Of a stretch of DNA of 64,000 nucleotides, positions 1 through 64,000 are shown piece after piece. The translations under genes were made by a program, and so were the position numbers. Positions within the stretch are counted from its first letter, which is position 1, and every line of letters starts with the position of its first letter. The notes beneath the pieces are model-generated. The model ran no database searches and was not told where the DNA came from. It was given only the letters and a program-made list of their open reading frames with translations. Source of the stretch: Hypomesus transpacificus (Eukaryota > Chordata > Actinopteri > Osmeriformes > Osmeridae); contig NC_061071.1 of assembly GCF_021917145.1 (NCBI RefSeq), forward strand, positions 5,759,144-5,823,143, read 5' to 3'.

Positions 1-1455
1 TGTTCGTGATAGAGATATGCCCCAGCAGCTGGGTGACAGGAACCCTGGGGATGGAGCAGTAGAAAGGCACGTAGAGGGCGAACACAGGGGACAAGCTACG
101 GAGAGAGGTATGGAAGACAGCAATGAGGGGGAGGAATCAACGAGGCTTGAATGAAGAGTGCAAGGGAAGAGAGTAGGAGTCTCCACAGTGACAGCCCTCC
201 ATTTCTACTCACAGTCCTGATGGTAGCTCCTCCACCTGGTGACCGAACAGGAAGTGGACAGCCTCCGCCAACAGGAAGTCAGCAAAGGCAGACAGGATCC
301 AGGTCCCAAACAGGAAAGACTGTAAGGACAGAGACAGCACCACAAATTACTAATTATATTGAATATGAATACGAGTGAATATTTTGTGACAACATTGTGA
401 GCCACACTGTAAATGTTTAAGCCTGTCCTGTCCTCTTTGAACAAAGCATCTTCATTATGTATGGTTTCTGAATCGTGAATAAAAACCATCTCAGTGTGCA
501 TTGCAGCTCCATTCCGAACCACCAATGCTACACAAGCAGACAGACGGAGGAGGCCAGAGGGAACGTACAGCAAATTTTCTGCTTCCAAACCTCCTTTCAA
601 AAATACGGAAGTTGTAGTAGAGAAGACTGCAGCAAAAGGTGTCCTTCAGGTCTAGACAGATTAGACGTCCACAGGCCACCCTCCACACCTTGGGTGACAC
701 ACACAAACACAGGGCAGAGAGAGGTGGGTTACAAAAAAACACAGGTCATAGAGAGATGAGGCGTACACATACACACCTGTTGATCCTGTTTGATTGCCTC
801 TAGGTTGTAGGCAAATAGTCCGTGATACTGGGGCAGTAGCGTCAGCAACACCGTCAGACCACTTAACACCATTAGAAGGCCCTTGGACAGCGGTGCTTTG
901 TCTGAGTAACACAACACATGAACCAATAGTTAAGTTAACAAGGTAGCCTAGCTAAGTAAGACACTTTTATGCTAGCTAGTTACTATAGTACGGCAGCTGT
1001 ATTGGTCCGGAAGGCTTGATCATTCTGAACTACTGAATATTTACGAAAAGCTAGTATGTATTCATGTAGTGCAACTTATTGGGTTAGCTTTGAAGTATTA
1101 GCTTTGCGATCCTATGAAATAAAATGAACGATGACATGAAGACGGAAGATTGCTGCTACCTGTCAATTTCTAGCTAGCTACCTAGGCTAGCTATAGCTTT
1201 TCATCATGGATACTTGTTTATCAAATGCATTGTACGTCTATAATATAGACATGATCAAACTAACTTAAATTATGTGACTGTAACGTATTTAAACCCCAAA
1301 TCGATATATGGTTAGGCAACCTCATTTCACAGGGAATGAATGACAGTGCAAAGGTAAGACTAGCAACAACCAGAATGCCTGGAGTGAAGTAAATGTGCAA
1401 ATAACATCAGCGGCTGCTACTTACAAAGCCCCCGGGAACCGGTGGTCGTGAACAT
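1..1455 (-). CDS. UBAC2: UBAC2, 5' half (exons 1-5), continues past the left edge
   Basis: Ubiquitin-associated domain-containing protein 2, a multi-pass rhomboid-like pseudoprotease of the ER membrane that takes part in ER-associated degradation. Coding exons on the minus strand: 1425-1455 (start codon at 1455), 777-901, 569-688, 213-319 and <1-95. All junctions are GT-AG and the phases join. The encoded start MFTTTGSRGLYKAPLSKGLL and the later stretches GRLICLDLKDTFC, YNFRIFERRFGSRKFA and FVPFYCSIP-like residues (here YVPFYCSIPRV) match the vertebrate UBAC2 N-terminal half. The hydrophobic segment after APLSKG is the first membrane helix. About 158 of the usual ~344 residues are present; the C-terminal UBA domain lies outside the window. 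Recognition is firm; the short first exon rests on phase and splice signal. Confidence 0.93.
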
Positions 1456-2076
1456 GATGCAGATCTCAGAATAAAGGCGCTTTGCGGCGATCTAAGGCAC
1501 AGAGGACTCAAAACTACTTGGGCAACTTAAAAAATAAATACTCATGGTTGACAGCGACAAGGAGCACAGACAACGCACCTACGGTGGTTGATGTAGCCCA
1601 ATTTGTATTCGTCGTGTCAAAATTAAACGGAGGTAACGATTTATGAAATACGGATGTTTTGGCACAGTTATTTTATTTATTTTACCCAGCTTTACGACAG
1701 TAATAGTCAATAAACACACAATGAATTGGCTTTATTCTCATGCTATTGGTGTCTACTGTGACTAAAATAAACTGGATCTACTATCCTTGTCGACTAGGGG
1801 GCAGCAGATTACCTATTAGGTCACGGATTACGAGCTGTGATCTTTTCAGGCTCAAGGAGAACTGTAAGTGATACTGGCTCCTCACCTCCCCAACTCTCCT
1901 CCTTTCCTCTCCTCCACTCTGCTCTCTACTCCCCAACTCTCCTCTCCAATTATCTCTCCTCTCCTGTTTTCTCCCCTACCTCTTGGGCTTCAGTATAAAC
2001 AAGGGGTTCAGTTGGAGCAGAACAGAACGGGCCCCTGGCTGCTCACACGCTGTTATGGTTTATTGACATGGCATCC

Positions 2077-2211
<135 letters not shown>

Positions 2212-3580
2212 AGTACAGAAAATTGTTCTTTATTTCCTTTGGCACAGGTCCCGGCTTCACCTCCACATCCCCTCCACCCTCTCTCCCTCCAACTCTTTTG
2301 TCTTCATGTGTCAAGTCTTTCATGTAGGATGAAATAGTTATGCTGCGGTTTAAGGTGTGTTTCATACTCTCTAAGTATATATGACGAATATGACAGGACT
2401 GGTGAGAAACAAATAGATGAAGAGAGGTCAGAGAGGGAGAGAGAGAGGGAGGTTGAACAGGTAGAATTAGAGAGGGAGGATGACAGGCCGGTTTTGTGTC
2501 TAATGAGGGAAATCCTTCACACGTTTACGAGCCCTCTGTCTCCACCATGTCTCTATGTAAGTGTTAGACTGTGTGTGTGTGTGTGTGTGTTTGCGTGTGT
2601 GTGTGTGTTTGTGTGTGTGTGTGAATGTCCATGCCTCTTACACACTCCTTACCAATACATTAGGGCGGACCCACACAACCTAGCTAGGCTATTAACCCTT
2701 AATCTACTTTTGACAGAACTGGTGATCTTGTTTTACAACTTGCCTTTCAAGCCAAGCTGTGACTCAAGGGCAGTCTTCAGTACATGAAGAAACTTGAAGA
2801 TTTGCTGTCATTGTATTTGTATTTGTGTGTGCGTGTGTGTGTACAAGAGAGGGAGAGAGAGAATAAAGAGAAGAATGTCAGTTTGTTTAGGCAGAAGCTG
2901 CAGAGATATTCCAAAAACAACACAGGGAATGTTATTAGAAGCGGTTGTGATTCTCTCTTTACCCGCACACACACACGCACACACGCGCACATACACAAGC
3001 ACACACACAAGCACACACGTACACACATGCGTGCCCCCCCCCCCAACACGCGCACACACACGTAAAGCTCAGTTGTCCCACAGTAGACATTGTCGTGTCC
3101 AGATCCAATACAGAAAGCCTATACAATGTATCCACACAATGTGGTCGGTCTGGTTAAGCATGCCCGCCTCTCTCAATCCAACTAATCCTATTGCCCACAT
3201 ACAACATACTGTTCATTCATTGAATCATTGTTTACTGTACTTCACTGCTGGATTTAAAGGATGTCTCAGTTCCAGTTCACCTGTGTGGGAACTGTTTCGA
3301 AGGCTGTGGTAACGTCAGCGTGATTGCTTCAGTTAAAGAGCAGACATTATGTCGCCGGTATTTTGACTTGTCGGCACTCATGTCTTAGAAGACGGCAATG
3401 TGTCCTTAATGTCAGTGACATTAACTAAATTGTGTTCAGCGGTGACGGATGTTAATTATGGGATGCCTTGACTGTGCATGAATGAGGGGAGAAGTCCTCT
3501 TTTAAATATTTGCTTGTGAACAGTGAACGATTTCAAGAGAGATGGAACAAGCAAGAGAGAAAGAAAAAAGAAGGGAGTTT

Positions 3581-3632
<52 letters not shown>

Positions 3633-5005
3633 ATAAATATGTCTGTATGTGCATGAGTAATCATGCGCACACGTGAGTATGCATGCGCACACATTTGTAG
3701 TTGTACATGTCTGCTTGTATGTATATATGTATACTGTGTTGTACTGTATGTTTGCTTTGGCAACATTTGAATGACCTCTTGACATGCCAATAAAGGTCTT
3801 GAAATGGAATCGAATAAGGAAAAGAGAGAGTGAACTCATCGGAAATCAGCTCCACATGCTGGCTCTTGAATATGTGGGTTTCCCCCGTGCTCTGTCTCTC
3901 CTTATCACTCTCTCTGTCTTTGTCTCTCGTCGTTCTAACAGAAAGGTGTAAAGGAATGAAATGAGCTGTTCTGATCAGATGGTCAGACTCATTTCAGTTG
4001 AACTCATGGGTGAGGTCATGGTGAGGCCTGGTTGTTGTCAGTGTGTGTGTCTGTAAGTGTGTGTGTCACACTTCCCTGTCATATTTCCTGATGGTCAGGC
4101 TAGCAGTGACTCAACACATCTCTCTGTCTCTATCTCTTTCTCCATGTTATGTGGAGGGAGATATTTGTATTGTTCGTGGATGTTTTAGAATTTATTTTAC
4201 GTGTTTGTTTTTGTTTGTCCTTTCTGAACAATGTTGCTATATGCCATTTTTTGTCCACTCTCAGCTGTCTTTGAAGGAACCATAAATATGTTAAGAAATC
4301 TCTATTTCTCTCTCTCCCCCCCTCTCTCTCTTTCTCTGTTCAAATGTCATATTGTGAAACGTTGACATTCCAAAAAGTTCTGTTCTGAAGAACTCAGTGG
4401 AAGCCTGTGGAAGCTTGAAGTGACAGGTGTGTGACGGTGTGCTGGTCATTCTATGCCCAGCTGTATATAGAATGGAAACTCTGAGGTCATCATCAGAGGT
4501 CAGAGGTTAGAGGAACCTTCTAGATCATCATCAGATGACCATCTGTGAGATATCAACCCCTCCTACACACAAACATACACACACACACTCACATCCCTCC
4601 TCCTCCGCAGGTCAGAGGAACAATAGAGTTCTATGTTATGATATGATGGTAGTGTGTCTCCGAGGAACCATTAGAGGGCCTGTTATGAATACTGGTCTTC
4701 ATAAAGAGTGGCCAGGAGAACGATCATCAACACCCAGCTGTCTTGAAGGAGAGGAGAGAAGTGTAGGGAAAATGAGAGGAGAGCGGGGAGAGGAGAGTGG
4801 GGGGGGGGGGGGGGGGGTGCGCGTTTTTGATCTATTGTTTGAAAAAATTGGAGACCACCTCTGTGTTTGTGTGTATGTGTGTGTGAGAGACAGAGAGGAA
4901 GAGAGTTGTGTCAGTGTGTGTAGGTGTGTGGGGTATTTTTGCATTGAACAGGGGGATTGAAGCATGAGAAATGTGGAAAGATGAAATCATGAGAGGAGCC
5001 CCCGG

Positions 5006-5104
5006 GAGGGGAGGAGGAGAGGAGGAGAGGAGGAGAGGAGGAGAGGAGGAGAGGAGGAGAGGAGGAGAGGAGGAGAGGAGGAGAAGGAGGAGAGGAGGAG
5101 AAGG
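5006..5104. repeat. GGAGGAGA purine minisatellite
   Basis: Tandem repeat of a ~10-base GAGGAGAGGA unit, about nine copies, in a wider purine-rich stretch extending to about 5370 with several G runs. Confidence 0.9.
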
Positions 5105-6430
5105 AGCTGGAGTAGAATATGCGCATCAGGGAAAGGGACATTTGGAGGTCGCTTTGGATGAAAGTGTCTGTTGCAAATGAATAAAATGTCAAATACAAAA
5201 TAGAAGTTAAAAAAGTCAAACGAGAGGAAGAGGGGGGGGGGGGTAAGGGGGGTCAGGATGAGGAGAGGGCAGGTGAGTAAAGGAGGGCAGGAGGGGATGA
5301 GGGGAGGAGGAGAGGAGAGGGAGGAGAGTGGGGGCTGGGGGGGGGGGCAGGGGGGAAGGGAGGAGAGACAAAGTATCAAGGCGGGGGTGGGAACTCCAGG
5401 GGAATTCTGGTATGGTTGTCCACCCTCGCAACCCAATTCAACTCATGTTGCACGGGATGCATTACCGCAGCACGGCCCCCGTTATCAAACACAGCTTGTC
5501 TTCATGCGTGCAGGCGTGTGTGGCTGTGTGTCTGTGTGTGTGCCTTCTCCAGTCGTCTCATCGTTTGCCGATTGACCGTTGCAGGTCTTGTCACAAACCA
5601 GGTGTAGAACTCAGGTGTAGCCCAGCTATAATTGAGGTAAATTACAGATGGAAAATCACATGCTTTCGGTGATCCATACAAACTGGATGGCCATCTCTCT
5701 TTGTTCTCCATTTTTCTCTCTCTGTCTTTCTTTCTCTTTCCCTCGCGCCCTTCTCTACTCCTCCTCCCCACCCTCTCCCTCTCTACTGTCCTTCCAGTTT
5801 TATTGCTAACTCAGGGCGTCGGTGCCAGACAGGAAACTACAATAAGGTGACTCTGGGAGAACGTGCCTCTCGGTTTTCTTTACAGAAAAATACAACAAGC
5901 ATGACAGACCCAATACACACATGGAAATCTACATACCTACACACAAACGTGCATAAACAAACACACAGACTTGCGAAGGCACACACGCACAGGTCTTGCA
6001 CACACACACACCCACACATAAACACACCCAGACATGCGCACACACACACACTCGAGTACAGAAGGCTTCATCCCCACTGCTCCAGTCCTGGCCTCCGAGC
6101 CTTGGTCTGGACACCAGCCAGTCACAGTTTGCCCTGAGGCGTCAGCTAAGCTAATAATGGGACAGGCTTAGAGTTGGCAGTGACCTATGCGAGATCTGCG
6201 TGCTGAATCGGGGCTGTTTGTCCTGCCATAACGAGTCCCATCTTCCTCTTCTTGGGACTTAACCAGGCAGCATGTCTCCTCCACCTCTGCCTTAATCAAA
6301 CATGGCTGATCTCCTGAGACAGCAGACTTACCTGAGATTGGTGACACACACGTGAAAGTAACTGTGATGCTCACCTGGACCATGTAAGCTGTCACTCCCA
6401 TGATTGGACCTGCCAAGTGCCAGTAGACAT

Positions 6431-6835
6431 TTGTGTGTGTATGTGTGTGTGTGTGTGGGTGTGTTTGTGGTGTATGTGTGTGTATGTCATAAAAATGGAT
6501 CTTTAAAAGGGCATAGAAAGGGGAGTTCTGTTTGTAGAGGGAGGTGGTATCTGATATGAAAGTGAGTATTGAGCAACAAGTTACGGTATTTGTGTGTGGG
6601 GTGCTAAGGGGTGTGTTTGTGTGCGTGTGGTGTGTGTGTGTGTGGTGTGTGTATGTGTGTGTGTAGGCAAGAAAGGGAGACCGAGAGTGAGAAGGATATA
6701 TTGTGTGTGTGTGTGTGGTGTGTGTGTGTGTGTGTGTAAGCAAGAAAGGGAGACCGAGAGTCAGAAGGATGTATTGTGTGTGTGTGTGGTGTGTGTGTGT
6801 GTGTGTGTGTAAAACAGAGAGAGAGACAGAGAGTG
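6431..6835. repeat. GT-rich compound microsatellite
   Basis: Blocks of GT with TGTGGTGTG interruptions. Inside it a ~75-base unit (GTGTG block plus an AAGAAAGGGAGACCGAGAGT spacer) is repeated, at about 6655-6730 and 6731-6800, so this is a tandem duplication built on a microsatellite. Confidence 0.85.
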
Positions 6836-7341
6836 TGTGTGCTAAATCACCTTCCTCCATTGATAAGGATTCAAAAACATTTCACCACTCCAGATCAATA
6901 GAGTATGGTTCTTACTCAAATGTGAGCACACAAACTGTCCAGATTAGTGGTTTACAGACATATTTACAGAGACATTATCTGATGGCCAGAAGAGTAATTG
7001 GTTTGTACTTTGAGCTCAATGTATATTCATGTAGTTCCACATGGAGAAGGTTGTTTTGGTGCTTCGTCGCAATGAACTTGTTCAATTATTGCTGAACTTC
7101 AAAATGTCAGTAAGGGTTAAAGTCAATAACAAGCTAATCACTGGTGTTGTTTGGGTTCTTGGAAAAGGCCCTGTTTCTTGGAGAAGAGAGTATTGTCCTG
7201 TTGTGAAAGACAGAATCAATAGAACAAACCTGCTTTTGGAAGGTTTCACTTTGCATTCTACAGTACTTCTGAGTTCGGACTTCTGATTCTGAGTCAGGTA
7301 GATACTCTTATACTAACAACCTACTCACTCATCAAAGAGAG

Positions 7342-7342
7342 G

Positions 7343-7419
<77 letters not shown>

Positions 7420-7431
7420 TGCCTGTCTGCC

Positions 7432-7466
<35 letters not shown>
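7342..7466. repeat. (CTGC)n-(CTGT)n tetranucleotide repeat
   Basis: About 31 tetranucleotide units that switch from TGCC to TGTC along the array, through an intermediate zone where the two forms alternate. Confidence 0.97.
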
Positions 7467-7567
7467 TCATCCATTTGTTAGTCTGTCCAGGGTCCCTGTT
7501 GTTGCTGAGTGGGTGGTCTGGACTGAGAGAGTAGCACTGGAAACCTCACACCAACACGCACATACAC

Positions 7568-7597
7568 CACACACACACACACACACACACACACTGA

Positions 7598-7637
<40 letters not shown>
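7568..7637. repeat. (CA)n microsatellite
   Basis: CA dinucleotide array with two short interruptions near 7594 and 7601. Confidence 0.95.
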
Positions 7638-7638
<1 letters not shown>

Positions 7639-9049
7639 CGCTACAAACATCCCACTGACATAGCCAAAGAGCTCCAGGAAGCCTTCTTCCAGATGTGTGA
7701 CATTAATTACTTGAACCTAAACATAAACCGGTAGCTCTCACTGTGTGTGTGTAGTCGTGCATGTGAATGAGAGAGAGAGATATGGGTTTTTATGGTGTGT
7801 GTTTGTGTGTATGTGTGTTGTGTGTGTGAACGAGAGAAATAGAGAGAATGTGAGATATCGTTTTTTTATGGTAGGTTATAATGCTGTTTAAAAGCATTAG
7901 TTAAACGGGTGAGAAAGTCCAACCACAAAGTATGTTTCTCAGGACAGTATTCCTGTCAGGCCAGGGGGGAGTTGACCTGCTCCTGCTCTAGCTGAGAACA
8001 TTCTCAATGACTCAGATTTTCAAAAAGCTCTGAAGAAGAAAACGGATTCATCACTTCATAAAGATCACTCTCTCCCTCGATCTTCCTCCGCCACTTAAAA
8101 TCCCCCCTTAATCTGTCATGTTCTTCCTCTTCTTCTCTCCCTCCATCTACCCCCGTCTCTCTCCCTGCCTCCCTCTCTCTCTCCTTCCTCTCCTACGCTC
8201 CTCCGTGCTGTCGCCCAGCCCTAGTGTCAGGAAGCCCAGGGGTTGTCAGCTCTGATTGATCCAGGATGGGATCAGCAGGTTATGAGAACATTCTGCTGTT
8301 TCCACCTCCGACCCCCGACCTCCGGGGGTGGTACGCTCCCTGTACATTCAAACAATACCTCCGGACCGGCCCACTGTGGGGGTGAGAGGGGGATTCATTT
8401 AATGGAGTGAGCGAAAAGGAGGAGAGGTGTAGGAGGATGTCTCAGGAGAGAGGAAGTCTCTGATTGGGTCCTGCCGGAGATCCTATTGTTTATATTGCTT
8501 TTCTCTCTCTCTCTTTCTCTCCATCTGTCTTTCCCTCTCTCTCTCCTACTCCTTTTCTTGAGCTCCTTTTTACATCTCTCTTCTGACATCTGAGGTGTAT
8601 TACATCCAGTCAGGGTCAAGCTTATGATTCAAACCAAGAACATATGTTGTGTGTGAGTGTGAGAGTTTGTGTGTCTGTGTGTGTGTGTGTGTGTATAAGG
8701 GGAGGGGGAATTCCCCATCTTTCACTCTACTGAAGGATGGAAGGAGAATTTGTTTTTGTTTTTCATTGTTCCCTGATCTGATATCACACAGAACACTGTT
8801 GTTGCTCAGCATGGCTCCTCAAATCCCTCAAAGGAGAGAGAGAAGAGGTCATTAATCTTGAACAGCACACACTTGAACAAATACTGAACATCACTTTTCC
8901 TGGACAGACCGTTGTGTCCGTCCTTAGATTTACAACACCCACCTGAACCTGTGTGTTTGTCTCTGTGTCACTCAGCTCTGTGGAGTAACTACAGAACTTG
9001 CTAGTGAGATGGTGACAAACCAAACACAAGCCAGCAAACTGGAAAGTCA

Positions 9050-10048
9050 ACTTGATTTTATTAAGATTTATTTAACTCAGTTGAATTACACAACTATTGT
9101 CTTTGAGAGATTATTTTTCTTTTAACAAATGGAATCTACAAATAACTGGTTCAATTTTGTAATTACAATAAAAAACAATAGCATCAAAATATCTTTTGCA
9201 AAAAAAAATATAAACTCAATCACTTTGGATGCAGGGCAGTTTATACATTTGCCCGTTTGTTACAAAAAAAATATGAGAAAAAATAAACAAAAAACATAAA
9301 CAAATCAAGCCAGATGCTTTTACGTATGTACATATTTACATTAAGGCATTTCAGTTGGAGAGAGAGCGGAGAGGATCACAGCCCACCTCACTAGCACGAG
9401 CCAATAAATAGGAAGAGCTGAACACAACCGCAAGTACAGTAATACACCCTGTATGTTCTAGAAATGAGGAGTCCTGAGCTCTGGGCTCATCTCTTGTCTG
9501 TCTGACGGACTTCCGTGTTCTAGAATGAGTCCTCTGTTCAAGTTTGAATGGTGCGAGTCAAAACACTGTGTCCATTCTAGTCCCAACCTACTTCCTAAAG
9601 GAGGAGGAAGAGGAGCATGCAGTTCACGGGTAATGATGAAGATGGCGATCGCAGTGCTCTGGGTATCAGATGAGCCAAATCACATATTTTGACGAGTTCT
9701 AGTGCAAATTAAGAGATTTTCACAATCCTGTTTGTCATTTCAGTTCAACAAACATGGAGGCGCGAACAGATTCGTCTCTGCAGGGGTGCTGGGTCAAGTG
9801 CTTTCTGTGTATGTAAGTCAGTGAATGAAATAGAGCTGTTATCTACCGGCAAGTGTGCGTCTGTAAGTGTGTGCGTGTGTATATATATATGTGTGTGTGT
9901 GTGTGATTCCTGTAGGGTGTGGTTCTGGTTAAAGGGTTGACATCCCCGTCATCCTCAGACTGGTATCTTGCTGAACCTGTCCTACTCACCATGTACCGAC
10001 ATAATGTTAGGTGAATGGTTAAGCGCTAGGAGTGTGTGTGTGTGTGTG
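9050..10048 (-). other. KLF5: KLF5 3' untranslated region
   Basis: AT-rich stretch directly downstream of the KLF5 stop codon on the minus strand, with a consensus AATAAA (minus strand) at 9057-9062 as the likely polyadenylation signal. The extent is inferred from that signal. Confidence 0.6.
9057..9062 (-). promoter_or_regulatory. KLF5: Polyadenylation signal AATAAA, KLF5
   Basis: TTTATT on the plus strand reads AATAAA on the minus strand, about 990 bases after the KLF5 stop codon. Confidence 0.5.
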
Positions 10049-10618
10049 CTAGTTCTGGTGTCTCTTCATGTGCAGGGCCAGATGGTCGGAACGCGAGAAG
10101 CTACGGCTACACACGGAGCACTGGAAGGGCTTGGCGCCTGTGTGCTTCCTGTAGTGACGGGTGAGCTCATCCGAGCGCGCGAACCGCCAGTCACAGCCCT
10201 CCCCAGGTACACCTGTATGGCTTCTCACCTGCAGGAGAGGAGAAAGGAGATGAGGAGGTGAGAGAAGAGGACGAGAGGAGGAGAGAGGAGTGGAGAAAGG
10301 GAGAACGGGTTTAGACGGGGGGCCAGACCAGCAGAGCGACACGACTCGGCCTTCATTCAGGTCGCCGTTTCATCCAGTGCATGTGCGAGGGAGAATTAGA
10401 AGGAGGGGGAGAAGTGGGTGTTTGTGCCCCATTGGGGGTACAAACACTGCCCACACATGGAAACACACACACCGTTCTCATCCTCTCAGATAATGGATGT
10501 TGATGGACCCCAAAGGAGAAAGACCAGATGCATTAGCATCCAATACTGCAGAAAGAGATGGGTGTGTGTGTACATAGGTGTGTTTGGATTCTACTCTCTT
10601 TCTTTCTATCATATGACC

Positions 10619-10650
<32 letters not shown>

Positions 10651-12445
10651 ACAAACAACACAAACAGTCACAGGGGTGCAGGGCATGGATTAATGGATAT
10701 GAATCCATTCATATCGTAAAACAAAACCCCATCAGCTCACCGAATGGGAGTCGGATGAAATCTCACTACCACAAACAGAGGGGCACGGACACANNNNNNN
10801 NNNNNNNNNNNNNNNNNNNNNNNNNNNNNNNNNNNNNNNNNNNNNNNNNNNNNNNNNNNNNNNNNNNNNNNNNNNNNNNNNNNNNNNNNNNNNAGTGAAA
10901 GGGGTGTAAGAGAAAGAGAGAGTGTGAGAGATAGAAGGAAAAGAGAAGCAGACGACAGAGGAAGAAAAACAAGATAACGCGTGAGCTCCAGATATACAAT
11001 CAATGCTTTCTGATCTCAGAGTAGCCCATTCCTCTTTCGCTCTCTCTACAAAAGGGCACGATTGGACATCGATTGTCTTTGAGATTGATGGATGGACGGA
11101 TGGTGAGGGATCTACCAACCACACCCCTGGGCCCATTTGAAATGACAAAGATTTTAGTTGATTCTAACCTGTGAATTTCTATCGACCTCCTACCACCGTA
11201 GGCATAGCCGATATGTTGTGTCCACAGTAAAGGTCAGATCGTTCGACCAGAGCGTTTGTCACCGACACCACACACGGATGCTTGCGCCGGTCGCTCGAAC
11301 TGTTTAATAGCCCAGTCACCACTAAAACATTTATCGAGTTGTCATCAATGAGCGGCCGCTACATTCCCCCTCTGCATGCAAACTGCTCTTCTCCTCGGAG
11401 CTCTCCACAGCCGGGACCGGCGAGAGACTAGCGGGTGGAAACAGTGGAACAACCTGCGAAATATGTCATCTTCCTTTCCCTGCAAGTCTCGGGTCAAGAT
11501 AGGCCACCTCACCCCTTCAACTTGTAACTTGTCGGACAGACACATTGTTCATAACACATCGAAAGGGGCGTGGGATACTAAGGCACAAGACTGTAAATTC
11601 CTAACTATAGTCTCATTCCGCCCACAGGTATTGTTAAGGGAGTATCAGAAGACAGTTGCGGGCCGCCACAGATGACACTGTCCTGAGCTTTCTGTTAGTC
11701 AGGCTTCTATTTCCATCGTTGCCATGGTCCAGCTGTTACATTAGGCCTACTCATGTATCTCGTTCACAAGTTCTTTCTTTTTTTATTATTAAGGGCTCGG
11801 CGGTGCCGGGACGATTCTGGTCGGCCCGGGAGTAACGTGAGGGGGCGAGAGCGTCAGTTGTTGATGGAATGGAAGCCGGGAGACCAACTGCTTGCGAGCA
11901 ACTGGCATCACATAGGAGCTCAGGAGAAGCACGCGCTGAAGAATGCGCTCCGCCAGACTATCCCGGGGCTTCCCGTTGCACGCCTTGGCTGCTATTTACA
12001 AATCGTCAGATTTATCGCCCCGAATGATAACGACCGAAGGTGGTGAAGCTTATAATTTTTGTTTATTTATCATTAGCCTATCGTAAATCAAAGTTGTTGT
12101 TTTGTCTAGTCTAGCTTAGAGATAGGCTATAGCCTACACTCGCGCACACACACAACCCTGCCCCATACAGAAAAGCAGGTTTCCTACTGTGCCACTACCA
12201 CGCCCATCCCTGAAATCACAGAGAATCACGGAGGGATAGTCTGCAATCACACAACCCGTTCATACCTGCGTATATTCGTTCGGTATCGTCCTGTCGGCTC
12301 CGGTGGCCTTGTTATCCAGTCCGAATATATCAGAATCCTCCAGTTGGTACCCATCCGGTAGTGTCGGCTTGAGGAGCGCGTAGAACGTCTCATCCTGGCC
12401 CGGTCCCAGTCCGGTGCTCATCGTAATCATCGTCGCGGCCATCAA
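10049..12445 (-). CDS. KLF5: KLF5, first and last coding exons; middle exons missing at an assembly gap
   Basis: Kruppel-like factor 5, a nuclear zinc-finger activator that binds GC/CACCC boxes. Exon 1 is 12266-12445 (start at 12445, donor GTATGA). It encodes an N-terminus with MSTGLGPGQ and [12 protein letters not shown], like the MSARLGP...FAQLKPVLG region of mammalian KLF5. The last exon is 10049-10228 and encodes most of zinc finger 2 and all of finger 3 ([20 protein letters not shown], then [21 protein letters not shown]), ending in HQN, the KLF5-type ending; KLF2/4, KLF6/7 and KLF3/8/12 end differently. The large transactivation exon and the zinc-finger-1 exon are not seen; a 100-N gap lies between. 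The last exon has one extra G (C run 10201-10204) that shifts the frame between Trp and Glu of finger 2. An error is likelier than a mutation. Confidence 0.9.
10794..10893. other. Assembly gap (100 N)
   Basis: Exactly 100 unknown bases, the conventional size for a gap of unknown length. The missing KLF5 exons probably fall here, so the true gap may exceed 1 kb. Confidence 0.97.
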
Positions 12446-13643
12446 CCACCAGTGTTTGCAAGAAATAACCGTCCGCTTGAAGCAATAGATAATGATCTTT
12501 ATGTAATCTCAGAAAGCAGACGAGATTGAAGGGCGCACATAGGACGGAATGTGTTGGGCTACTGTCAGTCAGGTGTGTGTGTGTAGCGTGTCTACTCCAC
12601 TTGTCCCTCTACCAGCTTCAGACAGTTTTGTATCCTCGGAGTAGAGGCGGGGCGTGGTACAGTAGAGAAAAGATGGAACGCCTATCGGGCTGTACCTTCA
12701 AAGGCTTCTATCCGTCACTCACGGTCACCGCCTCGACATAAAACTAGACTACATTCAGATCATTGCAACACGATCATTGCCTGGCTAGTCCAGCTGTCCA
12801 AGTAAAGAATGTATTCATATCAAACTGAAAAGTGGGCGTGTTCAAAACATTTCTTTTTTTTTCTTTTTTCAGGTGGATCAACTTTTCCTATGAGAAGTTT
12901 ATCTTGCTGCCGGTAGTCTGAGACACCGCGCCTTCTTAAAATGTATATCTTTGAAGTATTTCTGACTTTACTATTTATTTTTGACAGAGATAGTGTGTTT
13001 GAACTGGAAGTGCAGGAAATGTGGGGAGAGAAGGAATGACATGCGGTAAGGTTCAGTGAGCCCTAGAGACACAGACCTTTAAATGGGAGGAACCAGCAAT
13101 GGGAGGCCTAGACCGAATGACCCTTGCTGGACAGCTTACTCTACACCGGGCTCGCCAACACATGCGTCCGTGACGTTCCCGCCAGAGGCTAACGTTAATA
13201 TGACACCGATAAGAACATCGAGGTATGCCAACCATTTCTATTTTTAAAGACTTCTTGCGCCTAACAAATCAAAATGCGTTGGAGGTCTACGTGGTTGTTG
13301 GAACATCCATCAGCTGCCCGTTTAACTTTGGAAGACGGTGTTGATTAAATGTTAATAAGTATATGCATTTACACATTTTTCCCAATCTCCACAAACACGC
13401 TTTCACAACCACACATTCTTACATAGAACATGAAGAATGACGGTGAACAAGTTGAGTTCGAATCCACTTTCTGACATATGTAAACAAATGTCACAACTTT
13501 GTACACCCATAATACAAATGTTCCTCACAAACATTTGGTAATAGTGCCTTTTATAGTCTATAGAAAATCATCATTTGCGGTAACAAAACAGTTGATTGGT
13601 CATTAGAGCACAGCTAGGTGCTCCAATTGGATGGAAGAGAGCC
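12446..13643. other. Region between KLF5 start and PIBF1 stop
   Basis: Holds the KLF5 5' flank (CpG-containing) and the PIBF1 3' UTR. A minus-strand AATAAA at 12974-12979 is a possible PIBF1 polyadenylation signal. I see no further coding exon. Confidence 0.5.
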
Positions 13644-23873
<10,230 letters not shown>

Positions 23874-24752
23874 TCTGTCTTTCTCATTAGAGAGGATGAG
23901 TCCTTAGATTTCGCTAGTTAACTGTCTAGTCTAGCCTGAATATTAGCAGAGATTAGGGATTAGCCAACGGCTAACTCGAGCTAAAGTGTTCGAGTTCAAG
24001 GGCATAAGACAGCAATCTACAGAATCGGTGCTAGCTAGCAAGCTAAAATGCAAGGCAATTGTCACATTAGGTCTGACGTTGGTATATTTAAACTTCCTCA
24101 AGCTAAATTTGAGACTTTCAAAAAATTTTAGCAAGCATCCAAGAGCTCAGTTTCAAGACTCTGTGGTGACGGGGTCCATAATTTCAAGTATCCCGCTCCG
24201 CAGCGCATAGCAACCGCTTTATACCACCAACAGCTGCCGCGATCTGAAGCAAACGACAGGAACTACTCCTAGTACTGTAAAGTAGGCTGCACTAGAAGTG
24301 TTCACAAAGTCCAGCTACAGCGCCATCTGTCTGACAAAACGTGTACGTCACGAAATCCCCTGTATGTGCAGCTGAATGAATGCAAGACCTAATATATACA
24401 GTAGGAGGCGATACCAGCGTACGCAGTTTTGTTTTCATTGGATTTATTAGATGGCCTACTATACGCTATTCCAGATTGTATACCGACAATGCCTTGATAT
24501 TTTTTACACATACAAAATTATTCAGTTTCAAAAACATTTACTTTCAAAATGAAAGTCACGGTTGTTGTTCAGCGAGTGCACAGGTATTTTAACCTAAGCA
24601 TTAAAACTGTTTTTAACCCCAATCGTAACACAAACTCCGGAAAGAAGGCTATCGCCCGCACTCTCACTGCACATGTGAGTGTGGTTTGTTGATGTTCTTT
24701 TGAGGTAGACTTTTAAAAAGTATATTCTCTGTTAAAGACAGTTATTTCAGTC
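23874..24752. promoter_or_regulatory. Shared PIBF1/DIS3 upstream region (divergent)
   Basis: 879 bases separate the two divergent start codons. The human pair has the same head-to-head arrangement, so a bidirectional promoter is likely. No TATA-type pair is obvious. Confidence 0.55.
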
Positions 24753-27700
24753 ATGTTAAAGTCTAAAACATTCGTTAGAAAGACCAAGTCGGGTGGGGTG
24801 ATGAAGATAGTGCGAGAACACTACTTAAGAGATGATATTTGGTGTGGAAGTGAGATCTGTACGGTGTGTAAGCAAGAATCAACTGAGCTGCAGAAAGACC
24901 CGTGCATCGAAAGCAACTTGTGTTCGTTCCCACATTATTTGCTTCCAGACACAAATGTTGTACTACATCAGGTAGGTGGACATTTTGTAAATATAGGGGG
25001 CACGTTTTCATTTCAACATTTATGAAATGGGGAGTTGGTTAACTCGTGGTCTTAATGTCGCTTGCCAAAAAAACATCCACTAACTGTACGGTTTCGTCTG
25101 ATCTTTCCAGATCGATGTCCTGGAGGACCCATTAATCAGGAACGTGATCGTTCTCCAGACTGTATTACAGGAGGTACGACACCGAAGCGCGCCCGTCTAC
25201 AAGAGGCTGAAAGACATCATTCACAAGAAGGAGAAACATTTCTATACGTTTACCAACGAACATCACAGGTAGCTTATCCCAAATTGTTTTTCTCAAAGTC
25301 AACTCCTACTTCCCGACTTAAAGTGTGTTAGCCCCATCCCATCTTGTAAAACCTTAGTACTCCTTTCATCTATCCATCGTAAACCATTGCTTCACAACCA
25401 CAGGATCTATGGTCAGCAGTGAACCATAGTATTTTCTCCACACAGGGAGACCTTTATAGAGCGAGAGCCAGGCGAGAGTGCCAACGACCGTAATGACAGA
25501 GCGATCCGCGTGGCAGCCCAGTGGTATGGCGGGCACCTGGGGAAGGCGCCAGAGGGGGCGGGTCTGAAGGTGGTCCTCCTGACCAATGACAGAGGGAATA
25601 AGGAGAAGGCGGAGGAGAGTGGCCTGCTAACCTACAGATGTAAGGAACAACCCCAGTCTCTCGCTGATGAGACGTAGTGCACTTCATAGATCTGGTCCTT
25701 TAAAATCGAGGTGTGCATTTGTGTGTGTAGGTGAGGAGTACATTAAGAGCCTGATAGCTAACCCAGAGCTTGTGGACCGCCTCGCCCTGACCAACGACGA
25801 CAAGGTAGGCTAGCATCATCCACGCTGATTCGCCCAATACTATTTTCTCTCGAACCCTAACCCAAACATAACACTGCCTACTTCGTCGATAGAAATAGAC
25901 CCGATTTAAACTACTGCTAGTTTTCTCCCAGGAGGCGATATTTGTCTTTTTTTGAAGCAAAAATAGTCCTGTCATGAGTGTGCACTGTTTGATGTGTGTC
26001 TGGATTTGTGTCTGTGTGCATCTGTGTTTGTTAAATGTGTCAGAATGAGATCAGCAGCAGTAAGGTGTTGTTCCCAGAGCACCTGCCCCTGTCCAGGATC
26101 CAGGCAGGCATCAAGAATGGCACCTATATCCAGGGGACCTTCAGAGCCAGCAGGGACAACTACCTGGAGGCTACTGTCTTTGTACAGGGGGATGAAGGAA
26201 AGAGCACAGAGGTACGTTACATTTGACATTTGATTCCCTTAGCAGATGCATTCATCCAAGTAACTCATGTAGAAAGTACAGCAGAAAATCAAGGATCGGA
26301 ATTGTGAAGTTGTAACAGGGTTTCGGTGGTAAGAGTCAACAAACGGTTGTATTTTACCGGGCACATTGCAATAATAATCTCAAGTATAGTGCAACAAGAA
26401 CATTTCAACAATATTACATACATATTGTATATATCGCAACAAAAACAGCATCATATCAAATCTACATCCAAAACAACATTAGATCTCATCTGCAGTCATA
26501 CAATTTTGTGGGTTTAGTAAAATGTCAAGTACCACAGGAGCTAACGTACTGCTAAGTGCCACTGGGCCAGGTAAAGCGTAGTTAGTCCAGTTGAATAGGT
26601 GCGTCTTTAGGCACACACTGCTAGGCCGTCTGGACTTCTGTGGTCTGAATGAGCAGCTGGGGACAGCACTCAGAAACAGACGGCTCCTTCAGAGCAATAT
26701 GCTGCTTGAAATCCAGATTATCGTCAGGGAACCAAGGGATTTTTTGCTGAGCAAGATAAACACACACATACACACACCCAACACAGGCTGGAAGGTAGAG
26801 CTCAGACTCTCTCTCTCTCACACACACACACACTCACACACACACACACACCAGATAGTTGTAATAAGGTGGCTCTGTCTCCCAGGTTCTCCTCCAAGGC
26901 CTGCAGAACCTGAACCGGGCCGTCTACCAGGATGTGGTTGCTGTGGAACTGTTGCCGCGGGAACAGTGGGTGGCGCCGTCCTCGGTGGTCCTGCAGGACG
27001 AGGGGCCGAAGGATGAAGATGCTCCTGAGGAGGAGGAGGAGAAGGCGGTGAGGAAGCCTTCTCAATAATGGAGTTGCCTGCCCCCTTTAACACCTGCCAC
27101 TCCTCTGGGATGGCTGTCCACAAGACTTTGGAGAGTGTCTGTGGGAACTTATGCCCATTCAACCACAAGAGCTTGGGCGCTGAGGTTGGGAAATTAGACC
27201 TGGCCTGCAGGTGGAGTTAGAATGAGGCCTCACTTTGTGCAGGGGGGGCATTATGAAGCCGATTTAATAACGGTGGCTCTTTCTCATGGTTTTAAGGCGC
27301 GAGCCTTTCGTTCTACTGGTGGAAATATGAATACTGAAAGCTCAAATCTGATTCCAGATCATTCAGTGCTTCAAACTTTGTGTAAAAAAAAATTGGAGGG
27401 AAGGGCTTTCCAGTTTGGTCTGGAAAATGCTCCTGTGCAAAAACAGAAATGAGTTGTGTGAGTGGTGTGAAAACTATTATATATGCCATTAGTGAGCCAG
27501 GTCTAATCCCCCTAGCATCAGTGCCAACCTCCCTTAGGCTCTGAGCTTCGCTAACTTTGCTTTGTAGAGTTAGCGCTGGTGGCTAACCTGCTAGTTGTTA
27601 GCATGTCTAACTGGCTGTGTGCTCCTGTGCCCAGCTGAGGAGCACCACGGCCCAGATGGAAACCAGGAAGCCCACAGGACGGGTGGTGGGCATCATCAAG

Positions 27701-30700
27701 AGGAACTGGAGACCCTTCTGTGGCATGCTCAACGTGTCCCAGATCAAAGAGGTACAAGTCAGACACGGGGTCGCGTGTGCGTTCAAATGAGTCGTTATTT
27801 GGAGACGTGACTTCAACCTTGGACTAGATCTTAGAAGAACCCCCTTTTTACGGATTTAAACCATTTCTTGACCATTTACAGAGGTTTGCGTTACTTGGAT
27901 TTCAAGTAGCTGATAGGTTTGTGTGTGTGTGTCTCTCTGTGTGTCTCTCTGTGTGTGCACGTCCTTGTGGGGTTTCCAGTCGACGCGCCACCTCTTCACC
28001 CCAGCCGACAGGCGCATCCCCAGGATCCGCATTGAGACGCGCCAGGCGGCCACGCTGGCAGGGCAAAGGATCATGGTCTCCATCGACGGCTGGCCCAAAC
28101 ACTCCCGATACCCCAACGTGAGTCGCACAGGGCTCCACCTGTGACCCACCTGTGCGCCCCACTGAGTCACATTCAGCCACCCCAAACACTAACTCCGAGG
28201 AGAGCAAACCAGCTACTTAGTTGATCAAGGAAATGGCCATTTAGTACTATATTGATTGAACAGTTGACAAGTTCTGTCTTTCTGTGTGTGTGTGTATTGC
28301 TTTTCTCCACATTTCTTTCTCTCTCTCTCCCCGTCTCCCAGGGTCATTTTGTACGTAGCCTGGGCAACGCAGGAGACAAGGGCACGGAGACGGAGGTGGT
28401 CCTGCTGGAGCATGACGTCCCTCACCAGGACTTCTCCCAGTCCGTGCTCAGCTTCCTGCCCCAGATGCCCTGGGCCATCACGCCGGAGGTAACCCCCCGC
28501 TGCGGACGCCATCTTGGCTCAATCGCCCCGCAAAAGTGGTGGCCGTAGAGGCCATCTTGGCTCCGTAACCTTATGGATCATATCCCTACAGTGGCCATCT
28601 TGGCTCAGTGGCCTTGCAGTTGCTCGGCGGTTAACCTAAGTTGTTCCTTGCAGGACAGGCAGGTGCGTGAGGACCTGAGAGAGCTGAGTGTCTGCAGTGT
28701 GGACCCTCCCGGCTGCACCGACATAGACGACGCCCTGCACTGCAGAGACCTGCCCAACGGCAACCTGGAGGTAGGACACTCGTGTATGGACATACACACA
28801 TACACACGCACGGCTGTACAGATGTGGCTCTTGATAAGGTGTCAGGTGGCTGAGCAGTTAGGGAATCGGGCTTGTCATCTAAAGGTTGCCAGTTTAATTC
28901 CCCGGCAATGCCAAATGACGTTGCGTTCTTGGGCAAGGCACTTCACCCTACTTGCCTCGGGGGAATGTCCCTGTACTTACTGTAAGTCGCTCTGGATCAG
29001 AGCGTCTGCCAAATGACTAAATGTAACATGGAGGAAGGACACACACACTTGTGCACACACACATGGCCCTGCTCTGTGGGGACCTTGCCAACTGTGACCT
29101 TGTGGTAGACACACATACACACACGTGTATATAAAGGGCTCTTGTCTTGTAACACACAGTTTCTGATGATCATGGTTACGCTTCAACATGTAGTGTGTGT
29201 GTGTTCGTTCTTTACGGCTGTCATAGATAGGCGTTCACATCGCAGACGTCAGCCACTTCATTCGCCCCGGCAACGCTATGGATAAGGAGGCAGCCAACAG
29301 AGGAACCACGGTCTATCTGTGTGGCCGGGTAGGAGCGCACACGCACACACGCGTGGAATCTGTCTCTCGCTGTCTCACCCATTAGTACAGCGCACCTGGG
29401 ACAGCACGCACATACACACACTTTAAACCACGGTCTGTGCGTGTCCTCCTCAGAGAATCGACATGGTCCCTGAGCTCCTCAGCTCCAACCTGTGCTCCCT
29501 GCGCTCCAACGTGGAGAGGTGAGACTGACCTCTGACCCACAGCCGTAGCAGGGCTCTGGCCCCTGTTGAACTGCTCATCCGACCCCTGACCTCCGTAGTA
29601 CTGACCCCTGACCTCTATGGTACAGCCGATCTGACCCCTGACCTTTGACTCGCAGGCTGGCTTTCTCCTGTATCTGGGAGATTAACGACAAGGCTGAGAT
29701 TCTGAAGACACGATTCACCAAGAGTGTCATAAACTCTAAGGTAGGAGGCTTTCTCTCTCACACACACACTCACACACACACTCACACACACTGATCAAGG
29801 CACACTTTAGAAGTCGGAACACGCTCAGTCACGTCCGTATTCCCTCAGGCGTCCCTCACGTACGCGGAGGCCCAGATGAGGATTGACGACGCCCACATGA
29901 ATGATGACATCACCAAGAGCTTGCGAGGTCTGAACCGGTTGGCCAAGATCCTGAAGAGACAGAGGATAGAGAAAGGGTCGGTGCCATTGTTTCGTGTATG
30001 GGGTATTTGTAGAAAGAACAACTGCAATGCAAAAATATATATATACACCCATGATCCAGTGCAGCCTGGTGTGTGTATACATCGAAGTCAAGGGGGCCTC
30101 ATTTACCATTGCGCCACAGTCCTCCCCCCACAGCCTAATACCCAACGGGACAAGGAGATGATTTGTGGCACAACCTAACGTGGCCTTTTTATTTGGCCTT
30201 CCAGAGCACTGACCCTATCCTCTCCAGAAGTTCGCTTCCATATCGACAGCGAGACCCACGACCCCATCGACCTGCAGGCAAAGGAGCTAAAGTGAGTGAT
30301 TACTGATCTCTGTGTGAGTGATTGGCGTCAGTGGCCCTCCACTGACCCGGAAGGAGAAACTAGACCCTTGTTCTAGAAGCTTCCATTCAGGCCTTGTCCA
30401 CCGGGTGGCACTGCACCTGCACACTGGCTTATCCGAAAGGAAACATGTTGTGGGAATTCCTTTTGTCTTTTTTGACGGACGGACATCAGCGGAGTTTTGG
30501 TTCACACTGTGTGTGTGTGTGTGTCACCAGAGAGACCAACTCCATGGTGGAGGAGTTCATGTTGCTAGCCAACATCTCCGTAGCGCAGAAAATCTATGAG
30601 GAGTTTCCAGAATGTGCTCTCCTCAGGAAGCACCCCGCTCCTCCACCCTCCAGCTACGACATCCTCCACAGGGCCGCCAAGTCCAAGGTAGACACACACA

Positions 30701-32442
30701 CTTTAAATACAGGCACACACAAACACACTCTCACCCCACACACACTTCTCATAACCATACACACTCACACGATAAATTCCGACACACAAAACACCCTCTC
30801 TCACCACACACACACAAGCAAACCCTTACTAACCTCACACAAACACACACACACTTCATCCACCCCGTCTCCCGGCCTCACATCCAACCCGTGGTCCCGG
30901 ACAGGAGCTGGAAATCCACACGGACACGGCCAAGGCCCTGGCCGACTCCCTGGACGCGGCCCAGGTGGCGGGCTTCCCCTACTTCAACACCCTGCTGAGG
31001 ATCTTGGCCACGCGCTGCATGATGCAGGCCGTCTACTTCTGCTCGGGCCTGGACGGCGACTTCCACCACTACGGCCTGGCCTCGCCCATCTACACGCACT
31101 TCACCTCGCCTATCAGGAGGTCGGGCCGAACGCACACACTCCCCTCCTTAGAGACACACACACAACAGACTGACCGTAGCCCGTTTACACACACACTTCA
31201 CCGAGGGATCAGGAGGCAGGAACACAGACACATACACACACTTGCAATATGGATGACTCATTTAACAGATGCTTTTGTCTAAAGTGACGTACATATAGTG
31301 CATGTAAAGAAATCCCAGTAGAAGATCATGAATCAGAAGTGCGTAGTTCTACAGCCACTTAGCACTGTAACCACATCAGTGCAACAAAACATCTCAATTA
31401 CAGTAGCTAGCTGAGTATTGAACAGAACCCCGACCGTCACCGTTTCTCTGCCCCCCGTCGTCCTCCAGATACTCGGACATCATCGTGCATCGTCTGTTGG
31501 CGGTCGCCATCGGAGCAGACAGCACTTACCCAGATCTGATGGATAAGCACAAGCAGTCTGGCCTGTGCAACAACCTCAACTACCGCCACAAGATGGCGCA
31601 GTACGCCCAGAGGGCCTCGGTGGCATTCCACACACAGGTACACACACACCATGTTCTCATCATGTACTGGTTTGGTTGTGAATCTGGACAGTGGCGTCAG
31701 TGGCGTGTTCAGGGAGTGGCCTAGGGTGGCACGGGCCACCCCTGAAATCATATTGGCCACCCCAATATCTTAAATATGATTGGCTATATGCCCAGTCAGA
31801 GGCGGGCCACCCCTTGTGCCACCCCTATCAAAAATGTCTGGACACGTCCCTGAGTGGCGTGTGTCTGGTGTGTGCTGCTCAACTGTGTGTGTGTGTGTGT
31901 GTTTGGTCTCCAGCTGTTTTTCAGGAACCGAGGCATCCTGAACGAGGAGGGCTTCATCCTCTTTGTGAGAAAGAACGCCATCATCATCCTCATCCCCAAG
32001 TTTGGTCTGGAGGGCACGGTGTTCTTCGAGAACAAGGACAAGCCTGGCCCCAAGCTGAGCTTCCAAGAGGAGGTAGGCTCTGCGGCCCAGACCGTGTCCA
32101 GCCCAACACACTGGCAACTGAAGAAGAGCTAAAGCAGTCTAACTGTGTGTGTGTGTGTGTGTGTAGGGTCCTACTCTGAAGGTGGAGGATCACACCTTCA
32201 ACATGTTTGACAAGGTGAAGGTGACCATCAGTCTGGATTCCTCCAACATCCAGCACCAGAAGATCCGGATGTCCCTGATTGAGCCGATGGTAACTTGCCT
32301 CACACAGGTCGCTGGTTTATTAGTCCTGGGAGGGTTCCTATCTCTGCTGACTGGGTTCTGTTCCATGTTCCAGATCCCTGGCGTGAGTGTTCCAGCACCT
32401 GAAGTGGAACCCGACGCCAAGAAGGCCAAATTAGACCGCTGA
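24753..32442 (+). CDS. DIS3: DIS3 (exosome catalytic subunit RRP44), complete, 21 coding exons, 950 residues
   Basis: Nuclear RNA-exosome nuclease with 3'-5' exoribonuclease (RNB) and endonuclease (PIN) activity. Exons: 24753-24971, 25111-25268, 25446-25639, 25731-25804, 26044-26211, 26886-27047, 27635-27751, 27980-28117, 28342-28488, 28654-28770, 29227-29328, 29454-29518, 29656-29740, 29849-29976, 30205-30291, 30531-30687, 30905-31119, 31469-31637, 31914-32072, 32167-32289, 32374-32442. Phases join without a break. The N-terminal Cys cluster ([10 protein letters not shown]) is the CR3 motif. The PIN domain follows, with [11 protein letters not shown] (catalytic Asp ~66) and [10 protein letters not shown]. 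Then come cold-shock domains and the RNB domain, with [13 protein letters not shown] (~476-488) holding the metal-binding aspartates, and [17 protein letters not shown]. An S1-like domain closes the protein. Human DIS3 is 958 residues. Both active sites look intact. Confidence 0.98.
26215..26470. mobile_element. Old SINE/L2-tail-like repeat in DIS3 intron 5
   Basis: Begins with ACATTTGACATTTGATTCCC and CTTAGCAGATGCATTCATCC, a diverged form of the LINE-type tail seen on the SINEs. The downstream sequence (AAAATCAAGGATC...GTGCAACAAGAACATTTCAA) resembles that at 31255-31410 in DIS3 intron 17. Confidence 0.5.
28841..29027 (+). mobile_element. tRNA-derived SINE, copy 5 (DIS3 intron 10)
   Basis: GTCAGGTGGCTGAGCAGTTA head, GGGCAAGGCACTTCACCC body and GTCGCTCTGGATCAGAGCG tail. 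The B box is mutated (AGTTTAATTCC). Confidence 0.9.
31250..31415. mobile_element. Old repeat in DIS3 intron 17, relative of 26215-26470
   Basis: Starts ACTCATTTAACAGATGCTTT and has GTCTAAAGTGACGTACATAT, a decayed copy of the same tail, then GTGCAACAAAACATCTCAAT as in intron 5. Confidence 0.45.
31721..31850. repeat. Short fold-back repeat in DIS3 intron 18
   Basis: TAGGGTGGCACGGGCCACCC on the left and GGCCACCCCTTGTGCCACCC on the right are inverted relative to each other, with AATATGATTGGC between. It resembles a small MITE; I cannot assign a family. Confidence 0.4.
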
Positions 32443-32557
32443 CGACAATCACAAAGCCACACCTCCCTCTCCACCTAGTCATGTGACCTGCGTCACTCTG
32501 AGCGCCTTTTCCCTTCTGTTTTATGATCTTTTCTGTATGGCTCTCTGTAAACTGCGA

Positions 32558-32563
32558 AATAAA
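32558..32563 (+). promoter_or_regulatory. DIS3: Polyadenylation signal AATAAA, DIS3
   Basis: Consensus AATAAA 116 bases after the DIS3 stop codon. Confidence 0.8.
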
Positions 32564-33742
32564 ATGTTGTGTTTTTAATCCAGAACTTTCCTGCCTTCTT
32601 GACTTGTCCTCTTGAGGTAATGTGGACAAGGAAAACAATACTTTCAAGACTAATCATCCCACCATCTGAATATGGATATGATACACGCTATAGCTCAAAG
32701 GTTTGTGGTCAGTTAGAAATGTCCTAGTTTTCAAAAGCCAATTTTTGTTAATGCCATAAAATTGAACGGAAATACTGTATAGGCACTATCAGCAACCTTA
32801 GTTCCGATGATACGTCTCCAAATCCAAGTTAATGCATGGCCAACTGATTAGAACATCATTTGGCTTAATGATGTTGGCACAGCTGAAAACTTGTGCTGAT
32901 TAAAGAAGCGATACAAAGTGGCCTTCTTTAAAGCCTGCTAACACTTGCAACTCGGGGGATCGGATCACAAGTGTCCACAGATCAGAAGTGTAAAGACTAC
33001 CAAGACTGACTGGGATCTGATCACTATAACCCACCCACCAACTATAAACCCAAGTGGTCTGGATGCATTTGACCATAGTTTGTAGTGCAAACGTTCATTC
33101 TCTTATTTATTGAGAAACAAATCTATTATGTACAGACATTTACAAACCCTTGACATCGGGTTTATTATTGTAGACAAGAAAAACCAAGGCTTTACATAGG
33201 GTTTGTTTCACCACAACTTTAAAACTTGTTGCCAAACGTGCAAATAATATTCAAATTCTATCTTGAATAGTGCAAATCCTGGTTTGTCTTTGGCTCATTT
33301 ACATTTGTGAATACCATTTTTTGTACCATATAATCTTACTAATAGATTTAAAACAATGCTGTTCTGATCCAAGTCTTAGTTATCAAATGACCTTTGTTTT
33401 GCTGGACTAGCATTGATAACGAGATTTTGGTTTTAAGGTTCCCAAATAGTTCCAACAAAACAATCACTAGAGGAAATTGAATTATTAGTGCACACATACA
33501 CTTTGAAAAGCGAAACATAATCGCTGTAAATGGTCCCTGTTCATTATGGGTTCTACAGATTTTCCATTTCCATCATCACACTTGAAATTAAACCATGTAG
33601 GCCTCCAGGAAACTTTGTTTAGGTTGTTAAATCAAACTAAAAGAGAAAAAAGCAAGTATTTACATTGTGGCTTGGTACAACTTCTTAAACAAAACAAACA
33701 GCACCACCAAAGACCGGATTTTCTCGAAAGCCCACCCACCAG
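32564..33742. other. Between DIS3 and the THAP gene; probable THAP 3' UTR
   Basis: The two genes converge. A minus-strand AATAAA at 33106-33111 would give the THAP gene a ~640-base 3' UTR. Nothing coding is seen. Confidence 0.5.
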
Positions 33743-35670
33743 TCAAGATACAAGCGGGGAGTGGGATTTTTTCATCAAGTTATTTTTTGGCATCAACAAG
33801 CTCTTTTTTAGATCTTGAATGATAAAAGACAAAGCAGAGACCTTTCGTTTCAACCTTGAGTTCTTCGCTCTCTGAAGTTTAAGTTGCTTCCTGCATGTAG
33901 TCAGATGGTCGTTGACTACGTCTAAACGTCGCTTCAGGGTTCTTGGGGATTCCGCAACAGAGTAGCCGTGCTCACCAAGAGGGCAGGGGTGTTTATCTGT
34001 GAAATAGCGGTGATCATGTGTAACACACATGATGTAGTGTAGCTGGTCTTTATTGTCTTCAGATAATCCACACTCACTTGCATCTTCAGTGTCATCCACA
34101 ATACCAAATGTTTGATTTACTACCAAAGACTTGTTCAGTGACACAACTTGTGCCTCAGTGTTGTCAATTTCCTCAATAGTTCCGACATCTGAAAAGTTGT
34201 CCAAGGCTTGAAGATCAAAAACTGGAATGTCCTGCGTTTCCTGTGTTATTGGAAGATCGAGGCTATAACAATGCTCGCTGTTAACACTTTCTTGCTTTAT
34301 TGTCTTTGTGTGTGACTTCTTCCGTAGACATGGATAGGAAAAAAGGGTGGGCACAGCAGACGTGGATAGCCTGATGTTACCCTTGCGGTCCTTGTAAAAA
34401 CAGTCATCCTTGAAATGCTGCGAACACAGTCGAGAGTGGGGATTTGGATTCCAGTCTAAACGTCTCACGTTGAGGACCCACTGCTGCAGCCTGGCCTGGT
34501 CTCCTAAAGGAAAGCTGTCATGGATTTGTTTAGCATTAATTAGCACTAATAATTCTATTGAAGATAGATAATTAAACATATTTGTTTGCATTCCTCAGCC
34601 TATCAGATTGGCATCATACAGAGGGGTTATACTAAAGATTTATTTGGCAATTTCTTAAATCGCTTCGAACTGTACCTTTCACGCCAAGCCCCCACCCCTC
34701 GCCCCTCGGCTTGAAGCAACGGCCCCGATGGATGTAGGTGGTATTGCATGTACGGTTAGGTTTCCGTGTCTTCCGGTCGTTTTTATTCTATTAACTCCAG
34801 TCAACATTTACAAAACTATCTCCCCCAATAATTTTGTTTGATTCTCGAACCTGGCTCATACTAATCGTTTTTTTATAGAATAATTTTTCCCGATATTGCT
34901 AAGTTTGAAACCAATCCGAAATGGGTAAACTAGCAACCCATTTATTTGCTTAGTCAATGAAAGTTGCCTGCAAATGTGCTCGCGGATACTAACAGGGCAC
35001 GAGCACAAAAGTTCACATTGGCCGATAGCCGATTTACATGAGCTGTCGGAGCTAGGAAAAAAAAGAGCCACTGTTTAAAGCTAGAACGGAAGACACGGAA
35101 GTGGAAATATGGCCGCGTCCGGTCGGCGCTCTCGCTTGCCTCACTGCGCCACTGAGCACTTCTCATAGAAATGAATGGGGACGCCATCTTGGAAGACAAA
35201 AGTAGCTTACTCTAGTTATATTAACTCCATGGTTCACGCCTACTCAAGAAAAAGCAACTGACTGATTCATAATCCCCATGTAAACTCGGATGACCCGAGA
35301 CAGTCACATACTTGCTCAAAATCAATGCCAGCCTCACTAATGTTTGTATTGGGCAGGTGATTACAGGATGAAAACTAACATAATCATAATCGACTAAATC
35401 TAATGACTGACACTGGTTTCAATTGATACAATGTGAATTCTTAAAATAGGCAAGTATATCGACTTTGATACATAGATTGTCAATAGACAGGCAGGCTGTA
35501 CATGCTGGAAAGAAGTTGCTAGCTAGGCATTTCTTTATACGACTTTAACAAAATAACGTTTTAAGTAATAAAAAGTTTACAACAAATACATGCCGGAAGA
35601 AATGTAAAGTTGATCGGGCCCCGCCGAGGAGCCTTCGGTTAGTGCAGTTGAAAGCAGCACAAGAAGGCAT
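33743..35670 (-). CDS. THAP-domain protein, two exons, 282 residues
   Basis: A THAP-type C2CH zinc-finger DNA-binding protein; the paralogue is not assignable. Exon 1 is 35594-35670 (start 35670, MPSCAAFNCTNRRLLGG); exon 2 is 33743-34514. Phases join to TLHFFRFPLGDQARLQQWV. The zinc ligands are Cys4, Cys9, Cys56 and His59 (LCSQHF). The conserved Trp of the QQWV segment and the closing AVPTLF motif (79-84, family AVPTIF) are present, so the domain is complete. DHRY at 193-196 fits the HCF1-binding motif (D/E)HxY, and residues ~215-265 form a basic coiled coil, the usual order in THAP proteins that bind HCF1. The intron appears to start with GC rather than GT, the only placement I found that keeps frame and THAP spacing. 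The 77-base exon 1 has no alternative start. Confidence 0.85.
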
Positions 35671-37420
35671 TTTTAATCGGCAACTTCTGTGTTCAGCCAG
35701 AGATTCGTAGCACCAGGTGTTCTTCTTCTCTCCATCATAAAAGGTACATTACTGCCATCTACTGTTCGGAGCGTTACGTCGGCGACTTACTCAAGCCCCC
35801 CCCCCCCCCCTCACCCCATCATAACGGTTATGCTAATTTTCGCTATGTTAAACAGTATTGACTTCTGCTAAAACGAAAGTTCAACGTGAATTGTAGACTA
35901 AGAAGAAAGGCAAAGTGCTTGGAAAAATAATCGCTGCCTAAAGGAAAAACCCACTGTGTAGGGAAAGATAATCTGTTTTGGTAAATAGTTTACTTTCCAG
36001 TGCTTCTCCTATGCCTGACATTCTGGTCCTGCACTAGCCCAGAGCCATAGAAAAAGATGGCTTTTTTTATGGCTCTGCACTAGCCTATCTGGTCTGGGTG
36101 AATTCGGGTAATCTGGGACATTGGGTAATGTGGGGCGAACTCCTCTGAACTCCAGAGCGTTTTCTTTTCTGCTATGACAATGTCTAGTCCACAGAACTTT
36201 GACTCTAGGTTTAGCATGGATGTTATGTGACTGAAATCACAAAACGTGATTGGTGTAGTATCACAGAAAGGGTCAGGGCACTAGACAATCAGGAAGCTCC
36301 GATGAGAAAAACCCATGCAAAAATGTTCCCATATTATCCGAATTCACCCCTATTTATGTCATGTGACTGCAATGTAACTCTAAAGTGTATTACATATCAC
36401 AACATACTGAAAACTAGTTGTTTTTAGTGAACCTTCAGGTCTGTTAACTGACTGATCTACTTGTCTAGGATACCTCGGAGAGAGTACCGAAGAAAAAAAA
36501 GAAGTGTGCTGTCTTCGGATGATGAGGTAGGATTTACAAGCAGATACCCAATGACAGAAGTTCACGTTTAGGTGTTTCGTTACGCATTTTATTTTAACAG
36601 GATTCGTACAGATACTGTATAATAAAATTCCAGTAGGCCTACTTTCAAGGACTTTTCAAGCACTATTTTGGGGGTTTTCAAGGACTAAAATCAGATCTCA
36701 GATATCAGATAAATCTAATATAAATAATCCTTATTAAAGCTACATATGTTATTCAATCAAGACCAGTGATTTTCTGTTTCTTTAAGACCTGACGCAAATG
36801 TCGTGGATCTGACACAAATCCAGTTTTCTTCCAGCTCATCACCTTCATTTAAGACTTTGAAACTCATTAAAGACTGCTTACGAGGATACTCGTCAAAATT
36901 GTCATCTTGACAATTTTCTGTTTAGTCCTCAAATTAGCCGGAGGGGGATGAGCGGAGGCGTTAATTTTGAGCGAAAATATTTTTTCTAAAACTTCAAAAT
37001 TACTTTGTAAATTCATATATATCTTTAAATAATTCAAGCACTTTTCAAGTACCTTGTCATTAATATGACTGAGGGTTTTTCCAGGACTTAATTTCAAAAA
37101 GTTAAATTCAAATACTTCAAGCACTTTAAGCACCTTGTACGAACCCTGTTTTGTGACTTGTAGGTATGTATGGCATTGTTGCTTATCTCTCATTTCTTAG
37201 CCAAACAAAGTCTCCAAAGATGAATTAAAGCTTCTCCTTCACAATTAGGATTCAGAATGCACAGATGAAGGTGGAGTGGTCCCTTAGCAAATTTACGATA
37301 AATTGCTCCAAGGGTACCGTCAATTAAAGAAAGAAAAAAACGGCAACTGTCAGTGGATCTCAGAGATCTCCACGAGAAGTAAGTACTTAGAACACAAATA
37401 GAGTCAGTAAAGATGCCATT
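35671..37420. other. Intergenic, no firm gene
   Basis: Contains a C run near 35797-35810, a strong hairpin at 36040-36077, and two weak exon-like pieces. These are 36466-36531, reading PRREYRRKKRSVLSSDDE before a GTAGGA donor, and 37249-37286, reading DSECTDEGGVVP then a stop. They could be two exons of a small basic-acidic protein, but I have no family match and do not call a gene. Confidence 0.4.
36040..36077. other. Near-perfect hairpin (17-bp stem, 4-base loop)
   Basis: Left arm 36040-36056 (CAGAGCCATAGAAAAAG) and right arm 36061-36077 (CTTTTTTTATGGCTCTG) are complementary except for one G.T position. The loop is ATGG. The direct repeat TGCACTAGCC flanks it at 36030-36039 and 36076-36085. 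Confidence 0.75.
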
Positions 37421-37539
37421 TCAATGTTTTGATACATATTCAATTATTAATTCCACATATTGCCAACCCTCAGCAGCACGAGTGCCCAGATCCATGCCAA
37501 CTGCCAAGGTCCGGACTGCCAACTGCCAAGGTCCAGACT

Positions 37540-38242
37540 AAGCCTCATGCCCAGATCCACACCCAGCCTCAGGTCCAAGTCAAGGTCCAGACCCAGCCTC
37601 AGGGCCAAGTCAAGGTCCAGACCCAGCCTCACGGCCAAGTCCAGCATGTCCAGACCCAGCCTCAGGCCCAAGTCAAGTAGGTCCAGACCCAGCCTCAGGT
37701 CCAGGTCAAGCATGTACTAAACCAGCCTCAAGTCCACCTCCTTCAGATCCATTATCCAGCCCCAGAATCAGGTCCAGACCCAGCCTCAGGCCCAGATCAA
37801 GCATGTCATGACCCATCCTCAGGCCCAGGTCCACACCCAGCCTCAGATCAAAGTCAATGTCCAGACCCATCTTCAAGCCCAAGTAAAGCAGGTCCAGACC
37901 CAGCCTCAGATCCAGACCCAGCCTCAGGTCTGGGTCCAAACCCAGCCTCAGGTCCAAGTCATGGTTCAGACCCAGCCTCAGGCCCAAGTCAAGGAGGTCC
38001 AGACCCAGCCACAGGCCCAAGTCCAAACCCAGACTCAGTTCAAAACCCAGCCTCAAATCCAGACCCAGCCTCAGTTCAGTACCCAGCCTGAGATCCAGAC
38101 CCAGCCTCAGGTCCAGACCCAGCCTCAGGCCCAAGTCAAGCAGGTCCAGACCCAGTCTCAGGCCCAGTTCAAGACCCAGCCTCAGGTCAAGGTCCAGACC
38201 CAGCCTCAGGCCCAAGTCAAGCAGGTCCAGACCCAACTTTAG
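37540..38242 (+). repeat. 30-base Pro/Gln-coding tandem repeat
   Basis: Repeats of a ~30-base unit such as CCCAGCCTCAGGCCCAAGTC with AAGGTCCAGA, reading QPQAQVKVQT. Most units keep one frame, but stops at 37678 (AAG TAG) and near 37718 break it into 37429-37680 and 37808-38242. The same frame and composition continue into the exon at 39031 (QTQTRAQVQVQ), so this is probably the expanded linker of the MLLE gene downstream. Confidence 0.8.
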
Positions 38243-38250
38243 GTCCAGAC

Positions 38251-38706
38251 CAGGGGTGGAGACCCTGCGGCTCACGAGCCGCATGCGGCTCTTTTCCTGC
38301 TCCTGTGAGGCTCTTACTGAGCAGCTTGGGGAATACAAAAAATACATACTGTATATGGACCCTATATGGACCCGCGAGACTGTCCATAATTCCGACAGCT
38401 TTTATCCTGCGCACGCGCGGAGCCAGCCACACCATTTCTGCAAGACGTGCTGACAAATTTATCCAGCGAATTGACTTGTGAAATTATTGCTTCTTTTTTG
38501 TTTTATTTCTTTTCTCAGCACCCAACTCATGTTTGCAAAATCGGTCTTGGCAGGCACTGTGTGGTCATATAAAAACTGTTATGCTTTGTATTATGACTGT
38601 CATTAGATCTGTAGCCGCTGTTGTGGTGCGGGCGTGCATGTGTGGCTCTTTGCTATGGTGCGTTTTTATTTTTTGCTCTTTATGCTGGACTGATTAGCCA
38701 CCCCTG
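38251..38706. mobile_element. hAT-type MITE (456 bp) with 8-bp target-site duplication
   Basis: Terminal inverted repeats CAGGGGTGG...CCACCCCTG; the left end continues with the GCGGCTC/GAGCCGC palindrome common in hAT ends. The host sequence GTCCAGAC is present immediately before (38243-38250) and after (38707-38714) the element, an exact 8-bp duplication as hAT transposases make. No transposase frame, so non-autonomous. It is inserted in the Pro/Gln repeat. Confidence 0.9.
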
Positions 38707-38940
38707 GTCCAGACCCTGCCTCAGGTCTAGACCTAGCCCCAGGCCCAGGTAAAGCAGGTCTTCAGCCAGCCTCAGGTCCTGACCCATGCCTACACCCTTG
38801 TCTTGGTGTCACGCAGCAGGTGTAAATCATACAGGAATTTATTTCTTAAATGTGTGCTACACAAGGTGGCATCAAAAACCTTGGGTGTCTACTGTATCTA
38901 ACTGTGTAGTTTACATAATATGTGCCCTGTCTCTTTCCAG

Positions 38941-38999
38941 CCTGCTGTCTACATATGGATCAGCTCTCCTGGTGTGTGTGTCGTGCCTGGAGTATCTAA
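38941..38999 (+). other. Partial duplicate of the MLLE exon start
   Basis: After a CTTTCCAG acceptor-like site the bases CCTGCTGTCTACATATGG repeat the start of the real exon at 39243 (CCTGCTGTTTATGTGTGG). Its frame soon ends at a stop. It looks like a dead duplicated exon end. Confidence 0.5.
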
Positions 39000-39030
39000 C
39001 CGATAACTGACCATGACTGTTCTCGCCCAG

Positions 39031-39789
39031 CTCATGACCCTGGCTCACAACCAGACAAAGGCCCGAACCCTGATGGAGAGATGCAGACCCAAACCAGAGC
39101 TCAAGTCCAGGTTCAGGCCCTGATTGGAATGCAGCAGGTAATTCCAGGCTTTATCACAGTTTCACATCGTGGCAGCACTAACATTGTGAGTTTCATATAT
39201 AAAAATGTATTTTAAATGGTGTGTCCCTCTGTCCTCCATGAGCCTGCTGTTTATGTGTGGGGCATGGAACCTCTGACAGCCTACACACTGGCCTCCACTC
39301 CGCTGTATTACCAGAAGCCTATGCCGGGGGAGTGTCTCATCTCCCTCATCCACAAGGTTCAACCATGCCTAGCTGACAAGCTCACCGGTATGTTCCTTGA
39401 GATGGACAATGATGAGGTGATCTACATGCTGGGGGTCTCCACAGGCTCTGCATTCCAAGATCAGTCGGGTAATGGCTGCCCTCCGTGCCTCCCAGTTGAA
39501 TGTGGCCAAGGCTATGTCCCAGCTAAACTTCCAGACACCTTTCAGCTTCACCACCCTGCTCCAGAGTAACCAGGACCTCAAGCCTGTAGCCACTGATACC
39601 AGCCTGGCTGAGGCTCTAGAGATGGAGGATGAGAATGTCCTGAAGGTTGCCACATGTGTTGCTAGTGAGGGCCTGAAAGTTCTTCTTGGGCTGAAGGAGG
39701 GTGAGAAGGTCCTGAAGAATGCCTGCAGTGTGTCCAGCCTGCCAAGCACCCCCAGCTCCTGGATACGAACGTGGACAAAAAAGTCCTAA
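39031..39789 (+). CDS. MLLE (PABC) end of a PABPC-like gene, with one frameshift
   Basis: Two exons. 39031-39137 reads HDPGSQPDKGPNPDGEMQ and on to LIGMQQ. 39243-39789 opens PAVYVWGMEPLTAY and includes ADKLTGMFLEMDNDEV. This is the peptide-binding MLLE domain at the C-terminus of cytoplasmic poly(A)-binding proteins, and the MQQ/PAV exon junction matches PABPC. The signature K(I/L)TGM(L/F)LE is kept. In the G run 39431-39435 one extra G shifts the frame; reading past it restores LGSPQALHSK, equivalent to LESPESLRSK of PABPC1. A ~105-residue tail of unknown function follows (TLLQSNQDLKPVATD...), ending at 39789. No RRM domains are visible upstream; the nearest coding-like sequence is the Pro/Gln repeat. 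It is either a shortened PABP derivative or a decaying copy. Confidence 0.65.
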
Positions 39790-40878
39790 AGACAGCAGCA
39801 AGTCTCATCAGTCTGCACCAATGGTTTCCTGGATCTCTGAGCACATTGAGTAGAAGTTAATCTTTCATCTGAAAGGATTTTGTTTTTTAAGGATGGCTGG
39901 GTCAGAAGACTACCAGTATCATGCAAATAGCACCACCTCCATTAATGCTGCTGCATCTACTGTGAAGAATGGAGATTGCTTATTAGAGTTCCACACTACT
40001 CTTTAATCCATATGAAGCATAAATTGTTAATTAAACATTGGTTGAATTTCTTTTGGCTTTTGCTATTTTTATCTATTAAGATTAACCAGACTACAGACTC
40101 TAGAAGGCTCGAGATAGGGTTATTGCCAGACTGTTTGGCAATTTGTACTACATGACGAGACTGCAATTTCTTTGTTGGGTTAACATTTGTATGGGGGCAT
40201 TGGGGAGACGTGGGAAATCATGACAAAAAAAATACTTGACATTTTCCCCCTATTGATACCCTACATAAATTGTTAACGTGCTAACGCCAGTTCAAAATGG
40301 TAGGTTGTTGATATGAGATTGTACTTAGTAAGAAGATACCACAGAGAAAGATATCTTCTATATTTTAGCTAATGCAATGTCAAATTTAGACTTCAATCTT
40401 TCTGTGCAAAGTTACTGTGCTCGTTGAAGACAGTAACTGCAGATTGATACCTTTCACGCAAGTCTCCACAACACCAGACAGTTTCCAATAACACCAGAAA
40501 GTCGCTAGATTTATCGCTAGTCACTTCTGACAAAAATAAGTCGCCAAGACGGTTTGGAAAGTCGCCAGATATAGCGAGAAAGTCACCAAATTGGTACTAC
40601 TGCTTCTAAACTAAAAGCTCTCACCTATCAAAGGGATGTGCCCCCCCCCCCCCCCCCCCAGTCATTTCACTGACTAATTAGAAACACTCTTGGGTTATTC
40701 ATCCAATGACAAAACAACGCAAAATTCAAATAAGGGAATTCCCTCTGGCTCTGTTCAAAATGTCTTAAAATGCCTCTTTCACTGTCTCAGGCAGGCAGTC
40801 ATTGTGACAGAACCCAGACAGATCTTCATTGCATCGGACATAATAGAAACTAGATTTGTACTTCGAAAATGTCAAAAA
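39790..40878. other. Intergenic, nothing recognised
   Basis: AT-rich sequence with a C run at about 40641-40659. No exon or element identified. Confidence 0.6.
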
Positions 40879-41430
40879 CCTTTCAAGGTCCCATGACATG
40901 AACATGTCACTTTAGGAGGTTTATTCAACATTATTATGAGTTCCCCTAGCCTTTGGTCCCCCAGTGGATATACATTTTGATACGTGTAAACCAAGCCCTC
41001 TGTATTCTTCTCCGCCTTAGAGAAAATGAAAGCTCAAATGCTCGGTTTTGAAAATCCTTTTCTTGTGTCGTCATAAGAAGGAAGGTTACCTCCCCTTTCT
41101 CTGCTTTGCCTTCCAGAAAATCTGGCCCGCCAATGAGAAACTGAGCTACGTGCGAGTGCAATATAGGTTTTTCCTCGTGAGACCTCATGGCTTGCAAACG
41201 ACCGAAGCATGGCAGTTAGCCCCACCTCTCTCCTCCTCATAGCATTTAAAGCTACAGACGCAGAAACGGCACGTCCTGAGGAAAGTTCATTGTGGGACTG
41301 CTCGTCGTCGCTGTAATTCTGCACCAAGGCTGCTTTTCGGGAAAGAGACTTCAGATACAGTATTAGGGGACCACTAAGGCCTAGATAAAAGCATCCATCT
41401 AAAAGCATCCTGTCATGGGATCTTTAAAGG
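40879..41430. mobile_element. 552-bp element with ~22-bp terminal inverted repeats
   Basis: The left end 40879-40900 and the reverse complement of the right end 41409-41430 agree at about 18 of 22 positions around the core AAGGTCCCATGACA / AAGATCCCATGACA. No transposase frame, and no clear target duplication. A MITE-like element of unassigned family. Confidence 0.7.
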
Positions 41431-41454
41431 TAGAGAGGGGTAGCCTAAACGGAA

Positions 41455-41935
41455 ACAAATATGCCGGAATTGCAGTTATTTGACTTGATGGGTTAAATCA
41501 GAGTTAGCCTGGTCAAAGTAAGGTTCAATTAAATGTCTATTTAATTATATCGCTAATTAATTAAATAAATTACAAAGCAAACTTGTTACGGAGTGAAGAC
41601 TTTAAATCGTATCTACTCTACCATGATTGATGTAAATCGGACAGATAAAGGGTAAGAGGTGAGGAAGGAGAAAGGGTAGGAGGAGCCAGAGCTGAGGGGG
41701 AGCCCTCAGGAGATCAAAAATCTCGAGAACAGCTTCACTATTCCTTTTAGGCACAACTATTATCTGTAGAACAACCAGTTAGACCACATCTTAACCCTTA
41801 CTTAGAATATGACTAGCAATGCAACAGTAAGTTACACAATAAGGAGTGAGACTCATCAAGTGGAGACACCGTCCAGCAACTCCATTTTGAGCATATGAGA
41901 GGTGGGTGGCAGGGTGACAACCAGCCTTACATAGT
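41455..41935. repeat. Dispersed ~480-bp repeat, copy A
   Basis: Shares an ordered series of blocks with 61545-61995: GGAATTGCAGTTATTTGACT, TCTACTCTACC(A/G)TGATT, AAATCGGA, then a purine stretch, AGAACAACCA...AGACCACATCT, CAACGCAACAGTTA-like and GAGCATA. Overall the copies are clearly related but diverged. Family unknown. Confidence 0.75.
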
Positions 41936-42315
41936 GAAAATTATAAATGTAATTTTCAGCATACAGCTAATAGTAGGTATGAACTACAATCTTACAGTCG
42001 CATGGCTGACCTCTAGTAAGTAGTTTAAACAAAGATATACAGTATGCATTATGATATAGGCCTAGAGGGAGTGTAAGAGAAGCTGACAATGTTGAATGCT
42101 TATTTTATTGGTTTGATGTGGAAGGTTCCCATGTCTCAATGGGAAAATATGCTATGGAGTACAGATAACCTACTTGTGCTTTCCAGTATATATATCAGTA
42201 TATCGTTGTGATGGCTGATCAAGGCTGGTCCTACTTAAAAAGCACCATCTCCAGTCTGCTGTTTTTAGGCCTTGGTTCTATGAGAAGCCTTATGACAGTA
42301 TTACAGGGTCCAGCT

Positions 42316-42711
42316 GGAATTGGAACAGTATCCGTTTCTCTCATCATAGGCTAAGCCAGGTAACCACCCCCCTCTCAACCAGCACCACCAGGAGGGTTCA
42401 GTTTGTGCTTATATATTTGTATGTCACAATACTGGAACTGTTCAGTGATACAGTAGCTAATACAGTAGGGGAGGGTTAGCAGGGGGGGGGTTAGCAGAGG
42501 GGGGTTAGCAGGGTGCAGGTTAGCAGGGGGAGGGTTAGCAGGAGCAGGTTGATCAACTGTAAGGTGGCTGTCTTTAACACACACCTCCCTCCCCAGGAAC
42601 CCCTCCCTGAAGCAGCAGCTGTTCTCCTATGCCATCCTGGGGTTCGCTCTGTCTGAGGCCATGGGTCTCTTCTGTCTCATGGTGGCGTTCCTTATCCTCT
42701 TCGCCATGTAA
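42316..42711 (+). pseudogene. ATP synthase F0 subunit c (ATP5MC-type) remnant
   Basis: The last exon 42597-42711 encodes a perfect subunit c C-terminus ([20 protein letters not shown] then [17 protein letters not shown] and stop), including the proton-binding Glu in LSEAMG. The preceding exon, ending at the donor 42359/42360, reads GPAGIGTVSVSLIIG, then TAA at 42352-42354 where Tyr of LIIGYAR should be; earlier residues of the first helix are unrecognisable. Transit-peptide exons are not seen. The retained intron means it is not a processed copy. The intact last exon against a ruined upstream exon is odd. Confidence 0.8.
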
Positions 42712-43374
42712 ACAGCTCAGCCTCTGCAGATGAACATCATGACGCTGGGCCTATAGAATAGTAACAGTTTCCAGTTGAGCATCAGATCCTTGATAGGCGG
42801 ACCAAACGTCTCAGCAGAAGTACTGATGGAGGATCACTTGATGAGGCACAGATCTCCAATCTAGTACCAGCGCCAAGCTAACAAACACAGGTTTCATTCC
42901 CTGTTGGATGTGGTGTATGGCACTGTGTGAGAGGGCTAGACCCTACATTGCAGGGGTCTCATGTAAACATTGTCATTAATCATAAACAGTTTCACCCATT
43001 CAATTTGTCTGCAAGCTTTCTGGTGTACTCTGCCCGGGCAAACCTGATGCACTGCAGAACCTGATTGAGGTCAGATTCAAAGAAAATTGTTTAGAATGCC
43101 ACTGATGTGGATCAATTTTCTTATTTACACATTTCTTGCTTTGAAAAAACAATTGCATACAGAGTAGATACCTAACTGGATTGCTGATGAAAGGCTTGAG
43201 TATGTTTGCTCAGATCATTGCAGACTTTACAGAGTTACAGTCGATTTACCTGAGTGGAAAATAAGACTAAACATATGAACAGAAACGGCATCGGCTGATC
43301 TCCTGAGTGAGATTAACATCTACATCCCTGTTTTCATGCACAAATGGTGTCCAGACATCCCCCCCACAGCCACA
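42712..43374. other. Between the subunit c remnant and the CARD exon
   Basis: Probably holds the 3' UTR of the CARD-ending gene; I find no consensus minus-strand AATAAA here. Confidence 0.4.
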
Positions 43375-43703
43375 CTATCTGAGACCGAGCGTTGTGCTCA
43401 ATAAGGAGTCCTGCTCAAGTAAGAACACTGTCATCATGTGGCAGGCTTGAGCTCCTTTGTTCAGCACGGCGTCGATGACGTGGCGCCCTCTCTCCGCCCT
43501 CTCAGCGATGGCCTTGACAGACTCCTCCTCTTCCTGCGTGATGACTCCATGCTGACGGAGCTCGTCCAATAGGCTGTTGAGCACGGGGACCGACACACGC
43601 TTCACAAACTCTGACCTCACAGCCTTCAGCTGCTGCTCCGCACGTTCACTCTGAGCGCGCTCAGACGGTCCCTCTGACGTCGTCGCTCCGGTGACAGCAG
43701 CAC
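43375..43703 (-). other. CARD exon (exon 14, terminal)
   Basis: A death-fold CARD of about 82 residues ([59 protein letters not shown]) ending at the stop at 43375. The helices and spacing match the NLRP1/ASC-type CARD. Confidence 0.92.
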
Positions 43704-46700
43704 CTGCAAACAGTCAGTGACATCATCAGTGTGTTACCATGGAGAGAACACTCCAGAGTAGCAGACTCAGCTAACAGACTAAAGATTCACCTCAGATACT
43801 CATTCACCTTTACATGTTATGACAACAATCCTACTAACAAGAATAGTTTACAAACAAATGTAATTGTTCAAGCCATCACGTCCAACTTGACTTCAGCTCA
43901 TCACCTGTGGGGGGTCGTAAATGTCAGCTGCTGTTACCTGTCAGTGGGACCAGCCCTGACCACACCTCCACCCCCTCCAGCCTCCTCTCCAACAGGCTGA
44001 GCTCCGCCTCCTGTGTGACGGGGGGCAGGAACACCTGGAAGGTGGGGTGGTAGTTGGGTCCGTAGTTCCAGTCCATCACAACACACTGGAACAGGGATTA
44101 ACCCAGTCATGAGTCAGCATCTACTGTAGCACAACATTGAAACCACATTGTTGGAACTAGTGTGACCCGATGAGTCACCTACTTTTGGTTGTATCCTGGG
44201 TGTCTCTTCCAGATGACAGGTGAGACTGTATCTTTCCCCCTTAGCTAGCTGGCAGTCAGAACTGACACGCAGGTAGGTGGTTCCCTCCTGTTTCTCCCTC
44301 ACCTGCAACCAGACAGAGGAGGCTACTATCTTCCTTGAAGACTATCATGGTAAGCTAAGCATTCCATGATTCCAGCAGGTCACTGTGGATGTGGAGCAGG
44401 GATGTCTGGTTTACCTCAGAGAGAGGCACGTTGCTGGGCAGAACCATCACGTTGAGGATGGTATACATGGGGCTCAGCTGCTGGAGGAAGAGGAGCACCT
44501 GGCCCTTGATGGTGAGGGAGGGTAGAAACCACCTGACCAGGCCCCACAGGGACAGGTCTGTCACATCCACCACCACATGAGAGTCTGTCACCCTCAGTGG
44601 AGGCACAAGCTCCACGCTGCCTCCAGCAACATGAGCCACAGACAGCACCTCACGCCCCTCTCCTGAAACACAGTAACCTGTCACTCTCACTGTGTTACCT
44701 CATTGTCTATAACAGACAGTCTAGAATAGGACTATCTTGGACAGATAGAAGTCAAACACGTACAGACTGCTGGGTGAGACGTTTCTAGGTGTAACTCACC
44801 AGAGAGAATCTCACAGTGTGGGAGGTGCAGCTGACAGACAGAGCCCTGGGGACAGTCGATGGTGAACAGGGGTCCGGCAGGGGAGCGGCCTGTGGAGTTC
44901 AGCAGACCTTCGTCCCATTGGACAGTCCTGTAGAGCACCTCCCCCTGGCCCTCCATCAGGAACATGAAGGCAGTCAGACTGCACTGGAACAGGCCTGCTT
45001 GAGGGCAGCAGAGCCTGGGGACGCAGCAGAACCAGCTCACTCACTACTGCAGAAACACCTGGGACAATACCACTGTACCCTGATAGTATGTTGTTAGAGG
45101 CTGGAAAGCTCACGTATATGAGGTTTCTGTGAGTTCTACTGCAGTTTCTGGAGTCACTACAGTCGGAGTCTGGAATACAGAGAAAAACTTGATCAAACCA
45201 AGAACTGTCCAGTGTTCTCTGATGTTACAGAGCAGATCTAGATGGAGGGGTTGTATTAGAAAATGTGGCAATGTAAAGTACTGGAATATGTACTGCTGTT
45301 CTATTTGAAATATCATGTTTGGTTTGTCTCCACAGATGTTCAGAGCAGAGGTGCAGGTTCTTACAAGTTCCTCTGGTGTAGAACTCAGAGTGGCTCCAGC
45401 CAGCAGGGGCTTCCTGGGTTGTGGAGAAGGAGGGAAGACAGTGTTGACTGAAAGGACCAGATAAAGACACAGCTGTCTCAAGAACTCCAGGATTCATCTG
45501 CATACCTCACACCAGTCCTAGATCTGGATGATCCCAGCACTGAGGTCAGGTGACGTGACGGACAGGAAGTGTCAGAGCCGTAGGCGGAGTCATGTGCAGA
45601 GCTTCTCAGAGATTGGCAATCAGATCCGTCATCGCCAACCCCTGTGGAACAAGCGGACCAGATCACACTGAACACCAGAGGCTAGACTGAGGAGAGTCAG
45701 CAGTCTGAATCCTACCAACCCTGGTCCTACCCTAGACATGACCCTCTATGACCTCTGACCCTGGTTTGACCCTCAGCAGACATGACCCTTTATGACCTCT
45801 GACCCTGGTCCTACCCTCATCAGACATGACCCTCTATGACCTCTGACCCTGTTCCTACCATCAGGTTGTGATCCAGCCTCTGAGCCCCAGTCAGACATGT
45901 TTTCAGAGTTGTTGGTGGTTTCTGTTCTGCTGGCCCCACGCACTGAAGAACAACAACACTCGTTATCAACAGCACCATTCCTTGTTGTAGGTGTCAGATT
46001 CATACTAACTACTTAACTTTAAACTTGAATGAATAGTACTTGTTCAGGTGCTTACTTATCTTTTTACATGTAAGAATCATGATTCTGTCATTCTACGTTG
46101 ACACACTGAATATATACATTGAAAAATTCCTTCCCGGTTTCATTTGATTAATTTACTTCACCCCAACTGTAAGTGTCCACTGCCACTTTGGGAATTTGCA
46201 TTACTGCCACTTTGGGAATTTGCATTACTCACTATTTATTACTATATTATCATTACTTTATCTCTGTATAATTTCAAACTCACAGGAACGAAGAGCATCT
46301 ATGCTCCTAATCCCCTTCTCAGGCCGAAATGGTATCTTCCACTCAGAACTCTGGTCTTCATCTCTGATGCCCTCCAGGCAGAACACATCTCCACTGTTCA
46401 CTGCCACCATCTCCTCTATCTTGTCCAGCAGCTCTGTGACCTGAGAGCCATCACCACTGTCCTCATTGTTAAAGACATGAAACCTGTTCCCACATTTCTC
46501 AACAACCCACTGGAGAGCTTTCCCCTCTTGTTGAATGTGCTGCTCAATGGTCGTGTCTCCCAGACGGTCCCCACGGGTGAACAGCACTATAGTGTGACTC
46601 CAGACTCTCTCACCGAGAAGCTCCATGTGTTGCTCTACAGATTTAGCGTTTTCCTCTGTGAATGAAACCACCCCCATCATGACCAGGAGGAGGGCGTGGG

Positions 46701-48615
46701 GTCCTGGGGGACACAGAGACACACTGCGTACTATCTCTTCTTTAACCAGCTTAATAGTGCCCTCTACAGGGAAATCACGCCACCACCCTGGAGTGTCGAT
46801 GACAGTAACCTGCCTCCCTGCTACTTCTCCCTGTCTCTTCACACACTGAGCAGCTGTCCTCAGGTCAAACTCCTCTCTGCCCAGGATGGTGTTTCCTGAT
46901 GTACTCTTCCCTGCACCTCTCCACCCCAAAAGCATAATCCTCAGCTCTGCCAGATGGAGGGAGTCACCTGTCGGAGAGAGAAACCAAATAAATTGTTGTC
47001 CCTTTACCATTTGTGCCCCTCAAATTCTATAATGCAGATAACTGCTGTATTCTTAGTTCACACACTCTATTTGATGCTATATTGCGGGGTACTCAATAGG
47101 CGGACTCCGGTCCAGATCCGGACCCAGACGCAATATAATTTGGACCGAAGCCAAAATCAATAGTCTTATTTAGTCATATTTCTTTTCTACTAGATGTGGT
47201 TTCTATCTTCCGTGTCCAACCCAAAGGTCCAATCGGCAGCTGTGATAACTGTGATCACCATGACAACTCACTCACTCAACGTTGGCCGCAACCTCTGTGG
47301 GTCTCGCAGGTTGTGTGTGTCCTTCGCAACAACGCAGGCTCATCGATTTGCTAACCGTACCTGTTTCTTCCTTAGGCAAAATCATGACGTGACAAAACCC
47401 AACAAAAAGCTAAAAGTTGATTCCGTAAATTGCAAATTTCAGACAGAGTGGACTGAGAAGTATACATTTGTGTTGCCGGTGGGGAGCACAAGACTGATGT
47501 GTTTACGTAATCTGCAATGAGACGGTTGCCCTTGTCATAAGTGGTAACGTGAAATGTCACTATGACACAAAGCATAGATACTTTACTAAACAAAATTACC
47601 CCATGAACTCTGAGGTAAAGACCAGAAAATGTTTTCCTTCTGGGTTTCTAATTGAGACCCCTGCTATATTGTCCCATTGTTTAGAGTTTTCTATGACTTG
47701 ACAAGATCACATCTGGCCAGCCCTCAAAGCTATCCTCAAAGCAGTAAGTTATGGGTACAGGTGTAAACCTTTTACTTTTCTCTAGTTTTTCAATAAACTC
47801 CTAAACTGAACTTTAACCTATTCCAGTTCTTGCAAATTAGGCTGATTGCTCTATTACTGTAAACCAAACCAAAACAACTCACCTATAAATGTTTGGTGGA
47901 TCTCTCTCTGTTTTTGCACCTTCATCCTTCTGTCTTTAGCTTGCTCTTCTTCAGTTCTCCTCCACAGTTCTATCTTTTTAATCTTTGCCAGCAGCTCTCT
48001 GTCTATCTCATAATGTCTTCCTCTGTTTCCTGACACCATCTCCTCTATCTTGTCCAGCAGCTCTGTGACCTGAGAGCCATCACCCCTGTTCTTATTGTTG
48101 AGGACATGATACCTGTTCCCACATTTCTCAACAAGCCGTTGGAGGGCTTTTCCTTCTGTCTCAATGTGCTGCTCAATGGTTGTAACTCCCAGATAGTCCC
48201 CCAAAGGTGAACAGCACAATAGTGTGACCCCAGACTCTCTCACTGAGAAGCTGCAAGTGTTGCTCTATAGAATTTGCCTCCTCCTTAGTGAATGAAGTCA
48301 ATCCCTGTACGACCAGGAGGAGGGCGTGGGGTCCTGGGGGACACAGAGACACACTGCGTACTATCTCTTCTTTAACCAGCCCAGTAGTGTTCTTTAAAAG
48401 GCAATTCCTCAACCAGCCTGGTGTCTCGACCACACTGACCTGTCTCCCTGCTACTTCCCCCTCTTTCTTCACACTCTGAGATATTGTCATCTGATTAAAC
48501 TCTTCCCTGCCCAGGATGGTGTTTCCTGATGAACTCTTCCCTGCGTAACGGTATCCCAGCAGCACAATCCTCAGCTCTGAGAGATGGAGGCAGTGACCTG
48601 CATGGAGACAGGAAG

Positions 48616-48693
<78 letters not shown>

Positions 48694-48727
48694 AGAGGAA
48701 GGAGAGAGAGACAGAGAGAGAGAGGGA

Positions 48728-48758
<31 letters not shown>

Positions 48759-48767
48759 GGGAGACGA

Positions 48768-48815
<48 letters not shown>

Positions 48816-51473
48816 GAGAGACTAGAGAGAGAGAGAGAGAGAAGAGAGAGAGAGGAGAGAGAGGAGAGAGAGTGAGAGAGAGAGGAGAGAGAGGAGATGA
48901 GAGAGAGAGAGAGAGGAAAAGAAACAAAGAGAGCAAAATGAAAGGATTTATTTTCTGCACCCCTGTAAACATTAATCCCAATCCATATGTTTGTACGATT
49001 TCTTACAATGTGTACTGCTGTTATGTAACCCACTTACTGCTTAAATGTACAACACCATTTTATAAACTATTTATTACATCTGTGTTACTTTACATCCAAT
49101 GTTAAAAAAGTGTCATCGTTCACACTGTAGGTTCATGACTAAGTTCAGGTTCAGTCAAATATGGATGTACTGTAAATAAGGGGAGCACTTATTTGGCTGG
49201 TCCTATAAGAGTTGCTTGCTGTGTCTGTATAAACATCTGTGATGATCCTTGTTCTCTATTTCACACTATTTCTACATTTACTGTGCTCTCTGATCTTCCT
49301 GCCACATATAGATGTTGCTGCCTCCTACAGTAGGTCTGGTCACTTGTCTGGTATAAACTTCTCCTCTCAGCTGACAGACAACAAGTGCAAGATCCCAGAC
49401 CTGAATCGATGCCACACCTTTGGTGGACATGAAGTTATCTGCTCCCACAGAGATTGTGGTCGGAAAACAATAGATGTTTCTATGCACTATGCAGATTACA
49501 TGTTACACTTTGCAAGAAAGGAAAATATTTGTACATTGCTTCTGATAAAAGTGTCTGGTAAATGAATACATATAAATAAACTCACCCATTTGTGATCTGA
49601 GATTCTCTCTCTGTTTATGCACTTTCACCAGCCTCTCGTGTGCTCTCTCTTTCTCTGCCCTCCTTCTCTCCTCTATCTTGTCCAGCAGCTCTCTGTCTAT
49701 CGTAAAGTGTCCTTCTCTGTTTCCTGCCACCATCTCCTCTATCTTGTCCAGCAGCTCTGTGACCTGAGAGCCATCACCCCTGTTCCTATTGTTGAGGACA
49801 TGATACCTGTTCCCACATTTCTCAACAAGCCACTGGAGGGCCTTCCCTTGTTGTTGAATGTGCTGCTCAATAGTTGTGTCTCCCAGATTGTCCCCACGGG
49901 TGAACAGCACTATAGTGTGACTCCAGACTCTCTCACTGAGAAGCTTCATGTGTTGCTCTACAGATTCTCTGTATTTCTCAGTGAATGAAACATCCATCTG
50001 TATGACCAGGAGGAAAGTGTGAGGTCCTGGGGGACACAGAGACACACTGCGTACAATCTCTTCTTTAACCAGCTTAATAGTGCCCTCTACAGGGAGATCC
50101 CTCCGCCATCCTGGAGTGTCAACCACAGTGACCTGTCTCCCTGCTCCCTCTCCCAGTTTCTTCACACACTGCGCTGTCCTCAGGTCAAACTCCTCTTTAC
50201 CCAGGATGGTGTTTCCTGATGAACTCTTCCCTGCACCTATCCACCCCAGAAGCACAATCCTCAGCTCTGAGAGATGGACAGAGTCACCTGTCGGAGAGAG
50301 AAACATTGTAAACAGTCGTGTCCTAATCAGCTGTGCCTCTCAAATTCAATAATGCAAATGACTGTTGTGCTCTTAGTTGAAACAATATTTTATGTTATTT
50401 TGTAATATTTTGAATTGTCTTACTTGTTAGAGAGTGAACTTAAACAGAAGAGCCTTTACCTAAACCACTTGTATATTTGATGGTCAACAATAGGCCCCTG
50501 CTCAAAACTATTCAAGATGAATAACTATTCAAATATAAATAAGGAATGAAGTCTTAAGAAAGAGACACAATAGGGAATTACTTTCGTATTACAACCATCT
50601 ATTTTCACTGCATGTTTCTTTAAACCAAGAAACAAAACTCACCTCTTAATGTTTGATGGATCTCTCTTTGTTTTGGAACCTTCTGACTTTCTTTTCCTTT
50701 CTCTTCTTTTGTTCTCCACTTTCTTGACTTGTCCAGTATTCCTCTCTTGATCTCATAATGTCTTCCTCTGTTTCCTGCGACCATCTCCTCTATCTTGTCC
50801 AGCAGTTCTGTGACCTGAGAGCCATCGCCCCTGTTCATATTGTTGAGGACATGATACCTGTTCCTACATTTCTCAACAAGCCACTGGAGGGCCTTCCCCT
50901 CCTGTTGAATGTACTGCTCAATGGTTGTGTTTCCCAGATAGTCCCCATGAGTGAACAACACTATAGTGTGACTCCAGACGCTCTCACTGAGAAGCTGCAG
51001 GTGCTTCTCTACTGATAATCTGTGTTTCTCAGTGAATGAACCCCCTCCTTGTATGACCAGGAGGAGGGCGTGGGGTCCTGGGGGACACAGAGACACACTG
51101 CATACTATCTCCTGTTTAACCAGCTTAGTTGTGTGCTCTGCAGGGAGATCCCTCCACCATCCTGGAGTGTCGACCACAGTGACCTGTCTCCCTGCTACCT
51201 CTCCCAGTCTCTTCGCACACTGAGCTGTCCTCAGGTCAAACTCCTCTCTACCCAGGATGGTGTTTCCTGATGAACTCTTCCCTGCACTTATCCACCCCAG
51301 CAGCATAATCCTCATCTCTGAGAGATGGATTGAGTTACCTGCCATTCACATTCAAATTGTTAGAATCCAAATGGACAAATACAAGCTAATACCAAATTTC
51401 ATACAAGGAGATATTTGACCATATTCAGATTTGACATATGAGTTACTTAACCTGAACTGCCACGGGCTTCCAT
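43375..51473 (-). CDS. Predicted four-AIG1 GTPase-FIIND-CARD protein, 14 exons, ~1,409 residues
   Basis: Exons, minus strand: 51452-51473 (start 51473, MEARGSS), 50643-51338, 49586-50287, 47883-48597, 46284-46967, 45859-45942, 45513-45641, 45365-45447, 45114-45169, 44800-45014, 44415-44662, 44183-44302, 43938-44085, 43375-43703. All use GT-AG and every junction keeps phase. Exon 4 is one base too long (715), from a fifth G at 48198-48202. Predicted order: four IMAP/AIG1 GTPase domains (~8-939), a Ser/Thr-rich linker, FIIND (ZU5-UPA, ~1045-1300), CARD (~1328-1409). FIIND-CARD is the signalling end of NLRP1 and CARD8, and fish GBPs with FIIND-CARD are known, so an inflammasome-type sensor is inferred with GTPase modules as the sensing part. 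The alternative is separate GIMAP genes next to a FIIND-CARD gene, but only one leader exon was found and no AIG1 exon has a proper ending. Domains are certain; the single-transcript model is likely. Confidence 0.78.
43938..45014 (-). other. FIIND (ZU5-UPA) block, exons 10-13
   Basis: Four exons encode [60 protein letters not shown], then the UPA part [20 protein letters not shown] and [18 protein letters not shown]. This is the FIIND of NLRP1/CARD8-type proteins. Confidence 0.9.
45717..45855. repeat. ~51-bp tandem repeat in intron 6 of the fusion gene
   Basis: Nearly three copies of a unit containing AGACATGACCCTCTATGACC and TCTGACCCTGGTCCTACCCT. Confidence 0.9.
46284..46967 (-). other. AIG1 GTPase domain 4 (exon 5)
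   Basis: Phase 1-1 exon of 684 bases. P-loop [43 protein letters not shown]. Its C-terminal tail differs from the other three and leads into the linker exons. Confidence 0.93.
47883..48597 (-). other. AIG1 GTPase domain 3 (exon 4), frameshifted
   Basis: Acceptor and donor as in the other three exons, P-loop [16 protein letters not shown] and ETPGWLRN intact. The length is 715, one more than a multiple of three: after HTIVLFT the frame jumps at five Gs (plus-strand C run 48198-48202), and [14 protein letters not shown] continues in the next frame. The partial copy at 52319 has four Gs at the same place and stays in frame. Confidence 0.9.
48612..48920. repeat. (GA)n-rich purine tract next to AIG1 exon 4
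   Basis: About 300 bases of GA with GGAGA interruptions. On the gene's sense strand it is a polypyrimidine tract ending ~15 bases before the exon 4 acceptor. Confidence 0.97.
49586..50287 (-). other. AIG1 GTPase domain 2 (exon 3)
   Basis: Phase 1-1 exon of 702 bases. P-loop [35 protein letters not shown] and NRYHVLNN. It has an internal repeat of LLDKIEE in the tail. Confidence 0.93.
50643..51338 (-). other. AIG1 GTPase domain 1 (exon 2)
   Basis: Phase 1-1 exon of 696 bases. G1 P-loop [16 protein letters not shown]3 [15 protein letters not shown]-box region [14 protein letters not shown]4-like FTHGDYLG and a late RYHVLNN (G5 region). A basic, Lys/Glu-rich tail follows the domain. All nucleotide-binding motifs look intact. 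Confidence 0.93.
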
Positions 51474-52318
51474 TGTTGCTCTCGGACTTTATGTAGGTTT
51501 CAGTCTCTCAGTCTAGAAGAAATTGCAGCCTGTTCAGATAAGCTTGTTGCATAAGATTGAGTGACTTGTTGCTCTTGTAGGTTAGTTATAATGAAGTTAA
51601 GTCTTGTACTCGCTGTGAAATATTTTACTATTGATTGTTCTTCTACAGGTACAGTCCTGCACTTTTTTGTGGTTCATGTTGTTTTAATTTGTAATTTGTA
51701 TAACTGCATGCTCTTATGGGTCTTCCCTTTTTGGCACTTGTTTAGTTTTTTCACAATGTATGCTTCATGTTTTGGCTGCTTGCAATGTTTGGGACTACCT
51801 CGTTGTCATGATCAGTGACCTATGCTCTTTTGTAAAGCTATCTTGGATGTCGCTTTGGATAAAAGCGTTTGCGAAATGCATAAATGTAAATGTGAATAAG
51901 CCTACTGGAGACAAAGTCCACCTGAATGTCTTCACCCTTTTACAAACACTTCAGGCAACAACAGTTTAGTTCAAAACTACTCAACAATAAGTGAAAAAAA
52001 TACAGAAACGTGAATGGTCCTACCATCTCTCATGAGACAGCAAGGTGTCCAAATTGGAGATAAATGAGAATTGACTTTCAAGTAATTCGTGAGTCGGTGA
52101 CAGTGTGACGCCGATACTTCCGTAAAGCCAGCAAGGAGGAAAAAAGCGCTGTGGCACCTTAGTGGTTGTTAATTATTTATGAGAATCCATTTCACATGCC
52201 AAATACGACTGAAAAGGGGGAGTTTGAGGTGCAATCGCATTTCGCTGTACTTCAGCTGGGCTGAAGCGAATGACTTGTGAGTGGGAGGACTGCACATGAA
52301 GTGCGTAGGTACGCAACG
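51474..52318. other. 5' flank of the fusion gene, with a SINE-tail remnant
   Basis: 51830-51893 matches the SINE/LINE tail (GTCGCTTTGGATAAAAGCGT then AATGCATAAATGTAAATGTG). The rest is probably promoter; no other exon seen. Confidence 0.5.
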
Positions 52319-52638
52319 CTGTCTCAATGTGCTGCTCAATGTTTGTAACTCCCAGATAGTCCCCACAGGTGAACAGCACAATAGTGTGACCCCAGACTCT
52401 CTCACTGAGAAGCTGCAAGTGTTGCTCTATAGAATTTGCCTCCTACTTAGTGAATGAAGTCAATCCCTGTACGACCAGGAGGAGGGCGTGGGGTCCTGGG
52501 GGACACAGAGACACACTGCGTACTATCTCTTAGTTGAAACAATATTTTATGTTATTTTGTAATATTTTGAATTGTCTTACTTGTTAGAGAGTGAACTTAA
52601 ACAGAAGAGCCTTTACCTAAACCACTTGTATATTTGAT
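52319..52638 (-). pseudogene. Chimeric fragment: part of AIG1 exon 4 joined to part of intron 2
   Basis: 52319-52531 is a near-identical copy of 48156-48369 (the G4-to-G3 part of AIG1 exon 4). 52527-52638 is a near-identical copy of 50370-50481, from intron 2 of the same gene. The sources share CTCTT at the join. No splice signals or P-loop, so non-functional. Confidence 0.88.
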
Positions 52639-53583
52639 CAAATGGTCAACGCAACGTTTATAAATGAAGCCCCTGGTATAAACCAGGGTGATGATCTGGG
52701 GGGTATTCCGGGTAGCGGGTTTAACAAACTCTCACCCTAACCCTGAACTCTGAGTTGAGTTACTTTAAAATGGGAAAAAACTAAAATTCTGTTCCAGAAA
52801 AGCTGATTTGAATTTGTTGACTCAACTTGGAGTACGTCAACTCTGAGATAAGCGCGGGCATGATAACTATTAAAAGCCAACATCAATGGAGCTCCGATAC
52901 CAGGATCCACCATGGGACCCGGCGACAAAAAACGTTGTCCTACTTCACCACACTTATAAGTTTTATTTCGTGTTTATTGTCAATCTGAGCACATATTCCG
53001 GTAAAATGCCACACGGATGTAGCAGCGTATAGCCAGCGGACGCCAGAAAGTTGACAGGAGCTTTAAAATACTGTATCAATGTTGAACAAAACGTCCCAAC
53101 AGGCCATTATAAACGTATTTTTTAAATCTTCGTAGCACTTTGTGAGTGGGCTATCTACTCCTGAGTATCCCAATTCCCAACCCTGTGCTTGCTGTTCAAG
53201 TGCCTGGCCAGACAAGGCGAGATCAAGGAGGCTGTCGGATTTTTCGACTGAGACCTGTATGTGTCACGGCTCACGCACACGCTTAGGGGAGTGGAATTTT
53301 TTCAGGGAGTGAGATTTCGGCAGTACCGGTGGGTAGGCCCACCGCCCACTTCGAGCACCGATCTTGACAAGCAGATCATGTAAGTCATTAGATTAGTTAT
53401 TTACTAATGTTAGATGTGCCCATCTTTTATGTCCACCTGTTTTCTGAAGTTACCTGCCTGTCTGTTATTAATATACTGTCTCTTTCGTTTGTATTCGGGG
53501 TTTTCCAAGGTCCTTCAGCGAGGAGTCAGTCTGACTGCTCCAGTTTGGTGGCTCTCTCAGGACCTCCCTTCCTGACAAGACTC
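52639..53583. other. Repeat-like intergenic stretch
   Basis: Begins with GGGGGTATTCCGGGTAGCGG, a sequence style typical of fish transposon ends, but I could not find the partner end. No gene is supported. Confidence 0.4.
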
Positions 53584-53673
53584 TGTCCTTGTTTAACATC
53601 AAGACACCTAGGAGGATCATCACCCTGCTCCAGAGCAACCAGGACCTTAAGCCTGCAGCCACTGATAACACCA
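53584..53673 (+). pseudogene. Fragment related to the tail of the MLLE gene
   Basis: Reads LSLFNIKTPRRIITLLQSNQ then DLKPAATDNT, matching MSQLNFQTPFSFTTLLQSNQ and DLKPVATDTS at 39517-39603. The DNA is closely similar from CACCCTGCTCCAGAG onward. No MLLE domain nearby; the frame closes at 53719. Confidence 0.7.
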
Positions 53674-54384
53674 CAGGATTCCCTCTCCTGCCAACGGAAG
53701 CTAACTGTGTTTGGTAAGTTACATGTAGTTATTGTTGTGAAGTCCCAGTCCAGATAGTTTTTCTATCTGCTATTAGGTTTCAAGGTTTAGTAGGATAAAA
53801 GTGTTGTATATTGCTAACAATAACAGTTATTTAAGTCATTTTTATTTACAACTTGAGAGGCTGAGCAGAGTTTCCATGAGATGGTGTTTGAAATAATAGA
53901 TGGAGCAGAAAGGAGGATACTAGAAGGAAATAGGAGAGTGAAAAAAAAGTATAAAGTATAAGGAGGAAAAATAGAGGAACCAAGAAAAGTCCTGATATGT
54001 GTGCACCTTTTCTCTTTCCTCCTAGCACCCCCCTCTCTTGAAACTGCCCTCCTTTCACCACCTTTGTGCTTCATGTCTCCTCTGTTTGCATGTGCGATAT
54101 CACTGTGTCCTTGTCCTTTGGTTTTTAGTTCACTGTTCACTGTCTACTACCAAGATGTAACTGTTTTAATTTGCTTTTGCAATAAACTGAACTGTATACA
54201 GATGCCTCCATATTGATGGTTACTTAGGGCTTCAGTGCAGTCCTCTACTGGCCTGACTGAACCACAACTCAAAACACATATGACAACAAAATAAATTACA
54301 ACTACTGTTCTGAAACAACAGTTGTAGAAGTATTGAGTTCCATCCATCTCCAGCCAAGGTTCATAAAAACATCATCTCAGAATT
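53674..54384. other. Intergenic, nothing recognised
   Basis: No coding or repeat feature identified between the fragment above and the PCNP 3' end. Confidence 0.6.
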
Positions 54385-54393
54385 GAATCAAAG

Positions 54394-54399
54394 TTTATT
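54394..54399 (-). promoter_or_regulatory. PCNP: Polyadenylation signal AATAAA, PCNP
   Basis: Minus-strand AATAAA about 460 bases after the PCNP stop codon. The intervening 3' UTR holds a (ATC)n run at about 54809-54832. Confidence 0.65.
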
Positions 54400-54861
54400 T
54401 TCCAACCAAGGTCCCTTTCGACAGGTGAGTTTTCAGGCACTGGGATGACAGACAGGTGAAGAGGGGGGTCGTGGGCACACATGGTCAGGATTCTGGACTG
54501 AATATACAGACAGGCCGGTGATACACAGATGTAGAGATCCCAGTCTAGCCCCTGAGACTCCAGCCATCAGAGTCTCACCAGTTCATGTTTTAACCCTGCC
54601 AACATATGTCTGGCATATCCACTGGAAAAGATTATACCACACATACACACACGTAAAAAAAAAGAAGAAAAAATAAAGAGAGAGAAGCGAGCGTGAAAAC
54701 AAATTGTTACATATTTACATTTTTACACTGGTATCAAACAAAAAGGTTCACACACAAAACAGTGACCCAGCCGGCCCACTTTAATACTAAAACAGGACGT
54801 CAGTCATTATCATCATCATCATCATCATCATCCAATCCGATCCAGAGCTGGTGTTGCCAGT

Positions 54862-56135
54862 CTAGGATTGGTGGTCGGACTGGGTCTTCAGCTTTCTCTC
54901 CCAGAGCTTCTGGTGGTCGGAGAAGCCCTGTTTCCCCTTGTTGAAGGAGTTAGGCCCTGCAGAGGTGGGGGTTTCTCTGGAGAAGAGGGAGGATTAAGGG
55001 AGATAGTAAGACCAAGTGACAGAGCGAGGAGGTAAGAGCCCATGAAAAAAAGAATTGGTCCGCTCACCTGCCGATGTTCTTCATCCTCATTTTGGCCTCT
55101 GGTGGCATCTCCTCTGGCTCACTCTGTGCAGGGTACAGGCTGGTTTAGTGTGTGTATGTGTGTGTGTGTGTATATTTGTGTTTGGGTGTCGAACTCACAT
55201 CATCATCCTCGTTGAAGACTGAAGACAGTGGTTTCTTAGCTGGAAGTGTGGGCACAGGTTCTTTGGGTTTCTGAAAGGAGCGGATCAGCTTAGTAGTGCA
55301 TTCGATTGGAGGGTCTAAAAAACCTGAGTCAACGCACTCCCTCCAAATAATACTCACACTGGCACCAAGCTTAATGGAGATAGGGTTAGGCTTCTTGACC
55401 GGTTGGCTTATCAGGCCAAAGCCGATCTTGGCGACTTTTGGTGGCGCCGGCTGGTCTGTGGACGACCTCCCAGGACTCGGGGCATCATCCTGGGCCGATC
55501 GCTTCCCTCCTCCCACCCCTCCTCCTCCAGTGCTGGAAGAGACAGGCTTAGTTTTCACTCTGCCTCCCTCCTCCTCGGGCCCTGCTGAGGCGAAACAACT
55601 TACCACGGTGAGCAACTGTTACCTTGGAAACCCGAGGGTGAGCTAGTTACCTGGGTGACGAGGGGTTAGTCTGCTGGGGAGTGTCGTGCGAGGGGGAGCG
55701 TGGGAGGTGGAGGGTACCTTCGTGCAAAATAGGCTTAAGCCATAAATTATGGTCACGACTGCTAATTAGCTACAACAGCAGCCGGATTGCATTACAGTAT
55801 ATGTTTTGTCATCAGTCAGCAGGTCAGGGCAGGTTGGCATGGTTTAAACTCTGATAAAATAACTAGCTGAAGGAAAACCTGTCTCTGGCAAGCTTGTTTG
55901 TAACTAAACATAGCCCTAACTAACGTCTGCCAGCTAGCTAAGAAATAGGCCAAAGACTACGCCATTGCTAAACGAAATCAAGACACATGAAGACAAACAT
56001 GAGCATATGAATCGTATTTTTTACAAAGCGCGGCTCATTTAGCCGCAGACAGACAATAACACACTGTCTCTAAAATGTACTAATATCACCTCCATCGTCG
56101 GAGAACGTCTTAGTGTTGTGCTTATATTCCGCCAT
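54862..56135 (-). CDS. PCNP: PCNP, complete, 5 exons, 171 residues
   Basis: PEST proteolytic signal-containing nuclear protein, a small, largely disordered nuclear protein reported to be ubiquitinated by UHRF2 and linked to cell-cycle control. Exons, minus strand: 56090-56135 (start 56135, [15 protein letters not shown]), 55358-55584, 55199-55270, 55068-55123, 54862-54976. Phases join to 171 codons plus stop; human PCNP is 178. Family landmarks are [79 protein letters not shown] and [11 protein letters not shown]. The exon 2 acceptor is a tandem NAGNAG (CAGCAG) that allows a one-residue alternative (AGPEEE or GPEEE). It is head-to-head with GTF3C3 at 279 bases. Confidence 0.95.
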
Positions 56136-56414
56136 TACTTGCAGGGAGAGCTAAATCAGGGAGCATTTCCGTCGCACGTTCGACACGTCACAACACGTCG
56201 CCCATGTGATTGTTGTCAAAGTGTGTTTTTAGACCGATGGTTTACTGTATGAGCTGTGCAAACTTTTGATCGTATAACGTGCGGTATCAGGTGCTCTCAT
56301 AAAATGCTAGTTTCATACGAGATATTTTCAAGGGACCATTGTAGCTAGATAACAACGTCAGATTTAGCTTTAGCTGTACCCGATAACATTGCTTTGGTTC
56401 CTGACTAGGTAGTG
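56136..56414. promoter_or_regulatory. PCNP/GTF3C3 divergent promoter
   Basis: Only 279 bases separate the two divergent start codons, so both core promoters and both 5' UTRs must lie here. Confidence 0.7.
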
Positions 56415-57606
56415 ATGTCGGCATTCAGTGCGGAGCTTATAGACTACCTAGAAGGCAAGATATCCTTCGAGGAGTTTGAAAAGCAGAGAGAGGAACGCAA
56501 AAACAAGGTCAAAGTAAGTGCACTTTGAGTTCAATTGAACCCTGGTGTGAGGTGAGTGCTAAAGGCTACAGTGATCATGCTTAGCATTATGGGAGGAAGC
56601 AGCTCCACACCAGACAGTGAATTATCTTGCGTGGCCGACTGGCGATTACTTCTCTCTCTCCCCCAACCTCTCTTCCTCCAGGCTCCAGAGGCAAGCGACG
56701 AGGAAGGTCCTGATGCCATTCTCCCCGGAACCTCACACCAAAGCCCCAAGAGAGCCAGAAGGGCACCCACAGGTGAGCAGCGTCTCCCAGCCTCTGATCA
56801 GATACGGATCAGCCTGCATGGCTGACCTCAAGTAGTTTGTAGCCGAGCAAGTGAGCCAATTTGATGCTGGAACCAACGTAAAATATCTCCTGTACCTCAC
56901 GTCTTTCCAAATCCTTTTTCCCTCTCTCCTCCAGGTGGGGCGGATGAGGGGGTCCGTCCGTCCGTCCAGCAGGCCTTTGACTCCATGCTAAGGGGGGCAG
57001 AAGAGCTGCAGTCTGAGGACGAGGACGACGAGAACTACGAAGACGGCGATGATGAAGATTACGAAGTGGGCGAGGACGAGGACGAGGATGAAGAGGGTGG
57101 TGACGACGAGGGGAAGCGTAAGGAGGAGAGCAGCAGGAGGCGGAAGGAGAGGCGGACGAAAGACAAGGACCGAGACGATGAGGAGGGGGGCGAGGGTCCA
57201 TCCGCTGGAGACGTGTTTGCCTTGGAGATGGAGCTCAACAGAGAGAACAAGAAGATGATGAAGGTGAGCTTGCTTGTATGTTTGTCTGTGCGCGCGTGTG
57301 TGTGAGCATTTCAGAGGAGCTTATGTGACTGTGTTTAGGTGATTAGCCGATGTACTGATCGTGTGTGTGTGTGTGTGTGTGCGCGCAGGAGAGACGTCAC
57401 CGCAGCAAGCTGCCCAGAGCTCTGAGGGGTCTGATGGGCGAGGCCAACATCCGTTACGCCCGTGGAGAGAAGGAGGACGCCATCCTCATGTGCATGGAGA
57501 TCATCAGACAAGGTGAGCAGCACGGTCACAGAGTGTGAGTGTTCCTGTGCCGGTCTGTCTGTGTACGTGTGTTTGTTCACAAGCCTGTCATTACAAGCCT
57601 GTCCAC

Positions 57607-57639
<33 letters not shown>

Positions 57640-60600
57640 CCCCTCTGCTCACCCCTCCCTATTCGTTCCCCCCAAGCCCCCTTGGCTTACGAGCCCTTCT
57701 CCACCCTGGCTATGATCTACGAGGACGAGGGGGACATGGAGAAGTCCCTCCAGTTTGGCCTCATCGCCGCCCATCTCAACCCCAGTGACAGTGAGGAGTG
57801 GGTGAAGCTGGCGGACATGTCCCTGGAGCAGGGCAACGTCAAGCAGGCCATCATCTGCTACAGCAAAGGTCCGACCCCCTGACCCCCGACCCCTTCCAAA
57901 TGGCATCGTCGGGCAGATTTGTTAGGAACTGACGTACTCTCTGCCTCGTTGACGTACCCCGTCGCTCTCCTCGTTTCTCTCCTTTCTCCCTCAGCCATCA
58001 AGCACGACCCCACCAACGTGCGCTACCTGTGGGAGCGTTCCAGCCTCTACATGCAGCTGGGGGAGCACAGGCAGTGTATGGACGGTTACCGCCGTATCCT
58101 CTCTCTGCTACCCCCTGCTGACGGACTCCATTTCATGCAGCTGTCCAGGGACATGGCCAAGTGAGCGCGCACACACACACACACACAAACACACCACCAG
58201 AGGTGTCAAAAGTATTCACATTTATTACTCAAGTAGAAGTATAGATACTAGGGTTTAAAAAGACTTCTTTAGAAGTTTAAGTATCAACTCAAACTTTTTA
58301 CTCAGGTAAAAGTGTAAAAGTACTGGTTTCAAAACTACTTAAAGTATAAAAGTAAACGTAGTAATGTAAGGGGAAAAAAATGCCAAGAAGGACAAAAGCT
58401 TAGGCCGCCCACAGGGGCCATTATGCACTACCCCACCTCCACAAAAAGGCCTATTATGGCCTATTTTTCTATAGGCCATAATGACTAATGTTGTATTGAA
58501 ATGTTAATGTTGAAACAATTAGGATGCACCTGTTTCAGCCGCATTTATGCCCATTGAAAATGAATGCATTTTTGTACAATGCAAATACATGAAAGAACCA
58601 TATATGTGTACTACTTAGCATTAACATGTGTTTCATGGAGCGGAAGATATGATTTAGTTGCCTATACGTATTGTAAAGGTGCAAAAAAATCAACCATCAG
58701 AGGCATGTTGTCAATAGCCTTTATTCAAATTAGACAGCTTTTTTACATTTTTAAAATCCATTAGCTCGTGTTACTTGGGTGCTCAGAAGTTGCAGCGCAT
58801 TTGAAAGAAGTTGTTTTTGAATCCAACCATTTCCAAAAATTCCTCCAGGTACGGCCAGGGATGTAGAAGGGTTGGCTGGTCTTCCTGGCACCAACCTCCT
58901 CGCTGGTGTTTGGTTGGGATATTTCGCTCGAGTTCTCTTGAGTCTCTGCCACAGACATCTTTGTACTAGGCAACATACGTCTGCTATTTCCTTGCTGGAG
59001 TGTGACACGGTTTGTGTCATGTGCAGGTGGGATGGATCGCGTACAACCCAATAGGGTGTCGTAATGGTATATGTTTATACTTCTCATCCAACCACAATCG
59101 AATTCACTCTATCCGGATGGATTTTACGATGAAAAGATGGAATGAAAACGAGCCGAACTGTAATTGGAGTAGCGAGGCTATTTTTAAAATGTGAGGAGTA
59201 GAAAGTAAGGTATAGATGGCCCTACCCAAAATGTCTACTTAAGGGACACCTCTGTACAACGCGCACTGTAAAGAAGCCCCGTTGTGCACAAAACCAACCC
59301 ACTCAAACAGATAAGGCCGTACATAAACTTGAAACCCTAGCTTTTTTGAGCTGAACTAACCACACGTGTCTGTGTGTGTCTGTGTGTGTTTGTGTCTGTA
59401 GGAGCTACTATGAGAGCAGTGATCTGACCTCGGCCATCGGGGTGATAGAGGATTCTCTGGGCCGCCACCCAGAACTAGTCAATGATGAGATCATCAACAT
59501 GGCAGCTGAGTTGTACATTGCCAACCACCAATATGGGAAGGCCCTGCAGGTGTGTGTGGGACTCAGCTCTCCTTAAGAGTCAGGCCTAAGAAAAGTCCTC
59601 CTACTCCAGTATCCATGTAAGGATGACATTATAAAGATACAGCAGAAATGAATTGACCTTCTCGTCATCTACTCTCTCTCCCTCGTGTGTGTGTGTGTAG
59701 GTTCTGATCCGGTTCTGTCACATAGTTCTGGTGAAAGAAGAACGGAAACAGGTTCCAGCAGAACAGAAACGGGGTCCAGCAGAACAGGGGGAGGACCAGA
59801 TGGAGACGGAGGAGGAGAAGAACGAGACGACGGAGGAGGCGGGTGAGAGAGACAGATAGAGAGAGAGAGAGAGGGGGGGGGGGATCTGCAGCTCCTCATT
59901 ACAGAGAAGAAATGAACGATCAAGCTCCTACTTGACTAGTTCAAAGAGAGGGATCGCTGTCGAGGAATGGTAGGATAGCCACAGTAGACGTCTAACTCGA
60001 CTGCAGGGCTGCTTGATTATGGCGAAGATAATAAAGTAGAGATCCCGATTATTGAACATGATTACTCATTGACTTTGGAAAAACATCATGCATTTATTGA
60101 ACTTCAAAAAATAGACCAGCATATCTATGATGTCAACACCACAACCTCCCATTGTTTCCTAGCCTATTGTACTTTTGCCTACCCCAGCACACCTCAGCAC
60201 ACCGTAATCTCTTTTTCCTCTCCATTCTGCTCTTTGTCTCTGCACCGCTTCCCCGGTCTCTCTCTCTCATTCCCCCTTTCTCTGTGCCTGCCCCACCTCC
60301 CACCCAAACCTTCACCCACACTTCCCACCCCCACCTCCCATCTCTAGGGGAAGTGACAGACGTGCAGGTCCCAGACACGGTCCCGGTAGACATCAAGGTG
60401 AAGCTGATGGTGTGTCTCATCCATCAGCAAGTCTACAAACCTCTGGAAGTGAGTGAGCCTTCCATCCGTCCTCTCTCTGTCCTCCACGGAGCACCTGCAT
60501 TGATCCCTCTGGCACCCGTGTGTGTGTCCAGGTGATGCTGTCCAGCCTGACAGACCAGAGCCCAGAGGAGCTGGGAGATCTGTACCTGGACGTGGCCGAG

Positions 60601-60803
60601 GCCTTCCTGGAGCAGGGCCAGTACTCCTCGGCCCTGCCCCTGCTCTCTGCCCTCGTCTGCTCCGACAAGTACAACCTGGCCGTGGTCTGGCTCCGGCACG
60701 CAGGTACACGCCCTTCCTCTCACACACACACACACACACGGACACACATATACGGGTACACACGCATGTAAGCAAAACTGTGTGTATATATATGTATATG
60801 TAC

Positions 60804-60848
<45 letters not shown>

Positions 60849-63800
60849 GAAACACACAGACAGGGTCACAAGCACACATGTACCCAAGCCCCACCCCCTC
60901 CCTCCCTCTCCCCCCCAGAGTGTCTGAAGGCGCTGGGCCAGATGGAGGGCGCTGTGCAGAGCTACCTGAAGGTGGTGGAGATGGCTCCCCAGCACCTGGA
61001 GGCCAGGCTGTGCCTGTCCACCCTGCAGCAGCAGCTGGGCCGGCCCCTGAGGGCCCTGGAGGCCCTGCAGCCCATGTACGACCCCGAGACGCTGGCCCAG
61101 GACGCGGCCGCCGCGCAACAGGTGGGAGGTCTGGGCGGGGCTGTCTGTGTGTGTGTGTGTATTTGTGTGTGTTTCTGTTTGAAAATGTGTAACCCTTCTG
61201 TGTGGTTGTCATTTCGGCATCTGTCTTGTGTCTGTGTTTATTTGGTGGGTGTGTGTTTATTTGGTGTGTGTGTGTGTGTGTGTCACCAGGAGTTGAAGTT
61301 GCTGCTGCATCGCTCCACTCTGCTGCGGTCTCAAGGCCGGCTGGAGGACTACCTGGACACCATGCTCACCATGCTGGGAATGCTGCTTAAGGTCTGGCTA
61401 CCACACACACACACACACAATATACACACTCACTCATATAAATACACATACATATATAATCACTCTCTCTCTCACACACACACATATAGGCCAAACAACT
61501 GAAAATATTCCCCTTGATGGTTAAACTGGACAGTGTATTAACATTAAATGATTCTGGAATTGCAGTTATTTGACTCTTTTGGGTTCAATCAAAGCACGAC
61601 TGGTTAAAGTAAAGTAAAATGTAATTTATATTCAATAACACCAAGATGAATGAAATCAATTACGAGGCAAACATGTTATAAAATCGTACTTACTCTACCG
61701 TGATTATTGCAAATCGGAGAGAGAGAGTAAGAGGAGAGCAAGGAGGAGAAGAAGCCAGACCTGAGGAGGAAAACCTCAGGAGAAGAAGAACCTAGAGAAC
61801 AATGCTTCACACTCCCTTTACACCCATCTATTATATACAAGAACAACCAATCAGACCACATCTCGACCCTTGCTTATCAACCAATGACGACCAACGCAAC
61901 AGTTACAGTCACACCATGAGGTCTGACAACCATCATGCAAAAACTAATCCAGTCTTGAGCATAGGAGAGATGGAGCGAAGGCTACAGCCCAGCCTACACA
62001 CGTCATCTTCTCACACCTGCACATACGCTCTCTCACACATACTTGCACATGTAACGCACTTACACGCGTGCGTACGCTCGCACAATTTCTCACACGCTCA
62101 CAACCGCGCGCATGAAACCCGCACTCTGTAACACACACGTTATCCCGTCTCTCTCATTCATTCTTGTTCAGTATTCTTATCATACTATACATTGTTCTCC
62201 TGGATGTGTGTACGTGTGTTTGATACCTGCGTGCGTGTGTACACGCCTGTGTGTGTGTGTGTTCCAGGTGGCGATGACGCGTGCCGAGGTGTGTTTGAGA
62301 GCCACCCACGTGTCCGGGGTGAGACACCTGTGCCTGGTGAAGGCCACGAGCGACGAGGTGTTCGACATCGACGACCAGGAAGCAGCCTACCAGGACATCA
62401 GTGGTAGGACTGCGTGGGTGTCTGTTAGTGTGTGTCTGCATCAGCTGACATTTTACATTTAGTCATTTTGCAGACGCTCTTATCCAGAGCGACTTACAGG
62501 AAGTACAGGGACATTGCCCCCGAGGCAAGTAGGGTGAAGGGCCTTGCCCAAGGACACAACGTCATTTGTCACAGCCGGAAATCAAACCGGCAACCTTCTG
62601 ATTGCTAGCCCGATTCCCTAACCGCTCAGCCACCTGACTCCCTTACCTTCATTTCAAACCTTTCGTAGGTGCAAGTGTGAGCACTGCGTCTGTGCGTGTG
62701 TGTCTCCCGTAGGTAAGACCAGCGTGTTGTCTCGGGAGGACTGGTGGCAGCTGCTGGTGCAGAGTGTGTGCACGCTGTGCGAGGTGAAGCGCTACAAGGA
62801 GGCCGAGCTCCTGGTGGACTCCTCCCTGGAGTTCTACTCCTTCTACGACGTCAAGCCCAAGAGGAAGGAGCTGGAGGTGTTCGGCCTGTCCGCCGCCTTC
62901 CTGGACCACAACTACCGCAAGGCCTACAACTACATCAGGTGTGTGTGTGTGGGGGGGGGGATCCCTTCTTAATCTGGATGTTGGTGGGTTACTGTGGTCA
63001 CGAAACAAAAGTTGTGTGTTTATTGTGATTTAAGACAAGAATCTGAGTGGTGCCGAACGCATGGCCACTCCTGACTAGTTCTTGTAAGGAGATGAGGGTC
63101 TTTGTGGAAGAAAGACTAATCCCAGTGGTGGATGTGGAGAGCTAGTCAGGCAGCGTAGCATTCACTGTAATCCAGCTTCTACCATCCACACCAAAGTGCA
63201 CACACAATACACAATCTGCATTTGATTGTGCGGTAAACCGAGTTTGAAAATCGGAAAATGTTTTTGTCAGATCCTTGCATTAGTGTGTGTGTGTGAATTT
63301 AAGTGATTTCCTTAAACTTCAAAACCGCTAGAGATACAATAATGTGACACAGTGATACATCAAAACAAGCTACTTCCGTATCTCCCATTTGCCAATAAAA
63401 ACAGATTTAGATGCTTTTAATATGTAGGGTTAGGTGTGTATTTGCAGCATGTGTTTACATGTGTGTGAGTGTCATTACGTGTGTGTATTTACGTGCGTGG
63501 GGGTATTTAAGTGTGTGTGGGTGTAGTTACACGTGTGTGTCATCACGTGTGTGTGTCATTACGTGTGTGTATTAACGTGTGTGGGGGTATTTAAGTGTGT
63601 GTGTGTATTTACATGTGTGTGTGTGTGTGTTTACATGTGTGTGTGTGTGGGTGCAGACTGATGCTGATGGAAGAGCTGGACCGACCCCAGCTGTGGAACC
63701 TCTTTAACCAGGTGACCATCAACTCCCAGGACCTGCGTCATCACCGCTTCTGCCTGCGGCTCATGCTGAAGAACCCCGACAACCACGCCCTGTCAGTCCT

Positions 63801-64000
63801 CTGTGGACACAACGCCCTGGTGTCCGGAAGCTTCAAACACGCCCTGGGTGTGTACACGCCTCACGCTGAACAACAAGCACACACACACACAGACACACAC
63901 ACAGTCAATATACACGGCTCTGTTCCTCAACTTTGTGTGTGTGTGTAGGCCAATATGTGCAGGCGTTCCGTGTGCGCCCAGAAGACCCTCTCTACAGCTT
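56415..64000 (+). CDS. GTF3C3: GTF3C3 (TFIIIC102), exons 1-16, continues past the right edge
   Basis: General transcription factor 3C subunit 3, a TPR-repeat scaffold of the TFIIIC tau-A lobe that recruits TFIIIB to tRNA and 5S genes. Exons: 56415-56513, 56682-56772, 56935-57263, 57389-57512, 57677-57868, 57995-58160, 59402-59549, 59701-59842, 60348-60448, 60532-60703, 60919-61121, 61290-61391, 62268-62403, 62713-62938, 63657-63847, 63949->64000. All are GT-AG and phases join. The start MSAFSAELIDYLEGKISFEE matches the family. An acidic stretch (exon 3), SKLPRALRGLMGEANIRYAR, APLAYEPFSTLAMIYEDEGD, VRYLWERSSLYMQLGEHRQC, DLYLDVAEAFLEQGQYSSAL and LVDSSLEFYSFYDVKPKRKE mark successive TPRs. About 820 of ~890 residues are present. 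Confidence 0.97.
57608..57638. repeat. 31-base C run in GTF3C3 intron 4
   Basis: An uninterrupted C run ~40 bases upstream of the exon 5 acceptor, which is itself CCCCCCAAG. Confidence 0.95.
58198..59254. mobile_element. Tol2-like hAT element, non-autonomous, 1,057 bp (GTF3C3 intron 6)
   Basis: Perfect 10-bp inverted ends CAGAGGTGTC...GACACCTCTG. Subterminal sequence such as TTACTCAAGTAGAAGTATAG and TACTCAGGTAAAAGTGTAAA is typical of Tol2-type hAT ends. No transposase is recognisable. Flanking 8-mers CACACCAC and TACAACGC agree at 5 of 8 positions, so the target duplication is eroded or uncertain. Confidence 0.85.
60804..60846. repeat. (TA)n microsatellite in GTF3C3 intron 10
   Basis: About 19 TA units between GT- and CA-rich blocks. 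Confidence 0.95.
61545..61995. repeat. Dispersed ~450-bp repeat, copy B (GTF3C3 intron 12)
   Basis: Same orientation and block order as 41455-41935 (see copy A). The shared start GGAATTGCAGTTATTTGACT and the AGACCACATCT block are the best-conserved parts. Confidence 0.75.
62452..62638 (-). mobile_element. tRNA-derived SINE, copy 6 (GTF3C3 intron 13)
   Basis: Reverse-oriented full-length copy with TTTACATTTAGTCATTTTGC tail and CGCTCAGCCACCTGAC head. Confidence 0.9.
63420..63655. repeat. GT-rich minisatellite in GTF3C3 intron 14
   Basis: Variants of a ~20-base unit, (CATTACGTGTGTGTATTTAC)-like, running up to the exon 15 acceptor. Confidence 0.85.

What the first reader, a model, noticed from the sequence alone, without database searches (positions are those of the whole stretch)
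43375..51473. One reading frame joins four AIG1/IMAP GTPase domains to FIIND and CARD
Seen directly: a 22-base leader exon, four AIG1 exons, four linker exons, four FIIND exons and a CARD exon, all on the minus strand, with GT-AG splice sites and matching phases at all 13 joins (one extra base in exon 4 apart). Known: FIIND-CARD is the signalling end of NLRP1 and CARD8, and fish GBP GTPases with FIIND-CARD exist. Inference: this is a parallel design in which IMAP GTPases, normally linked to lymphocytes and organelle membranes, act as the sensor of an inflammasome-like protein. I do not know of a described GIMAP-FIIND-CARD protein with four GTPase domains.
Basis: partly seen in the sequence, partly recalled or inferred. 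Interest (0 to 1): 0.92.

Follow-up and report, generated by a model that had tools for sequence, protein, structure and literature searches.

The report
Fish GTPase array fused to inflammasome module
A predicted smelt gene lines up four immunity-GTPase (GIMAP) exons and the FIIND-CARD tail of inflammasome sensors, predicted proteins of other fish have the same order of parts, and the product would likely sense infection with its GTPases and trigger inflammatory cell death through caspase-1.

Summary
Fourteen minus-strand exons (51473-43375) with matching phases encode a leader, four AIG1/GIMAP domains, a linker, FIIND (ZU5-UPA) and CARD. Exon 4 has one surplus base here. The window is Hypomesus transpacificus or a near twin: NCBI model P0013 is identical over 808 residues and splices exons 1-9, but stops before FIIND. 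Osmerus eperlanus P0001 carries four AIG1 (first partial), linker, FIIND and CARD; joins 3-13 recur there. Against: O. mordax has separate GIMAP-only and FIIND-CARD-only models.

Best reading: a GIMAP-sensing analogue of NLRP1/CARD8. No transcript or function is shown. FIIND self-cleavage is uncertain: His and Ser are kept, but Phe is Leu and Glu is Val. My searches found no paper describing the fusion.

The parts
51452..51473 (-). exon 1, 22-nt leader, ATG GAA GCC CGT GGC AGT TCA G (phase 0 to 1)
   Evidence: identical start MEARGSSG in NCBI model P0013
50643..51338 (-). exon 2, AIG1 domain 1 (P-loop [12 protein letters not shown]), phase 1-1
   Evidence: (PF04548 9.7e-42)
49586..50287 (-). 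exon 3, AIG1 domain 2, phase 1-1
   Evidence: (1.5e-42)
47883..48597 (-). exon 4, AIG1 domain 3, 715 nt with one surplus base in its middle, so broken in this assembly; symmetric phase if that base is set aside
   Evidence: first part 1.4e-24; uninterrupted in orthologues P0001 and P0332
46284..46967 (-). exon 5, AIG1 domain 4 with a distinct tail (NSGDVF...), donor GTGAGT; in-frame read-through stop at 46260-46258
   Evidence: (2.7e-44)
45859..45942 (-). exon 6, linker
45506..45641 (-). exon 7, linker
45365..45413 (-). exon 8, linker
45114..45169 (-). exon 9, linker; NCBI model P0013 ends here as if read through the donor to TGA at 45112-45110
44800..45014 (-). exon 10, FIIND ZU5 part 1; His at the CARD8 His252 position 44818-44816
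44415..44662 (-). exon 11, ZU5 part 2 and start of UPA; His at the CARD8 His270 position 44633-44631, Leu and Ser at the cleavage position 44555-44550
44183..44302 (-). exon 12, UPA
43938..44085 (-). exon 13, UPA
43375..43703 (-). exon 14, CARD and stop TAG
52323..52529 (-). stray duplicate of an exon-4 piece (98% protein identity over 54 residues) with its own in-frame stop; not part of the gene

Best explanation
This is very likely one fish gene, in Hypomesus transpacificus or a near twin, in which four GIMAP GTPase (AIG1) exons are joined through a linker to a FIIND-CARD tail, and it likely works as an NLRP1/CARD8-like inflammasome sensor whose GTPases would detect disturbed or parasitised membranes. 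Shown: exons, domains and phases in the window, a predicted orthologue in Osmerus eperlanus with the same order and eleven of the thirteen joins, and the same domain order in predicted proteins of other teleosts. Inferred chain: (1) the AIG1 domains bind GTP and assemble on a membrane or pathogen vacuole, as mammalian GIMAPs do; (2) the FIIND holds the UPA-CARD end silent, perhaps by self-cleavage plus non-covalent hold; (3) assembly, or degradation of the N-terminal part, clusters or frees the CARD; (4) the CARD, whose nearest solved relative is the caspase-1 CARD, recruits caspase-1 directly or through ASC and starts IL-1 release and pyroptosis. The phase 1-1 AIG1 exons can be gained, lost or skipped without breaking the frame of the output end.
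Against: No RNA evidence was available. P0013 ends before FIIND. O. mordax has separate GIMAP (P0332) and FIIND-CARD (P0121) models, both from contigs listed with length 13806237. Join 2-3 has no independent support and join 1-2 none outside P0013. Intron 5 (341 nt) holds an in-frame stop and an AATAAA at 46240 (background on this strand 42 in 64 kb, so about 0.2 expected; intron 3 holds two; none lies in the 501 nt after the CARD stop). Exon 4 is broken in this assembly. FIIND cleavage residues are only partly kept: Leu for Phe296 and Val for Glu279 of CARD8; F296H was severely defective and E279A reduced in CARD8 cleavage, and UNC5b has Leu at the Phe position (PMC3210808, passages). The G4 motif lacks the lysine seen in GIMAP4 and GIMAP2. 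dN/dS between the AIG1 exons is 0.47-0.80 (six pairs), only moderate constraint. No strongly hydrophobic stretch was seen (19-residue maximum 1.77, protein without exon 4), so membrane contact is inferred.
Confidence: 0.7

Rival explanations
1. Two neighbouring genes: a GIMAP8-like gene that ends in intron 5 and a CARD8-like FIIND-CARD gene behind it; the fusion models are annotation run-ons.
For: O. mordax P0332 ends as if read through the exon-5 donor and P0121 starts within the linker with its own Met; window stop 46260-46258 and AATAAA 46240; FIIND-CARD proteins without AIG1 exist, such as H. transpacificus P0124; several long fusion models look like run-ons (Hemibagrus P0248 and P0252 also carry PF00078, a reverse transcriptase domain by recall; P0005, P0253, P0307 carry two arrays).
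Against: Exons 6-9 are spliced to the AIG1 exons in P0013 and to both sides in P0001; the linker is as conserved as FIIND between smelts and recognisable in trout; the GDVF-like tail follows 7 of 34 AIG1 domains that precede ZU5 or the caspase-1-like CARD but 2 of 577 that precede another AIG1; two Osmerus species have AIG1-linker-CARD models with the same kind of linker (P0282, P0313, by eye); O. eperlanus P0123, which has no AIG1 domain by my search, starts with what looks like the end of one (MEEMLAGGVFYP, by eye).
Confidence: 0.17
2. One gene with several outputs: intronic polyadenylation in intron 5 gives a GIMAP-only protein, skipping of symmetric exons gives shorter sensors or a FIIND-CARD-only form, and the full form is the sensor.
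For: AIG1 exons 2, 3 and 5 are phase 1-1, and exon 4 too if its surplus base is set aside; H. transpacificus P0124 starts MASG, like fusion P0012, and runs straight into linker (by eye); P0332 and P0013 look like read-through ends.
Against: All of it rests on predicted models; no reads were seen. Compatible with the best explanation rather than opposed to it.
Confidence: 0.4
3. A decaying locus: exon 4 is truly broken, so this copy no longer makes the full protein in the window's species.
For: Surplus base in exon 4; NCBI calls its model LOW QUALITY; a broken piece of exon 4 lies upstream.
Against: All other exons are open and the parts compared are 74-100% identical to the orthologue; exon 4 is skippable without loss of frame; the surplus base lies in a G run and exon 4 lies behind a long TC tract, where assembly errors are plausible.
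Confidence: 0.12
4. The FIIND is only a spacer and does not cleave; GTPase-driven clustering alone exposes the CARD, as supposed for GBP-CARD proteins.
For: Leu and Val at two positions that matter in CARD8; four Osmerus GIMAP proteins have CARD without FIIND.
Against: Ser at the cleavage position in 233 of 241 and His in 236 of 242 FIIND stretches that have a letter there, as if both were needed.
Confidence: 0.4

Closest known systems
NLRP1 (NACHT-LRR-FIIND-CARD)
   Same: FIIND (ZU5-UPA) followed by C-terminal CARD; His and Ser of the cleavage site at the same spacing (27 residues in the window; alignment)
   Different: AIG1 array in place of NACHT-LRR; Leu-Ser instead of Phe-Ser; CARD nearer to caspase-1 CARD
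CARD8
   Same: FIIND-CARD alignable end to end (7jkq)
   Different: CARD8 has an unstructured N-terminus (PMC11760013, passage); here four GTPase domains precede
Zebrafish Gbp3/Gbp4 (GBP GTPase with C-terminal CARD; the figure legend of PMC4932187 also draws a FIIND, which protein bears it was not seen)
   Same: GTPase in front, CARD behind, in fish; Gbp4 acts through Asc
   Different: GBP GTPase, not AIG1; no array is described in the passages seen
GIMAP8
   Same: tandem AIG1 domains in one protein
   Different: mammalian GIMAP8 has three GTPase domains (PMC8201404, passage; PMC4201521, start of abstract); no FIIND or CARD is mentioned there
Fish SLIP-GC-FIIND-CARD and SAMD9L-FIIND-CARD predicted proteins (P0010, P0113, P0011; names from NCBI or, for P0010, by likeness to P0113)
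   Same: same kind of FIIND-CARD end behind another NTPase
   Different: other N-terminal parts

Membership tests
GIMAP/AIG1 GTPases | AIG1 domain above the Pfam cut-off | tested here: met
   87 to 151.5 bits against a cut-off of 27, exons 2, 3, 5 and the first part of 4
GIMAP/AIG1 GTPases | G1, G3 and G4 nucleotide-binding motifs | tested here: inconclusive
   G1 in all four, DTPG in three and ETPG in exon 4; G4 reads THGD or TRGD in exons 2, 3, 5, without the Lys of GIMAP4 and GIMAP2; not tested in exon 4
GIMAP/AIG1 GTPases | GTP binding and nucleotide-dependent assembly | not testable with these tools
   needs purified protein
FIIND-CARD inflammasome sensors (NLRP1, CARD8) | ZU5-UPA (FIIND) directly before a C-terminal CARD | tested here: met
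   fold of trout homologue
FIIND-CARD inflammasome sensors (NLRP1, CARD8) | SF/S cleavage motif with catalytic His and modulating Glu | tested here: inconclusive
   Ser and both His kept, Phe is Leu, Glu is Val; most fish FIIND stretches examined have Leu (199 of 241)
FIIND-CARD inflammasome sensors (NLRP1, CARD8) | autoproteolysis and release of UPA-CARD | not testable with these tools
   needs expression
FIIND-CARD inflammasome sensors (NLRP1, CARD8) | CARD recruits caspase-1 or ASC | not testable with these tools
   only likeness to the caspase-1 CARD
NLR family (NLRP1 itself) | NACHT and LRR domains | tested here: not met
   no NACHT or LRR match at E <= 1 in the exon translations scanned; AIG1 domains instead

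The most novel reading that the evidence does not exclude
In teleosts FIIND-CARD is a plug-in alarm output that evolution has bolted at least twice, perhaps three times (smelt/salmon/pike, otophysans, shads), onto tandem GIMAP arrays, making a whole undescribed class of GTPase inflammasomes in which a fast-changing, exon-swappable GTPase array is the sensor and caspase-1-like or NLRP1-like CARDs are the output.
Probability: 0.55. Interest if true: 0.85.

Novelty: new variant of a known kind. Interest (0 to 1): 0.72.

Why it matters
GIMAPs are known for lymphocyte survival and action at membranes, with no settled signalling mechanism; a protein that joins them to an inflammasome output would give them one and make it testable by expression of a single gene. 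Repeated union with FIIND-CARD (also found behind SLIP-GC, SAMD9L and NLRs in the same search) would make FIIND-CARD a general release device whose sensor end is free to evolve, which bears on how NLRP1 and CARD8 themselves arose. It also flags a class in fish genomes that is annotated as GIMAP8-like, NLRP1a-like or uncharacterised.

Tried and rejected
Annotation run-on as the whole story: kept as a rival, not adopted. A separate leader exon for FIIND-CARD: a pattern for a start like that of P0121 had no match on the window's minus strand; of short phase-1 leaders (up to 13 codons, purine at -3, GTRAG donor) between 43400 and 52500 one candidate, at 46080, was found (the pattern is narrow, does not match the gene's own leader, and proves no absence). 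One ancient origin for all fusions: rejected for smelt/salmonid/pike plus otophysan rows (p-AU 7e-9; lenient grouping with nested relatives lacking AIG1 3.5e-12). Those groups were named after seeing the tree; gene conversion among FIIND copies could mimic separate origins. Dropped before that test: 5 Alosa rows (very long branch), 1 Electrophorus row (36% filled), 1 Umbra second copy, leaving 52 of 59 rows. The 59 rows came from 55 proteins (54 of the 354 retrieved, picked by hand, and the window); of the fusions, P0248, P0252, P0254, P0306, P0310 and P0327 were not put in. The Alosa FIIND sits on a branch of length 2.86; its origin is undecided. AIG1 tree (19 proteins picked by hand; AIG1 stretches of 150 residues or less left out; quick method; 11 of 65 inner branches starred): clusters mostly by lineage, so silent on the origin of the fusion. 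Whole-protein VIA-align rows are dominated by the AIG1 domains; no FIIND chain appeared among the 50 shown, but some did in Foldseek, whose rows give no range. Own-genome search did not complete, so copies elsewhere in the genome were not counted. Two searches scored only the candidates sharing most words, and searches listed the best 120 of 288, 348 and 5470, one row per 90% cluster, so counts of fusions are lower bounds.
Full report
What is there. On the minus strand, 51473-43375, fourteen exons read MEARGSS-[AIG1 x4]-linker-[ZU5-UPA]-CARD with GT-AG at every intron and matching phases at all 13 joins when the surplus base of exon 4 (715 nt) is set aside. Pfam gives AIG1 in exons 2, 3, 5 and in the first part of exon 4, then FIIND, UPA-FIIND and CARD, all above cut-off; the linker of exons 6-9 matches no family. 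Leaving out exon 4, whose phase is otherwise symmetric, gives an open frame of 1162 residues.

Whose genome. NCBI's 'LOW QUALITY PROTEIN: GTPase IMAP family member 8-like' of Hypomesus transpacificus (P0013) contains exons 1-3 and 5-9 of the window letter for letter (473 and 335 residues). The window is therefore this species or a near twin (delta smelt; common name recalled). That model is spliced from exon 5 to 6 and on to 9, with exon 4 in frame, and ends ETSYT, as if reading through the exon-9 donor to a TGA at 45112-45110. No Hypomesus model for the FIIND-CARD exons of this locus is among the 120 listed of 348 hits of a search with that part; the one Hypomesus row I see, P0124, is a 56% relative. 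Rows stand for 90% clusters, so a Hypomesus member hidden in a cluster such as P0122 (3 members, 92% identical) is not excluded.

Is it one gene? For: Osmerus eperlanus P0001 (1340 aa) holds AIG1 x4 (the first cut short), linker, ZU5, UPA and CARD in the same order. Residues across joins 3-13 recur there at 13-17 of 16-17 positions; joins 1-8 recur in P0013; join 2-3 has no good match of its own in P0001 and join 1-2 none outside P0013 (read with the sequences). Linker 92%, ZU5 93%, UPA 94%, CARD 91% identical; AIG1 parts of exons 2, 3 and 5 74-88%. Trout P0002 keeps a recognisable linker (39%). Four Osmerus proteins have AIG1-linker-CARD without FIIND (P0282, P0302, P0313, P0320). The last AIG1 exon has a distinct tail: my pattern finds it after 7 of 34 AIG1 domains preceding ZU5 or a caspase-1-like CARD, 0 of 5 preceding an NLRP1-like CARD or UPA, 2 of 577 preceding another AIG1 and 3 of 92 at the protein's end. 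Against: in O. mordax annotators give a GIMAP model ending as if the exon-5 donor were read through (P0332) and a FIIND-CARD model (P0121); both contigs are listed with length 13806237, so probably one contig. The window has the same kind of stop at 46260-46258 with an AATAAA at 46240; this strand has 42 AATAAA in 64 kb, so about 0.2 would be expected in a 341-nt intron, and intron 3 holds two. Both kinds of model are predictions. I think one gene, possibly with an alternative end in intron 5.

How wide. Of 354 database proteins retrieved, 33 carry AIG1 together with ZU5, UPA or CARD and 26 have AIG1, ZU5 and CARD in that order, from 16 species by the names: Osmerus eperlanus and O. mordax, Salmo trutta, Esox lucius, Alosa alosa and A. 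pseudoharengus, six characiforms (Salminus, Colossoma, Astyanax, Metynnis, Serrasalmus, Hoplias), three catfishes (Ictalurus, Tachysurus, Hemibagrus) and the knifefish Brachyhypopomus (higher groups recalled). Some look like run-ons (Hemibagrus models with PF00078; models with two arrays). Two CARD types occur. Among 25 proteins scored with both models, the smelt, trout, pike and shad proteins match the caspase-1-like CARD model (45.7-111.1 bits against at most 30.5 for the other) and the otophysan ones the NLRP1-like model (96.3-129.5 against at most 25.6). Fusions not scored there include two Alosa proteins with only 33 bits for the caspase-1-like model and the Hemibagrus models at 30-77 bits for the other.

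Origins. In a tree of 59 FIIND stretches the fusions fall into three sets, two of them nested among FIINDs without AIG1 from related fish. Holding the 21 fusion rows of the smelt/salmonid/pike and otophysan sets together is rejected (p-AU 7e-9), as is a lenient version with nested relatives lacking AIG1 (3.5e-12). With the two CARD types this favours at least two unions; gene conversion is not excluded. The shad set is too divergent to place.

From these parts I commit to a GIMAP-sensing analogue of NLRP1/CARD8: GTPase assembly at a disturbed or parasitised membrane, or destruction of the N-terminal part, would cluster or free the CARD, which would recruit caspase-1 directly or through ASC. 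Precedents from papers read in abstract and passages: zebrafish Gbp4 needs GTPase activity and Asc for caspase-1 activation and clearance of Salmonella (PMC4932187); overexpressed GIMAP4, 5 and 6 bring a lysosome marker to the Neospora vacuole in rat macrophages (PMC12558955); two GIMAP4-like genes were the most induced in gills of parasite-resistant steelhead (PMC7901748; which architecture those genes have was not checked).

Literature. FIIND with GIMAP returns one paper, on prokaryotic and metazoan TRADD-N systems (PMC8195603, passages), which mentions fusions of TRADD-N with AIG GTPases and with FIIND but not this fusion in the passages seen. AIG1 with FIIND returns none. Other searches (listed of found: 28 of 28; 25 of 29; 20 of 138; 8 of 8; 15 of 71; 5 of 6; 20 of 884) showed no description in titles, abstract starts or the passages that I opened. 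The library holds open-licence papers only.

Verdict. It is a new variant of a known kind: a FIIND-CARD sensor with a sensor end that my searches did not find described, apparently assembled more than once.

Noticed in passing
52529-52323, minus strand: Fragment of an AIG1 exon, 98% identical in protein to part of exon 4, with its own in-frame stop; it lacks exon 4's surplus base, and its upstream flank looks by eye like sequence from intron 2.
   Followed up: partly
48920-48600, minus strand: Long TC-rich tract directly before the acceptor of exon 4, the exon with the surplus base; assembly errors are plausible here.
   Followed up: no
P0282, P0302, P0313, P0320 (Osmerus): Predicted GIMAP arrays joined by the same kind of linker to a CARD without FIIND, a second output layout.
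   Followed up: partly
P0010, P0011, P0113 and other hits: FIIND-CARD behind dynamin-like (SLIP-GC) and SAMD9L-like parts in salmonids and Umbra; in the search tables also together with RING/TRIM-type, caspase and NLR domains.
   Followed up: partly
P0006, P0009, P0010: Two FIIND (ZU5-UPA) units in a row before one CARD.
   Followed up: no
28549-31279, plus strand: Two stretches matching an RNB ribonuclease domain (PF00773), likely a DIS3-like exonuclease gene (name recalled).
   Followed up: no
39216-39566, plus strand: MLLE domain (PF00658), as in poly(A)-binding proteins.
   Followed up: no
33746-34594, minus strand: Open stretch of 283 codons with a THAP domain (PF05485).
   Followed up: no
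57517-63945, plus strand: Weak TPR matches at 57517-57879 (below cut-off) and further exon-like open stretches; by eye like a TFIIIC subunit such as GTF3C3 (recalled, not tested).
   Followed up: no
10794-10893: Run of 100 N, an assembly gap.
   Followed up: no
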